The translations under genes and the position numbers were made by a program. A stretch of 45,888 nt of DNA, from positions 1 to 45,888 of the forward strand of contig DWZH01000037.1 of the NCBI GenBank assembly GCA_019118275.1, written 5' to 3'. Below are positions 1 through 45,888 of the stretch, in pieces. The stretch comes from Candidatus Brachybacterium merdavium (lineage in GTDB: Bacteria > Actinomycetota > Actinomycetes > Actinomycetales > Dermabacteraceae). The number at the start of each line of letters is the position of its first letter. Positions within the stretch are counted from its first letter, which is position 1. Under the pieces are notes generated by a model that ran no database searches, was not told where the DNA came from, and saw only the letters and a program-made list of their open reading frames with translations.

Positions 1-178
1 CCAGGGCGAGCTCGCCGTCGAGGTGACCGATCGTCTTGATCACCCAGTTGGCCAGCACGTGCCCGGACAGCTCGATGCGGGCCGCCTCCCCGTACCAGGC
101 CAGCACCGGCTGCGGGCCGGTGCGCTCGAGCGCGGCGAGCAGCCGCGCCCCCGAGTCCAGCGACGTGCTCGGGCTCAT
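1..178 (-). CDS. TIGR03089 family protein, N-terminal part (cut by window edge)
   Basis: Only the first 59 or so residues are in the window; the gene runs off the left edge. The peptide starts MSPSTSLDSGARLLAAL and has a segment reading RIELSGHVLANWVIKTI, which resembles the start of the actinobacterial TIGR03089 family. That family is related to the N-terminal part of AMP-binding/acyl-CoA-synthetase-like proteins and has no firmly assigned reaction. The ATG at 178 overlaps the cofE stop by 4 bases (ATGA), so the two genes are probably co-transcribed and translationally coupled. The family call rests on remembered similarity over a short stretch. Confidence 0.7.
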   Translation of the reverse strand, partial: MSPSTSLDSGARLLAALERTGPQPVLAWYGEAARIELSGHVLANWVIKTIGHLDGELAL

Positions 179-1221
179 GGGCGATCCTCCTGCTGGTCGG
201 GGGCCTGGATCTGCACCTGCACCGCAGGCAGCGGGGCGGCGATCGACTCGGCCCCCAGGGCGGTGCGCAGTCGCTCGGCCAGGGCGCCGGCCTCCAGGCC
301 ATCCTGCCAGCTGTCACCTGCTGGTGTGACCACGATGCGGTGGGCACCGGCCACGGCGGCGGTGGCGCGCGGGCTGCCGCCGCCCGGGCGGGGGAGCAGG
401 GCCACCTCGACCGCTCGGGCGATGCGCACCCGATCCTCCTCGGGGGACATCCTGGCGATCGGCTCCTGTTCGGCCGACAGCCCCAGGGCCGTCCACACCG
501 ATTCGAGGCTGGGTCGCCGGAACCAGTCGTCGCTGCCGGTGCGGGACAGCTCCCGCGCCGGGACCGATTCGTCACCGGAGGCGACCGCCCCCGCCACCCC
601 GCGCACGAGGGCCAGCGGCACTCCGTCCGCCTTGCCCTTGACCAGGTCGGCCGCCGCAGCCAGCTCATCGGCGAGGTTGCGGACCGTGACCGTCAGGGGG
701 CGGCCGGAGCGGTCCGTCCCGCCTCGCAGGTCCTCCAGCGAGGCCACCCCGGCCGCGCCCAGGGCGATGTCGCCCACGCCGACCCGCCACACCCGTGAGG
801 AGGTGTCGGTCAGCACCACCCCCAGCCGCACCCCCAGGGCGGCGGTCAGCTCCCGGTGCAGCTCGGCGGCGCAGGCGTCGGGGTCCTCGGGCAGCAGCAA
901 CGGCCCCTCGGGTGCGTTGGACGAATCGACCCCGGCGGCCGCCATCACCGGCCCGGACGGGATCTGGACCACGGAGGTCACCACCCGCGTGTGACGGCGC
1001 CGGGCGACGGTGCGAGCCGTGCTCGCCGTGATGGCGGCCTCCCGCTGATCGGGGGCCACGACCAGGCCGAGCGCCTTGGAGACGACCTTGGTGGAGATGC
1101 ACAGCACGTCGCCGTCGCGGACCCCGAACGGTTCCAGAGCCGTGGCCAGCAGCGAGGCCAGGTCGTCTCCGCCGCGCACCTCGGGCACTCCGCCGACCGG
1201 GATGATCTCGACCCGTGTCAT
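175..1221 (-). CDS. cofE: Coenzyme F420-0:L-glutamate ligase (CofE/FbiB N-terminal type)
   Basis: 348 residues. CofE adds glutamate to F420-0 in the cytoplasm, using GTP and a divalent metal, during coenzyme F420 synthesis. The N-terminal 240 or so residues fit the family: MTRVEIIPVGGVPEV at the start, then GDVLCISTKVVSKALG at about 38-53. The start at 1221 is chosen because a GGGGAGGAAAT ribosome site lies just upstream; a longer in-frame reading to 1284 would cover that site. The last 100 or so residues are too short and too divergent to be the complete nitroreductase-like domain of mycobacterial FbiB (about 450 residues), so this is either a CofE with its own tail or one with a reduced second domain. 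It is divergent from whiB2, as fbiB-whiB2 are neighbours in mycobacteria. No cofD is visible in the window. Confidence 0.85.
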   Translation of the reverse strand: MTRVEIIPVGGVPEVRGGDDLASLLATALEPFGVRDGDVLCISTKVVSKALGLVVAPDQREAAITASTARTVARRRHTRVVTSVVQIPSGPVMAAAGVDSSNAPEGPLLLPEDPDACAAELHRELTAALGVRLGVVLTDTSSRVWRVGVGDIALGAAGVASLEDLRGGTDRSGRPLTVTVRNLADELAAAADLVKGKADGVPLALVRGVAGAVASGDESVPARELSRTGSDDWFRRPSLESVWTALGLSAEQEPIARMSPEEDRVRIARAVEVALLPRPGGGSPRATAAVAGAHRIVVTPAGDSWQDGLEAGALAERLRTALGAESIAAPLPAVQVQIQAPDQQEDRP

Positions 1222-1343
1222 GATTTCCTCCCCTGGACACCGCAGTCCGATCGCGGTGTCAGGATCGCACCGGGGATCGAGCATAATCTGATGGTGGCCC
1301 CGGACGGCAGGCGGTGATGGGTATGGCCCTCGGTGTCTGCCGC

Positions 1344-1374
1344 TTGACGGGGCTTAACTACACGGGTGTATTTT
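1344..1374 (+). promoter_or_regulatory. Candidate whiB2 promoter with overlapping palindrome
   Basis: TTGACG at 1344-1349 could be a -35 box and TATTTT at 1369-1374 a -10 box; the 19-base spacer is longer than ideal. A near-perfect inverted repeat, TACAC-GG-GTGTA (1359-1370), lies in the spacer and touches the -10, where an operator would block polymerase. It sits in the 205-base gap between the divergent cofE and whiB2 genes, about 50 bases before the whiB2 start. Promoter and operator roles are inferred from position only. Confidence 0.4.
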
Positions 1375-1426
1375 AGGGGCGCAACAGGACTTCGGCGGAC
1401 ACCGCAGGAGCGGGAGGAGTGGGGCG

Positions 1427-1726
1427 ATGGACAAGGACCACATCGACGACGATGGGCGTGCAGAGCTGTCCCTGCTCGATTTCGCCGGGTACGACACCGA
1501 CGAGACCGAGCAGTCATGGCAGGAGCGCGCCCTGTGTGCACAGACGGATCCGGAGGCGTTCTTCCCCGAGAAGGGCGGCTCCACACGGGAGGCGAAGAAG
1601 GTGTGCGTCTCCTGCGAGGTACGTGCGGAGTGCCTCGAGTATGCGCTCCAGAACGATGAGCGGTTCGGCATCTGGGGCGGGCTGTCCGAGCGCGAGCGTC
1701 GCAAGCTCAAGCGCCGGGCGGTCTGA
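1427..1726 (+). CDS. whiB2: WhiB2-like iron-sulfur transcription factor
   Basis: 99 residues. WhiB proteins are cytoplasmic actinobacterial regulators that bind a 4Fe-4S cluster and usually act with the sigma-A subunit; WhiB2 (WhmD/WhiB) is tied to septation and division. The four cluster ligands are Cys37, Cys60, Cys63 and Cys69 (C...CxxC...C), followed by GIWGG at 81-85 and a basic tail (RRKLKRR) that binds DNA. The N-terminal acidic extension before Cys37 fits WhiB2 rather than WhiB1. A GGAGGAG ribosome site lies about 9 bases before the ATG. The neighbours (F420 gene, DUF3499, phosphomannomutase) match the region around mycobacterial whiB2. Confidence 0.92.
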   Translation: MDKDHIDDDGRAELSLLDFAGYDTDETEQSWQERALCAQTDPEAFFPEKGGSTREAKKVCVSCEVRAECLEYALQNDERFGIWGGLSERERRKLKRRAV

Positions 1727-1738
1727 CGTCGTCGCCGG

Positions 1739-4700
1739 GTGAATGAGGGCCGGGTCACCGCTGTCGTCCTGCTGAGCGGGTCGACCAGTGCGCTCACCCT
1801 GGAATCGACCGCAGCCGCCGTCACGGCGCAGAGCAGGCCGGCGGATCGCATCGTCGCGATCGCGCCGTCCTCGCTCGAGGCCGAGGCCGGTGCTCTGCTC
1901 GAGGACCTCCTGGAACGCGGTGACGTCGACGAGGTGCTGACCACCTCCGGTGCCGTCGGTCGGGCCGGTGCCGTGCGCGAGGCGCTGGACCTGCTCGATC
2001 GGCGCCCCGCCGCGAGCGGACCGCAGGGCCCCGACGCCGAGGCCGCCACCGAAGCGAGCACCGAGGACGACACCGAGCCGGGCGCCGCGGGCGAGCTCGA
2101 GGCCTCGCCCGGCAGGTCGAGCGGCCGGCGTGCCCTGGCCGTCGACCCCGAGGCCGTCGAGCGGCGCCGCACCCAGGACGCCGAGAAGCTCGCCCAGGTG
2201 CCACAGCGCCTGCGCGAGGAGCGTCGCTCGGGCCGACGGGCCGCGACCTCCTCCGCGGACGAGTCCTGGCTGTGGTTCGTGGTCGACGAGGCCACCCCCG
2301 GGTCCCAGGCGCTGGCCGAGCTGCTCCACCTCGCCGCCGACTCGCCGAACACGGCGGTGGTCGGCCCCAAGCGAGTTCGCTTCAGCGGGACCGCCGCGGC
2401 TGCCGCCGACCCCGCTCAGCGCTCCGCCGAGCAGGCCGATGCCCTGGTCGATGTGGGCATCACCCTCACCCATGGCGGGCGCATCATCACCGGGGTCGAT
2501 CCCGGTGAGATCGATCAGGGCCAGGTCGACTGGCGCCAGGATGTCCTGGCCGTGGCCCTGCCGGGGATGCTGATCCGTGAGGAGACCCTGCGGGAGGTCG
2601 GCGGCCTGGACCCGGACCTGCCCACCCCCTGGGCGGAGATCGACCTGTGCCATCGCGTCTGGCGGCACGGGGAACGGGTCGCGGTGCAGTCCGATGCCCG
2701 GGTGCTGTTCCCCGACCCGGAAGGTCCTCGCCGGCAACGGATGCAGGAACAGCGCACCGGACAGCTGCTGCTGCTCCTGAAGCACCGCAGCACCCTGATG
2801 GCGATGCTCATGCTGTTGTTGTCGCCGGTGACCACCCTGCTGCGGATGGCGGCCGCCGTCGCCGCCTCGACGCCGCGTCGCGCGGTCATGGAGCTGCGGG
2901 CCTGGCTCGCCGCCCTGGCCCGTGCCCCCCGTGTGCTCCGCCGCGGAGCGGGGGACCGCCGCCGGGCTCGCGTGCCCCGGGGCCGCCTGGCCCCTCTGTA
3001 CCTGCCACGGGGCGAGAGCATGCGCCGCCGCCTCGACGACGCCTGGACCCGCCTCGTCGCCGACGATGAGCACAACCGTCGGATCCGACACACCACCTGG
3101 GGTATCGCCGGCACCCGCAACAGCATCGAGGACGTCGACTACGGAAGGCACGTGGCGTGGACTCTGGCAGTGGGTGCCGCTTCCGTGGTGCTGAGCCTGC
3201 TGGCGCTGCGGAGCCTGTTCGGGCGCGGGGCTCTCGTGGGCCCCGGTCTGCTCCCGCTCCCCGAGGCCTGGCAGGACGGCTGGGAAGCCGCCTGGTCCAC
3301 CTGGGTGCCCAGAGGGCTGGGGGTACGCGGCCCCGGTGATCCCCTGGTGCGCCTGCTGGGCCATCTGCCGACCACCGGCGGAACGCTCGTGGAGGTCATC
3401 GTGTTCACCGCGGTGCCGCTGAGCGCCCTGACCGCCTGGTGGGCCGCGGGCGCCCTCACCCGCGCGGTCGGGGCCCGGCTCGCCCTGGCCGTGACCTGGG
3501 CGCTGGCCCCCTCCCTGCTGTCGGCCCTGACGATCGGCTCCTGGCCGCTGCTGCTGGTGCACGCCCTGCTGCCGCTGCTGGCCCTGGCCATCGGCCGAGC
3601 GATCGGGCTGCCCCACAAGATCGCCCGGGCGAGCGCCGGCGCAGCTGCCGCAGCCGGCCTGCTGCTGTTGGTGATCGGAGCCGTCCAGCCGCTGCTGGTG
3701 GTGCTGAGCGCGCTCGCCCTGGCCCTGATCGCCCCCTCCGTGCCCGGGCGGCGCCGGCGGCTGCTGTGGGTGCTGATCCCCTCGCTCGCCCTGCACGCTC
3801 CGTACCTGCCGGCCTATCTCGATCGGCCCGCCCAGCTGCTCGCCGTGGGTGGGGTCCCGCCGATGCCCACCACCGCGTCCGCCACCGACCTGTTCATGCT
3901 GTGGCCGGTCACCCCCGGCATCATCGAGGCGCTGACCCCCTGGGTCGGGGCGACGGCCGCCCAGCTGCTGCCGGTTCTGCCCCTGCTTCCCGTGCTGGTC
4001 GCGGCGCTGCTCGCCCCGCTGCTGGCCGGGGACGCCGGCCGTGCCGGCCGCCTCGGTGTGCTGCTGGCTGCGGCAGGGCTGGTCGCCGCGCTCCTCGCCC
4101 GCGACACCATGGTCGCGGTGAGCGGGGACCAGCTGGTGGCCGCCCCGCTGCACGGGTTGCTGAGCATGACCCTGCTCGCCCTGATGATCGGCGCCGGCGC
4201 AGCCTTCGACGCCCTCGCCCGCCGTGCGCCCGAGGACTCGCGGACGCGGCGAGTGGGCACCGCCGCGCTCGCGGCCGTCGTGGCCTGCGTCTGCGCGGTG
4301 ACGGTGGTGGGATGGTCCGTGCTGCTCCCCGAGCAGCTGGAGGTCCAGCGCAGCACGAGCGGGCAGGTCCCGGCGGCGGCGGCCGATCAGGGCCGCACCG
4401 AGGCGCGCACCCGGGTGCTGGTCCTGGAGACCGACACCGACGACGGGGTCCGCGCGAGCCTGGTCGTGCACGGAGGGGAGTCGATCATCCAGCAGTCGGC
4501 TGCCGCCGAGCTGCGGGACGTCCAGACGGTGCGCTCCGGTACCGCGGTGGACGAGGATCCCGGCTCGGTCGCCCTGCGGGAGGCGGTGGCGACCATGCTC
4601 TCCGGAGACTCCGGGGAGGAGGCGGTGGCCGACACCCTCGCCGTGGGCTACGTGATCGTGCCCGGCGACACCTCCGAGCAGCTCGACCTGGTCGAGTCGC

Positions 4701-5128
4701 TGGACGCCTCCGACCTGCTGGAGAAGGTCACCGAGGGGGACGGCGGCGGCATGTGGCGGATCATCGATGCCTCGCCCCGCGCGGCCGTCGTCGGCGGTGC
4801 GGAGCCCATCGCGCTGTCCAGCGGGGCCGTGCCTGCTTCCGGGACGGTCCCCGCGGACGAGTCGGAGCGGACCGTGGTGCTCTCCGAGCGCTATGACACC
4901 CAGTGGCGGGCCACCCTGGCGGGCACGGACCTGCAGCCGGTCCTCGTCGACGACTGGGCCCAGGGTTTCACCATCCCGGCCGGCGCATCCGGTGAGCTCG
5001 AGCTGAACCGGCATCAGCCAGGACTGCTGGCCTGGCAGGTCACCTTGTACGTCGCGCTGGCCCTGACCGTGCTGATCGCCATCCCGTGGCGTCCGCGCAG
5101 CCGCGCCGTGGAGGAGATGTATGGCTGA
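1739..5128 (+). CDS. Family 2 glycosyltransferase fused to large membrane region
   Basis: 1129 residues. The N-terminal part is a GT-A (family 2) glycosyltransferase: a first strand at about 6-15 (VTAVVLLSG), an acidic site region WLWFVVDEATPGS near 180, and an acceptor region with ALPGMLIREETLREVGGLDP near 280 followed by WAEIDLCHRVWRHG. The usual DDD/DxD cluster is reduced to VVDEA. An alanine/glutamate/arginine-rich stretch at about 95-165 interrupts the fold. From about 345 on there are many hydrophobic segments, then a soluble C-terminal region and a last helix near 1100. Such proteins in Micrococcales are thought to build envelope polysaccharide; the substrate cannot be read from sequence. 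The start is a GTG 13 bases after whiB2 with no good ribosome site. It overlaps the next gene by 8 bases. Confidence 0.85.
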   Translation: MNEGRVTAVVLLSGSTSALTLESTAAAVTAQSRPADRIVAIAPSSLEAEAGALLEDLLERGDVDEVLTTSGAVGRAGAVREALDLLDRRPAASGPQGPDAEAATEASTEDDTEPGAAGELEASPGRSSGRRALAVDPEAVERRRTQDAEKLAQVPQRLREERRSGRRAATSSADESWLWFVVDEATPGSQALAELLHLAADSPNTAVVGPKRVRFSGTAAAAADPAQRSAEQADALVDVGITLTHGGRIITGVDPGEIDQGQVDWRQDVLAVALPGMLIREETLREVGGLDPDLPTPWAEIDLCHRVWRHGERVAVQSDARVLFPDPEGPRRQRMQEQRTGQLLLLLKHRSTLMAMLMLLLSPVTTLLRMAAAVAASTPRRAVMELRAWLAALARAPRVLRRGAGDRRRARVPRGRLAPLYLPRGESMRRRLDDAWTRLVADDEHNRRIRHTTWGIAGTRNSIEDVDYGRHVAWTLAVGAASVVLSLLALRSLFGRGALVGPGLLPLPEAWQDGWEAAWSTWVPRGLGVRGPGDPLVRLLGHLPTTGGTLVEVIVFTAVPLSALTAWWAAGALTRAVGARLALAVTWALAPSLLSALTIGSWPLLLVHALLPLLALAIGRAIGLPHKIARASAGAAAAAGLLLLVIGAVQPLLVVLSALALALIAPSVPGRRRRLLWVLIPSLALHAPYLPAYLDRPAQLLAVGGVPPMPTTASATDLFMLWPVTPGIIEALTPWVGATAAQLLPVLPLLPVLVAALLAPLLAGDAGRAGRLGVLLAAAGLVAALLARDTMVAVSGDQLVAAPLHGLLSMTLLALMIGAGAAFDALARRAPEDSRTRRVGTAALAAVVACVCAVTVVGWSVLLPEQLEVQRSTSGQVPAAAADQGRTEARTRVLVLETDTDDGVRASLVVHGGESIIQQSAAAELRDVQTVRSGTAVDEDPGSVALREAVATMLSGDSGEEAVADTLAVGYVIVPGDTSEQLDLVESLDASDLLEKVTEGDGGGMWRIIDASPRAAVVGGAEPIALSSGAVPASGTVPADESERTVVLSERYDTQWRATLAGTDLQPVLVDDWAQGFTIPAGASGELELNRHQPGLLAWQVTLYVALALTVLIAIPWRPRSRAVEEMYG

Positions 5129-6791
5129 CCACGACCAGCTCCGCGACCACGACCACGAGGCGGGGCGTCCCCCGGACCGTGGCATCGAGGATCGGGACCA
5201 GGAACCGAGCGCCGGCCGCTCCGGCGTGGCCCGGCCCCTGCTGGGGCTGGCCTGCCTGGTTCCCCTGGCCGCGGCCGTCGCATTGGTGTCGCTGACCCCG
5301 CCCAGCGAGACCGTCTCCGTGACGCGGGGTGAGGCCAGCTCCCGGCCCGGCTCGGTGCAGATGTGGTGCCCGGGACCGGTGCAGCCGCCTGATCCGCTGT
5401 TGGAGGAAGGACCGGACGAGGACCTGTCGGTCACCCCGCCCCACCCTGCCGTGGACGTCGGCACGGTCGCGTTCGAACCGGAATCCTCCCTGCTGTTCGG
5501 AGCCGTCAGCGGCGCGGAGACGCTGCAGGAGGACGATGGCAGCATCCGTGCCCCGCAGATCACCGCAGAAGGGTCCGACGGCTCTGCGCTGCCCGGTGAG
5601 TCCGCGGCCCAGGACCTCGGGGTGAGCGTGCGGACCGATGCCCAGGTCCAGGACGCCCCGCTGCTGTCGGCCGCGAGCTCCCAGGACCTCCGCCCGGTGG
5701 CCGATGCGGTGCAGTCCACTGCGACCGGCAGCGGTGATTACCGGTCCCTGGCGGTGAGCCGCTGCGCGCGCCCCACCACCGAGGCGTCCTTCCTCGGGAT
5801 CTCGACGACCACGGGGAGCAGCTCGGCGCTGGTGCTGCGCAATCCCTCCTCCCAGCCCGCCACCGCCTCCGTGCAGCTGTGGACCGAGGAGGGGCCGGCC
5901 GCGATGGCCGGTCGCAGCCAGGTGGTGGTCGGCCCCGGCGAGGAAGAGAGGATCCTGCTCGAATCGGTCGCCGGCGGGCACGAAGCCCTCGGCGTCGAGG
6001 TCTCCGTGCTCGGCGCGCCGCTGGCGATGCACGTGCAGAGCACCGAGCGTGACGGCCTGACCCCTGGAGGGGCCGAGATCCTCACGCCCCAGTCCCCGGC
6101 CTCGGCACAGCAGGTGATGCCCGCGGTGGACGTGGCCGGGGTCGCACCGACCTTGGTGCTGGCCAACCCCCACGGCGCCTCGACCTCCGCACGCGTGGTG
6201 GTGTCCGGCCCCGACGGCCCGGTCGAGGCCGCCACTCGCGAGGACGTCGAGATTCCCGGCGGGGCGGTCACCACTCTCACGCTGGACGGCGTCCCCGATG
6301 GCAACTACAGCGTCATCGTCGAGGCTGAGGGAGAGGTGCTGGCCACCACCCGCACTTCCACGACCGGCACCGAGCTGCCCGGCGACACCCTGGGCGCCCC
6401 CGTCGACTTCACCTTGGCCGCTGCGGCCGCACCGATCGAGGCCAGCGCGGTGACCGCCCTGCCAGCGACGGGCGCCCACGGATACCTGGTCCTGGCGGCC
6501 CTGGTCGACACCGCGGTGACCATCATCCCCATCGGCGCGGACGGGGCCGCCGGTGAACCCGTCGAGGTGGACGTCTCGGCGGGGACCTCGACCCCGGTCC
6601 TGGGCTCGGAGCTGGCGCTGGGGGACTCCAGCCCCGCCGCCCTCGCGATCGTCCCCGAGGAGCCGGGGGCCGTCCACGCCTCCTGGATGCAACGACAGGA
6701 CGATGACGCGGGCGACATCCTTCTCTCCGCCCTGCCCGTCCCCGCCGGGGCGGCCACCGCCGATGCGGTGACGGTGCGCCTGGGCGAGTGA
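5121..6791 (+). CDS. DUF5719 family secreted/membrane-anchored protein
   Basis: 556 residues. After a charged cytoplasmic N-terminus rich in His and Asp there is one membrane segment at about 37-58, then a long exported region rich in Ala, Val, Thr and Gly with beta-sandwich-like repeats. Two such repeats contain the phrases SALVLRNPSSQPATASVQL and PTLVLANPHGASTSARVVV. This matches DUF5719 proteins that follow glycosyltransferases of the same kind in Micrococcales. The role is unknown; coupling to the upstream gene (8-base overlap, start inside its last codons) suggests they act together on the outer envelope. Two or three Cys lie in the exported part and could form a disulfide. Confidence 0.82.
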   Translation: MADHDQLRDHDHEAGRPPDRGIEDRDQEPSAGRSGVARPLLGLACLVPLAAAVALVSLTPPSETVSVTRGEASSRPGSVQMWCPGPVQPPDPLLEEGPDEDLSVTPPHPAVDVGTVAFEPESSLLFGAVSGAETLQEDDGSIRAPQITAEGSDGSALPGESAAQDLGVSVRTDAQVQDAPLLSAASSQDLRPVADAVQSTATGSGDYRSLAVSRCARPTTEASFLGISTTTGSSSALVLRNPSSQPATASVQLWTEEGPAAMAGRSQVVVGPGEEERILLESVAGGHEALGVEVSVLGAPLAMHVQSTERDGLTPGGAEILTPQSPASAQQVMPAVDVAGVAPTLVLANPHGASTSARVVVSGPDGPVEAATREDVEIPGGAVTTLTLDGVPDGNYSVIVEAEGEVLATTRTSTTGTELPGDTLGAPVDFTLAAAAAPIEASAVTALPATGAHGYLVLAALVDTAVTIIPIGADGAAGEPVEVDVSAGTSTPVLGSELALGDSSPAALAIVPEEPGAVHASWMQRQDDDAGDILLSALPVPAGAATADAVTVRLGE

Positions 6792-6820
6792 GGCGCCGGA
6801 GGCCGCCGCCCTGGCTGGGA

Positions 6821-7276
6821 TCAGCCGTCCCAGATGCCCGGGTCGACCTCCTCGGGCGGCAGCCCCAGGATCGAGGCGACCTGCTCGGACAGCACCTGAC
6901 GCAGCATCAACTCCAGCTCCTGCGGACTCCCGCACCGGGGTTGCACCGAGCGGCGATAGACCACCACCCGCGGCGGATGCTCGCGCGTGGCCGGCACCCC
7001 GCGACCCAGCAGCACACCGGCATGCTCCCAGGGGGCCGGATCCGAGGGAGGCACCTCCTCGACCACCACCTGCAGATGAGCCAGGCGGCGCGGGAAGCGC
7101 TCCGTCAGCGCGGCGGCGACATCGGCGACGGCATCGTCGAACTGCTCACGGCGGGTGCGGTGACCGGGCAGATGCGGGGGGATCAGGTCCCAGCGGCGCC
7201 CCCGCCCCCGGCGATCGCGGCGACGGGGGACCGGACGCTGACCGGAGGGCCCGGCCGGGGACTGCTCGACATCCAT
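6821..7276 (-). CDS. Zincin-like metallopeptidase-family protein (Rv3259-like), HExxH lost
   Basis: 151 residues. The middle and end follow the Zincin_1/Rv3259-type layout: REQFDDAVADVAAAL, then LQVVVEEVPP, then PRVVVYRRSVQPRC and a final helix. In active zincins that helix carries HExxH; here the equivalent reads VLSEQVASILGL, without either histidine, so peptidase activity is unlikely. The N-terminal 40 residues are very basic (RRRDRRGRGRR). The start at 7276 is chosen because a TACAGT -10 box lies 6 bases before the ATG, giving a leaderless message. It is convergent with the DUF5719 gene and divergent from DUF3499, as expected from the conserved block around whiB2 and pmmA. Confidence 0.75.
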   Translation of the reverse strand: MDVEQSPAGPSGQRPVPRRRDRRGRGRRWDLIPPHLPGHRTRREQFDDAVADVAAALTERFPRRLAHLQVVVEEVPPSDPAPWEHAGVLLGRGVPATREHPPRVVVYRRSVQPRCGSPQELELMLRQVLSEQVASILGLPPEEVDPGIWDG

Positions 7277-7282
7277 GACGGC

Positions 7283-7288
7283 ACTGTA
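7283..7288 (-). promoter_or_regulatory. -10 box TACAGT for leaderless zincin-like gene
   Basis: On the minus strand TACAGT ends 6 bases before the ATG at 7276. At that spacing transcription should begin at or next to the start codon. There is no clear -35 box. Confidence 0.6.
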
Positions 7289-7364
7289 GCCGCGCGGGCT
7301 GTGGGCTGCCGCTGCCCGCCGCGCTGTCCGGGCGTGCCGACGAGCGCAGCGGCCTCTGCCTGCG

Positions 7365-7370
7365 TACACT
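7365..7370 (+). promoter_or_regulatory. -10 box TACACT for leaderless DUF3499 gene
   Basis: TACACT ends 6 bases before the GTG at 7377, leaving no room for a ribosome site. This is the arrangement of a leaderless actinobacterial transcript and supports the GTG as the true start. Confidence 0.6.
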
Positions 7371-7376
7371 CCTTGT

Positions 7377-7742
7377 GTGCCTGCTCGTGAATGCTCTCGG
7401 ACCGCCTGCTCGCACCCTGCCGTCAGCACGCTGACGTACGTGTACGAGGACTCCACCGCAGTGCTGGGACCGCTGTCCCGCAGCAGCGAACCGCACGCCT
7501 ACGACCTGTGCCGCGGCCATGCCTCCTCCCTGACCGCTCCGCGTGGCTGGGAGCTGCTGAGGGTGCCCGGCAGCACGGACGTCAGCGACGATCTGGTGGC
7601 GCTGTCCGATGCGGTCGACCCTCGCCGCCGTCCCCCGGCGCCCGAAACGCCGGCAGCGCCGGCCCCGCGACAGCGCCCGGCCGAGCGGCAGCGGCCGGGC
7701 GACGGCCGGCACCTGCACGTGCTCAGGAGCTCGAATGACTGA
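7377..7742 (+). CDS. DUF3499 family zinc-ribbon-like protein
   Basis: 121 residues. Conserved features of DUF3499 (Rv3258c family) are plain: paired cysteines Cys6 and Cys11, the stretch TLTYVYEDSTAVLGPL at about 19-33, then Cys45 and His48 (LCRGHA), and TAPRGWELLR. The Cys/His set suggests a small metal-bound fold. The last 45 residues are Pro/Arg-rich and probably disordered. The function is unknown, but the gene stays next to pmmA and whiB2 across actinobacteria. The start is a GTG with a -10 box 6 bases upstream. The end overlaps the phosphomannomutase start by 8 bases, so the two are one operon. Confidence 0.9.
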   Translation: MPARECSRTACSHPAVSTLTYVYEDSTAVLGPLSRSSEPHAYDLCRGHASSLTAPRGWELLRVPGSTDVSDDLVALSDAVDPRRRPPAPETPAAPAPRQRPAERQRPGDGRHLHVLRSSND

Positions 7743-9408
7743 CCGCCCGACCGTGGACCTCTCCCGGATCGTGACGGCCAATGACGTGCGCGGCGTGGCC
7801 GATGAGGAGCTCACCGATGACGTCGCCCGCGCCTTCGGGGCGGCCTTCGCGGACTTCCTCGAGGCCGGCGCCCTGATCGTCGCCCACGACATGCGCATCT
7901 CCTCTCCGCGCCTGGCGGCGGCCTTCACCGAGGGGGCCGTGCTGCGGGGATCCGTCGTCGCCGAGGCCGGGCTGGCGTCCACGGACCAGCTGTACTGCGC
8001 CTCGGGTCTGCACCGGGCGGCCGGCGCCATGGTCACCGCCTCCCACAACCCGGCGCCCGACAACGGGTTCAAGCTGTGCCTGGCCGGGGCGAGCCCCGTG
8101 TCCCGGGCAAGCGGCCTGGACCAGATCCGCCGCGGCGCCGAGAGCTATCTGGAGGCCGGTGAGATCACCGCTGTCGAGGGCGGCCGCGCCGAGGGCCTGC
8201 AGACACTGGACGACTATGCCGACACCCTGCTGTCGCTGGTCCGGCCCTCCTCGCGGCGTCCCCTGCGGGTCGCGGTCGACGCCGCCAACGCGATGGCGGG
8301 CCTGACCGCCCCCGCCGTGTTCGGGCGTCTCGGGCACCTCGAGCTGGTCCCTCTGTTCTTCGAGCTGGACGGGACTTTTCCGAACCACCCCGCCGACCCC
8401 GTCGCGCACGAGAACCTCGCCGTTCTGCGTGAGACCGTGATCGAGCAGGGCGCCGATCTGGGACTGGCCTTCGACGGGGACGCCGACCGCTGCGTGGTGC
8501 TCGACGAGGCCGGCACGCCCGTCCCGCCCTCGGCGATCACCGCCCTGATCGCCGCCCGGGAGATCGCCCGCGCCCACGAGGCCGGTCAGCAGCGTCCGGC
8601 AGTGGTCGCGAACCTGGTCTCCTCCCGGCACGTGGGCGAGACGGTCGCGGCGGCCGGCGGGCGCCTGGTGCGCTCACCCGTGGGCCATTCGCTGATCAAA
8701 GCGCTGATGGCGGAGGAGCAGGCCGTCTTCGGCGGGGAGCACTCGGCCCACTACTACTTCCGGGACTTCTTCCGTGCCGATTCCGGGATGCTGGCGGCGC
8801 TGCACGTACTGGCCGCCCTCGCCGAGACCGACGGCACCGCCTCCGAGCTGCTGGCCGGACACGATCCCTACCCCTCCAGCGGGGAGATCAACTCCGAGGT
8901 CCCCGATCCGGCGGCGGCGCTGGAGCGGGTGCGCGAGCACACCGAGAAGCTCCCGGACGCCGTCGCCGATGAGCTCGACGGGCTCACGGTCGTTCACTGG
9001 GACGAGCAGATGCCGCCCGAGGACCGCTGGTGGATCTCCCTGCGCCCCTCCAACACCGAATCGCTGCTGCGGCTGAATGTCGAGGCCGCCCAGGAGACCA
9101 CCATGACGCGTGTCCGCGACGAGATCCTGGCGCTGGTCCGCGATGAGGAGCTCGTCGCCGAGGGGGCCCCGCCGGTCAGCGAAGCCGAGCCGACTGCTGC
9201 CGAGGCCGAGGCGGCCGGTGTCGCCCTGCCCGCCGGCGCGAGCGGTGCGGACGTGCCCAGCTGGGTGCGGGCCCAGCTGCGCTGCCCCGACTGCGGCGGC
9301 GAGCTGCGTGACGTGGAGGCTGCTCTGCAGTGCGAGGGGTGTGCACGGGTCCACCCCGTCAGCGGCGGCATCCCCGTCCTCATCGCAGGACGGACCGCGG
9401 TCGGCTGA
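7735..9408 (+). CDS. manB: Phosphomannomutase/phosphoglucomutase fused to Trm112-like zinc domain
   Basis: 557 residues. The first 470 or so form an alpha-D-phosphohexomutase that interconverts mannose-6-phosphate and mannose-1-phosphate, the precursor of GDP-mannose for mannosylated envelope lipids and glycans. Landmarks are the phosphoserine loop TASHNP (Ser103), FPNHPADP at 215-222, the magnesium loop DGDADR at 247-252, the sugar loop GEHSAHYYFRD near 335 and the phosphate-binding RPSNTES near 440. After an Ala/Glu linker comes a Trm112-like zinc ribbon (LRCPDCGGEL...) with Cys517, Cys520, Cys533 and Cys536. In many relatives the ribbon is a separate small gene after manB, so this is a fusion. 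The ATG at 7735 lies inside the end of the DUF3499 gene. Confidence 0.92.
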   Translation: MTDRPTVDLSRIVTANDVRGVADEELTDDVARAFGAAFADFLEAGALIVAHDMRISSPRLAAAFTEGAVLRGSVVAEAGLASTDQLYCASGLHRAAGAMVTASHNPAPDNGFKLCLAGASPVSRASGLDQIRRGAESYLEAGEITAVEGGRAEGLQTLDDYADTLLSLVRPSSRRPLRVAVDAANAMAGLTAPAVFGRLGHLELVPLFFELDGTFPNHPADPVAHENLAVLRETVIEQGADLGLAFDGDADRCVVLDEAGTPVPPSAITALIAAREIARAHEAGQQRPAVVANLVSSRHVGETVAAAGGRLVRSPVGHSLIKALMAEEQAVFGGEHSAHYYFRDFFRADSGMLAALHVLAALAETDGTASELLAGHDPYPSSGEINSEVPDPAAALERVREHTEKLPDAVADELDGLTVVHWDEQMPPEDRWWISLRPSNTESLLRLNVEAAQETTMTRVRDEILALVRDEELVAEGAPPVSEAEPTAAEAEAAGVALPAGASGADVPSWVRAQLRCPDCGGELRDVEAALQCEGCARVHPVSGGIPVLIAGRTAVG

Positions 9409-9427
9409 GCGGCCCGGGCCGAGAGCC

Positions 9428-10264
9428 TCAGGCGGTGAAGGGCACCGCCCGCACCTCGGCTGACAGCTCATGTCGACGCCCTTGGGCGATGCGCAGCCGC
9501 TGCTCGTCACGCCGGGACCGCTCGGCGATCACGGCCGCCAGGAAGGCCTCCGGGTCGGTGCCCGGCGGAGGCGCCGGGGCGACATGCGGCAGGGTGCGCT
9601 GCACCAGATCACGCGAGAGCAGGCGGCGTGACTCGGGATTGGTCTGCTCGGTCCGCGGCAGGAAGGACCGGATGTCCGCCATCAGCGTGACCGGAAGACG
9701 GCCGACGTCGGCGGAGCCGGCCCACTGCTGGAGATCGACCGGCACGGCCGGGCGCCGCGGCTCGATCGTGCGCATCCGCTCCTGGATCACCATGGTGCCG
9801 GCCAGCAGGTCCCCGATCCGGCGCGACCTGCGATCGATCACCGAGGAGGTCAGTGCGAGGGTCCCTGCGGTCGACCAGATCTCCAGCATCGCCATCACCG
9901 CCCGGATCAGGCTCTGGCGCAGGTGGGCGGGACCACCGTCGTCACGAACCACACGGGTGCCCATCACCAGGCGTCCCACCGAGCGTCCCCGCAGCAGCAG
10001 CTCGCTGAGCACCGGGTACCCGACGTAGGCGGTCACCGACATCACCAGCACCGCGGCCGCGATCAGACCCTGGTCCAGATCCGCTCGGGCGGCTGTCCAG
10101 GCCAGGGCGACGACCCCGCCGATCAGGATCGCCAACTGCAGCGCCCCGTCGATCGCGGCGGAGACCATGCGCACCGCGAAGGAGGCGGTGCGCAGATCCA
10201 GCAGGACGGCGTCGCCCGTGATCAGCGCTTCGCGATCGGTGCCCGCGGTGCTTGTCGATGCCAT
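9428..10264 (-). CDS. RDD family membrane protein
   Basis: 278 residues. The RDD domain covers about 20-165: the opening FAVRMVSAAIDG (27-40, with the Arg and Asp of the family), two or three hydrophobic helices, and the hallmark GRSVGRLVMGTRVV (93-106). The C-terminal 110 residues are cytoplasmic, Arg-rich, with PRTEQTNPESRRLLSRDL and a helical end. RDD proteins are poorly understood; some have been linked to ion transport. It is divergent from the SpoIIM-like gene, the usual pairing in actinobacteria next to DUF58 and MoxR. It converges on manB with only 19 bases between. Confidence 0.88.
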   Translation of the reverse strand: MASTSTAGTDREALITGDAVLLDLRTASFAVRMVSAAIDGALQLAILIGGVVALAWTAARADLDQGLIAAAVLVMSVTAYVGYPVLSELLLRGRSVGRLVMGTRVVRDDGGPAHLRQSLIRAVMAMLEIWSTAGTLALTSSVIDRRSRRIGDLLAGTMVIQERMRTIEPRRPAVPVDLQQWAGSADVGRLPVTLMADIRSFLPRTEQTNPESRRLLSRDLVQRTLPHVAPAPPPGTDPEAFLAAVIAERSRRDEQRLRIAQGRRHELSAEVRAVPFTA

Positions 10265-10368
10265 GGCCCCATCCTGGCACCGGCCGCGGCGCCGGAGGAG
10301 GTCCGACCGTCGGCTTCCGATGCCGACGGGTGCGACTTTCGTCGGCCGTCCGGGGACGGGCGGCGCTC

Positions 10369-10374
10369 TACCCT
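10369..10374 (+). promoter_or_regulatory. -10 box TACCCT for leaderless spoIIM-like gene
   Basis: TACCCT ends 6 bases before the GTG at 10381, with no ribosome site between. The same spacing recurs at several starts in this window. Confidence 0.5.
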
Positions 10375-10380
10375 GGCCAG

Positions 10381-11376
10381 GTGGATACCGACGCCTTCAT
10401 CGCCGTGCACCGGCCCCAGTGGGACCGGCTCCAGGAGCTGACCCGCAGCCGGACCCTCGACGCGGAGGGTGTGGACGAGCTGATGTCGCTGTACCAGGAG
10501 ACCGCCACGCATCTGTCCACGGTGCGCTCGACCAATCCCGATCCGGCACTGACGGCCCGGCTGTCGCTGCTGGTGCACCGGGCGCGGTTGCGCATCACAG
10601 GGGCGCGCACGCCCCTGTGGCGTCACACGCGGACCTTCTTCTGGGAGGATCTGCCGGCGGCGCTGTTCGAGGCCCGCTGGGCGGTGGTCCTGTCCACCGT
10701 CGTCTTCCTGGTCGCTGCGCTGATCTCCGGTCTCTATTTCGGCCTGGACCCGGTGGCGCGGGAGATGGTGATCCCGGAAGGCGCACAGCGCTCCCTGGCC
10801 CAGCGCGACTTCGTCTCCTACTACTTCCAGGGCGAGGCCTCCGGCTTCGCCGCCCAGGTGTGGACGAACAACGCCTGGATCACGGTGCAGTCGGTGGTGT
10901 TCGGCGTCACCGGGATCTGGCCGATGTTCATGCTGCTCCAGAACGGTCTGAACATCGGTCTCTCGGCCGGGGTGATGGGTGCCTACGGCGGACTGGGGAC
11001 CTTCTTCGTGTACATCCTGCCGCATGGCCTGCTCGAGCTGACCTGCCTGTTCGTCGGGGCCGGGGCGGGGCTGCGCACCTTCTGGGCGTGGGTGCGTCCC
11101 GGCTCCCTGCCGAGGCTGTGGGCTCTGGCCCGCGCGGCACGATCCCTGATGACGGTGGCGATCGGACTGGTGCCGGTGCTGCTGATCTCCGGCTTCGTCG
11201 AGGCCTTCGTGACCCCCAGCGGGCTCCCGGCCGCGGTGCGCATCGCCATCGGGGCCGGGGTGTGGATCGCCTTCCTGGTGTACATGCTGGGCCGCGGCCG
11301 CCAGGTCCACCGCCGCGGGATCACCGGCGACCTCTCCGAGGAGATGGTCGGCGACCAGGTCGCGACCGCCGGCTGA
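10381..11376 (+). CDS. Stage II sporulation protein M-like membrane protein
   Basis: 331 residues. An N-terminal soluble helical region (about 1-85, VDTDAFIAVHRPQWDRLQEL) is followed by five or six membrane segments. The SpoIIM/DUF95 family region includes YYFQGEASGFAAQVWTNN and the turn FMLLQNGLNIGLSAGV. In non-sporulating actinobacteria this family is found beside RDD, DUF58 and MoxR genes and is probably an envelope or membrane-assembly factor, not a sporulation protein. The GTG start is supported by the leaderless -10 box. An 18-base gap separates it from the kinase-like gene downstream. Confidence 0.9.
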   Translation: MDTDAFIAVHRPQWDRLQELTRSRTLDAEGVDELMSLYQETATHLSTVRSTNPDPALTARLSLLVHRARLRITGARTPLWRHTRTFFWEDLPAALFEARWAVVLSTVVFLVAALISGLYFGLDPVAREMVIPEGAQRSLAQRDFVSYYFQGEASGFAAQVWTNNAWITVQSVVFGVTGIWPMFMLLQNGLNIGLSAGVMGAYGGLGTFFVYILPHGLLELTCLFVGAGAGLRTFWAWVRPGSLPRLWALARAARSLMTVAIGLVPVLLISGFVEAFVTPSGLPAAVRIAIGAGVWIAFLVYMLGRGRQVHRRGITGDLSEEMVGDQVATAG

Positions 11377-11394
11377 GTCGGGCCCGGGCGGACG

Positions 11395-12276
11395 ATGAGC
11401 AGCGGCGAGCAGGCGGCGATGACGAACACCCGACACGGTGCCCCGGCAGATGCAGCGCGCGTCCTGCGCCGGTCCTGGCCGCATCTGCCATGGACCGACG
11501 TGCGCATCGCCCGCGGCGCCTTCCACCACGTCCTGCTGCTTCCGCCCAGAGCGGTGATCAGAGTGCGCAACGGGGCGGAGCACGCGCGTGCCACGGACCG
11601 GGAAGTGACGATAGCGACCACCCTGTCCTGGGCTGGGTTGGGATCCCCGGGCCCGCTGGGCGATCCGGTGCACAGGAAGCGATGGTCGGCGGCCGCCTAC
11701 GAGTTCGTCGAGGGAGCGGGCTTCACGGCCCGACGCTGGTCCGAGGACCGGCATGTGCTCCTCGGCCTCCTCGAAGCCTGGGCCGACGCAGGACGCCGGG
11801 TTCCCGGGCTCGCCGGTTCGTTGCCTCAGCCTCGTGCCTGGTGCGGGGGAGATGCCTGGCCGAGCCTCGTGGACCGGCTCACCGCGGGACAGGAAGCCTT
11901 GCGCTCCGCGGCACGGAAACGGGTCAGGGCGATGCTCGACCTGGAGGCCGAGGCCAACGGGTCGCTCGTCCACGGGGACTTCGGGCCGCACAACATCGTG
12001 CTCCCCGCCAGCGGCGGTAGAGGAGTCCTGATCGATACCGATCACGCTTCCTGGGCAGACCCGGCGATCGACATCGCGCCGTTGCTCGCGTCCTACCCGG
12101 AGCACGAGCTCGCCGCGGATATTCCGCGCCCTCTCCTCAGCCGAGCCACGGCGCATCGGCGGACCCTGTCGCTTCAGGTCGCGGCAGCGGCTTGGCTGCG
12201 AGGGGATCACCGGCTTCGAGAGCATGCGCTGGGGAACTTCGCACGACGCATTCGCAGTGCCGACCCGCAGTGGTGA
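11395..12276 (+). CDS. Aminoglycoside-phosphotransferase-like kinase (APH family)
   Basis: 293 residues. The kinase catalytic loop is HGDFGPHN at 193-200 (Asp195 the likely base, Asn200 a metal ligand), followed by VLIDTDHASWADPAIDIAPLLASY, where IDTD (213-216) takes the place of the usual IDFE metal-binding motif. The APH fold also includes choline, homoserine and fructosamine kinases, so the substrate is open and resistance should not be assumed. Codon use differs from the neighbours, with AGA, AGG, ATA and GGT codons that are rare around it. It sits between the SpoIIM-like and DUF58 genes, which are usually closer together. The start could also be the ATG at 11419. These points suggest a gene acquired later than its surroundings. 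Confidence 0.75.
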   Translation: MSSGEQAAMTNTRHGAPADAARVLRRSWPHLPWTDVRIARGAFHHVLLLPPRAVIRVRNGAEHARATDREVTIATTLSWAGLGSPGPLGDPVHRKRWSAAAYEFVEGAGFTARRWSEDRHVLLGLLEAWADAGRRVPGLAGSLPQPRAWCGGDAWPSLVDRLTAGQEALRSAARKRVRAMLDLEAEANGSLVHGDFGPHNIVLPASGGRGVLIDTDHASWADPAIDIAPLLASYPEHELAADIPRPLLSRATAHRRTLSLQVAAAAWLRGDHRLREHALGNFARRIRSADPQW

Positions 12277-12384
12277 GGGGCGTGGTTCGTCCGTATCCGG
12301 CCGGCCGGGCTCTATCGGCGTGACGCGAAGCATCTCCGACCGGGCGATGCGCGAGCCTTTCGAGGCGCAGGGGCTCGGCCCGTC

Positions 12385-13683
12385 TCAGAGCCTCCCGGCG
12401 GCCTTCATCATCAGGTAGGAGTCGGCCAGGCCCTGCGGTGCCTTCTCCGGGGGTGCATCCATCACATGAGCGCCGGTGCGCTCGAGGGCATGGGCCACGC
12501 CGGCCCGGCGGGTGCGGGCCTGCTCCGCGGCGGCGGCGCGGTAGACCGTCTCCAGGTCGTCGCGGCCGGCGGCGAGCTCCTCGAGCGCCGGGTCGGAGAC
12601 CGAGGCCACGATCAGCGGGTGGTCCCGGGCCAGCCGTGCGGCCACCGGCAGCAGCCCGGTGTGGACCACGGATTCCTCCACCGGGGTCACCAGCACCACC
12701 AGGGAGCCCTTGCGCGCCCGCGAGGTGATGGTGGAGGCGGCCAGCTCCCAGTCGGTCTCGACCAGGGCCGGGTGCACGGCGGCGGTCGCGCTGACCATGT
12801 CGTTCAGCACGGTGGTGCGGCTCGAGCCGAGCACGGAGACGTGGGGGATGCGGTCGATGCACAGCAGGTCTACCCGGTCCCCGGCCTGACCGGCGAGCGC
12901 AGTCAGCAGCAGGGCCGCGTCGAAGGCTGTGTCCAGCCGGGTCGAGTCGCCGAGCCGGCTGGCGGAGGTGCGGGAGGTGTCCACCACGATCAGCACGTGC
13001 CGGTCGCGTTCGGGACGCCAGGTGCGCACCACCACGCTGCGGCGTCGCGCCGTGGCCCGCCAGTCGATCGAGCGCACGTCGTCGCCGTCGACGAAGTCGC
13101 GCAGCGAATCGAACTCGGTGCCCTGTCCGCGCTGATGGATCGCGGCGAGCCCTTCGATCTCCCGCAGCCGGCGCACCCGGGAGGGCAGGTGGCGGCGCGA
13201 CCCGAAGGGGTGCAGTGCCAGCAGCCGGCCGGGTGCCTGGGCCCGCGCGGTGCGGCGGGCCAGGCCCAGACGGCCGACGGAGGCCACCAGCAGCGCCCGG
13301 GAGGAATGCTCGCCGCGCCGTGTGGGCAGGAATCGCTGCCTGATCGCCCGGCGCTCATGGGGTGGCACGTGCAGCCGGGACCGTTGCTCGGACAGGCCCG
13401 CGGTGGGGTTCCAGGCGTCACGGACCTCCAGGCGGGCCGGCCGGGCGGTGGGGTTGGTCAGGAGCAGTCGCCCGGTGGCTTCCTTGCCCAGCCGGACCTG
13501 CCCGGGGGCGTCACGACGCACCGTGATCATCGCCGGGTTCGGCGCGAGCAGGGCGTCGGTGAGCACCACCAGCGCCCATAGCACGAAGCAGGTCAGAAGC
13601 ATCCACCAGGTCGGCCAGATCACGACCAGCGGCAGGGCCAGCAGCGCGACCAGCGCCGCCCGCGGGGTCAGGGAGATCCTCAT
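12385..13683 (-). CDS. DUF58 domain-containing membrane protein
   Basis: 432 residues. Two membrane helices at about 8-24 and 26-44 are followed by a soluble part carrying the DUF58 signature: GTEFDSLRDFVDGDDVRSID (188-207) and WRATARR just after. A von Willebrand factor A-like core follows, with VVDTSRTS near 233-240. Family members are partners of MoxR ATPases and may recruit or assemble client proteins at the membrane. It follows moxR with an 11-base gap in one minus-strand operon. The ATG at 13683 is chosen because it begins directly before the first hydrophobic helix; a longer upstream frame overlaps moxR and lacks conserved sequence. Confidence 0.9.
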   Translation of the reverse strand: MRISLTPRAALVALLALPLVVIWPTWWMLLTCFVLWALVVLTDALLAPNPAMITVRRDAPGQVRLGKEATGRLLLTNPTARPARLEVRDAWNPTAGLSEQRSRLHVPPHERRAIRQRFLPTRRGEHSSRALLVASVGRLGLARRTARAQAPGRLLALHPFGSRRHLPSRVRRLREIEGLAAIHQRGQGTEFDSLRDFVDGDDVRSIDWRATARRRSVVVRTWRPERDRHVLIVVDTSRTSASRLGDSTRLDTAFDAALLLTALAGQAGDRVDLLCIDRIPHVSVLGSSRTTVLNDMVSATAAVHPALVETDWELAASTITSRARKGSLVVLVTPVEESVVHTGLLPVAARLARDHPLIVASVSDPALEELAAGRDDLETVYRAAAAEQARTRRAGVAHALERTGAHVMDAPPEKAPQGLADSYLMMKAAGRL

Positions 13684-13694
13684 CGGGGGCGTCC

Positions 13695-14728
<1,034 letters not shown>

Positions 14729-14732
<4 letters not shown>

Positions 14733-15991
14733 CGGTCGATCTCCTTCTCGAGTCGGTCCAGGTCCCGCGCGAGCTGCACGAGGTCCTGGTCACGGGTGAC
14801 GGGGGTGGGCCCGAGCAGGGAGCGGATCTGCTCGGGCGAGCGCTGCACATGGGGCGCCAGTGCCGCGACGAGGGCATCGAGGGTGGACTCGCGCCGCAGT
14901 CCCAGCTGCAGCGCCAGGCGCACCGATGTGGCGGAGCGCAGAGCAGTGGCCGCGGCATCCCGCGACGAGGACTGCTGCAACAGTCGGGCACGGCCCAGCA
15001 CCATCTCCTGGGGCCGCACGGTCACCGGCAGCGGTTCGACCACCACGGGGCCGAAGCGCCGGCCCCAGGCGATCAGGGCGATCCCGGCGACCAGCAGGAT
15101 CCACAGCCCCACGGGGCCGGCCCAGTCGGGCAGATGGGTCAGCAGCTCGGGCCCGGTGGTGGCCATGGGATCGGTCGCCGAGGGGACGTACCAGCTGAGC
15201 TCACCGCTGGGTCCCAGGGCGTTGAGCACGAGCGCGGAGTTGTCCGCCTCCCGCACCCCCTCATTGGTCAGCAGGTCCGCGCTGCCGAGCACCAGCACCT
15301 GCCCGTCGGCCGCCACCAGATCACCCTCGGGGGTGTCGAAACAGCCCTGAGCTTCTCCGCGGGTGCTGTAGAGCGTGGAGGGGCCGCGCAGGCCCTCCTC
15401 GCCGGGGACGGCGAGGGCGCGTGCTTCGAAGGTGAGGTCGCCGCAGCTCTGACCGGCCTCGACGGTGCTCTCGGCGCGGAGCGACCCGGCCGGGGTGATC
15501 AGCGGGGTGAGATAGGACAGGGTCACGAAGTCGGGTTGGACCAGCACCAGCTGTCCCTCCCCCTCCTCGAGGGCCCCGGCGAGCTCGTCCAGCTGCGGCG
15601 CGGACAGGGAGCTGGGAGCGGTCACCAGCACGGTGCGGTCCTCACGCAGGGACTGCGCGGCGTCCTCGGTGTGCCGGTCCACCCGCACCTGCGTGCCCAG
15701 ATCGGTCAGCACCTCCACCACGGCTTTCGAGCCCTGCGGCGTCGGGGCATCGGGCTCGAGGGGTCCGTCCCGGTAGACCCCGCGGGCGATGGTCACCGCG
15801 ATCGCGAGCACGATGCCGGTGGCCACCAGGATCACCAGCCAGGGGCGGCCGTGCCCGCCCCGGTCGCCCGAGCCGCCCGGCCCTGCCGAATCCCGCCCAG
15901 GCGAGGAGGGGCCGGTGGTGGCGGGTGCGGCATCGGCGGCCGGCGCGAGCTCGGGGCTGATTGCGGCGCCGGCAGACCTCGACGGGCTCAC
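14729..15991 (-). CDS. DUF4350 domain-containing membrane protein
   Basis: 420 residues. A Pro/Ser/Gly-rich cytoplasmic head (1-48) leads into one helix at about 51-69, then an exported region containing the DUF4350 core (GSKAVVEVLTDLGTQVRVD, then TVLVTAPSSLSAPQLDEL and GEGQLVLVQPD). This part resembles the GATase-like fold seen in related GldG-type proteins. A second helix lies near 290-312, followed by a cytoplasmic helical tail. DUF4350 genes accompany MoxR, DUF58 and DUF4129 in actinobacteria. Both ends overlap neighbours by 4 bases. Confidence 0.88.
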
Positions 15992-16656
15992 GGTGCGACT
16001 CCGGCGAACTGATCGCCCTCGGCCGGCTCGGAGTCGGTGAGGTCGGGGGCGGACTCAGCGATGTACTCCGTCAGCCGCAGCAGATCTTCGGCCTGTTTGG
16101 CGGCGACTGCACGGTGGGAGTAGGCGGCGGTGTCGAAGGCGTCCGCCCCCCGCTGGAGCCGGCTGGTCAGGTCGGGGAAGGAGTGCGAGGCGCTCGCAGC
16201 GGCCTCGTGGGCGGTCATCCCCACGGTGACGTCCAGCAGGGTGCGCACCTCGAGGTCGCGCACCAGGCTGCGCAGGGCCAGCACGGTGGCGTCGTCGAAG
16301 CGTTCCTCGGCGATCGCTCGGTGCGCGGAGTCCCGCAGCTCCCCGGCGCTGAGCACGGGTTCGGCGTCGAGGGCCGAGGCCACGCTCAGCACGGCACCGC
16401 GGCGTATCAGGCCGGTGCGTCGCAGCACCAGCACGACGACAGCTCCCAGCAGCAGGAGCAGGACGATCGCGATGGCGGCCTGGGCGGTCGAGGAGCCGTC
16501 GATGCCGTCGGCCAGCGAGAGCAGCCACTCCTCGATCACCCGCAGCAACCAGGCCACGAAGCCCTCGGAGTCGTCGTACTCGGACTTGGCCAGCTCATCG
16601 CGGATCCGGGAGCGGGCGTCATCGGGATCGACGGGTGGGGGCGCCGCGGGGATCAC
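15988..16656 (-). CDS. DUF4129 domain-containing protein
   Basis: 222 residues. One membrane helix at about 60-79 is followed by the DUF4129 domain, with ELRDSAHRAIAEERFDDATV and LRSLVRDLEVRTLLDVTVGMT. In this family the domain is often fused to transglutaminase-like proteins; here it stands alone in the MoxR/DUF58/DUF4350 operon. The GTG start at 16656 overlaps the upstream stop (GTGA). A longer frame upstream to 16986 is only a shadow of the preceding membrane-protein gene. Confidence 0.87.
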   Translation of the reverse strand: MIPAAPPPVDPDDARSRIRDELAKSEYDDSEGFVAWLLRVIEEWLLSLADGIDGSSTAQAAIAIVLLLLLGAVVVLVLRRTGLIRRGAVLSVASALDAEPVLSAGELRDSAHRAIAEERFDDATVLALRSLVRDLEVRTLLDVTVGMTAHEAAASASHSFPDLTSRLQRGADAFDTAAYSHRAVAAKQAEDLLRLTEYIAESAPDLTDSEPAEGDQFAGVAP

Positions 16657-17792
16657 GACGGGGCCCCCGGTGCGGTGGGCTCTCGTCCCGCTCGCGCCTG
16701 CCGGTTCAGCTCGACGTCCCAGGCCTCGTGACGCATGCGGTTGTCGGCGTAGATCGCGGCGTACCCGGCACACAGGAACGGGGCCAGCAGGAAGGTGGCG
16801 ATGTAGGTGCCGAGCATCATGATCACGGTCATCACTCCCATGGCCAGCACGAAGGCCTCGAGGGAGGAGGCCAGCAGGATCGCCACGTAGAGGATGAAGG
16901 CGATGAAGACGAAGACGCCGGCGACGATCTGCTGGGCGAAGTAGAAGATCAGCACCAGCAGCAGCATCAGCCCGAGCACGCGCCACAGCTTACGTCCGGC
17001 GGTCATCTGGAAGGAGCGGTGCAGCGAGCCCAGCACCCCCGTCCCTTCGATCGCCAGGGCGGGCAGCGACAGCGCGGTCCGGGCGAAGACCCACAGGGCG
17101 GCCAACACCCCTGCCAGCAGACCGAGCAGCAGGGCGATGATGGTCAGCCACCCCGCCTCCTGGGTGACGAGCAGGGGCAGAGCGCCCACGGCCAGGGGGA
17201 GCAGGAAGGCGACCGAGCCCAGGACCCCCATGAGCAGGGAGACCGCCACCGCCGGCAGCGCCTGGCCTCGCAGCAGGGACCACAGCCGGCCGTCGGGCAC
17301 GCTGTCGCCGGTGGCCTCGCCCACGGTGATGCGGGTCAGCACGACCGTCACCAGGGCGCTTGCCACCAGGGTGATGATCATGGTGACCACCGTGGAGCTG
17401 ACGGTGGCCAGGATCTGCGAGGTGGTCCCGCCCACGGTCTCCAAGCCCTCGGCGGCCTCACCGGTGGGGTCCTCCAGGGTGGCCTGCATCTGGCCGACCA
17501 GGGGGATCATGCCCGCACCGGTGGCGAGGGTGATCAGCACGAAGGCGATGCCGTAGACCGCCGCGGCCAGGCCCAGCACCGGCTTCGGTCGCACCCGGTA
17601 GATCCGCACGGCCGCACCCAGCACCTCGCCCACGTTCAGGGGTCGCAGCGGGAACAGGGGCACCTGCTGGACCAGCTCCCGTTGCGGGCCCGTGGTGGGC
17701 TGCGGAGCAGGCCCCCCGGACCCGTTCGCAGGGCCGGGCTCGTGCCCGGCGGGCTGCCCGGTCGATCCGGGTGCTGTCCATCCGGTGCTCAT
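16653..17792 (-). CDS. Multi-pass membrane protein, glycerophosphodiester phosphodiesterase membrane-domain type
   Basis: 379 residues. A Pro/Gly-rich N-terminal tail (1-40) precedes PLFPLRPLNVGEVLGAAVRI, a conserved entry motif of this actinobacterial family, and about six hydrophobic segments. It resembles the membrane domain found on some glycerophosphoryl diester phosphodiesterases, but no phosphodiesterase catalytic motif is present, so no such activity is claimed. It is the first gene of the minus-strand operon running through DUF4129, DUF4350, moxR and DUF58. GGCGGAGGAGAAC before the ATG is a strong ribosome site. Confidence 0.83.
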   Translation of the reverse strand: MSTGWTAPGSTGQPAGHEPGPANGSGGPAPQPTTGPQRELVQQVPLFPLRPLNVGEVLGAAVRIYRVRPKPVLGLAAAVYGIAFVLITLATGAGMIPLVGQMQATLEDPTGEAAEGLETVGGTTSQILATVSSTVVTMIITLVASALVTVVLTRITVGEATGDSVPDGRLWSLLRGQALPAVAVSLLMGVLGSVAFLLPLAVGALPLLVTQEAGWLTIIALLLGLLAGVLAALWVFARTALSLPALAIEGTGVLGSLHRSFQMTAGRKLWRVLGLMLLLVLIFYFAQQIVAGVFVFIAFILYVAILLASSLEAFVLAMGVMTVIMMLGTYIATFLLAPFLCAGYAAIYADNRMRHEAWDVELNRQARAGREPTAPGAPS

Positions 17793-18067
17793 GTTCTCCT
17801 CCGCCTCCTCGGTTCCGGGGTCCGGCACGGCCGGGCCGCGCCGGCATCGGGCTGTCAGGAGCCAACCTACGGACTGCGGGCCCCGCGCCTTATCCGACGA
17901 ACGTCGATGCCCTCGCATCTTCGGTGCACGATCGCAGGTCCGCACCGGTCCGCAGGGCCGCGTCCGTTCGGCGACCCGTTCGCCCGGAGAGCCGGATGTC
18001 GCCCCGCCCGGGGGCTGACGCCACCGTGGCCGCCGCCTCCCCGGCCCGAGGGGCTCTCGGTGGCACA
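17793..18067. other. Divergent intergenic region before mtrA
   Basis: 275 bases between the membrane-protein operon and mtrA. It must hold both promoters, but I see no box pair good enough to call. Open frames read across it lack family similarity. The mtrA start has only a weak ribosome site. Confidence 0.6.
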
Positions 18068-18763
18068 ATGACCACCATGACGACGCCTTCACGGATCCTC
18101 GTGGTCGACGACGATCAGGCGATCGCCGAGATGGTCGGCATCGTGCTGCGCGGGCAGGGCTACGAGGTGGCCACCTCTCCTGACGGGGCCTCGGCCCTCG
18201 AGACCTTCCCTCGGCTGCGACCGGACCTGGTGCTGCTGGACCTCATGCTGCCCGGCATGGACGGCATCGAGGTCTGCCGCCAGCTGCGCCGTGAGTCCGG
18301 GGTCCCCGTCATCATGCTCACCGCCCGCACCGACACCGCTGACGTGGTCGAGGGGCTCGAGGCGGGGGCCGATGACTACCTCACCAAGCCCTTCGAACCC
18401 GAGGAGCTGGTGGCGCGGATCAAGGCCCGGGTCCGTCGCACCGAGGAGCTCACCACGGAGACCCTCAGCATCGGGGACCTGGTGATCGACGTGGACGGCC
18501 ATGAGGTCCGGCGTGGCGAGGAACTGATCTCGCTGACGCCGCTGGAGTTCGATCTGCTCACCCAGCTGGCTCGCAAGCCCTGGCAGGTGTTCACCCGCGA
18601 CGTGCTGCTGCGCGATGTCTGGGGGTATCGCCACAGCGCCGATACGCGCCTGGTCAACGTGCATGTCCAGCGGCTGCGTTCGAAGATCGAGCATGACCCG
18701 GAGAACCCGCGGATCGTGGTGACCGTCCGCGGGGTCGGCTACCGTGCCGGGGGCTCCTCCTGA
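18068..18763 (+). CDS. mtrA: Response regulator MtrA
   Basis: 231 residues. An OmpR-type regulator: receiver domain with the acidic pocket VVDDDQ, phosphoacceptor Asp58 (VLLDLMLPGMDGIEVC) and KPFEPEELVAR, then a winged-helix DNA-binding domain with SLTPLEFDLLTQLARKP and RLVNVHVQRLRSKIE near the end. It is very close to mycobacterial MtrA, which controls division, peptidoglycan hydrolases and the replication origin region. A second ATG at 18077 is an equally possible start. mtrB follows after 16 bases and lpqB overlaps mtrB, giving the standard actinobacterial mtrAB-lpqB operon. Confidence 0.97.
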   Translation: MTTMTTPSRILVVDDDQAIAEMVGIVLRGQGYEVATSPDGASALETFPRLRPDLVLLDLMLPGMDGIEVCRQLRRESGVPVIMLTARTDTADVVEGLEAGADDYLTKPFEPEELVARIKARVRRTEELTTETLSIGDLVIDVDGHEVRRGEELISLTPLEFDLLTQLARKPWQVFTRDVLLRDVWGYRHSADTRLVNVHVQRLRSKIEHDPENPRIVVTVRGVGYRAGGSS

Positions 18764-18779
18764 GGGCCGCGGTGCAGCC

Positions 18780-20672
18780 GTGAGCACGGCCGCCCCCGCA
18801 CCGACGCCGGCTCTGATCCGGGCGGCGGCGCTGGTGCGCCATCTCGACCCCCGTCAGTGGCCGCTGGCCCTGCGGGTCGTGGTGGTCACGACCCTGTTGT
18901 CCATCATGGCGATCCTGACCGTCGGCACCTACCTGTCCTCGGTCATCGCCGACGGTCTGTACGAGCAGCGCCGCGACCGCGTGCTGCAGGAATCCGCGGA
19001 GATCCGTGCGGACCTGACCCAATCCATGACGCAGCTGTCGGGCGCCACCAGCACGCAGCAGCAGGACGCCGCGAACGCTTTCGTCCAGAACGTCGGTGGG
19101 GGGCAGGACGGCGTGGACAGCCGTGACGCCGCGCTGGTGCCGGTGGACCCCTCGGGGGCCGTCTGGCCGGTGGCGTCCGACCGCACCGTGTTCGAGGCGG
19201 TCGACGAGGATTTCTCAGCCGCCGTCGCGGAGGATCCCGAAGCCGTAATCTGGCAGTCCATCGGCCGCACCGACGAGACCACCGGGCGCACGCATCCCGC
19301 GATCCTGGTCGGAACCCGCGTGGTGGTGCCGGGAGCGGGCTCCTACGACCTGTTCCTGGTGTTCTCCCTGGAGGAGGAACAGGAGACCCTCTCCTTCGTT
19401 CAGCGGGTGCTGCTGGGCGGGGGTGGCGTGATGATGGCCCTGGTGGTGGGAATCGCCATCGTCGTCGCGCGGCTGGTGACCACCCCGCTGAAGCGCGCCG
19501 CCCGGGCCGCCGAGCGCATGGCCGACGGCGACCTCACCAGCCGGGTGGAGGTCTCCGGGGCCGACGAGCTGGCCAGAGTCGGGGAGTCCTTCAACGACAT
19601 GGCCCGCAACCTCGAGCAGAAGGTCGATGACCTCACCGAGCTGTCCCATGTGCAGCAGCGCTTCGCCTCCGATGTCTCCCATGAGCTGCGCACGCCGCTG
19701 ACCACGATCCGGATGGCCTCCTCCGTGCTCGTGGCGCAGCGCCAGCAGTTGCCCGGGGAGCTGCAGCGTACCGTCGAGCTCCTGGCCGCGCAGGTGGAGC
19801 GGTTCGAGCTGCTGCTGTCGGACCTGCTGGAGATCTCGCGCTTCGACGCCGGCGCCGCGGTGCTGGAAGCCGACCGGGAGGATCTCGACGACCTGGTGGT
19901 GCGTGCGATCGATGATGTGCGCCCGCTCGCCGGGGCCCGCGGATGCCTGCTGGATGTGCGCCTGGCCGGCCACGGGATGGATGTCGTCGTCGAGGCCCGG
20001 CGGGTGGACCGGATCCTGCGGAACCTGCTGACCAACGCCATCGAGCACGGTGCCGGAGCCCCGGTGCGGATCCAGACCGCCTCCTCGGAGGAGGCGGTGG
20101 CGGTGCTGGTCCAGGACCACGGCCACGGCATCTCCCCGGAGGACGCCCAGCACGTCTTCGACCGTTTCTGGAGGGCCGACCCCTCGAGGGCCCGCACTCT
20201 GGGCGGGACCGGGCTGGGCCTGTCGATCTCGGTCGAGGACGCCCATCTCCACTCCGGCTGGCTGCAGGCGTGGGGCCAGGTCGGAGAGGGAGCGGTCTTC
20301 CGGCTGACGCTGCCCCGCAGGCCCGGGATGGACATCGTCCGCTCCCCGTTGACGCTGGAGAGGTCCTTCGACCCCGATGCCGAGGAATCGCCCCCGTCGT
20401 CCGCCACCGGAGAGATCGTGATCAGCCCGGACCTGCTGCCCGACCTCGACGAGACGGAGGATCTGGCTGCGGATGACCTCGCGCACGGGGACCTATCCGC
20501 CGCTGTGCCCGAGGCACCACCTCCCGACGCTCCCCAGGACCTGCCCGGTGCGGCTGCCGAGGATGTGCCCGGTGGGGCTGTAGAGGACGTGCCCGCCGGT
20601 TCGGGCTTCACCCCGGGCTCCGACCGAGAGGACCGTATCCCAGGAGGTGCCGATGAGACCCGTCCGTCGTGA
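18780..20672 (+). CDS. mtrB: Sensor histidine kinase MtrB
   Basis: 630 residues. The GTG at 18780 is preferred because the alternative GTG at 18744 lies inside mtrA. Order: short cytoplasmic start, helix at about 32-54, exported sensor region, second helix near 213-235, HAMP (RAARAAERMADGDLTSRVEV), dimerisation helix with SHELRTPLTT (His301), N box RILRNLLTNAIEHG, and G boxes DHGHGISPEDA and GGTGLGLSI. It would phosphorylate MtrA. The C-terminal 115 residues after the kinase core are acidic and Pro-rich with repeated EDVPGG/EDVPAG units, probably disordered. LpqB, coded next and overlapping by 20 bases, is known to modulate MtrB in mycobacteria and streptomycetes. Confidence 0.96.
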   Translation: MSTAAPAPTPALIRAAALVRHLDPRQWPLALRVVVVTTLLSIMAILTVGTYLSSVIADGLYEQRRDRVLQESAEIRADLTQSMTQLSGATSTQQQDAANAFVQNVGGGQDGVDSRDAALVPVDPSGAVWPVASDRTVFEAVDEDFSAAVAEDPEAVIWQSIGRTDETTGRTHPAILVGTRVVVPGAGSYDLFLVFSLEEEQETLSFVQRVLLGGGGVMMALVVGIAIVVARLVTTPLKRAARAAERMADGDLTSRVEVSGADELARVGESFNDMARNLEQKVDDLTELSHVQQRFASDVSHELRTPLTTIRMASSVLVAQRQQLPGELQRTVELLAAQVERFELLLSDLLEISRFDAGAAVLEADREDLDDLVVRAIDDVRPLAGARGCLLDVRLAGHGMDVVVEARRVDRILRNLLTNAIEHGAGAPVRIQTASSEEAVAVLVQDHGHGISPEDAQHVFDRFWRADPSRARTLGGTGLGLSISVEDAHLHSGWLQAWGQVGEGAVFRLTLPRRPGMDIVRSPLTLERSFDPDAEESPPSSATGEIVISPDLLPDLDETEDLAADDLAHGDLSAAVPEAPPPDAPQDLPGAAAEDVPGGAVEDVPAGSGFTPGSDREDRIPGGADETRPS

Positions 20673-22353
20673 CGTGCTGCGCGTGGCCGGCGCCGCCGCC
20701 GTGCTGGGGCTGGGCTCCGCCTGCGCCCGCATCCCGGTCGAGTCCCCGATCGACGCCCGCGCCCTGGACGGCAGGGCTCAGCCCGGCGCCCCCTATGTGC
20801 GGGCGCTGCCGCCCGCGTCGGACGCCACAGCGGAAGAGGTGGTGGCCGGTTTCGTGCAGGCCGGGGTCGGCCCCGAGGACGATTTCGCCATGGCCCGCGA
20901 GTACCTGGCCGCACCCGCCCGGGAGCAGTGGGACCCGCACGCCCAGGTGACCATCTACTCCGGCAGCCAGGAGCTGGAGGTCGAGGTCAGCGATGACGGT
21001 GAGGCCACCCTGGTGGTGCGCGCGGTGGCGATGCTCGATGACCGCGGCGCACGCAGCCTCCTGTCGGGGCCGACGTCGCGAGAGATCACCGTCGGCCTCG
21101 AGCAGGTCGACGACCAGTGGCGCCTGACCTCCGTCCCTGATGGGATCTTCCTGTCCGAGGCCGCCTTCGAGACGCTCTACGCCCCGGCTCGGCTCTACTT
21201 CCTGGATCCCCGCCGCGAGCACCTGGTGCCCGACCATCGTTGGTTCTCCCTGAAGCGCGGGGCCCCCGGACTGCTCGAGGGACTGATCGCCGGGCCCGCT
21301 GACTACCTCGCCCCCGCCGTCCACAGCGAGGTCCCCTCCACCTCAGGTGTCACCGACGCCGTCATCACCACTGCCCCCGACGGGACGGTCCAGGTCACCG
21401 TGCCGCAGGCGGTGGCGGCACTGCCCGCCGCCCCCCGGGCCCTGGCGCTGGCTCAGCTGGAGAACTCCCTGCGGTCGTTCCAGCCCCTGTCGGGGGTGCG
21501 GCTGGTCTGGGAGGGGGCCGAGGGGTCCCCGGCCGACGAGGTCGGCCTCGAACGCGCCCTGCCCGGCCACCGTCCGATCGCCGCCGGTCCCACCGGCGTG
21601 ATCTCCCTGGCCGACATCTCCGGCAGCGACCCCGCGCAACTGGTGCCAGATCTGGTCGACATCGAGCTCGGCTCGCCGGTCATCGCTCAGGACGGGGTGC
21701 TCGCAGCGGCCCTGACCAGCGGTGACTCCACCGTGGTGCTCGCCTCCAGCGATGGCAGTATCGCGCTGCGCGAGGCCGCCACCGGGGGACAGTTCGTCCC
21801 GCCCCGCATCGACGATGCCGGCTATGTGTGGACCTCGACCCGGGAGAGCTCCGGGGTGCTGTTGGCCCTGTCCGGCGCCGACCCCGAGCATGACGCGAAG
21901 ATCGATGCCCCGTGGCTGTCCGGAAGGCGGATCCTGGCGCTGGACATCGCCGCTGACGCCACCCGCATGGTCGTGCTGTCCGCCGACACCGGCGGCGCAC
22001 GGCTGGACCTGTGCGCGGTGCGGCGCGACGAGAACGGGGTGCCCAGTGCCCTGACCGAACCGATCGCGATGCGCCCTTCCCTGGAGGATGTGACCCAGGC
22101 CAGCTGGTACGACGAGGTCGCCGTGCTCGTGCTGGGTGAGGACAGCTCGAGCGGCGAGCAGCGCGCCCAGATCGTCGACTTCGCCTCCGACCGGGATCCG
22201 CTCCCGCCCCTGAAGACCTCCACGGAACGGATCGCCGGCACCGTGGTGGCCGACACCATCTGGGCCTCGACCAGCGACGGCACCCTGTTGCGCAGCGACG
22301 GCGACGCCTGGACGACCGTCGACGTGGACGCCACCGACCCCTGGTTCTACTGA
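20653..22353 (+). CDS. lpqB: Lipoprotein LpqB, MtrAB accessory
   Basis: 566 residues. AGGAGG at 20642-20647 fixes the ATG at 20653. The signal begins MRPVRRDVLRVAGAAAV and ends at Cys24 in LGLGSAC. It carries a twin-arginine-like RRDVLR motif and a slightly unusual lipobox (Gly at -3), so Tat export of this lipoprotein is plausible. Next come a GerMN domain (about 50-280; APARLYFLDPRREHLVP) and a beta-propeller-like LpqB C-terminal domain. It should sit on the outer face of the membrane and act on MtrB. Confidence 0.95.
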   Translation: MRPVRRDVLRVAGAAAVLGLGSACARIPVESPIDARALDGRAQPGAPYVRALPPASDATAEEVVAGFVQAGVGPEDDFAMAREYLAAPAREQWDPHAQVTIYSGSQELEVEVSDDGEATLVVRAVAMLDDRGARSLLSGPTSREITVGLEQVDDQWRLTSVPDGIFLSEAAFETLYAPARLYFLDPRREHLVPDHRWFSLKRGAPGLLEGLIAGPADYLAPAVHSEVPSTSGVTDAVITTAPDGTVQVTVPQAVAALPAAPRALALAQLENSLRSFQPLSGVRLVWEGAEGSPADEVGLERALPGHRPIAAGPTGVISLADISGSDPAQLVPDLVDIELGSPVIAQDGVLAAALTSGDSTVVLASSDGSIALREAATGGQFVPPRIDDAGYVWTSTRESSGVLLALSGADPEHDAKIDAPWLSGRRILALDIAADATRMVVLSADTGGARLDLCAVRRDENGVPSALTEPIAMRPSLEDVTQASWYDEVAVLVLGEDSSSGEQRAQIVDFASDRDPLPPLKTSTERIAGTVVADTIWASTSDGTLLRSDGDAWTTVDVDATDPWFY

Positions 22354-22355
22354 CC

Positions 22356-22373
22356 GCGGCCCGGCTCGGCCGC
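22356..22373 (+). terminator. Weak hairpin after lpqB
   Basis: GCGGCC-CGGCTC-GGCCGC starts 2 bases after the lpqB stop. The stem is only 6 bp, without a T-run, so termination is uncertain. Confidence 0.3.
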
Positions 22374-22398
22374 TGCCAGGTCCTGCGAGGTCCCGCCC

Positions 22399-22451
22399 AC
22401 CACCGGGATGGCTGCCGACGATCGGGGCGGAGCTGTCGACCACCGGGATGG
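22399..22451. repeat. 13-base direct repeat between lpqB and comF
   Basis: ACCACCGGGATGG occurs at 22399-22411 and again at 22439-22451, exactly 40 bases apart. The second copy contains an ATG that would be one possible comF start. It may be a small duplication or paired binding sites. Confidence 0.5.
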
Positions 22452-22558
22452 AGCAGCTGAGCACCGATGAACGGTCCGCGCCTCCTCCCCACGCCCCGGG
22501 GGTCCACCATCGCCGGTGGCAGCTTCCCCTCCATGGGCATCCGCGATGGGATCGCGCC

Positions 22559-23356
22559 ATGGCTCAGCCCCGATCCGTCCGCCCCTCTCGGGGAGCGCAT
22601 CGCCTTGCCCGGATCGTGGGGGAGGTGGCGGCACAGACCTGTGCGCTGGTGGTGACCCGGCAGTGCCCCTGCGGGAGCGAGGGCACCTGGCTGTGCCCGG
22701 GGTGCGCCGCGCAGCTCGCGGCGGCGCCGCTTCGGGTCGAGTCCTGCTGTGAGGCATTGCAGCACCTGTCGGCGGCTCGGGTCCTGCCGCAGGGACCGTT
22801 GCTGCCGGCAGGGGTGGACCACACCCCGTTGCTGCCCGTGCTGGCCCTCGGGGAGTACGCCGGTGATCTGCAACGGCTGATCCTCGCCTGGAAGAACGGC
22901 GGCATGCTGCACCTGGGACGGCGCATCGCCCCCGGGCTGGCCGCGGCGGTGACCGATCTCGCCGCCGGCGCGGGAGGGCGCCCGCCCGGGCTGGTGCCGG
23001 TCCCGTCTCGGCTGGGTGCCCGCTTGCGCCGCGGGGAGGACCACACCGCCGAGCTGGTGCGCGAGCTGGGGCGGTTGGGTGCGGGCCGGCCCCTGCTGCT
23101 GCCATCGACGCCCACCACCGCCCAGGAGGGGCAGGGTGCCCGCCAGCGGCGCGGACGGCAGATCCAGCTCCTGGGCTCGGCCCGCCGCCGGGCCGGAGAG
23201 CACCGGGGCGCACCGGTGGTCATCATCGACGACGTCGTCACCACCGGGTCGACCCTGCGGGGGATGCACCAGGCACTGACCCGCGAGGGCCTGACCGTGC
23301 TCGGCGCGGTCGTCGTGGCGTCCGCCCGGGTTCCCCGTTCTCCTGGTGTGCCCTGA
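22559..23356 (+). CDS. comF: ComF family phosphoribosyltransferase-like protein
   Basis: 265 residues from the ATG at 22559. An N-terminal Cys cluster (RQCPCGSEGTWLCPGCAAQL) is the zinc-binding part of ComF. The C-terminal phosphoribosyltransferase domain has EYAGDLQRLILAWKNGG, PVPSRLGARLRRG and the PRPP loop VVIIDDVVTTGSTL. ComF proteins help DNA uptake in competent bacteria; in actinobacteria the role is less clear. The start is uncertain: an in-frame ATG at 22448 exists, but neither has a ribosome site. G/C use at third positions is low in this frame before about 22605 and high in the +1 frame from 22467, which suggests a frame break in the N-terminal coding part. Confidence 0.85.
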   Translation: MAQPRSVRPSRGAHRLARIVGEVAAQTCALVVTRQCPCGSEGTWLCPGCAAQLAAAPLRVESCCEALQHLSAARVLPQGPLLPAGVDHTPLLPVLALGEYAGDLQRLILAWKNGGMLHLGRRIAPGLAAAVTDLAAGAGGRPPGLVPVPSRLGARLRRGEDHTAELVRELGRLGAGRPLLLPSTPTTAQEGQGARQRRGRQIQLLGSARRRAGEHRGAPVVIIDDVVTTGSTLRGMHQALTREGLTVLGAVVVASARVPRSPGVP

Positions 23357-23530
23357 GGAAAACGGTCCGGAGTGGGCCGTTCGGCCCTGCCTGAGGAGAA
23401 AAAACGTGGCATGCTGGTGCGACTCGTCACAGAGCGAGTCCCCTTCTCGTCAGGGAGGTGCCAGCCCCAGCCGAAGAGCCATCGCGGTCGGGCTCAGAGC
23501 GACCGCATCCCGATAGGAGGAGAGAACCTC

Positions 23531-24202
23531 ATGGAGATCAATGTCGTCGGACGCCACATGGACGTCCCGGATCGTTTCCGTCGCCATCTGACCGACAAGC
23601 TCGACAAGGTCACCCAGTTCGCGCCCGCGGCGATGCGGGTGGATGTGGAGATCTCACAGGAGAAGAACCCCAGGCGGGCCGAGCTCAGCGACCGTGTGGA
23701 ACTGACCGTGCACGACGACGGCTCGGTGATTCGCTCCGAAGCGCGCGCCGATGACCTCTACGGTGCCCTGGACATCGCCTACGGGAAGCTCCTCGAGAGG
23801 CTGCGCCGCGCCAGGGACCGCCGCAAGGACCACCGTCGCGGTCGAAACCGAGCCCATCAGATCTCCGGGGAGAGCCTGCGCACCATGGTGCCCGACGGTG
23901 AGCCGCCCGCCGCTCTGCAGGACCCGCCCCCGGCTGCGGCCGAGGACTCCACCACGGACACGAAGGCGGACGACGTCACGGAGAACGACGTGGCCTATGA
24001 TGGCAGCCCCGTGGTGATCCGCGAGAAGAAGCACCCGGCGAGCCCGATGACCGTCGACGATGCGCTCTACCGGATGGAGATGGTCGGTCACGACTTCTTC
24101 CTGTTCATCGACTCCGAGACGAGCAATCCCAAGGTCGTCTACCGCCGTAAGGGCTGGAACTACGGCGTGATCGAACTCGAGCAGGAGCCGGCCGCGAGCT
24201 GA
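23531..24202 (+). CDS. hpf: Long-form ribosome hibernation promoting factor
   Basis: 223 residues. The N-terminal HPF/RaiA domain (MEINVVGRHMDVPDRFRRHL ... DDLYGALDIAYGKLLERLRR, to about residue 100) binds the small ribosomal subunit. A variable acidic linker (about 120-160) leads to the C-terminal dimerisation domain (PMTVDDALYRMEMVGHDFFL ... KVVYRRKGWNYGVIEL), which joins two ribosomes into inactive 100S particles. Such proteins rise in starvation or hypoxia. A strong AGGAGGAGAG lies 8 bases before the ATG. The 170 bases before it probably hold its own promoter, with no clear boxes. A 14-bp terminator stem follows the stop. hpf and secA are near neighbours in many actinobacteria. Confidence 0.95.
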   Translation: MEINVVGRHMDVPDRFRRHLTDKLDKVTQFAPAAMRVDVEISQEKNPRRAELSDRVELTVHDDGSVIRSEARADDLYGALDIAYGKLLERLRRARDRRKDHRRGRNRAHQISGESLRTMVPDGEPPAALQDPPPAAAEDSTTDTKADDVTENDVAYDGSPVVIREKKHPASPMTVDDALYRMEMVGHDFFLFIDSETSNPKVVYRRKGWNYGVIELEQEPAAS

Positions 24203-24211
24203 CCCAGGCGC

Positions 24212-24254
24212 GACGACGGGCGGGGAGTGCTGGTCAGGCACCCCGCCCGTCGTC
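24212..24254 (+). terminator. Strong terminator hairpin after hpf
   Basis: A perfect 14-bp stem pairs GACGACGGGCGGGG (24212-24225) with CCCCGCCCGTCGTC (24241-24254) around a 15-base loop, starting 9 bases after the hpf stop. There is no T-run, as is common for actinobacterial terminators. Confidence 0.8.
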
Positions 24255-24284
24255 ATGTCGGCCGGCGCGGCGAAGGAGCACACC

Positions 24285-25445
24285 ATGCCCCCACCCTCAG
24301 CTGGGCGCAGGCACGGCGTATCGCCCTGCGCTCCCAGGGGATGGGGCCGGCGCGCTGCAGCGGCGCCCCCGGCGCCCGCGCCAGCCGGCTCGCCCTCGAG
24401 CGCACCCTGGCCCGCACCTGGCTGCTGCAGATCGACTCCGTCAACGTCTTCGCCCGGGCCCATCATCTGCCGGTGTTCACCCGCACCGGCACCTGGGACC
24501 CCGCCGTACTGGACATCGCCTCCCGCCCCGGCCCGCAGCGCCGCCGTCATCTCGCGTCACCTCCGCGACACCCGGCGCGGAAGCGGCTGGAGCTGGCGGC
24601 GCACCCCCACCCGATGGGCGGTGGAGTACCTGTTCCGCTCCGGGGCGCTGGACTGCGTGGGACGCACCATTCAGTTCCAACGGCTGTACCTGCCGGCCGA
24701 CCACCCTGTTCCGCCGATCCCGGAGGCATCCGCGCACGCGTGGCCCCAGAGCCCGGAGCAGGCCGAGCGGGCGTACTCATCGCAGGAGGCGCTCCCGCTT
24801 ACGGAGGAGGAGGCGGTGCGCGGCCTGGCAGCCCTGGCCGCCCGCGCCCTGGGGCGGCCGATCCGGCGGCGATCGCGGACTGCTTCCGGTTGCGGATCAG
24901 ACAGGTGCGCCCGGCGCTGGCCGATCTCGTCGCGGCCGGGGAGCTCCAGGAGGTGGAGGTCGACCACCCCGGCGGCCTACTCCCGATGCTGCTGCACCAC
25001 GAGGCCCCCGCTGCTACCCCGCTCCGGGCCACCGCTCTGGTCAGCCCCTTCGACCCGATCGTGTTCTTCCGGCCCCGGCTGCAGGCCCCGTTCGACGTCG
25101 ACTACCGGATCGAGAACTACACCCGGGCCGCACCCCGCACGAAGGGCTCCTACTCCCGGCTGTACCTGCACGGCGACCGCCTCCCCGCCCGGGTCGACCT
25201 CAAGGCGGACCGCGAGGCCGGAGTGTTGCGAGTGCGCGGCACCTACCGGGAGGAGCTGCCGTCGATGCCCGGCCGGCGCGGCCTGGAGGACGACACCGTG
25301 GCCCCGCCCTGCTGGGGGGTAGCTGCGGCGCGCGGCCCGCTGCCAGGGACTGGAGGAGATCGCGGTGGACACCGGACCCGGGACGGGAGGGATCTCGGCG
25401 CTGCTGACGGACGGTGGGGGAGACGTGGACCTCGCCGCACAGTGA
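24285..25445 (+). pseudogene. Frameshifted YcaQ-like (HTH_42) DNA glycosylase remnant
   Basis: The protein can only be followed by changing frame four times. An AAGGAG site precedes ATG at 24285, which is followed by a C-run; dropping two C would join it to TLSWAQARRIALRSQGMG in the next frame. That frame gives a winged-helix start (LLQIDSVNVFARAHHLPVF) until about 24530. The reading then moves to the other frame, with WAVEYLFRSGALDCVGRTIQ. Near 24860 it returns, with DCFRLRIRQVRPALADLVAA, ATALVSPFDPIVFFRPR, YRIENY and ARVDLKADREAGVLRVRGTY. Near 25310 it shifts again, with EEIAVDTGPGTGGIS, ending at the stop 25443-25445. Part of the middle of the family, with its usual trihelical segment, also seems missing. 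Family members repair DNA interstrand crosslinks or alkylated bases; this copy should be dead. Confidence 0.8.
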
Positions 25446-25461
25446 TGATGGGCGCAGCTCC

Positions 25462-25490
25462 TCAACACGGCTTGCGCGGGCGCATACGAT
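25462..25490 (+). promoter_or_regulatory. Candidate secA promoter
   Basis: TACGAT at 25485-25490 fits a -10 box, with TCAACA at 25462-25467 as a weak -35 and a 17-base spacer. The secA start is 55 bases downstream. It lies just after the end of the YcaQ-like remnant, so secA is probably transcribed on its own. Confidence 0.35.
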
Positions 25491-25544
25491 GGGCAGGCAC
25501 GAACCGTCCGCACGGACGATTCCGGACATCTATTGGGAGCACGA

Positions 25545-28535
<2,991 letters not shown>

Positions 28536-28593
28536 GCGATGTGCTCGGCGAAGTGCTCGTCCCGTCTCGGGCCGGAGAATCCTCGCCGGGCTT

Positions 28594-28995
28594 CTAACCC
28601 ATTTCGAGTACGGTGACGCGCCAGCCGCTGTGCCGCAGCTCCCAGCGCATCGCCAGGAAGCGGGCTCGGTCGGGCTCGCGCACGACACAGCTCGCCTCGA
28701 TGGCCTTCTCGTTGACCACACACGTGCGCACTCCGGTGATCAGGATCCTGCGGTTCGGCCGGTGACCAGCTGTTGCACGCAGCCGACGGGTCAGGGCAGC
28801 ACGCCGGGAGAGGACTTCTTCGACCTCCGGGGTGATGAGACGCGAGAGCGCATTCTCGGGCCGGATGTCACGCACGATCTCCACGGCGTACCGAGCGACC
28901 TGTTCGACCATCCGCTCGATGGTGGACGCATCGTGGACGAGCAGGCCAGAGGCCTGGGGACGACGTGCTGCGGGACGCTGATCGGTGGTCGTCAT
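28594..28995 (-). CDS. Rv3235-like (DUF6459) protein
   Basis: 133 residues. After a disordered start come a helix (ERMVEQVARYAVEIVRDIRP), PENALSRLITPEVEEVLSRR and a beta region ending RFLAMRWELRHSGWRVTVLEMG. This is the pattern of the Rv3235 family that lies beside secA in actinobacteria. No enzymatic motif is seen and the role is unknown. The start overlaps the LysM gene's stop by 4 bases, so the two form one operon convergent with secA. Confidence 0.82.
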   Translation of the reverse strand: MTTTDQRPAARRPQASGLLVHDASTIERMVEQVARYAVEIVRDIRPENALSRLITPEVEEVLSRRAALTRRLRATAGHRPNRRILITGVRTCVVNEKAIEASCVVREPDRARFLAMRWELRHSGWRVTVLEMG

Positions 28996-29930
28996 GAGTT
29001 CTCCTGAGAAGAAATCTGGGCAGGCACGATGAGCACCTGTCCGGGTTCGATGTGGTCGGGGTCCGTCCCGATCACGTCGCCGTTGACGTCGTGGAGGACG
29101 GGCCAGAGGGAAGATATGGCGTCCGGATCATCGAGGCCGGGTCCCAGGAGTTCGTCGGTGATGCTCCACAGACTGTCTCCGGGTCGGACTTCGACGGTGG
29201 ACGGGGAAGACGGTGGGGGCGCGTCGGTGACGGCCGGTGCTCCGGCATCGGAGGGCGGCACGGGCTCGTCCGGGGTCTCCGCAGATCCGGAACCCGGCCA
29301 GCCCAGGGCCGGACGGCCCGGGACATCCGGCTCGGCACCCGACGGCGCAGCACCCCGCTGGCTCGGCCCCGCATCGGCCTGGCCCGGCTCCGGATCGGCG
29401 GCCGGTGGCTCAGGCGGATCGCTGACCGGGTCACCATCCGCGGGCGGCGATCCAGGGCCTTCGGCGGGCATCGGCGATACTGGGTTCAAGGTGGCGGAGA
29501 TCGCGGCGTGGCCCGTTCCCCGCTCCGGGGCCGCGGGGTCGGCGGCGACTGCGGGGGCCAGGACCATCCCGGTGGTCGCGGTCGCGAATGCCGCCCCGAG
29601 AGTGAGGCGGCGGGCGAGTTGGGGCGCGAGCACCCTCAGCGCGCCCAGGAGGGCTCGGCCCGCTCGGCTGGCCGGACCTAGAAGCAGGACGCTCGAGGCC
29701 AGCGTCCAGACCAGGGCGAGATATGCGCACAGCAGCACGCCGAGCGCCGCTGCCGCGACGAGCACGGCGCCCAACAGGGCGGTCTCCCCGTGACCACCGA
29801 GGACGACGGGGAGGCGGGCGTGCACGTACAGCGCCATCCCGATGGCCGCCGCTGAGGCCATGACCGCGCCCGCAGTCATGAGCCGTCCAGGTATCGGTGC
29901 CGGTGCGGCAGGAATGCTCGTGACCCTCAT
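28992..29930 (-). CDS. LysM domain membrane protein
   Basis: 312 residues. Three hydrophobic segments in the first 130 residues are followed by a long Pro/Ala/Gly/Asp-rich spacer and a C-terminal LysM domain (VEVRPGDSLWSITDELLGPG ... IEPGQVLIVP, about 248-306). LysM binds N-acetylglucosamine-containing polymers such as peptidoglycan, so the C-terminus probably touches the cell wall. The ATG at 29930 is chosen for the GGGGGGAACG ribosome site; an in-frame TTG at 29942 is less likely. Operon with the Rv3235-like gene. Confidence 0.87.
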   Translation of the reverse strand: MRVTSIPAAPAPIPGRLMTAGAVMASAAAIGMALYVHARLPVVLGGHGETALLGAVLVAAAALGVLLCAYLALVWTLASSVLLLGPASRAGRALLGALRVLAPQLARRLTLGAAFATATTGMVLAPAVAADPAAPERGTGHAAISATLNPVSPMPAEGPGSPPADGDPVSDPPEPPAADPEPGQADAGPSQRGAAPSGAEPDVPGRPALGWPGSGSAETPDEPVPPSDAGAPAVTDAPPPSSPSTVEVRPGDSLWSITDELLGPGLDDPDAISSLWPVLHDVNGDVIGTDPDHIEPGQVLIVPAQISSQENS

Positions 29931-29942
29931 CGTTCCCCCCAA

Positions 29943-30181
29943 GGTGAGGCGACTCGCATCCTGCGGTCGAGAGTGTTTGATGCAGTTTGGTGTCGCTCGC
30001 TTCTGTATCTAGGAAGTTAGTGAGCGCGGGGTGCATGCGCAATGGGTCGTTGGTGCCGTGTGGACAAGCAGGAACGGGGAGGAGAGGTACGAAAGTACCA
30101 ACGGTGCTGCAGGTGCTCCATCGAAAGCACGATGAAGAGCGCTGTGGGGGCGTGGCCGGGACCGGCAGCCGGCGCTCGGCC
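29943..30181. other. Divergent intergenic region with two inverted repeats
   Basis: This gap is less GC-rich than the genes around it. It contains an imperfect inverted repeat at 29994-30026 (CGCTC and GAGCG arms with further pairing inside) and a neat GGTAC-GAAA-GTACC at 30088-30101. Either could be an operator or an RNA hairpin. I find no gene in it. Confidence 0.5.
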
Positions 30182-30187
30182 TACAGT
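30182..30187 (+). promoter_or_regulatory. -10 box TACAGT for leaderless gene at 30193
   Basis: TACAGT ends 5 bases before the ATG at 30193, so the transcript should start at or next to the start codon. Confidence 0.6.
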
Positions 30188-30192
30188 GACGT

Positions 30193-30741
30193 ATGCGATT
30201 CGACCGGATCTTCGAGGACCTGGAGGGGCGGTTCGTCCATCAGGAGCAGGAGGAGATACGGGCTGTCTCCGAGGAGCTGGCGCGCGCGGAACGTGCCCAG
30301 CTCGCCCTGGCCGATCGTCTCCGTGCCGCCGGCGACCGCCCCATCACGATCCACCTCGAACAGGATCTGCGGGTGACCGGCTCGGTCGAGGAGGTCGGCT
30401 GGGATTGGCTCGAGCTGCGTGAGCAGGCGAGCGGTGCCAGGGTGATCGTGCCCTCGGCGTCGATCTCGATGATCGCCGGACTCTCTGACCGGGCGCGCCC
30501 ACGGGAGGAGGCCCTGCGTCCGCCGCGCAGTCTGGGCTCGGTGCTGCGAGGGATCGCTCGGGACCGCGGTGTGGTCCGCCTGGAGACGAGGGCGGGTCGG
30601 CTGACCGGGAGGATCGCCACCGTGGGTGCCGATGCTCTGGACGTGGACCAGCTGCCGACGGGGGAGAGGTCGAGCTCGGTCACGGGGGCGGCCCGGCTCA
30701 CCGTGGCGATGAGCGCGCTGCTGGCGATCCGTCCCGGCTGA
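30193..30741 (+). CDS. Conserved actinobacterial protein with coiled coil and two small beta domains
   Basis: 182 residues. I do not recognise a named family with certainty. The first 45 residues are a charged helix (RFDRIFEDLEGRFVHQEQEE ... ELARAERAQLALADRL). Two similar beta-rich parts follow: ITIHLEQDLRVTGSVEEVGW to ARVIVPSASISMIAG, and VVRLETRAGRLTGRIATVGA to AARLTVAMSALLAI. Each looks like a five-stranded barrel of Sm/SH3 type, pairing a 'strand-turn-GxVxxVGxDxLEL' core with a final helix-like end. Similar proteins are found next to BldC-like genes in Micrococcales. RNA or protein binding would fit, but that is inference. The leaderless -10 box supports the start. Confidence 0.72.
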   Translation: MRFDRIFEDLEGRFVHQEQEEIRAVSEELARAERAQLALADRLRAAGDRPITIHLEQDLRVTGSVEEVGWDWLELREQASGARVIVPSASISMIAGLSDRARPREEALRPPRSLGSVLRGIARDRGVVRLETRAGRLTGRIATVGADALDVDQLPTGERSSSVTGAARLTVAMSALLAIRPG

Positions 30742-30779
30742 GCCGAGCGGGGCTCGCGGCGGTATCCGCAGCGGCCGAC

Positions 30780-30804
30780 CGAGAGTCAGTGACGCTGACT
30801 CTCG
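30780..30804. terminator. Hairpin over the stop codon of the bldC-like gene
   Basis: A perfect 10-bp stem, CGAGAGTCAG (30780-30789) with CTGACTCTCG (30795-30804) and a 5-base loop, lies between two convergent genes. It includes the last codons and stop of the minus-strand gene. It could end transcription from either side. Confidence 0.65.
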
Positions 30805-31019
30805 CGCTCCCGCGCGCGCTCCTCCTCGAGGGCCTGGGCCGTGGCCGCGTAGCTGCGCTCGATATACGACTCGAGCTCTGTGGTCTCCACTCTCCACTGG
30901 CCGCGGCCCCCCACTTTGATCGCGCGCAGCTCGCCCGAGCGCACCAGGGCATAGGCCTGAGAAGCGGAGATCGACAACAGCTCGGCGACATCGGACAGGG
31001 GGATGAAGCGTGGCTGCAT
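30786..31019 (-). CDS. BldC-like MerR-type helix-turn-helix regulator
   Basis: 77 residues. The DNA-binding domain is RFIPLSDVAELLSISASQAY (4-23), then ALVRSGELRAIKVGGRGQWRV and ELESYIE, the layout of BldC and other single-domain MerR relatives. In Streptomyces BldC binds direct repeats cooperatively and delays development; in non-sporulating relatives its regulon is unknown. A charged helical tail (EEERARERESQR) follows. The ATG at 31019 has AAGGA 8 bases upstream; the ATG at 31034 is less likely. It is divergent from the SAF/CpaB-like gene. Confidence 0.87.
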   Translation of the reverse strand: MQPRFIPLSDVAELLSISASQAYALVRSGELRAIKVGGRGQWRVETTELESYIERSYAATAQALEEERARERESQRH

Positions 31020-31190
31020 CAGGAGTCCTTCCATGTCGGGCCGTCAGGGCGAGCTGTTCGCATTGTCGATCGGGATCGTCTCACACCAGTCTGTCCTGCC
31101 CATGTGAATGCTGTGGACAGGTGCGGAGCCGGTCGATCGGGAGTTGTCCACAATGCCCGCTGCCGTCCTGCGCCGACGACCGGGCTGTCG

Positions 31191-31196
31191 TACTCT
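31191..31196 (+). promoter_or_regulatory. Candidate -10 box of the SAF/cpaE-like operon
   Basis: TACTCT lies 45 bases before the GTG at 31242, leaving a leader with a strong AGGAGG. No convincing -35 box is seen. Confidence 0.4.
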
Positions 31197-31241
31197 CCCC
31201 GGCAGGACCGGTCACCGCGGCCGGGGGAGCAGGAGGCGACT

Positions 31242-31889
31242 GTGACGGCTGCCGCACCGGTGATGAGACTGCGCAGACCCCGATGGAAGGATCCGCGGCT
31301 GATCGTGGGCATCGTCTTGGTGCTGGCCAGTGTGCTGATGGGATCGCTGCTGGTCTCCCGTCTGTCCGAGACCACGCCGGTGCTGGTGACCCGATCACCT
31401 CTCGCCCCGGGTGATCCCATCCGTCCGGAGTCGCTCAGCGCCGTCGAGATCAGGCTGGGAGAGCAGGTCGGGGCGTATGTCGGCTCGATCGATGCGATCC
31501 CCGACGGGGCGGTGGCCACCCGTGCTGTCGACGCGGGCGAGCTGCTGCCGATCTCGGCACTGGGGCAATCTGCGGATGTGCCGCTGCGTCCTGTGGTGAT
31601 CCCCGTGGAATCCACGGTCGCCGAGTCGGTCGTGATCGGGGCGACGGTGGAGCTGTGGCACACCTCCTCGGGGCCGTCGCAGGGGGAGGGGGACCGGGCC
31701 AGCGCCCGGATGCTCGTGCCCGATGCCGTCGTGCGGCGCATCGACGAGGGGAGCTCGCTGGGTATGCGTTCGATGGCTGTGGAGGTGCTGGTCCCTGCCG
31801 GCGATCTGGCCTCGGTGCTCGAGGTCCTCGGAGAGGACGGTCGGCTCGATGTGATCGGGGTTCCGGGGGCCCACGGGGTGACGCCATGA
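31242..31889 (+). CDS. SAF domain protein, CpaB/RcpC-like
   Basis: 215 residues. One membrane helix at about 19-39 leads into a SAF domain (about 45-108: PVLVTRSPLAPGDPIRPESL ... GAVATRAVDAGELLPISAL) and a beta-rich end. The layout matches CpaB/RcpC of Tad/Flp pilus systems, where the protein helps assembly outside the membrane. AGGAGG at 31231-31236 fixes the GTG start. Its stop overlaps the start of the CpaE-like gene (ATGA). The cpaF gene, usually next in such loci, lies 11 kb away. Confidence 0.85.
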   Translation: MTAAAPVMRLRRPRWKDPRLIVGIVLVLASVLMGSLLVSRLSETTPVLVTRSPLAPGDPIRPESLSAVEIRLGEQVGAYVGSIDAIPDGAVATRAVDAGELLPISALGQSADVPLRPVVIPVESTVAESVVIGATVELWHTSSGPSQGEGDRASARMLVPDAVVRRIDEGSSLGMRSMAVEVLVPAGDLASVLEVLGEDGRLDVIGVPGAHGVTP

Positions 31890-33088
31890 TCGACTTGGTG
31901 CTGTGCGCCTCGGGGAGCGACGAAGTCCGGATCGTGCATGGGCTCGCACATCAGAAGGACCACCCGATCCGGGTGGTCCGGCGCTGCGCGGACCTGACCG
32001 AGACCTTGGCCGTCACCGCGGCCGGCATCGGCGACGTGGTGCTGATCGACCTGGCCGTGCGCGGCGTGGGCAGGGAGACCCTCGGGACGCTGATGCGGGA
32101 CGCAGCGGTGGTCGGACTGCAGGCCGAGGACGCGACCGAACGCACCAGGTTGGGTCTGCGGCACGTGCTCCCCTCCTCCGCGCCGGTCGAGGAGGTGATC
32201 ACCGTTGTGACGGCCGTTCTCGACACTGACGACGCAGCGCCTGCCGAATGGGTCCAGGACGCCTCACCGTGCGCAGGATCCTCAACGGGCCGTATGGCCG
32301 TGGTGTGGGGGCCCTCCGGCGGGACGGGACGCTCGACGGTGGCGGTGAACCTCGCCGCGGAAGCGGCGCTGGCAGGCACCGAGACCGTGCTCGTCGATGC
32401 GGACACCTGCGGCCCGAGCCTCAGCCAGATGCTCGGGGTGCTCGACGAGACTCCGGGCCTGGTCGCGGCCTGCCGGGCCCACGACCGGGACACCCTCGAT
32501 GAGCGGACCCTGGACGCGCTGCTGCCGCTGGTCCAACCCGGCCTGCGCCTGCTCAGCGGGATCGGGGTCCCCGCGCGATGGGCGGAGCTGCAGCGCTCCT
32601 CCCTGGACGGGCTGTGGCAGATGCTCACCGGCAGCGGGGACCTGGTGATCGTGGATGTCGGCCCGATGCTCGAGGAGGACGAGGAGCTCAGCTACGACAC
32701 CGTCGCCCCACAGCGGAACGCCGCCGCTGTCAGTTCGATCCAGAGCGCCGACGCCGTCATCGCGGTGGTCACGGCAGACCCCGTCGCCATCACCCGCCTG
32801 CTGCGTGATCATGCCCGTCTGGTCGAGCTCGGGGTGCAGGAGCTGCACGTGATCGTCAATCGGGTCGGAGCGCCCGTGCCGGGCGGCCGGATACGTGACC
32901 TGATCGTCTCCCGGATCCCGGAGGCCACCGTGCATCTGCTCCCCGACGACCCGGTGGCCTGCCGAGGAGCCGCCTGGGACGGGGCGCTGCTGGCCGAGGA
33001 CGCGGCCCGATCCCCGCTGAGACGAAGCCTGCGGGATATCGCCACCTCCCCCGTCCTGCTCGGCGAGCTCGCCGCAGCGCCCGGGTGA
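31886..33088 (+). CDS. cpaE: CpaE/TadZ-like P-loop ATPase
   Basis: 400 residues. An N-terminal receiver-like domain (about 1-110) lacks a clear phosphorylation set. A MinD/ParA-type ATPase domain follows, with a deviant Walker A, GPSGGTGRST (142-151), in which the P-loop Lys is replaced by Arg, and VLVDADTCGPSLSQMLG after it. Further blocks are LVIVDVGPML and VIVNRVGAP. TadZ/CpaE proteins place the Tad pilus at a cell site; altered P-loops are common among them. It is coupled to the SAF gene by a 4-base overlap and is followed by DUF6912. Confidence 0.87.
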   Translation: MIDLVLCASGSDEVRIVHGLAHQKDHPIRVVRRCADLTETLAVTAAGIGDVVLIDLAVRGVGRETLGTLMRDAAVVGLQAEDATERTRLGLRHVLPSSAPVEEVITVVTAVLDTDDAAPAEWVQDASPCAGSSTGRMAVVWGPSGGTGRSTVAVNLAAEAALAGTETVLVDADTCGPSLSQMLGVLDETPGLVAACRAHDRDTLDERTLDALLPLVQPGLRLLSGIGVPARWAELQRSSLDGLWQMLTGSGDLVIVDVGPMLEEDEELSYDTVAPQRNAAAVSSIQSADAVIAVVTADPVAITRLLRDHARLVELGVQELHVIVNRVGAPVPGGRIRDLIVSRIPEATVHLLPDDPVACRGAAWDGALLAEDAARSPLRRSLRDIATSPVLLGELAAAPG

Positions 33089-33100
33089 GAAGATGTTGCC

Positions 33101-33559
33101 ATGAGGATCTTCCTGCCCCTGACCACTGAGGACCGCACGGACATCGCCGCCTCCGCGAGCCGGCTGAGCTTGTCCGAGGGCCGGGCCGCCTGGGCCGTCA
33201 CCGCAGAGGTGCGGTCGGACCGGGCCGGAGAGGACGAGGAGGAGCTGGAGTACGACGCGATCCAGGACGCCGTCCATGTCGCTCTGGGTGCGGTGGGTCC
33301 GCAGTCCCGGGCGCTGGTGATCGCCGCCGACGTCCCGCAGACGGCGCTTCGGACAGCGGAGGACAGCGGTGGCGCCTACGGCGTGGCGATCACGTCACCG
33401 GTCGAGGCCACGATCGCCAGCTTCCACGTCACCGAGCTCGACGCCCGCGGTGCGGCGGAGGACGACACCGACCCGGCGCTGCTGTGGTTCGACGCCACCG
33501 AGGGGCCACAGGCGCTGGCCTACCTGGATGCGGTGCCCGGGCAGGCCTGCGCGACGTGA
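33101..33559 (+). CDS. DUF6912 family protein
   Basis: 152 residues. It begins MRIFLPLTTEDRTDI and continues through AWAVTAEVRSDRAGEDEEEL, YDAIQDAVHVAL and RALVIAADVPQTAL to LLWFDATEGPQAL, matching a compact actinobacterial family without assigned function. There is no signal or membrane segment, so it is cytoplasmic. It follows cpaE by 12 bases and is probably read from the same message. It ends at a terminator hairpin shared with the convergent DUF2505 gene. Confidence 0.8.
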   Translation: MRIFLPLTTEDRTDIAASASRLSLSEGRAAWAVTAEVRSDRAGEDEEELEYDAIQDAVHVALGAVGPQSRALVIAADVPQTALRTAEDSGGAYGVAITSPVEATIASFHVTELDARGAAEDDTDPALLWFDATEGPQALAYLDAVPGQACAT

Positions 33560-33563
33560 CCCC

Positions 33564-33590
33564 ACCCGCACGCTCAGCCGCTGTGCGGGT
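33564..33590. terminator. Terminator between DUF6912 and DUF2505 genes
   Basis: A perfect 8-bp stem ACCCGCAC (33564-33571) with GTGCGGGT (33583-33590) lies 4 bases after the DUF6912 stop. The right arm belongs to the first of two tandem 20-base copies. Confidence 0.6.
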
Positions 33591-33610
33591 CGCTCAGCCG
33601 CTGTGCGAGT
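33571..33610. repeat. 20-base tandem duplication at the DUF2505 3' end
   Basis: CGCTCAGCCGCTGTGCG plus GGT at 33571-33590 is followed directly by a copy with one base changed (GAGT) at 33591-33610. The second copy codes the last residues and stop of DUF2505; the first forms part of the terminator stem. Confidence 0.8.
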
Positions 33611-34100
33611 CGCGGTAGGTGGTGGCGGCCCTCTCCTCGGCGCGCAGCACCTGGGCCACGTACGGCACGGCGGCCTTCTCCATCCGCGCCCCCAGCAGGG
33701 GCACCTTGGCCACCAGGTCCCCGGCGATCTCCACGGTCGAGCTCGTCTCGCCGGCTGGACTCAGGGTGAGCGTGGCCTTCATGCTCGCCGGGGTCCCGGC
33801 CACCTCCAGTGCCAGCTCCCCGCGCCGGCTGCCGTCCTCCTCCGGGACGGACCAGCTCTGCTGCTCCCGCACGGTCACGCTCGAGCCGACGAAGGGGCGG
33901 ACGATATCGGGCACCCGGTCCGTCGGCAGAGCGAGCTCGGTGCGGACGGTGAAGGCACCGGAGGACCCGCCCTCCACCGTCGACTCCGCACTCGAGGCCC
34001 GCAGCACGTCGCGGCGGATCGCCGTGTAGTCGCCATCGGCGTACATCGCGGGCACGTCCCGCGCCGACAGCGGCAGATTCAGCGTCTCGCGCAGTCTCAT
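33594..34100 (-). CDS. DUF2505 family protein
   Basis: 168 residues. It fits DUF2505 of actinobacteria: a start of MRLRETLNLPLSARDVPAMY, ADGDYTAIRRDVLRAS, the loop EQQSWSVPEEDG, and the end EIAGDLVAKVPLLGARMEKA. The family is related to START-like (polyketide cyclase/SRPBCC) folds that hold a hydrophobic ligand, so a small-molecule or lipid partner is possible. No signal peptide is seen. The ATG at 34100 has AAGGACC nearby. Confidence 0.87.
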   Translation of the reverse strand: MRLRETLNLPLSARDVPAMYADGDYTAIRRDVLRASSAESTVEGGSSGAFTVRTELALPTDRVPDIVRPFVGSSVTVREQQSWSVPEEDGSRRGELALEVAGTPASMKATLTLSPAGETSSTVEIAGDLVAKVPLLGARMEKAAVPYVAQVLRAEERAATTYRDSHSG

Positions 34101-34180
34101 CGTGGTCCTTCCGAAGTTCGTGGGCCCAGCCTAGAACAGGATCGGCCGGACCCATGACCTGAGCAGGGCCGGTGTGCGCC

Positions 34181-34186
34181 TATTCT
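34181..34186 (+). promoter_or_regulatory. -10 box TATTCT for leaderless kinase gene
   Basis: TATTCT ends 6 bases before the ATG at 34193; no ribosome site fits. It belongs to the recurrent leaderless pattern of this window. Confidence 0.6.
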
Positions 34187-34192
34187 GGTCGC

Positions 34193-35683
34193 ATGCCGAG
34201 TCTGACCAAGTTCCTCACCGACAACCCCGGACTGACCGAGAAGGGGGCGGATTGGCTGCAGAACCTGGTCGGGGACTGGAACATCGTCTCCGACCTGCTG
34301 CGAGCAGACCTCGTCCTGTGGGTGAAGGAAGAGGGCGGGCCGCGCGCCGTGGCACACTGTCGGCCGGCCACCGGATCCACCGTCTACTACGAGGATCCGG
34401 TCGGCACTCTGCTGGAGCCCGGCCAGGCTCCCGAGCTGTTGAGGCTGCTCGACGGCGCCGCCCCCACCGGCGAGCCGATCTCGATCCAGAGGGAAGGGCG
34501 TGAGGCCACGGGCCTGCTGGTGCCGGTGCGCAAGGACGGCGGAACCTTGGCGGTGCTGGCCTCCGAGCGGCCGCTCAGCGACACGCCCCGCTCCGTCACC
34601 GAGTCCCGTCAGCACGAACTGGGAATGCGACTGCTGACGATGCTGGAGAGCGGCGCCTTCCCGATCGAGGGCGCCCCGATCCCGCCGCGGCGCGGGGCCC
34701 CGCGGGTGGGGGACGGCGTGATCGAGCTCGACGAGGCCGGCATCGTGCAGTGGGCCTCACCGAACGCGCGATCGGCCTTCCATCGATTCGGTGTCGCCGT
34801 CGATATGACCGGGTCCTCTCTGGCCGAGCTGGCCACCGAGCTGCTGCAGTCCCGTTCCCCGGTGGATGAGTCGCTCCCGCTGGTGCTGATGGGACGCGCC
34901 GCCTGGCGCTCGGACATGCAGGCCCGCGGCGGCACGCTGTCCCTGCGAGCGGTGCCGCTGACCGAGGCGGGGGTGCGGACCGGGGCCATGGTGCTGGTGC
35001 GCGACGTCACGGAGCTGCGCCGACGAGAGCGCGAGCTGATCACCAAGGACGCCACCATCCGGGAGGTGCACCACCGGGTCAAGAACAATCTGCAGACCGT
35101 GGCGGCGCTGCTGCGGATGCAGTCACGCCGGATGAAGAGCGATGAGGCCCGGGATGCTCTGAGCGAGGCGATGCGGCGGGTGTCGACCATCGCGCTGGTC
35201 CACGAATCACTGCTGCAGGGTTCCCAGGAGGCGGTCCACTTCGACGAGGTGATCGATCGGTGCCTGCGATTGGCGGTGGACGCGGCCAGCGCCACGGTCC
35301 ACCGGGCCGGTACCCCACGGCTGACGGAGGCCCAGGTCGAGGTGCGCACCGAGAAGATCGGCCGGGTCGGCTCGATCCGTGCGGAGGAGGCCACCCCGTT
35401 GGCCCTCGTGGTCACGGAGCTCGCCACCAACGCCGTCGAGCACGGCCTGTCGGAGACCGGGGGGATGCTGACCGTGCGCAGCGAACGCGTCGGTTCCCAC
35501 CTGGTGATCAACATCGAGGACGACGGCGAGGGGATGGGCGCGGCCAAGCCCACGGGCCTGGGCACCAACATCGCCCTGAGCCTGGTGCAGGGACAGCTCG
35601 GGGGCACCCTGAGCTGGCAGGAGCGTCCCGGAGGGGGAACCAGCGCGGTCGTCGACGTCTACCTGGACCCGCTCACCCTCTGA
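34193..35683 (+). CDS. pdtaS: PdtaS-like sensor histidine kinase
   Basis: 496 residues. Order: GAF-type sensor (about 1-140), PAS domain (about 165-285, GVIELDEAGIVQWASPNARS), HisKA_2 dimerisation motif REVHHRVKNNLQTVAALLRM (His293/His294) and an HWE-like ATPase domain with LVVTELATNAVEHGL and GLGTNIALSLVQGQLGG. There is no membrane segment, so it is cytoplasmic. In mycobacteria PdtaS (Rv3220c) lies beside whiB1 and signals to PdtaR, an ANTAR regulator that acts on RNA; the same neighbour occurs here. PdtaR is not in the window. Confidence 0.92.
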   Translation: MPSLTKFLTDNPGLTEKGADWLQNLVGDWNIVSDLLRADLVLWVKEEGGPRAVAHCRPATGSTVYYEDPVGTLLEPGQAPELLRLLDGAAPTGEPISIQREGREATGLLVPVRKDGGTLAVLASERPLSDTPRSVTESRQHELGMRLLTMLESGAFPIEGAPIPPRRGAPRVGDGVIELDEAGIVQWASPNARSAFHRFGVAVDMTGSSLAELATELLQSRSPVDESLPLVLMGRAAWRSDMQARGGTLSLRAVPLTEAGVRTGAMVLVRDVTELRRRERELITKDATIREVHHRVKNNLQTVAALLRMQSRRMKSDEARDALSEAMRRVSTIALVHESLLQGSQEAVHFDEVIDRCLRLAVDAASATVHRAGTPRLTEAQVEVRTEKIGRVGSIRAEEATPLALVVTELATNAVEHGLSETGGMLTVRSERVGSHLVINIEDDGEGMGAAKPTGLGTNIALSLVQGQLGGTLSWQERPGGGTSAVVDVYLDPLTL

Positions 35684-35704
35684 GCTCGGTCACCGCGGAC
35701 GACG

Positions 35705-35746
35705 ACGGCCCGCGACCACTGCCCTTCCGGGCGGGTCGCGGGCCGT
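35705..35746. terminator. Strong two-way terminator between kinase and whiB1
   Basis: ACGGCCCGCGACC (35705-35717) pairs over 13 bp with GGTCGCGGGCCGT (35734-35746), and an inner GCCC-TTCC-GGGC extends the stem. It sits between convergent genes, 21 bases after one and 35 bases before the other. Confidence 0.8.
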
Positions 35747-35781
35747 AGCCGCGGGGAGGGTTCAGCTGCTGCGAGGAGGGG

Positions 35782-36030
35782 TCAACTCGCCCGGCGGGCG
35801 CGGGCATTGCGGCGCTTGAGGGAGCGGCGCTCGTCCTCGGACAGGCCTCCCCACACGCCGGAGTCCTGGCCGGTCTCGAGCGCGAACTTGAGGCATGCCG
35901 TCATGACGTCGCAGCTCTGGCACACCGCCTTCGCCTCCTGGATCTGGGTGATCGCCGGTCCAGTATTCCCGATCGGGAAGAACAGCTCGGGATCATGCTT
36001 GAGGCACTCGGCATGGTGGCGCCAGTCCAT
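35782..36030 (-). CDS. whiB1: WhiB1-like iron-sulfur transcription factor
   Basis: 82 residues. The cluster ligands are Cys9, Cys37, Cys40 and Cys46, followed by GVWGG (58-62) and a basic end (RRSLKRRNARARR). The short N-terminus (MDWRHHAECLKHDPELFFPI) is that of WhiB1, whose 4Fe-4S cluster reacts with nitric oxide and which is essential in mycobacteria. It lies next to the PdtaS-like gene as in Mycobacterium. GAAAGAGAGAGAG lies before the ATG in place of a clear AGGAGG. Confidence 0.95.
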   Translation of the reverse strand: MDWRHHAECLKHDPELFFPIGNTGPAITQIQEAKAVCQSCDVMTACLKFALETGQDSGVWGGLSEDERRSLKRRNARARRAS

Positions 36031-36360
36031 CGTCTCTCTCTCTTTCCAGAACGCCCCGCCACGCCCGTGAGGCGCAGCGCGGCGAGGTTGGTCCCGGATG
36101 GGACGGTCTCAGATCTCCAGCTCCACAACACGGTGGCCGCGCACCCGCAGGGCAGTGCCCGTCCGCATCGTGGTTCAGCTGTATTCCATTGTCTGGGCCG
36201 GTCGGGGCGTCGACAAGGGCTTGCACGCTCCGGCTGGGTGGCACTTCCCACATGGAATGACGCCGTGACCGCAGAGCCGAGATCCCGGCCACAAAGGCCT
36301 GGCCGACAGCGCCCAGGCATGGCAAAGAGACGCGCGACCCGCGGTCAGCGGCAGGGCCGA
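36031..36360. other. Long leader/promoter region upstream of whiB1
   Basis: About 330 bases without a supported gene. The part near whiB1 would be its leader. No clear CRP-type palindrome, which occurs before mycobacterial whiB1, was found. A candidate promoter lies at 36188-36216. Confidence 0.5.
36188..36216 (-). promoter_or_regulatory. Candidate whiB1 promoter
   Basis: On the minus strand TTGTCG (36216-36211) and GACAAT (36193-36188) are separated by 17 bases, a good fit to a main sigma factor promoter. Transcription would begin near 36180 and give a leader of about 150 bases before whiB1. Confidence 0.45.
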
Positions 36361-36366
36361 TACAGT
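36361..36366 (+). promoter_or_regulatory. -10 box TACAGT for leaderless membrane-protein gene
   Basis: TACAGT ends 6 bases before the ATG at 36373, identical in box and spacing to the one before the zincin-like gene. Confidence 0.6.
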
Positions 36367-36372
36367 GCCTCC

Positions 36373-36825
36373 ATGCCTTCCCCAGCCCCGCCCGGCGGCC
36401 CTCACGACGAGCATCCATCCCCCGGCCCCCGCTCCCGCGACGAGCCCGATCCGCGACCCCAGCTGCGGCCGGCGGCCGCTGTGCTGCTGATGCTGGAGGC
36501 CCTGCTGCTCGCCGCTGTGGCCACCTACAGCTTCCTGGGTGTCGCCTCCGGGATGCTCAGCGCCCAGATCGGCACGGCCTTGGGGGCGTTCCTGCTGCTG
36601 TTCGCCCTCGCCGTCGGACTGGCCGCCCGCTCGGTGCTGACGCGGGGCCGGTTCGGACTGGGCTTCGGGGTCACCTGGCAGCTGTTCCAGACGCTGGTGG
36701 GAGTCAGCCTGCTGCGCGGAGCTCTCTACTGGCAGGGTGGCCTGGCGCTGCTGCTGGCGATCATCACCTTCGTGCTGCTGATCCAGCTGGTGCGTTCGAC
36801 CCCGTTGCCGGGCCGCGACGCCTGA
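36373..36825 (+). CDS. Small four-helix membrane protein
   Basis: 150 residues. After a Pro/Arg-rich start (about 1-30) come four hydrophobic helices: about 34-56, 61-80, 92-110 and 118-137. The phrases AVLLMLEALLLAAVATYSFL and GFGVTWQLFQTLVGVSLL are like those of small integral membrane proteins seen in actinobacteria, with no named function that I recognise. The leaderless promoter box supports the start. It converges on the ABC permease gene with 15 bases between. Confidence 0.75.
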   Translation: MPSPAPPGGPHDEHPSPGPRSRDEPDPRPQLRPAAAVLLMLEALLLAAVATYSFLGVASGMLSAQIGTALGAFLLLFALAVGLAARSVLTRGRFGLGFGVTWQLFQTLVGVSLLRGALYWQGGLALLLAIITFVLLIQLVRSTPLPGRDA

Positions 36826-36840
36826 GGGACGTCGGCAGCG

Positions 36841-39354
36841 CTACTCGCCGTCGGCGAGGGCCGCGGCGGGGGCGGTGCGGGCCGCGGCCCGGCCCGGGAC
36901 CACGGAGGCCACCGCCCCGGCCAGCACCGCGAGCACCAGCACCAGGCCCACCTGGAGCCACGGGATGGTGATGGAGACGGGGTAGGTCGATCCCAGCAGC
37001 GCGGTGATCCCGAGAGTGCCGTAGACGCTGCCGATGAGGATGCCGAGCACGGCGCCGACCAGCGCGAGCAGCACCCCCTCCCAGCCGAGCATCGCCTGCA
37101 TCTGGCGGCGTGTGGTGCCCAGGGCGCGCAGCAGGGCGTTCTCGCCGGTCCGCTCGATCACGCCCAGGCTCAGGGTGTTGGCCACACCCACCAGCGCGAC
37201 CAGCACCGCGACCGCCAGCAGTCCCACGGTGATCCCCAGCAGGATCTGGAGGATCTGCCCGTAGCTCTCCCGTTCGACACCGCCGACATCGGCCGATGCG
37301 GCCTCGAAGCCGTCTGCCTGGGAGACCTCCTCGACGGAGTCGATCAGCGAGAACACATCCACCCCCTCCCGCTCGGGGGTGCCCGGATCGGCGAAGTCGC
37401 CCATCACGACCGGAGTGGAGGCGTCCCCCACCAGCGCCTCGAGCGTGGTCGGGGTCACCAAGGACATCTGCAGATTCGCGTCGACCTGGACCCGCAGCTC
37501 CTGGACGGAGCCGTCGGGTCCCGGGACCTGCAGGACCTGCCCGTCGCTGACGCCGAAGCGTTCCGAGCGATCCTGCCCCAGCAGGACGACGCCGTCGACC
37601 AGCTCATCGGCCATACCCGGGCGGTGCGAGGTCTCCCGCACGGTCTCCGGGCTCGCCCCGTACAGAGTCATGGGTTCGGCGGCACCCACGTCGATGTCGC
37701 CGCGGGCGACTTCGTGGGCGGTGTCCATGCCGTCGATCGCCGCGATCCGGTCGGCGGCGTCCTGCGGCATCTGCTCGGCGGAGACGATCAGGTCGATCGG
37801 CCGGCGGGAGTCCAGCTCGGAGGTCAGCGTCGCCTCCGCGGTGCGGGCCCCCACCGCCATCATCGTCATCAGCGTCGTGCCGATCAGCAGGGCTGCGATG
37901 GTGGCTGCGCTGCGCCGCGGATTGCGGGCGACGTTGGCGCTCGCGATGCGGGCGGGAAGACCGCCGAGCCGGCTCAACACCGATCCGACACCCGCCGACA
38001 GCGGTCTGGTCAGGACCACCAGTGTCAGCAGGATCCCGGTGAAGCTGATCACGCCACCGGCCATGGCCAGCAGGATGCCGAGCCCGGTGATCTCGGCCAG
38101 GGCCAGGGCGGTGCCGCCCACCAGAGCGGCGATGCCCGTCAGGATCGCGAGCACTCCGAGGACCCCTCGCACCCCCAGGCCCTGGTGATGGGCAGGTGGT
38201 TCGGGCCGCAGCGCCTGCAGCGGAGCCACCCGGGTCGCCGAGCGCATCGGGACCAGGCTCGCCCCCACGGTGATCGCCACTCCGGCGATCACCGGCAGCA
38301 GCACCGACCAGATCCCGGCCGGCACGACCATGAGCCCCTCGAGCCAGCCCAGGCCCACGGAACCAGCCAGGGCGGCCTGCACGAGCAGGTGGCCGGCGAT
38401 CATGCCGAGCACGGAACCGACCGCACCGACGGCCAGCGACTCCCTCAGCACCACGGCGCGCACCTGGGACCGGGTCGCACCGAGGGTGCGCAGCAGGGCC
38501 AGGCTGCGGGTGCGTTGGGCGATGGTGACGGCGAAGGTGTTGGCGATGACGACGGCGCTGGTGAACAGCGCGATCACCACGAACACGGCCAGCACCATGG
38601 CCAGGGCGCCGAAGCCCTGCAGGAAGTCCCCGGCGGCGTCCTCCTCGGCCTCCTCGACGGTGCGCACGGTGATCTCGTCGGAGGAGGCCGTCGCGGCGAC
38701 CTCGGCGGGATCGGTGCCCTCGGGGACCGTGGCCAGCCACGTCTCGGTGACCGTGCCTCGGGAGGGCCCCAGCACCGTTTCGGCACTGTCCTGGGAGACC
38801 AGTACGCGTGAGCTGCCGCCGAAGCCGGCGCCCTCGGGCGGTTCGGCGATACCGACGACCGACAGCGGCAGCTCCTGCCCGGAGGCGGAGAAGCTGGCCG
38901 GGACGGTGACGGTGTCGCCGAGCGAGATCTGAAGGGCGTCGGCGGTGGCCTGGTCGAGCACCACCTCGGACTCGGAGGTCGGCAGCTCTCCCTCGTGCAG
39001 CTGCTCGGTGCCGGCCTCGCCAGGAGGGAGCATCGCCACGCTGAAGAAGCGGCTACCAGCGTTCTCACCGCTGAGCTCGACGAAGGAGTTGACCTGGGGC
39101 CAGATCTCCTCGGCGCCATCGACGGCCGGAGCAGCCAGAGGCTGCTCGGCAGAGCGTTCCTCGTCGCTCAGAGGCCGCTCGACCTCGAGGTCGGCCCCGT
39201 CGAACTGCTGGGCGGCCTGGGAACGCAGGGAGGCCTGCATGAGATTGCCGGCGAGCACCATCACGGCGACGAAGGCGCAGGACAGCGCGATGGTGATGAC
39301 TGCGGCCAGGTGCCTCCGCAGCGGGGTCAGCTTCACGACGGTGCGGCGGGCCAT
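36841..39354 (-). CDS. ABC transporter permease, FtsX/MacB type
   Basis: 837 residues. First helix at about 15-36, then a large exported domain, three helices near 250-360, a second half with a further helix group near 400-450, a second exported domain and three last helices. There are two FtsX domains, as in two-repeat permeases of lipoprotein, peptide or antibiotic handling systems. Conserved stretches include VIANTFAVTIAQRTRSLALL and its second-half counterpart VGVANTLSLGVIERTGENAL. The start shares one base with the ATPase stop (TGATG), so they are made together. Confidence 0.92.
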   Translation of the reverse strand: MARRTVVKLTPLRRHLAAVITIALSCAFVAVMVLAGNLMQASLRSQAAQQFDGADLEVERPLSDEERSAEQPLAAPAVDGAEEIWPQVNSFVELSGENAGSRFFSVAMLPPGEAGTEQLHEGELPTSESEVVLDQATADALQISLGDTVTVPASFSASGQELPLSVVGIAEPPEGAGFGGSSRVLVSQDSAETVLGPSRGTVTETWLATVPEGTDPAEVAATASSDEITVRTVEEAEEDAAGDFLQGFGALAMVLAVFVVIALFTSAVVIANTFAVTIAQRTRSLALLRTLGATRSQVRAVVLRESLAVGAVGSVLGMIAGHLLVQAALAGSVGLGWLEGLMVVPAGIWSVLLPVIAGVAITVGASLVPMRSATRVAPLQALRPEPPAHHQGLGVRGVLGVLAILTGIAALVGGTALALAEITGLGILLAMAGGVISFTGILLTLVVLTRPLSAGVGSVLSRLGGLPARIASANVARNPRRSAATIAALLIGTTLMTMMAVGARTAEATLTSELDSRRPIDLIVSAEQMPQDAADRIAAIDGMDTAHEVARGDIDVGAAEPMTLYGASPETVRETSHRPGMADELVDGVVLLGQDRSERFGVSDGQVLQVPGPDGSVQELRVQVDANLQMSLVTPTTLEALVGDASTPVVMGDFADPGTPEREGVDVFSLIDSVEEVSQADGFEAASADVGGVERESYGQILQILLGITVGLLAVAVLVALVGVANTLSLGVIERTGENALLRALGTTRRQMQAMLGWEGVLLALVGAVLGILIGSVYGTLGITALLGSTYPVSITIPWLQVGLVLVLAVLAGAVASVVPGRAAARTAPAAALADGE

Positions 39355-40091
39355 CAGCGCTGCCCCCGCAGATCCTCATCGGAGGCGATACGACCGTCGG
39401 CCAGGGAGATGATCCGGTCGGCCCGCTCGGCGGCGTCGCGCTCATGGGTGACCATCACCACGGTCTGCGAGAACTCGTCGACCGACAGGCGCAGGAAGTC
39501 CAGCACTTCCTCGGTGGTGCGGGAGTCGAGGTTGCCGGTGGGCTCGTCGGCGAACACCACCGCGGGGGAGGTGATCAGGGCGCGCGCGATCGCCACCCGC
39601 TGCACCTGCCCTCCCGAGAGCTGCGAGGGCAGGTGGTCCATCCGGTCCGTCAGCCCGAAGGCGGTGGTGATGGTCTCCAGCCACGCCCGGTCCACGCGCG
39701 TGCCGGCCAGTTCGAGCGGCAGCAGGATGTTCTGCTCGGCGGTGAGCATCGGCAGCAGGTTGAAGGACTGGAAGACGAAGCCGACGCGGTCACAACGCAG
39801 CCTGGTTAGCGCATCGTCGGACAGCCCCGTGATCTCGGTGCCGTCGATGCGGATGGACCCCTGGTCGACATCGTCCAGGCCGGCCAGGACATGCAGCAGG
39901 GTGGACTTGCCGGAACCGGAGGGCCCCATGATCGCGGTGAAGGCTCCCCGCTCGATATCGAGGTCCACCTCGTCCAGGGCGGTCACGGTGCCGGCCCCCT
40001 GCCCGTAGGTGCGCCGGACGGCGCGCGCGGTGATCGCGGTGGGCTGATCGGGGGACGGGGCCGGATGATCGGCGTGGAGCTCGGTGCTCAT
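39354..40091 (-). CDS. ABC transporter ATP-binding protein, MacB/LolD type
   Basis: 245 residues. Walker A GPSGSGKS (56-63), Q loop FVFQSFNLLPMLTAEQN, signature LSGGQVQRVAIARAL, Walker B VVFADEPTGNLDS and switch MVTHERDAAERAD are all intact. It would power the permease downstream. The ATG at 40091 has AAGGA upstream. The gene follows the response regulator by 136 bases, a typical spacing for an export pump under that regulator's control. Confidence 0.95.
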   Translation of the reverse strand: MSTELHADHPAPSPDQPTAITARAVRRTYGQGAGTVTALDEVDLDIERGAFTAIMGPSGSGKSTLLHVLAGLDDVDQGSIRIDGTEITGLSDDALTRLRCDRVGFVFQSFNLLPMLTAEQNILLPLELAGTRVDRAWLETITTAFGLTDRMDHLPSQLSGGQVQRVAIARALITSPAVVFADEPTGNLDSRTTEEVLDFLRLSVDEFSQTVVMVTHERDAAERADRIISLADGRIASDEDLRGQR

Positions 40092-40227
40092 CACAATCCT
40101 TCGGGAACGGAGAACGGGACGCCGTCCATCCTTCCCGTCGGGTGCGGGGCGCGCGTCCCCCCACGGTCGCGGGAACGGCCCCTATGGTCACCGCTGGGAC
40201 GTGGTCATCTCATACCGGGGTCTGACG

Positions 40228-40917
40228 TCAGTCGGAGCCGGGCGTGACCAATCCGGTCTCGAAGGCGATGATCACGGCCTGCACCCGGTCGCGGGCGCCG
40301 AGTTTGGACAGCACCCGGCCGACGTGGGTCTTGACGGTCGCCTCGGCGACGAACAGCGTGGCACCGATCTCCTGGTTCGAGTAGCCCCGGCCGATCAGCT
40401 GCAGCACCTCCCGCTCCCGCTCGGTCAGCGGGTCCAGCACCGAGGTGTCCCGCTCGGCCGGCTCCGGGGCCGAGACCACCCGCTCGAGCAGCCGCCGGGT
40501 GGCCGAGGGGGCGATCACCGCATCACCGCGATGGACGGTCCGGATCGCAGTCAACAGATCCTCGGGCTGGGCATCCTTGAGCAGGAAGCCGCTGGCGCCG
40601 GCACGGATGGCGGCCACGACGTACTCGTCGAGATCGAAGGTGGTCAGCACGATCACCTTGGGAGCGTGCCCCTGGCGGGACTGCTCGAGGAGACGGGCGG
40701 TGGCCTCGATGCCGTCCAGGCGGGGCATGCGCACATCCATCAGCACCACGTCCACACGGTGGGCCCGCAGCTGCTCGACGGCCTCGAGGCCGTCGGCGGC
40801 CTGGACCACCACGTCCAGGTCCGGCTGCGAATCGATCACCATCGCGAATCCGGCGCGCACCAAGGGCTGGTCGTCGACCAGGGCGACACGCAGCGGGTGC
40901 TCGAGGGGGTCGGTCAT
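40228..40917 (-). CDS. NarL/LiaR-type response regulator
   Basis: 229 residues. Receiver domain with DD (VALVDDQPLV) and phosphoacceptor Asp61 (VDVVLMDVRMPRLDG), Thr in VIVLTTFDLD, and Lys in FLLKDA. The LuxR helix-turn-helix follows at about 162-225, LTEREREVLQLIGRGYSNQE and KTHVGRVLSKLGARDRVQAV. It pairs with the kinase encoded 56 bases upstream. The ABC genes that follow are the likely targets; this is inferred from order. Confidence 0.94.
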   Translation of the reverse strand: MTDPLEHPLRVALVDDQPLVRAGFAMVIDSQPDLDVVVQAADGLEAVEQLRAHRVDVVLMDVRMPRLDGIEATARLLEQSRQGHAPKVIVLTTFDLDEYVVAAIRAGASGFLLKDAQPEDLLTAIRTVHRGDAVIAPSATRRLLERVVSAPEPAERDTSVLDPLTEREREVLQLIGRGYSNQEIGATLFVAEATVKTHVGRVLSKLGARDRVQAVIIAFETGLVTPGSD

Positions 40918-40973
40918 CGTGAGCTCCTTCGGTCAGGGCAGCGGGGCGACAAGGCAGCGGGCCAGCAGGGACG

Positions 40974-42233
40974 TCATGTACCGGAGGATCCCGGGGACTG
41001 CGGAGAGGTCGGGGGAGCGAGCGGGATCCGGGCCAGGACCCGGAAGCCGTGACCGGGCAGAGGTCCGGCCAGCAAGGTACCGCCCAGGACGGTGACACGC
41101 TCCCGCATCCCGGTCAGGCCGTGGCCCTGGCCCTGGCCGTCGGACCCGGGACCGATGCCGCGGCCGTCGTCGAGGACCTCGACCGTCAGCTCCCGGTCCC
41201 CCCGTTCGATCCGCACTCGGGCGCTGGCCTGGGGGCCGGCGTGCTTGAGCACGTTGGTCAGGGCCTCCTGCACCAGGCGGAACAGGGACATGCCCACGGC
41301 CTGGGGCAGGTCGGCCAGCTCCGCGTCGCGCTCGAGGGTGACGGCCAGCCCCGCGCTGCGCACCCGGTCGGCCAGCTCGTCGAGCCGTTCCGGACCGGGC
41401 TGCGGCCCGAAGGTGGTCTGATCGTCCTGGCGCAGCACTCCCAGCAGGGAACGCATATCGGCCAGGGCCGTGCGTCCGGTCTCCCCGATGGTGCTCAGCA
41501 CGTCGGTGGCCTTCTCGGGCTGCTGGGAGGCGATGAAGCGTCCGCCGTCGGCCTGGGCGATGATCACCGACAGGGAGTGGGCGACCACGTCGTGCATCTC
41601 TCTTGCGATGCGGGAGCGCTCCTCGGCGACGGCCAGAGCGGTGCGCTGCTCACGTTCGCGGACCGCCTGCTCGGCGCGCTCGCGGGTCAGCACCAGCTGC
41701 CGCACTCGGGCGCGCTGGAGGTTGGCCAGCGCCCAGATCGCGGTGATGGTGATCGAGCCGACGATCACCAGTCCCACGAAGGTGATGAGTGCTTGGACGG
41801 GAGTGCCGTAGACGTCGCGCAAGGCGGATACGGCCCAGTAGCCGGCCTGGACCAGGACACCCAGGAACCCGGCCCCGATCCCGGCGGCATGCACGGCGGG
41901 GGTGCCGTAGGAGATCGCGCAGAACATCGCGTAGAAGGTGAGGGCGTCGCCGAGCACCACCGGGATGTCCACGGCCACGTGCAGCAGCGCCAGGGAGCCG
42001 ATCAGGATCACGCCGAGCCCGGGGCGGATGCGGCACACCGCGGCGGCGAGGACCATGGGCACGGTGAAAAGCGTCCACCAGCCGATGGAGCCGGTGATGA
42101 CGGCGAACAGCAGGATGAAGACCGCTGCAAAGCCGAAGGCGATGGCGTCGATCTGCCCGGGATGCTCGAGCACCCACCGGAAGGGGTCGAGTCGGGAGCG
42201 CCGGCTCCCGGGATCCGCGGATGGCGTGCTCAT
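40974..42233 (-). CDS. Sensor histidine kinase, HisKA_3 type
   Basis: 419 residues. Five or six membrane helices (about 30-170) are followed by a coiled region and the HisKA_3 motif ERSRIAREMHDVVAHSLSVI with His214. The ATPase domain has LVQEALTNVLKHA and DDGRGIG, then GHGLTGMRERV. Kinases of this layout with little exported sequence often sense envelope stress or an antimicrobial near the membrane (LiaS/BceS-like), commonly with a neighbouring ABC pump as here. The actual signal is unknown. Confidence 0.93.
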   Translation of the reverse strand: MSTPSADPGSRRSRLDPFRWVLEHPGQIDAIAFGFAAVFILLFAVITGSIGWWTLFTVPMVLAAAVCRIRPGLGVILIGSLALLHVAVDIPVVLGDALTFYAMFCAISYGTPAVHAAGIGAGFLGVLVQAGYWAVSALRDVYGTPVQALITFVGLVIVGSITITAIWALANLQRARVRQLVLTRERAEQAVREREQRTALAVAEERSRIAREMHDVVAHSLSVIIAQADGGRFIASQQPEKATDVLSTIGETGRTALADMRSLLGVLRQDDQTTFGPQPGPERLDELADRVRSAGLAVTLERDAELADLPQAVGMSLFRLVQEALTNVLKHAGPQASARVRIERGDRELTVEVLDDGRGIGPGSDGQGQGHGLTGMRERVTVLGGTLLAGPLPGHGFRVLARIPLAPPTSPQSPGSSGT

Positions 42234-42326
42234 GGCCTCGAGGGTACGGCCCGGGCAGCCGGGGCGCGTCAGACCCGGGGCGGATCCCCGAGAGGGTGCG
42301 CGGAGCGGTCCGGGAACTGGCGCCGG

Positions 42327-43070
42327 TCACAGCAGCCGCTGCGGCGGCTCCAGCAGCTGGGGCCCGTCGTTGCCGACCTTCCCGACGGCCGGATCGACCT
42401 CCCGCACCGACAGGGCGGTGTCCTCGAGCAGGTTCGAGTCGTCCAGGATCCAGCGCTGCGCGGCCTGGGGATCATCCATCCCGGTGTCCAGCCAGGCATC
42501 GAGCCGGTCCCGGGGGAGCATCACCGGGGTGCGCTCATGGATGTCCGCCAGCTCCCCGTCGGCCTCGCGGGTGATGATCGTGACCGAGAGCAGGAAACGT
42601 CCGTCCTCGCTCGCGGCCGGGCTCTCGTGCTCCCCGGGCCCCTTCCACCAGGAGACCAGGGCCGCCATGAACAGCGCCGAGCCGTCGGACGGGGCGATGA
42701 AGCAGGGCTGCTTGCGGGTGCGGCCGTCGCGCACCCACTCGTAGTAGCCGTCCATCGGGACGATCGCTCGTCGGCGACCCAGGCTGCCCCGGAAGCTGGG
42801 CTTGTCGGCAAGCGACTCGCGCCGGGCGTTGAAGGTGCGCGAGGAGAAGCCCTCGTCCTGCGCGAACGGAGGCAGCAGACCCCAGCGGGCGATGCGCAGG
42901 GCCCGCAGCGCGCCCCCGGAGCTCTGGTCGATCGACTCGGTGACCACGTGGATCGGGGTCGTGGGCGGGATGTTCCAGCGGCTGCGCAGCCGCCCGTCGG
43001 TGAGGTCGACCGCGTCGAGGTCGTCGAGCAGCGGCTGGATCTCCTGGAAGAACGCGAAGCGGCCGCACAT
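42327..43070 (-). CDS. SOS response-associated peptidase, SRAP (YedK/HMCES) family
   Basis: 247 residues. The start MCGRFAFF puts the catalytic Cys at position 2, exposed after Met removal. The other conserved residues are Asn33 (RWNIPPTTP), Asn81 and Arg83 (FNARRES), Glu111 (GYYEW) and His178 (DIHERTPVML). SRAP proteins link covalently to abasic sites in single-stranded DNA and shield them. The gene begins 1 base after the stop of the BrkB-like gene, so the two are in one operon. Length and motif set are normal. Confidence 0.95.
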   Translation of the reverse strand: MCGRFAFFQEIQPLLDDLDAVDLTDGRLRSRWNIPPTTPIHVVTESIDQSSGGALRALRIARWGLLPPFAQDEGFSSRTFNARRESLADKPSFRGSLGRRRAIVPMDGYYEWVRDGRTRKQPCFIAPSDGSALFMAALVSWWKGPGEHESPAASEDGRFLLSVTIITREADGELADIHERTPVMLPRDRLDAWLDTGMDDPQAAQRWILDDSNLLEDTALSVREVDPAVGKVGNDGPQLLEPPQRLL

Positions 43071-43071
43071 G

Positions 43072-44235
43072 TCAGGAGCTCGTCGCGCGGCCGGTGTCGT
43101 CCTCGGCGTCGGGCCCGACGACCTCGACACCGTGCTGAGGGGTCAGGCGGGATTCCGGTCCGGTGTAGGCCTCGGCGTCGCGGTGGAGGTTGCGCAGGCG
43201 GATGTCCCGGCCCTCGTCGACCAGATCCTCATACTTGGCCTCGGCCTTCTCGGCGGCCTTGCTCTCGCGCAGGTCCAGGGTCAGACCGTCCTCGGCGGGC
43301 TTGCCCGCCTCGAGCTCGCGGGCACGTTCGAACTCCGCGTCGACCTCGGCACCGATCAGGATCACGATATTGATGATCCACAGGGCGAACAGCACGGCCA
43401 TGATGCCGCCGATGGCGCCGTAGCTGGAGTAGCTCGCCACGGTGGTCATGTAGATCGACAGCGCCACCGCGGCCACCGCGATGCCCAGGATCGCCACCAC
43501 ACCACCGGGTGAGATCAGCCGGAACGGCTTGGACACGTTCGGCGCCCCCCAGTACAGGATCGAGATCAGTGCGAAGGCGATTACCAGGACCACCGGCCAC
43601 TTCACCCAGGCCCAGATCGGCAGGAAGGAGTCCGTCAGGAACATCAGCAGCCCGTTCGCACCGATCGACGAGGCGATCGGGCCCAGCAGGCCCTCGACGA
43701 TGGTGGCGCTGAGCAGCACCGAGATCAGGATCAGCAGGATCCCCAGGATCATCACCACGGTCAGGCCGAGCATGGCGGCGTTCATCCGCACCGGGCCGCG
43801 GCCCTCCGGGACCTCGTAGATGTGGTTGGCGACCCGGCCGTAGGCCTTGATGTAGGCCGAGGCCGACCACAGGGCGGTGGCGATACCGATGATCAGGCCG
43901 ATGGTGCCACCGGTGGCCGAGCCCATCAGGGACTCGACGGTGTCACGGATGGCGTCGTCGGCGCCCAGGCCGCTGCCACCGGCGGCCGACTCGATCGCGG
44001 AGACGAGGAGCTCGGCGATCTGATCCGTGATGTCGGCCAGCAGCAGCGTGGCCAAGGAGAACACGGCCAGCAGGGCGGGGGCGATCGAGAGCACCATGAA
44101 GTAGGTGAGCTTGGCGGCCTGGTCGGTTCCGCGGTCACGTGAGAACTCCCGGAGCACCCGCTTGGACATGTACTTCAGGGTCGGTGCGCTCAGGCGGTGG
44201 GTCCCGCTGTCGGTCGAGTCCGGTGATTCGGCCAT
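43072..44235 (-). CDS. YihY/BrkB family membrane protein
   Basis: 387 residues. The core has the family opening RDRGTDQAAKLTYFMVLSIA, about six membrane helices, the conserved LWSASAYIKAYGRVANHIYE, and LISPGGVVAILGIAVAAVAL. The last 85 residues are charged and cytoplasmic (ELEAGKPAEDGLTLDL ...). Despite the older 'ribonuclease BN' label it is not a nuclease; its transport function is unknown. The ATG at 44235 has AGGAG 8 bases upstream; an earlier in-frame start at 44265 is less likely. Confidence 0.92.
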   Translation of the reverse strand: MAESPDSTDSGTHRLSAPTLKYMSKRVLREFSRDRGTDQAAKLTYFMVLSIAPALLAVFSLATLLLADITDQIAELLVSAIESAAGGSGLGADDAIRDTVESLMGSATGGTIGLIIGIATALWSASAYIKAYGRVANHIYEVPEGRGPVRMNAAMLGLTVVMILGILLILISVLLSATIVEGLLGPIASSIGANGLLMFLTDSFLPIWAWVKWPVVLVIAFALISILYWGAPNVSKPFRLISPGGVVAILGIAVAAVALSIYMTTVASYSSYGAIGGIMAVLFALWIINIVILIGAEVDAEFERARELEAGKPAEDGLTLDLRESKAAEKAEAKYEDLVDEGRDIRLRNLHRDAEAYTGPESRLTPQHGVEVVGPDAEDDTGRATSS

Positions 44236-44358
44236 GAGGTGGGCTCCTGGTGAAGAAGGAATCATCCATGGGCAGTGGCCATCATCCTTTCATGATCGTC
44301 GGCTGGGAGAGTTATCCACATTCGCGGGGAGGGACGAGCGCGGGCCTCGGCCAGGTCC
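44236..44358. other. Divergent gap between brkB-like gene and cpaF
   Basis: About 120 bases that should hold the promoter of the minus-strand SRAP operon. It includes GTTATCCACA near 44315, which resembles a DnaA-box core, but a single box has little weight. Confidence 0.35.
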
Positions 44359-44389
44359 TACAGTGACTGCGTGATGCGAGCTGCATCAC
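44359..44389 (+). promoter_or_regulatory. cpaF promoter -10 and 5' leader hairpin
   Basis: TACAGT at 44359-44364 would place the transcript start near 44371. The leader then begins with a perfect 7-bp stem-loop, GTGATGC-GAGCT-GCATCAC (44371-44389), followed by a second 6-bp one (GGTGGG with CCCACC, 44400-44416) just before the ribosome site of cpaF. Such a leader could steady the message or control its translation. Confidence 0.5.
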
Positions 44390-44434
44390 GTCAGGGGAGG
44401 GTGGGGTGGTCCCACCGGATCGACGGGGGAGCGG

Positions 44435-45052
44435 ATGGAAGCGGCCACCATCATCGAGAGCGAATCGCGCGATCTCATCCGCCGGCGCGGTCTCGATGCG
44501 CGCGCTGACCAGCTCGAGCCGCTGATCCGCGAGGTGGTCGCCGACTACGACTCCCGCGCCTCCTCGGGCGCGGTCCCCGTGGTCACCGACGACGACACGG
44601 TGGTCGCCGAGGTCGCCGCCCGCATCGGCGGATTCGGACCGCTGCAGGAGATGCTGGATGATCCTTCCGTCGAGGAAATCTGGCTGAACTCGCCGTCACA
44701 GGTATTTTGTGCGCGCAACGGGCGCAGCGAGCTGACCACACTGGTCCTGGGTGATGACGAGGTGCGCGGGATCATCGAGAGGATGCTGGTCAGCTCCGGG
44801 CGCCGGCTTGACATGTCCACGCCGTTCGTCGACGCACTGCTGCCGGACGGTTCTCGCCTGCACGTGGTGATCCCCTCCATCACCCGCCAGCACTGGGCGA
44901 TCAACATCCGCAAGTTCGTCGCCCGAGCTTTCGACCTGTCCGGCCTGGTGGCCCTCGGCTCCCTGACTCCGCAGGCGGCGGCCTTCCTCGATGCCGCAGT
45001 GGGTGCAGGACTGAATGTGATCACCTCCGGCGCGACCGCATACAGAGCCTAA
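44435..45052 (+). pseudogene. cpaF: Tad/Flp pilus ATPase CpaF (TadA), cut off in Walker A
   Basis: The first 201 codons are an ordinary CpaF: an N-terminal helical region, GGFGPLQEMLDDPSVEEIWL, the ring region LVSSGRRLDMSTPFVDALLP and DGSRLHVVIPS, then LVALGSLTPQAAAFLDAAVG. The reading next gives GLNVITSGAT, the start of the P-loop (family: SGATxxGKTT), and at 45038 turns into AYRA and a stop. The usual protein is twice as long, so the whole nucleotide-binding half is gone and this product cannot hydrolyse ATP. CpaF drives assembly of Tad/Flp pili. The other half is presumably beyond the inserted DNA, outside the window. A GGGGGAGCGG site precedes the ATG. Confidence 0.88.
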
Positions 45053-45127
45053 TCAATATATTTATGCGCTTGCCGCAAGAGAGCTGACAACCGCCTGACC
45101 TGCTGATATGCCGTGATGCATGCGCGA

Positions 45128-45176
45128 CGGAGGGGCCGACTCGAACCCGAACCAACACGGCTCGGCGGCCCCTCCG
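45128..45176. repeat. Inverted repeat, 11-bp arms
   Basis: CGGAGGGGCCG (45128-45138) pairs perfectly with CGGCCCCTCCG (45166-45176) around 27 bases. It lies between the junction and the unknown gene and may be a second terminator or an element-end structure. Confidence 0.6.
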
Positions 45177-45181
45177 ACGGC

Positions 45182-45204
45182 TGCGGGCCGGTTAGCGGCC
45201 CGCA
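45182..45204 (-). terminator. Terminator hairpin after the unknown gene
   Basis: TGCGGGCCG-GTTAG-CGGCCCGCA is a perfect 9-bp stem with a 5-base loop, starting 4 bases beyond the stop of the minus-strand gene. Confidence 0.7.
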
Positions 45205-45208
45205 ACTC

Positions 45209-45694
45209 TCAGATGACGGACCCGCCCATGCGCTTCCAGCCCGACTCCACGTGCGGCAATACCGGGGCGTTGAGCACGGTGTCAGCGTCCTCCTGTGCCT
45301 CTGCGATTGACTCGTTCACGCTCCGCTCAACATCCTGGGAGAGCTTGCGTCCGTGCTCAATCCAACCTGGCATGAGTGCTTCCATCAACTGGTCGTTCCC
45401 GGCCAGTGCGGCATCGGCCTGCTGGGTGGCGCGCAGCCGTTCGGTAAGCATCGCGGGACGCTCAACCTTGATGAGCTCCCAGGCGCGAAAGACGATGCCA
45501 CGGCTGCACATTTCACCGTGCCGAAGTGCGACACGGACAGCCGTCGCATAGTCATGTGGCTCCTCGGTCGGGAGCCATTCGAGTTGTCCGAGGTCGCCGC
45601 CACTGCGGCGAGCGATGTCCAGAACCTGCTCTGGCATGTCGCTCCAGTAGACAGACGATTGCGGGGTCACGAGGTGCAGCACGGGGGCCTCCAA
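45209..45694 (-). CDS. Hypothetical protein of the inserted segment
   Basis: 161 residues if read from a TTG at 45694; the ATG at 45637 (MPEQVLDIARRSGGDLGQLE) would give 142. I do not recognise the family. It is rich in charged residues and helix formers, with HDYATAVRVALRHGEMCSRG, VFRAWELIKVERPAMLTERL and QDVERSVNESIAEAQEDADT, and no signal or membrane segment. Its codons are less G/C-biased than those of the chromosome. Phages and integrative elements of actinobacteria carry many such small cytoplasmic proteins. A palindrome upstream and a terminator directly after the stop suggest a separately regulated single gene. Confidence 0.55.
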   Translation of the reverse strand: MEAPVLHLVTPQSSVYWSDMPEQVLDIARRSGGDLGQLEWLPTEEPHDYATAVRVALRHGEMCSRGIVFRAWELIKVERPAMLTERLRATQQADAALAGNDQLMEALMPGWIEHGRKLSQDVERSVNESIAEAQEDADTVLNAPVLPHVESGWKRMGGSVI

Positions 45695-45754
45695 GGCGCG
45701 GGCGAGCGATACACAGGGTCATCGCTGCAATTGGGCGGTTCTCTGGTGATTCAA

Positions 45755-45770
45755 TCGCACTTGGGTGCGA
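45755..45770. promoter_or_regulatory. Palindrome TCGCAC-TTGG-GTGCGA, candidate operator
   Basis: Two 6-base arms with a 4-base centre lie 61 bases upstream of the unknown gene's TTG start. The position would suit an operator. Confidence 0.35.
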
Positions 45771-45816
45771 TGGGGGGTGACGTACACGAAACGGCCCGTA
45801 GGCGGCCCCGTAGACG

Positions 45817-45860
45817 TAGAGCGGCCCCCGGCCCCGGTGATGGGGTCGGGGGCCGCTCTA
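45817..45860. terminator. Long terminator-like hairpin near the window end
   Basis: Bases 45817-45835 pair with 45842-45860 over 19 bp, with one G-T pair and a 6-base loop. It is the most stable hairpin of the right end. It could end a gene coming from outside the window. Confidence 0.75.
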
Positions 45861-45888
45861 GCGCTGGCGTATTACGCATGCGATGCAT

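Follow-up and report, generated by a model that had tools for sequence, protein, structure and literature searches.

Organization of the locus

The window analyzed here, 45,888 nucleotides in length, is the whole of contig C132 from the 3.66-Mb draft genome (137 contigs) of Candidatus Brachybacterium merdavium. Its right end carries the first half of cpaF, the gene of the Tad/Flp pilus ATPase, followed by DNA that is foreign to this gene. The following features were identified:

44435..45037, plus strand: N-terminal half of cpaF, codons 1–201 (through SGAT), delimited by sequence and genus alignment, with a Pfam T2SSE match at 67–201
45035..45038, plus strand: attL core ACCG, common to the junction on contig C37 (L041:2735–2738)
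45039..45888, no strand assigned: inserted element from its left end to the contig end (850 bases), found only once in the genome if its self-matching hairpin is set aside
45209..45694, minus strand: open reading frame of 161 aa inside the element
45817..45860, no strand assigned: hairpin found as an inverted-repeat pair, its 19-nt arms being 95% complementary, with 28 bases left to the contig end

Just upstream of cpaF, on the opposite strand, lies an ORF (43072–44265) which we take to encode a YihY-type membrane protein; a similar ORF is found upstream of cpaF in L034, L035, and L036.

The truncated cpaF frame (44435–45052) terminates in ...SGATAYRA*, with the stop codon at 45050–45052. Its match to the intact cpaF genes of the genus continues through codon 201 (ACC, 45035–45037) and includes the G at 45038, with 45039 being the first foreign base. 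An earlier note on this DNA had described cpaF as normal through SGAT and then broken inside its Walker A codons by foreign DNA, which was borne out; the divergence that it placed at 45038 was correct as to the break itself, although it begins one base later. The missing half was located in the same genome (C37:2738–3358), where it starts with GAGKTTF (codon 202) and shows 90% identity to the query, which came from a relative. The note had also proposed a search downstream for an integrase and for a second cpaF half starting with the missing codons; both do exist, but on contig C37 and not in the window. By alignment score (213 against 212), the core ACCG and a 2-base alternative just upstream are not separated, and the longer core was chosen.

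The element was assembled as two ends, namely the 850 bases in the window and about 2.7 kb on C37, with a middle that is joined to neither. Searches of Pfam, PHROG, and phage records gave no match to a 167-aa version of its ORF (45209–45712). As the contig stops 850 bases past the junction, in a 137-contig draft in which the middle of the element is missing, a chimeric assembly or contaminating sequence has to be considered at this end. This is very improbable, as the second half resumes at the very next codon with the common core and an adjoining integrase only 18 bases off, and an equal split-cpaF anatomy is found in four genomes that each consist of a single contig (G019, G020, G280, and G309); these observations together argue against a simple assembly error or chance. 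From the sequence, it is almost certain that a site-specific element sits inside the Walker A codons of cpaF. A multi-copy IS or transposon was also considered and rejected, the left end and the integrase each being present as a single copy in the genome (the integrase at E ≤ 1e-55).

Compared with the intact genes, the two cpaF halves have median pN/pS values of 0.25 and 0.15, the ranges among intact genes being 0.02–0.36 and 0.05–0.21. Both values lie inside these ranges and, therefore, either the insertion is recent or the gene has been kept.

The integrase of the element

The candidate integrase of the element, P0001 (495 aa), is encoded on C37 on the strand opposite to the C-terminal cpaF half, and its start codon is 18 bases from the core ACCG. 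It possesses Resolvase (PF00239, E = 2e-26) and Recombinase (PF07508, E = 5.5e-8) domains and matches the integrase family phrog_95 (E = 1.2e-80). Four of its residues (R13, S15, Q28, and R87) are invariant in 12 aligned relatives; we take this to be the catalytic serine region, presumably with the role that it has in Bxb1 and phiC31. Domain order, length (about 450–600 aa for this class) and the adjoining attachment site fit a large serine integrase, for which recombination activity is predicted. The common core and the position of P0001 beside the C37 junction support the proposal of the earlier note that an element with a site-specific integrase was the cause of the break.

The arms of the attP inferred for the window's element show no significant symmetry (6 of 16 pairs match, p = 0.44). 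Symmetry at p < 0.05 was obtained for 7 of 19 inferred attP sites. As symmetry is often weak and the exact core is uncertain, this is compatible with membership among the large serine integrases. The three ORFs beside P0001 had no PHROG match, and no relative was found when P0001 alone was used as query against viral and genome contigs. The missing middle of the element was sought by means of DnaB_C, which gave one gene, on C75, with no link to the element.

Split cpaF genes within the genus

A search with the 408-aa CpaF in 38 genomes of the same genus identified full-length cpaF in 29 of them. A truncated cpaF is therefore abnormal for the genus, and these intact genes provide the empty site that the earlier note had anticipated in related genomes. 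Of the 38 genomes, 36 have both CpaF-type genes, cpaF and its paralog, in complete or partial form. Elements were found to split cpaF in 5 of the 37 carriers:

G000 (the genome of the window): split at codon 201
G019: split at about codon 151, 7.4 kb
G020: split at about codon 87, 9.3 kb
G045: split at about codon 262, 40.7 kb
G007: split at about codon 316–320, 20 kb

A sixth carrier, G041 (L115, 513–9632), is truncated, having codons 1–89 of cpaF only, with neither the C-terminal half nor tadB found in its genome. This has the look of an insertion or deletion event by which some of the tad cluster was subsequently lost. The earlier note had named relatives with a truncated cpaF lacking any second half as speaking against its own reading; this is the situation in this one genus genome and not in that of the window. 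Excluded from the count of element splits were G041 (N-terminal half only), G022 (pieces in several frames) and G006 (contig ends); G038 has the paralog only.

The gene next to cpaF, tadB, is intact in all 36 genomes that have it (absent from G038 and G041), as is the cpaF paralog in all 37 (absent from G051). The difference between cpaF (5/37) and these two genes together (0/73) is significant (Fisher's test, p = 0.0036); against tadB alone, p = 0.054, or 0.025 with G041 counted as a hit.

Split cpaF genes in the order and in named relatives

Throughout the order, cpaF is split in at least 15 of 297 genomes, a lower bound in that 24 low or odd scorers were re-searched, with the rest taken as intact or without the gene, and up to six candidates were scored per genome. 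Both halves were found in 12 of the re-searched genomes (G076, G083, G133, G152, G167, G218, G246, G279, G280, G281, G289, and G309), to which G000, G019, and G020 are added; G007 and G045 lie outside the sample of 297. The other 12 re-searched genomes consist of six having an N-terminal half for which the C-terminal half was not found (G122, G149, G240, G154, G239, and G182, the last near a contig start), one with a frameshift (G275), one with a near-full-length match and four with divergent or paralogous matches only; neither the six nor G275 were counted as splits.

Thirty loci were obtained when an alignment of twelve integrases was used to scan named genomes. Five of these, all from Arthrobacter, are in cpaF at about codon 325 (L042, L044, L045, L047, and L067), and the C-terminal half was found for L042, L044, and L045. 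At L045 (Arthrobacter sp. Soil763, 421–18651) a single cpaF holds two elements, at about codons 293 and 325, with a middle piece of about 40 codons. When the genes beside the integrase were scanned at 18 other named-genome loci, a Tad-type gene was identified at one, L054 (a Glaciihabitans MAG), where the element is in a T2SSF gene behind an intact-looking cpaF match (28–397). Many relatives of P0001 occur outside cpaF in the available sequence, most of their insertion sites being unplaced; this weighs against the explanation favored below.

The paralog, intact throughout the genus, is hit elsewhere. In G133 (L162–L165), Walker A is the point of breakage in both cpaF and a paralog, with two partial integrases alongside that are 75% identical over 262 residues. 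In G344 (L181, 6599–16354), an element of about 9 kb interrupts the paralog at the counterpart of cpaF codon 131, and its integrase is 53–54% identical to those of G218 and G281. Relatives of P0001 at E ≤ 1e-55 were identified in at least eight order genomes (396 searched, with up to three candidates scored in each), of which five are in cpaF, one (G344) is in the paralog and two have no assigned place (G238 and G094). The gene is full length in both of the phage records found to contain cpaF (MT836248 and MT836307). On the strength of these sequence comparisons, cpaF is very probably a recurrent target of integrating elements.

Insertion sites along cpaF

The insertions fall into nine site clusters, at about codons 87, 128–132, 139, 150–156, 201, 262, 293–297, 316–320, and 325. 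Both aligned cpaF halves are free of stop codons in all 20 splits checked, the window's included. This comes from a check of each half separately; the read-through of the joins themselves is partly by construction, as joins were picked by alignment score and those containing stops were discarded. For G133, G167, G218, and G289, the core could be placed only to within some bases. A serine-integrase ORF is present at or near the junction in every one of the 20 splits except that of G279, lying somewhat apart from it in G133 (0.3 kb), G309 (0.9 kb), and G007 (about 1.9 kb). The phage-type integrase of G279 belongs to a different PHROG family (phrog_1), presumably of the tyrosine type. Insertions at the Walker A site occur in G000, G076, and G133, with distant integrases that represent two or three lineages, the joining of G076 and G133 in the tree being doubtful.

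The earlier note had explained the choice of the P-loop codons by their conservation, an explanation that did not hold. When nucleotide conservation is compared along cpaF (29 intact genes), the 40-nt stretch around codon 201 ranks at the 18th percentile, ten site positions have a mean conservation of 0.862 against 0.847 for the whole gene, no higher than random positions (p = 0.14), and most of the other splits are at other codons. What is targeted would appear to be the gene more than its most conserved stretch.

Phylogeny of the integrases

A tree of 57 integrases was built by a quick method and has some long branches, including those of G019, G007, and G076. The integrases were gathered in two differently biased searches, and the label "other" means that no cpaF match occurs in the available sequence. 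On this tree the label "in cpaF" needs 6 changes, whether gains or losses, at least four of them forced by well-supported branches, compared with 16.4 in shuffles; this count leaves out integrases of unknown location as well as the two free viral contigs, with which there are 8 changes (6 forced).

Clades were found to correspond to sites, as seen at codon 128–131 (G218 and G281), codon 293–297 (G167, G280, G289, and the first L045 element, L045a), codon 325 (Arthrobacter and the two viral contigs) and codon 150 (G309 and G152, with G045 at codon 262 next to them). As clades track sites and at least four changes are forced, the gene has been adopted more than once, with related integrases at differing sites, and several integrase lineages converge on cpaF.

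Possible free form and cargo

The two viral contigs (L072 and L073) encode integrases of the codon-325 clade. Upstream of these, both element arms occur unbroken in a sequence that resembles the attP deduced from Arthrobacter. The score of this match was not reached by any of 500 shuffles in six comparisons, and its best place in each contig adjoins the integrase; no cpaF was found in either contig by tblastn. The two contigs may be cpaF-targeting elements in the free state, and their predicted attP supports the mobility of the codon-325 clade, not directly that of the window's element.

The cpaF halves lie between 5 kb (G280) and 105 kb (G083) apart, although the G083 interval may not represent a single element. 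Several of the cargo proteins scanned gave no match; those identified were:

G020: major head protein, head-tail adaptor, primase-helicase
G019: D5-type primase, TIR protein
G281: terminase ATPase
G289: TIR-TM
L045a: type IIG restriction-methyltransferase
G007: type I restriction genes
G045: tail and endolysin genes

Among the codon 293–297 elements (L149, L150, L045, and L148), a small resolvase is common to three (67–88% identical), and all four have in common a protein (34–48% identical) whose zinc-loop match is weak and falls below the cut-off. These are perhaps one family of small defense-carrying elements whose cargo differs (TIR-TM or type IIG restriction). Phage-like, satellite-like and defense-carrying elements fill the nine site clusters of cpaF, and such elements are also found in its paralog and its T2SSF neighbor.

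Possible function of the insertions

From the sequence, the attP of an element with P0001 almost certainly recombined with an attB in cpaF at codon 201/202, which gave the two intact halves. As the cut inside Walker A is between the N-terminal region and the ATPase core, a whole CpaF could not be made with the element in place. From the structure of the gene, the pilus ATPase should be lost for as long as the element is present, and excision would restore cpaF. In Micrococcus luteus, two tad loci are both required for Flp pili and natural transformation, and transformation was abolished when any tad gene at either one was deleted, with the partial exception of one tadB (PMC4322843). If the Tad/Flp pilus is likewise a DNA-uptake pilus here, the breaking of cpaF would stop natural transformation and shield the element from removal by homologous recombination, an escape of the kind argued for elements in competence genes by Croucher et al. 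(2016; PMC4774983). Among the possible reasons for which cpaF is hit so frequently, this benefit would be the most likely, with about an even chance of being true. The ComEC (Competence) domain is present in 38 of 38 genus genomes and also in 10 of 14 control genomes, and so says little.

It may instead be that cpaF is merely a convenient docking gene, being common, dispensable in many habitats and tolerated when broken, and that the loss of the pilus gives the element nothing. The spread of sites along cpaF and the complete loss of tad genes in some genomes, such as G038, agree with this, as do the two elements in the one cpaF of L045: the later of these gains nothing from a gene that is already broken and, therefore, site tropism alone can fill cpaF. 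Set against it are the absence of hits within the genus in tadB and the paralog, which have the same function, the convergence of several integrase lineages on cpaF, and the fact that the positions chosen are not the most conserved, so that DNA conservation alone fails to explain the choice. A docking gene is a serious candidate, with a chance somewhat below even. Superinfection exclusion, in which loss of the pilus would remove the receptor of competing phages, is decidedly unlikely. Tad pili do serve as phage receptors in some bacteria, and several of the elements are phage-like (the tail and endolysin genes of G045 and the head protein of G020) or have defense-type genes; however, the loss of any tad gene would do for this purpose, yet tadB is unbroken in all of its 36 carriers.

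A reversible switch, as suggested earlier, with the element leaving cpaF under certain conditions and so turning Tad pili on and off, would be a case of active lysogeny, in which, as with the Listeria comK prophage, an element splits a coding gene and its excision restores it. Likewise, the coding gene here is in two intact halves. The open frames of all 20 splits would allow restoration, the pN/pS of the window's halves falls inside the range of intact genes, and an unrecombined attP is available for the codon-325 integrase group. However, open halves are equally to be expected from recent insertion, no excised copy of the window's element was seen, and the sites, differing between species, suggest turnover and not a long-kept switch. 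A switch is therefore unlikely, if less so than superinfection exclusion. The explanation that we favor as reasonably probable is that of integration into a recurrent target with escape from curing. Its fullest form, in which cpaF would be the actinobacterial counterpart of comK, comYC, and comM, broken by several lineages to disarm DNA uptake, with clades that shift sites and one that has reached the equivalent site of the paralog, is tentative and may fall just short of an even chance.

Comparison with known systems

The repeated breakage of competence genes by elements is already known; no paper on cpaF as an integrase target was identified in the open-license PMC literature. The CpaF-type (T2SSE) gene of the window also differs from the target of the comM genomic islands. 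The closest parallel is the repeated splitting of the DNA-uptake genes comK, comYC, comFA, and comM by divergent integrases (Croucher et al., 2016; PMC4774983), where two distinct comFA sites are used by integrases that are 34.1% identical. In contrast to those elements, the gene hit here encodes the Tad/Flp pilus ATPase in Actinobacteria and has nine site clusters, and the loss of transformation is inferred from Micrococcus luteus. Should the favored explanation be true, the conflict between mobile elements and natural transformation would extend to Actinobacteria and to the Tad/Flp type of pilus, with about twenty natural cpaF knockouts, integrase/attB pairs mapped along one gene, and a route for testing the idea of intragenomic conflict with the Flp-pilus uptake system of Actinobacteria.

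Distantly related large serine recombinases that share one target gene are likewise described by Durrant et al. (2022; PMC10083194), where a Mg chelatase/ATP-dependent protease gene and a prolyl isomerase gene are repeatedly targeted and DNA competence genes are enriched among the targets. The words "pilus" and "secretion" are absent from its main text, and its supplement may include T2SSE genes. The prolyl isomerase case is one of a single conserved site, whereas cpaF is used at many sites within one gene. The HE-PICIs of Tommasini et al. (2023; PMC10111431) have tyrosine integrases and insert in prophage late genes, while mostly serine integrases and a host pilus gene are involved here; in both, integrase clades keep to groups of sites, and new sites arise within the preferred kind of target.
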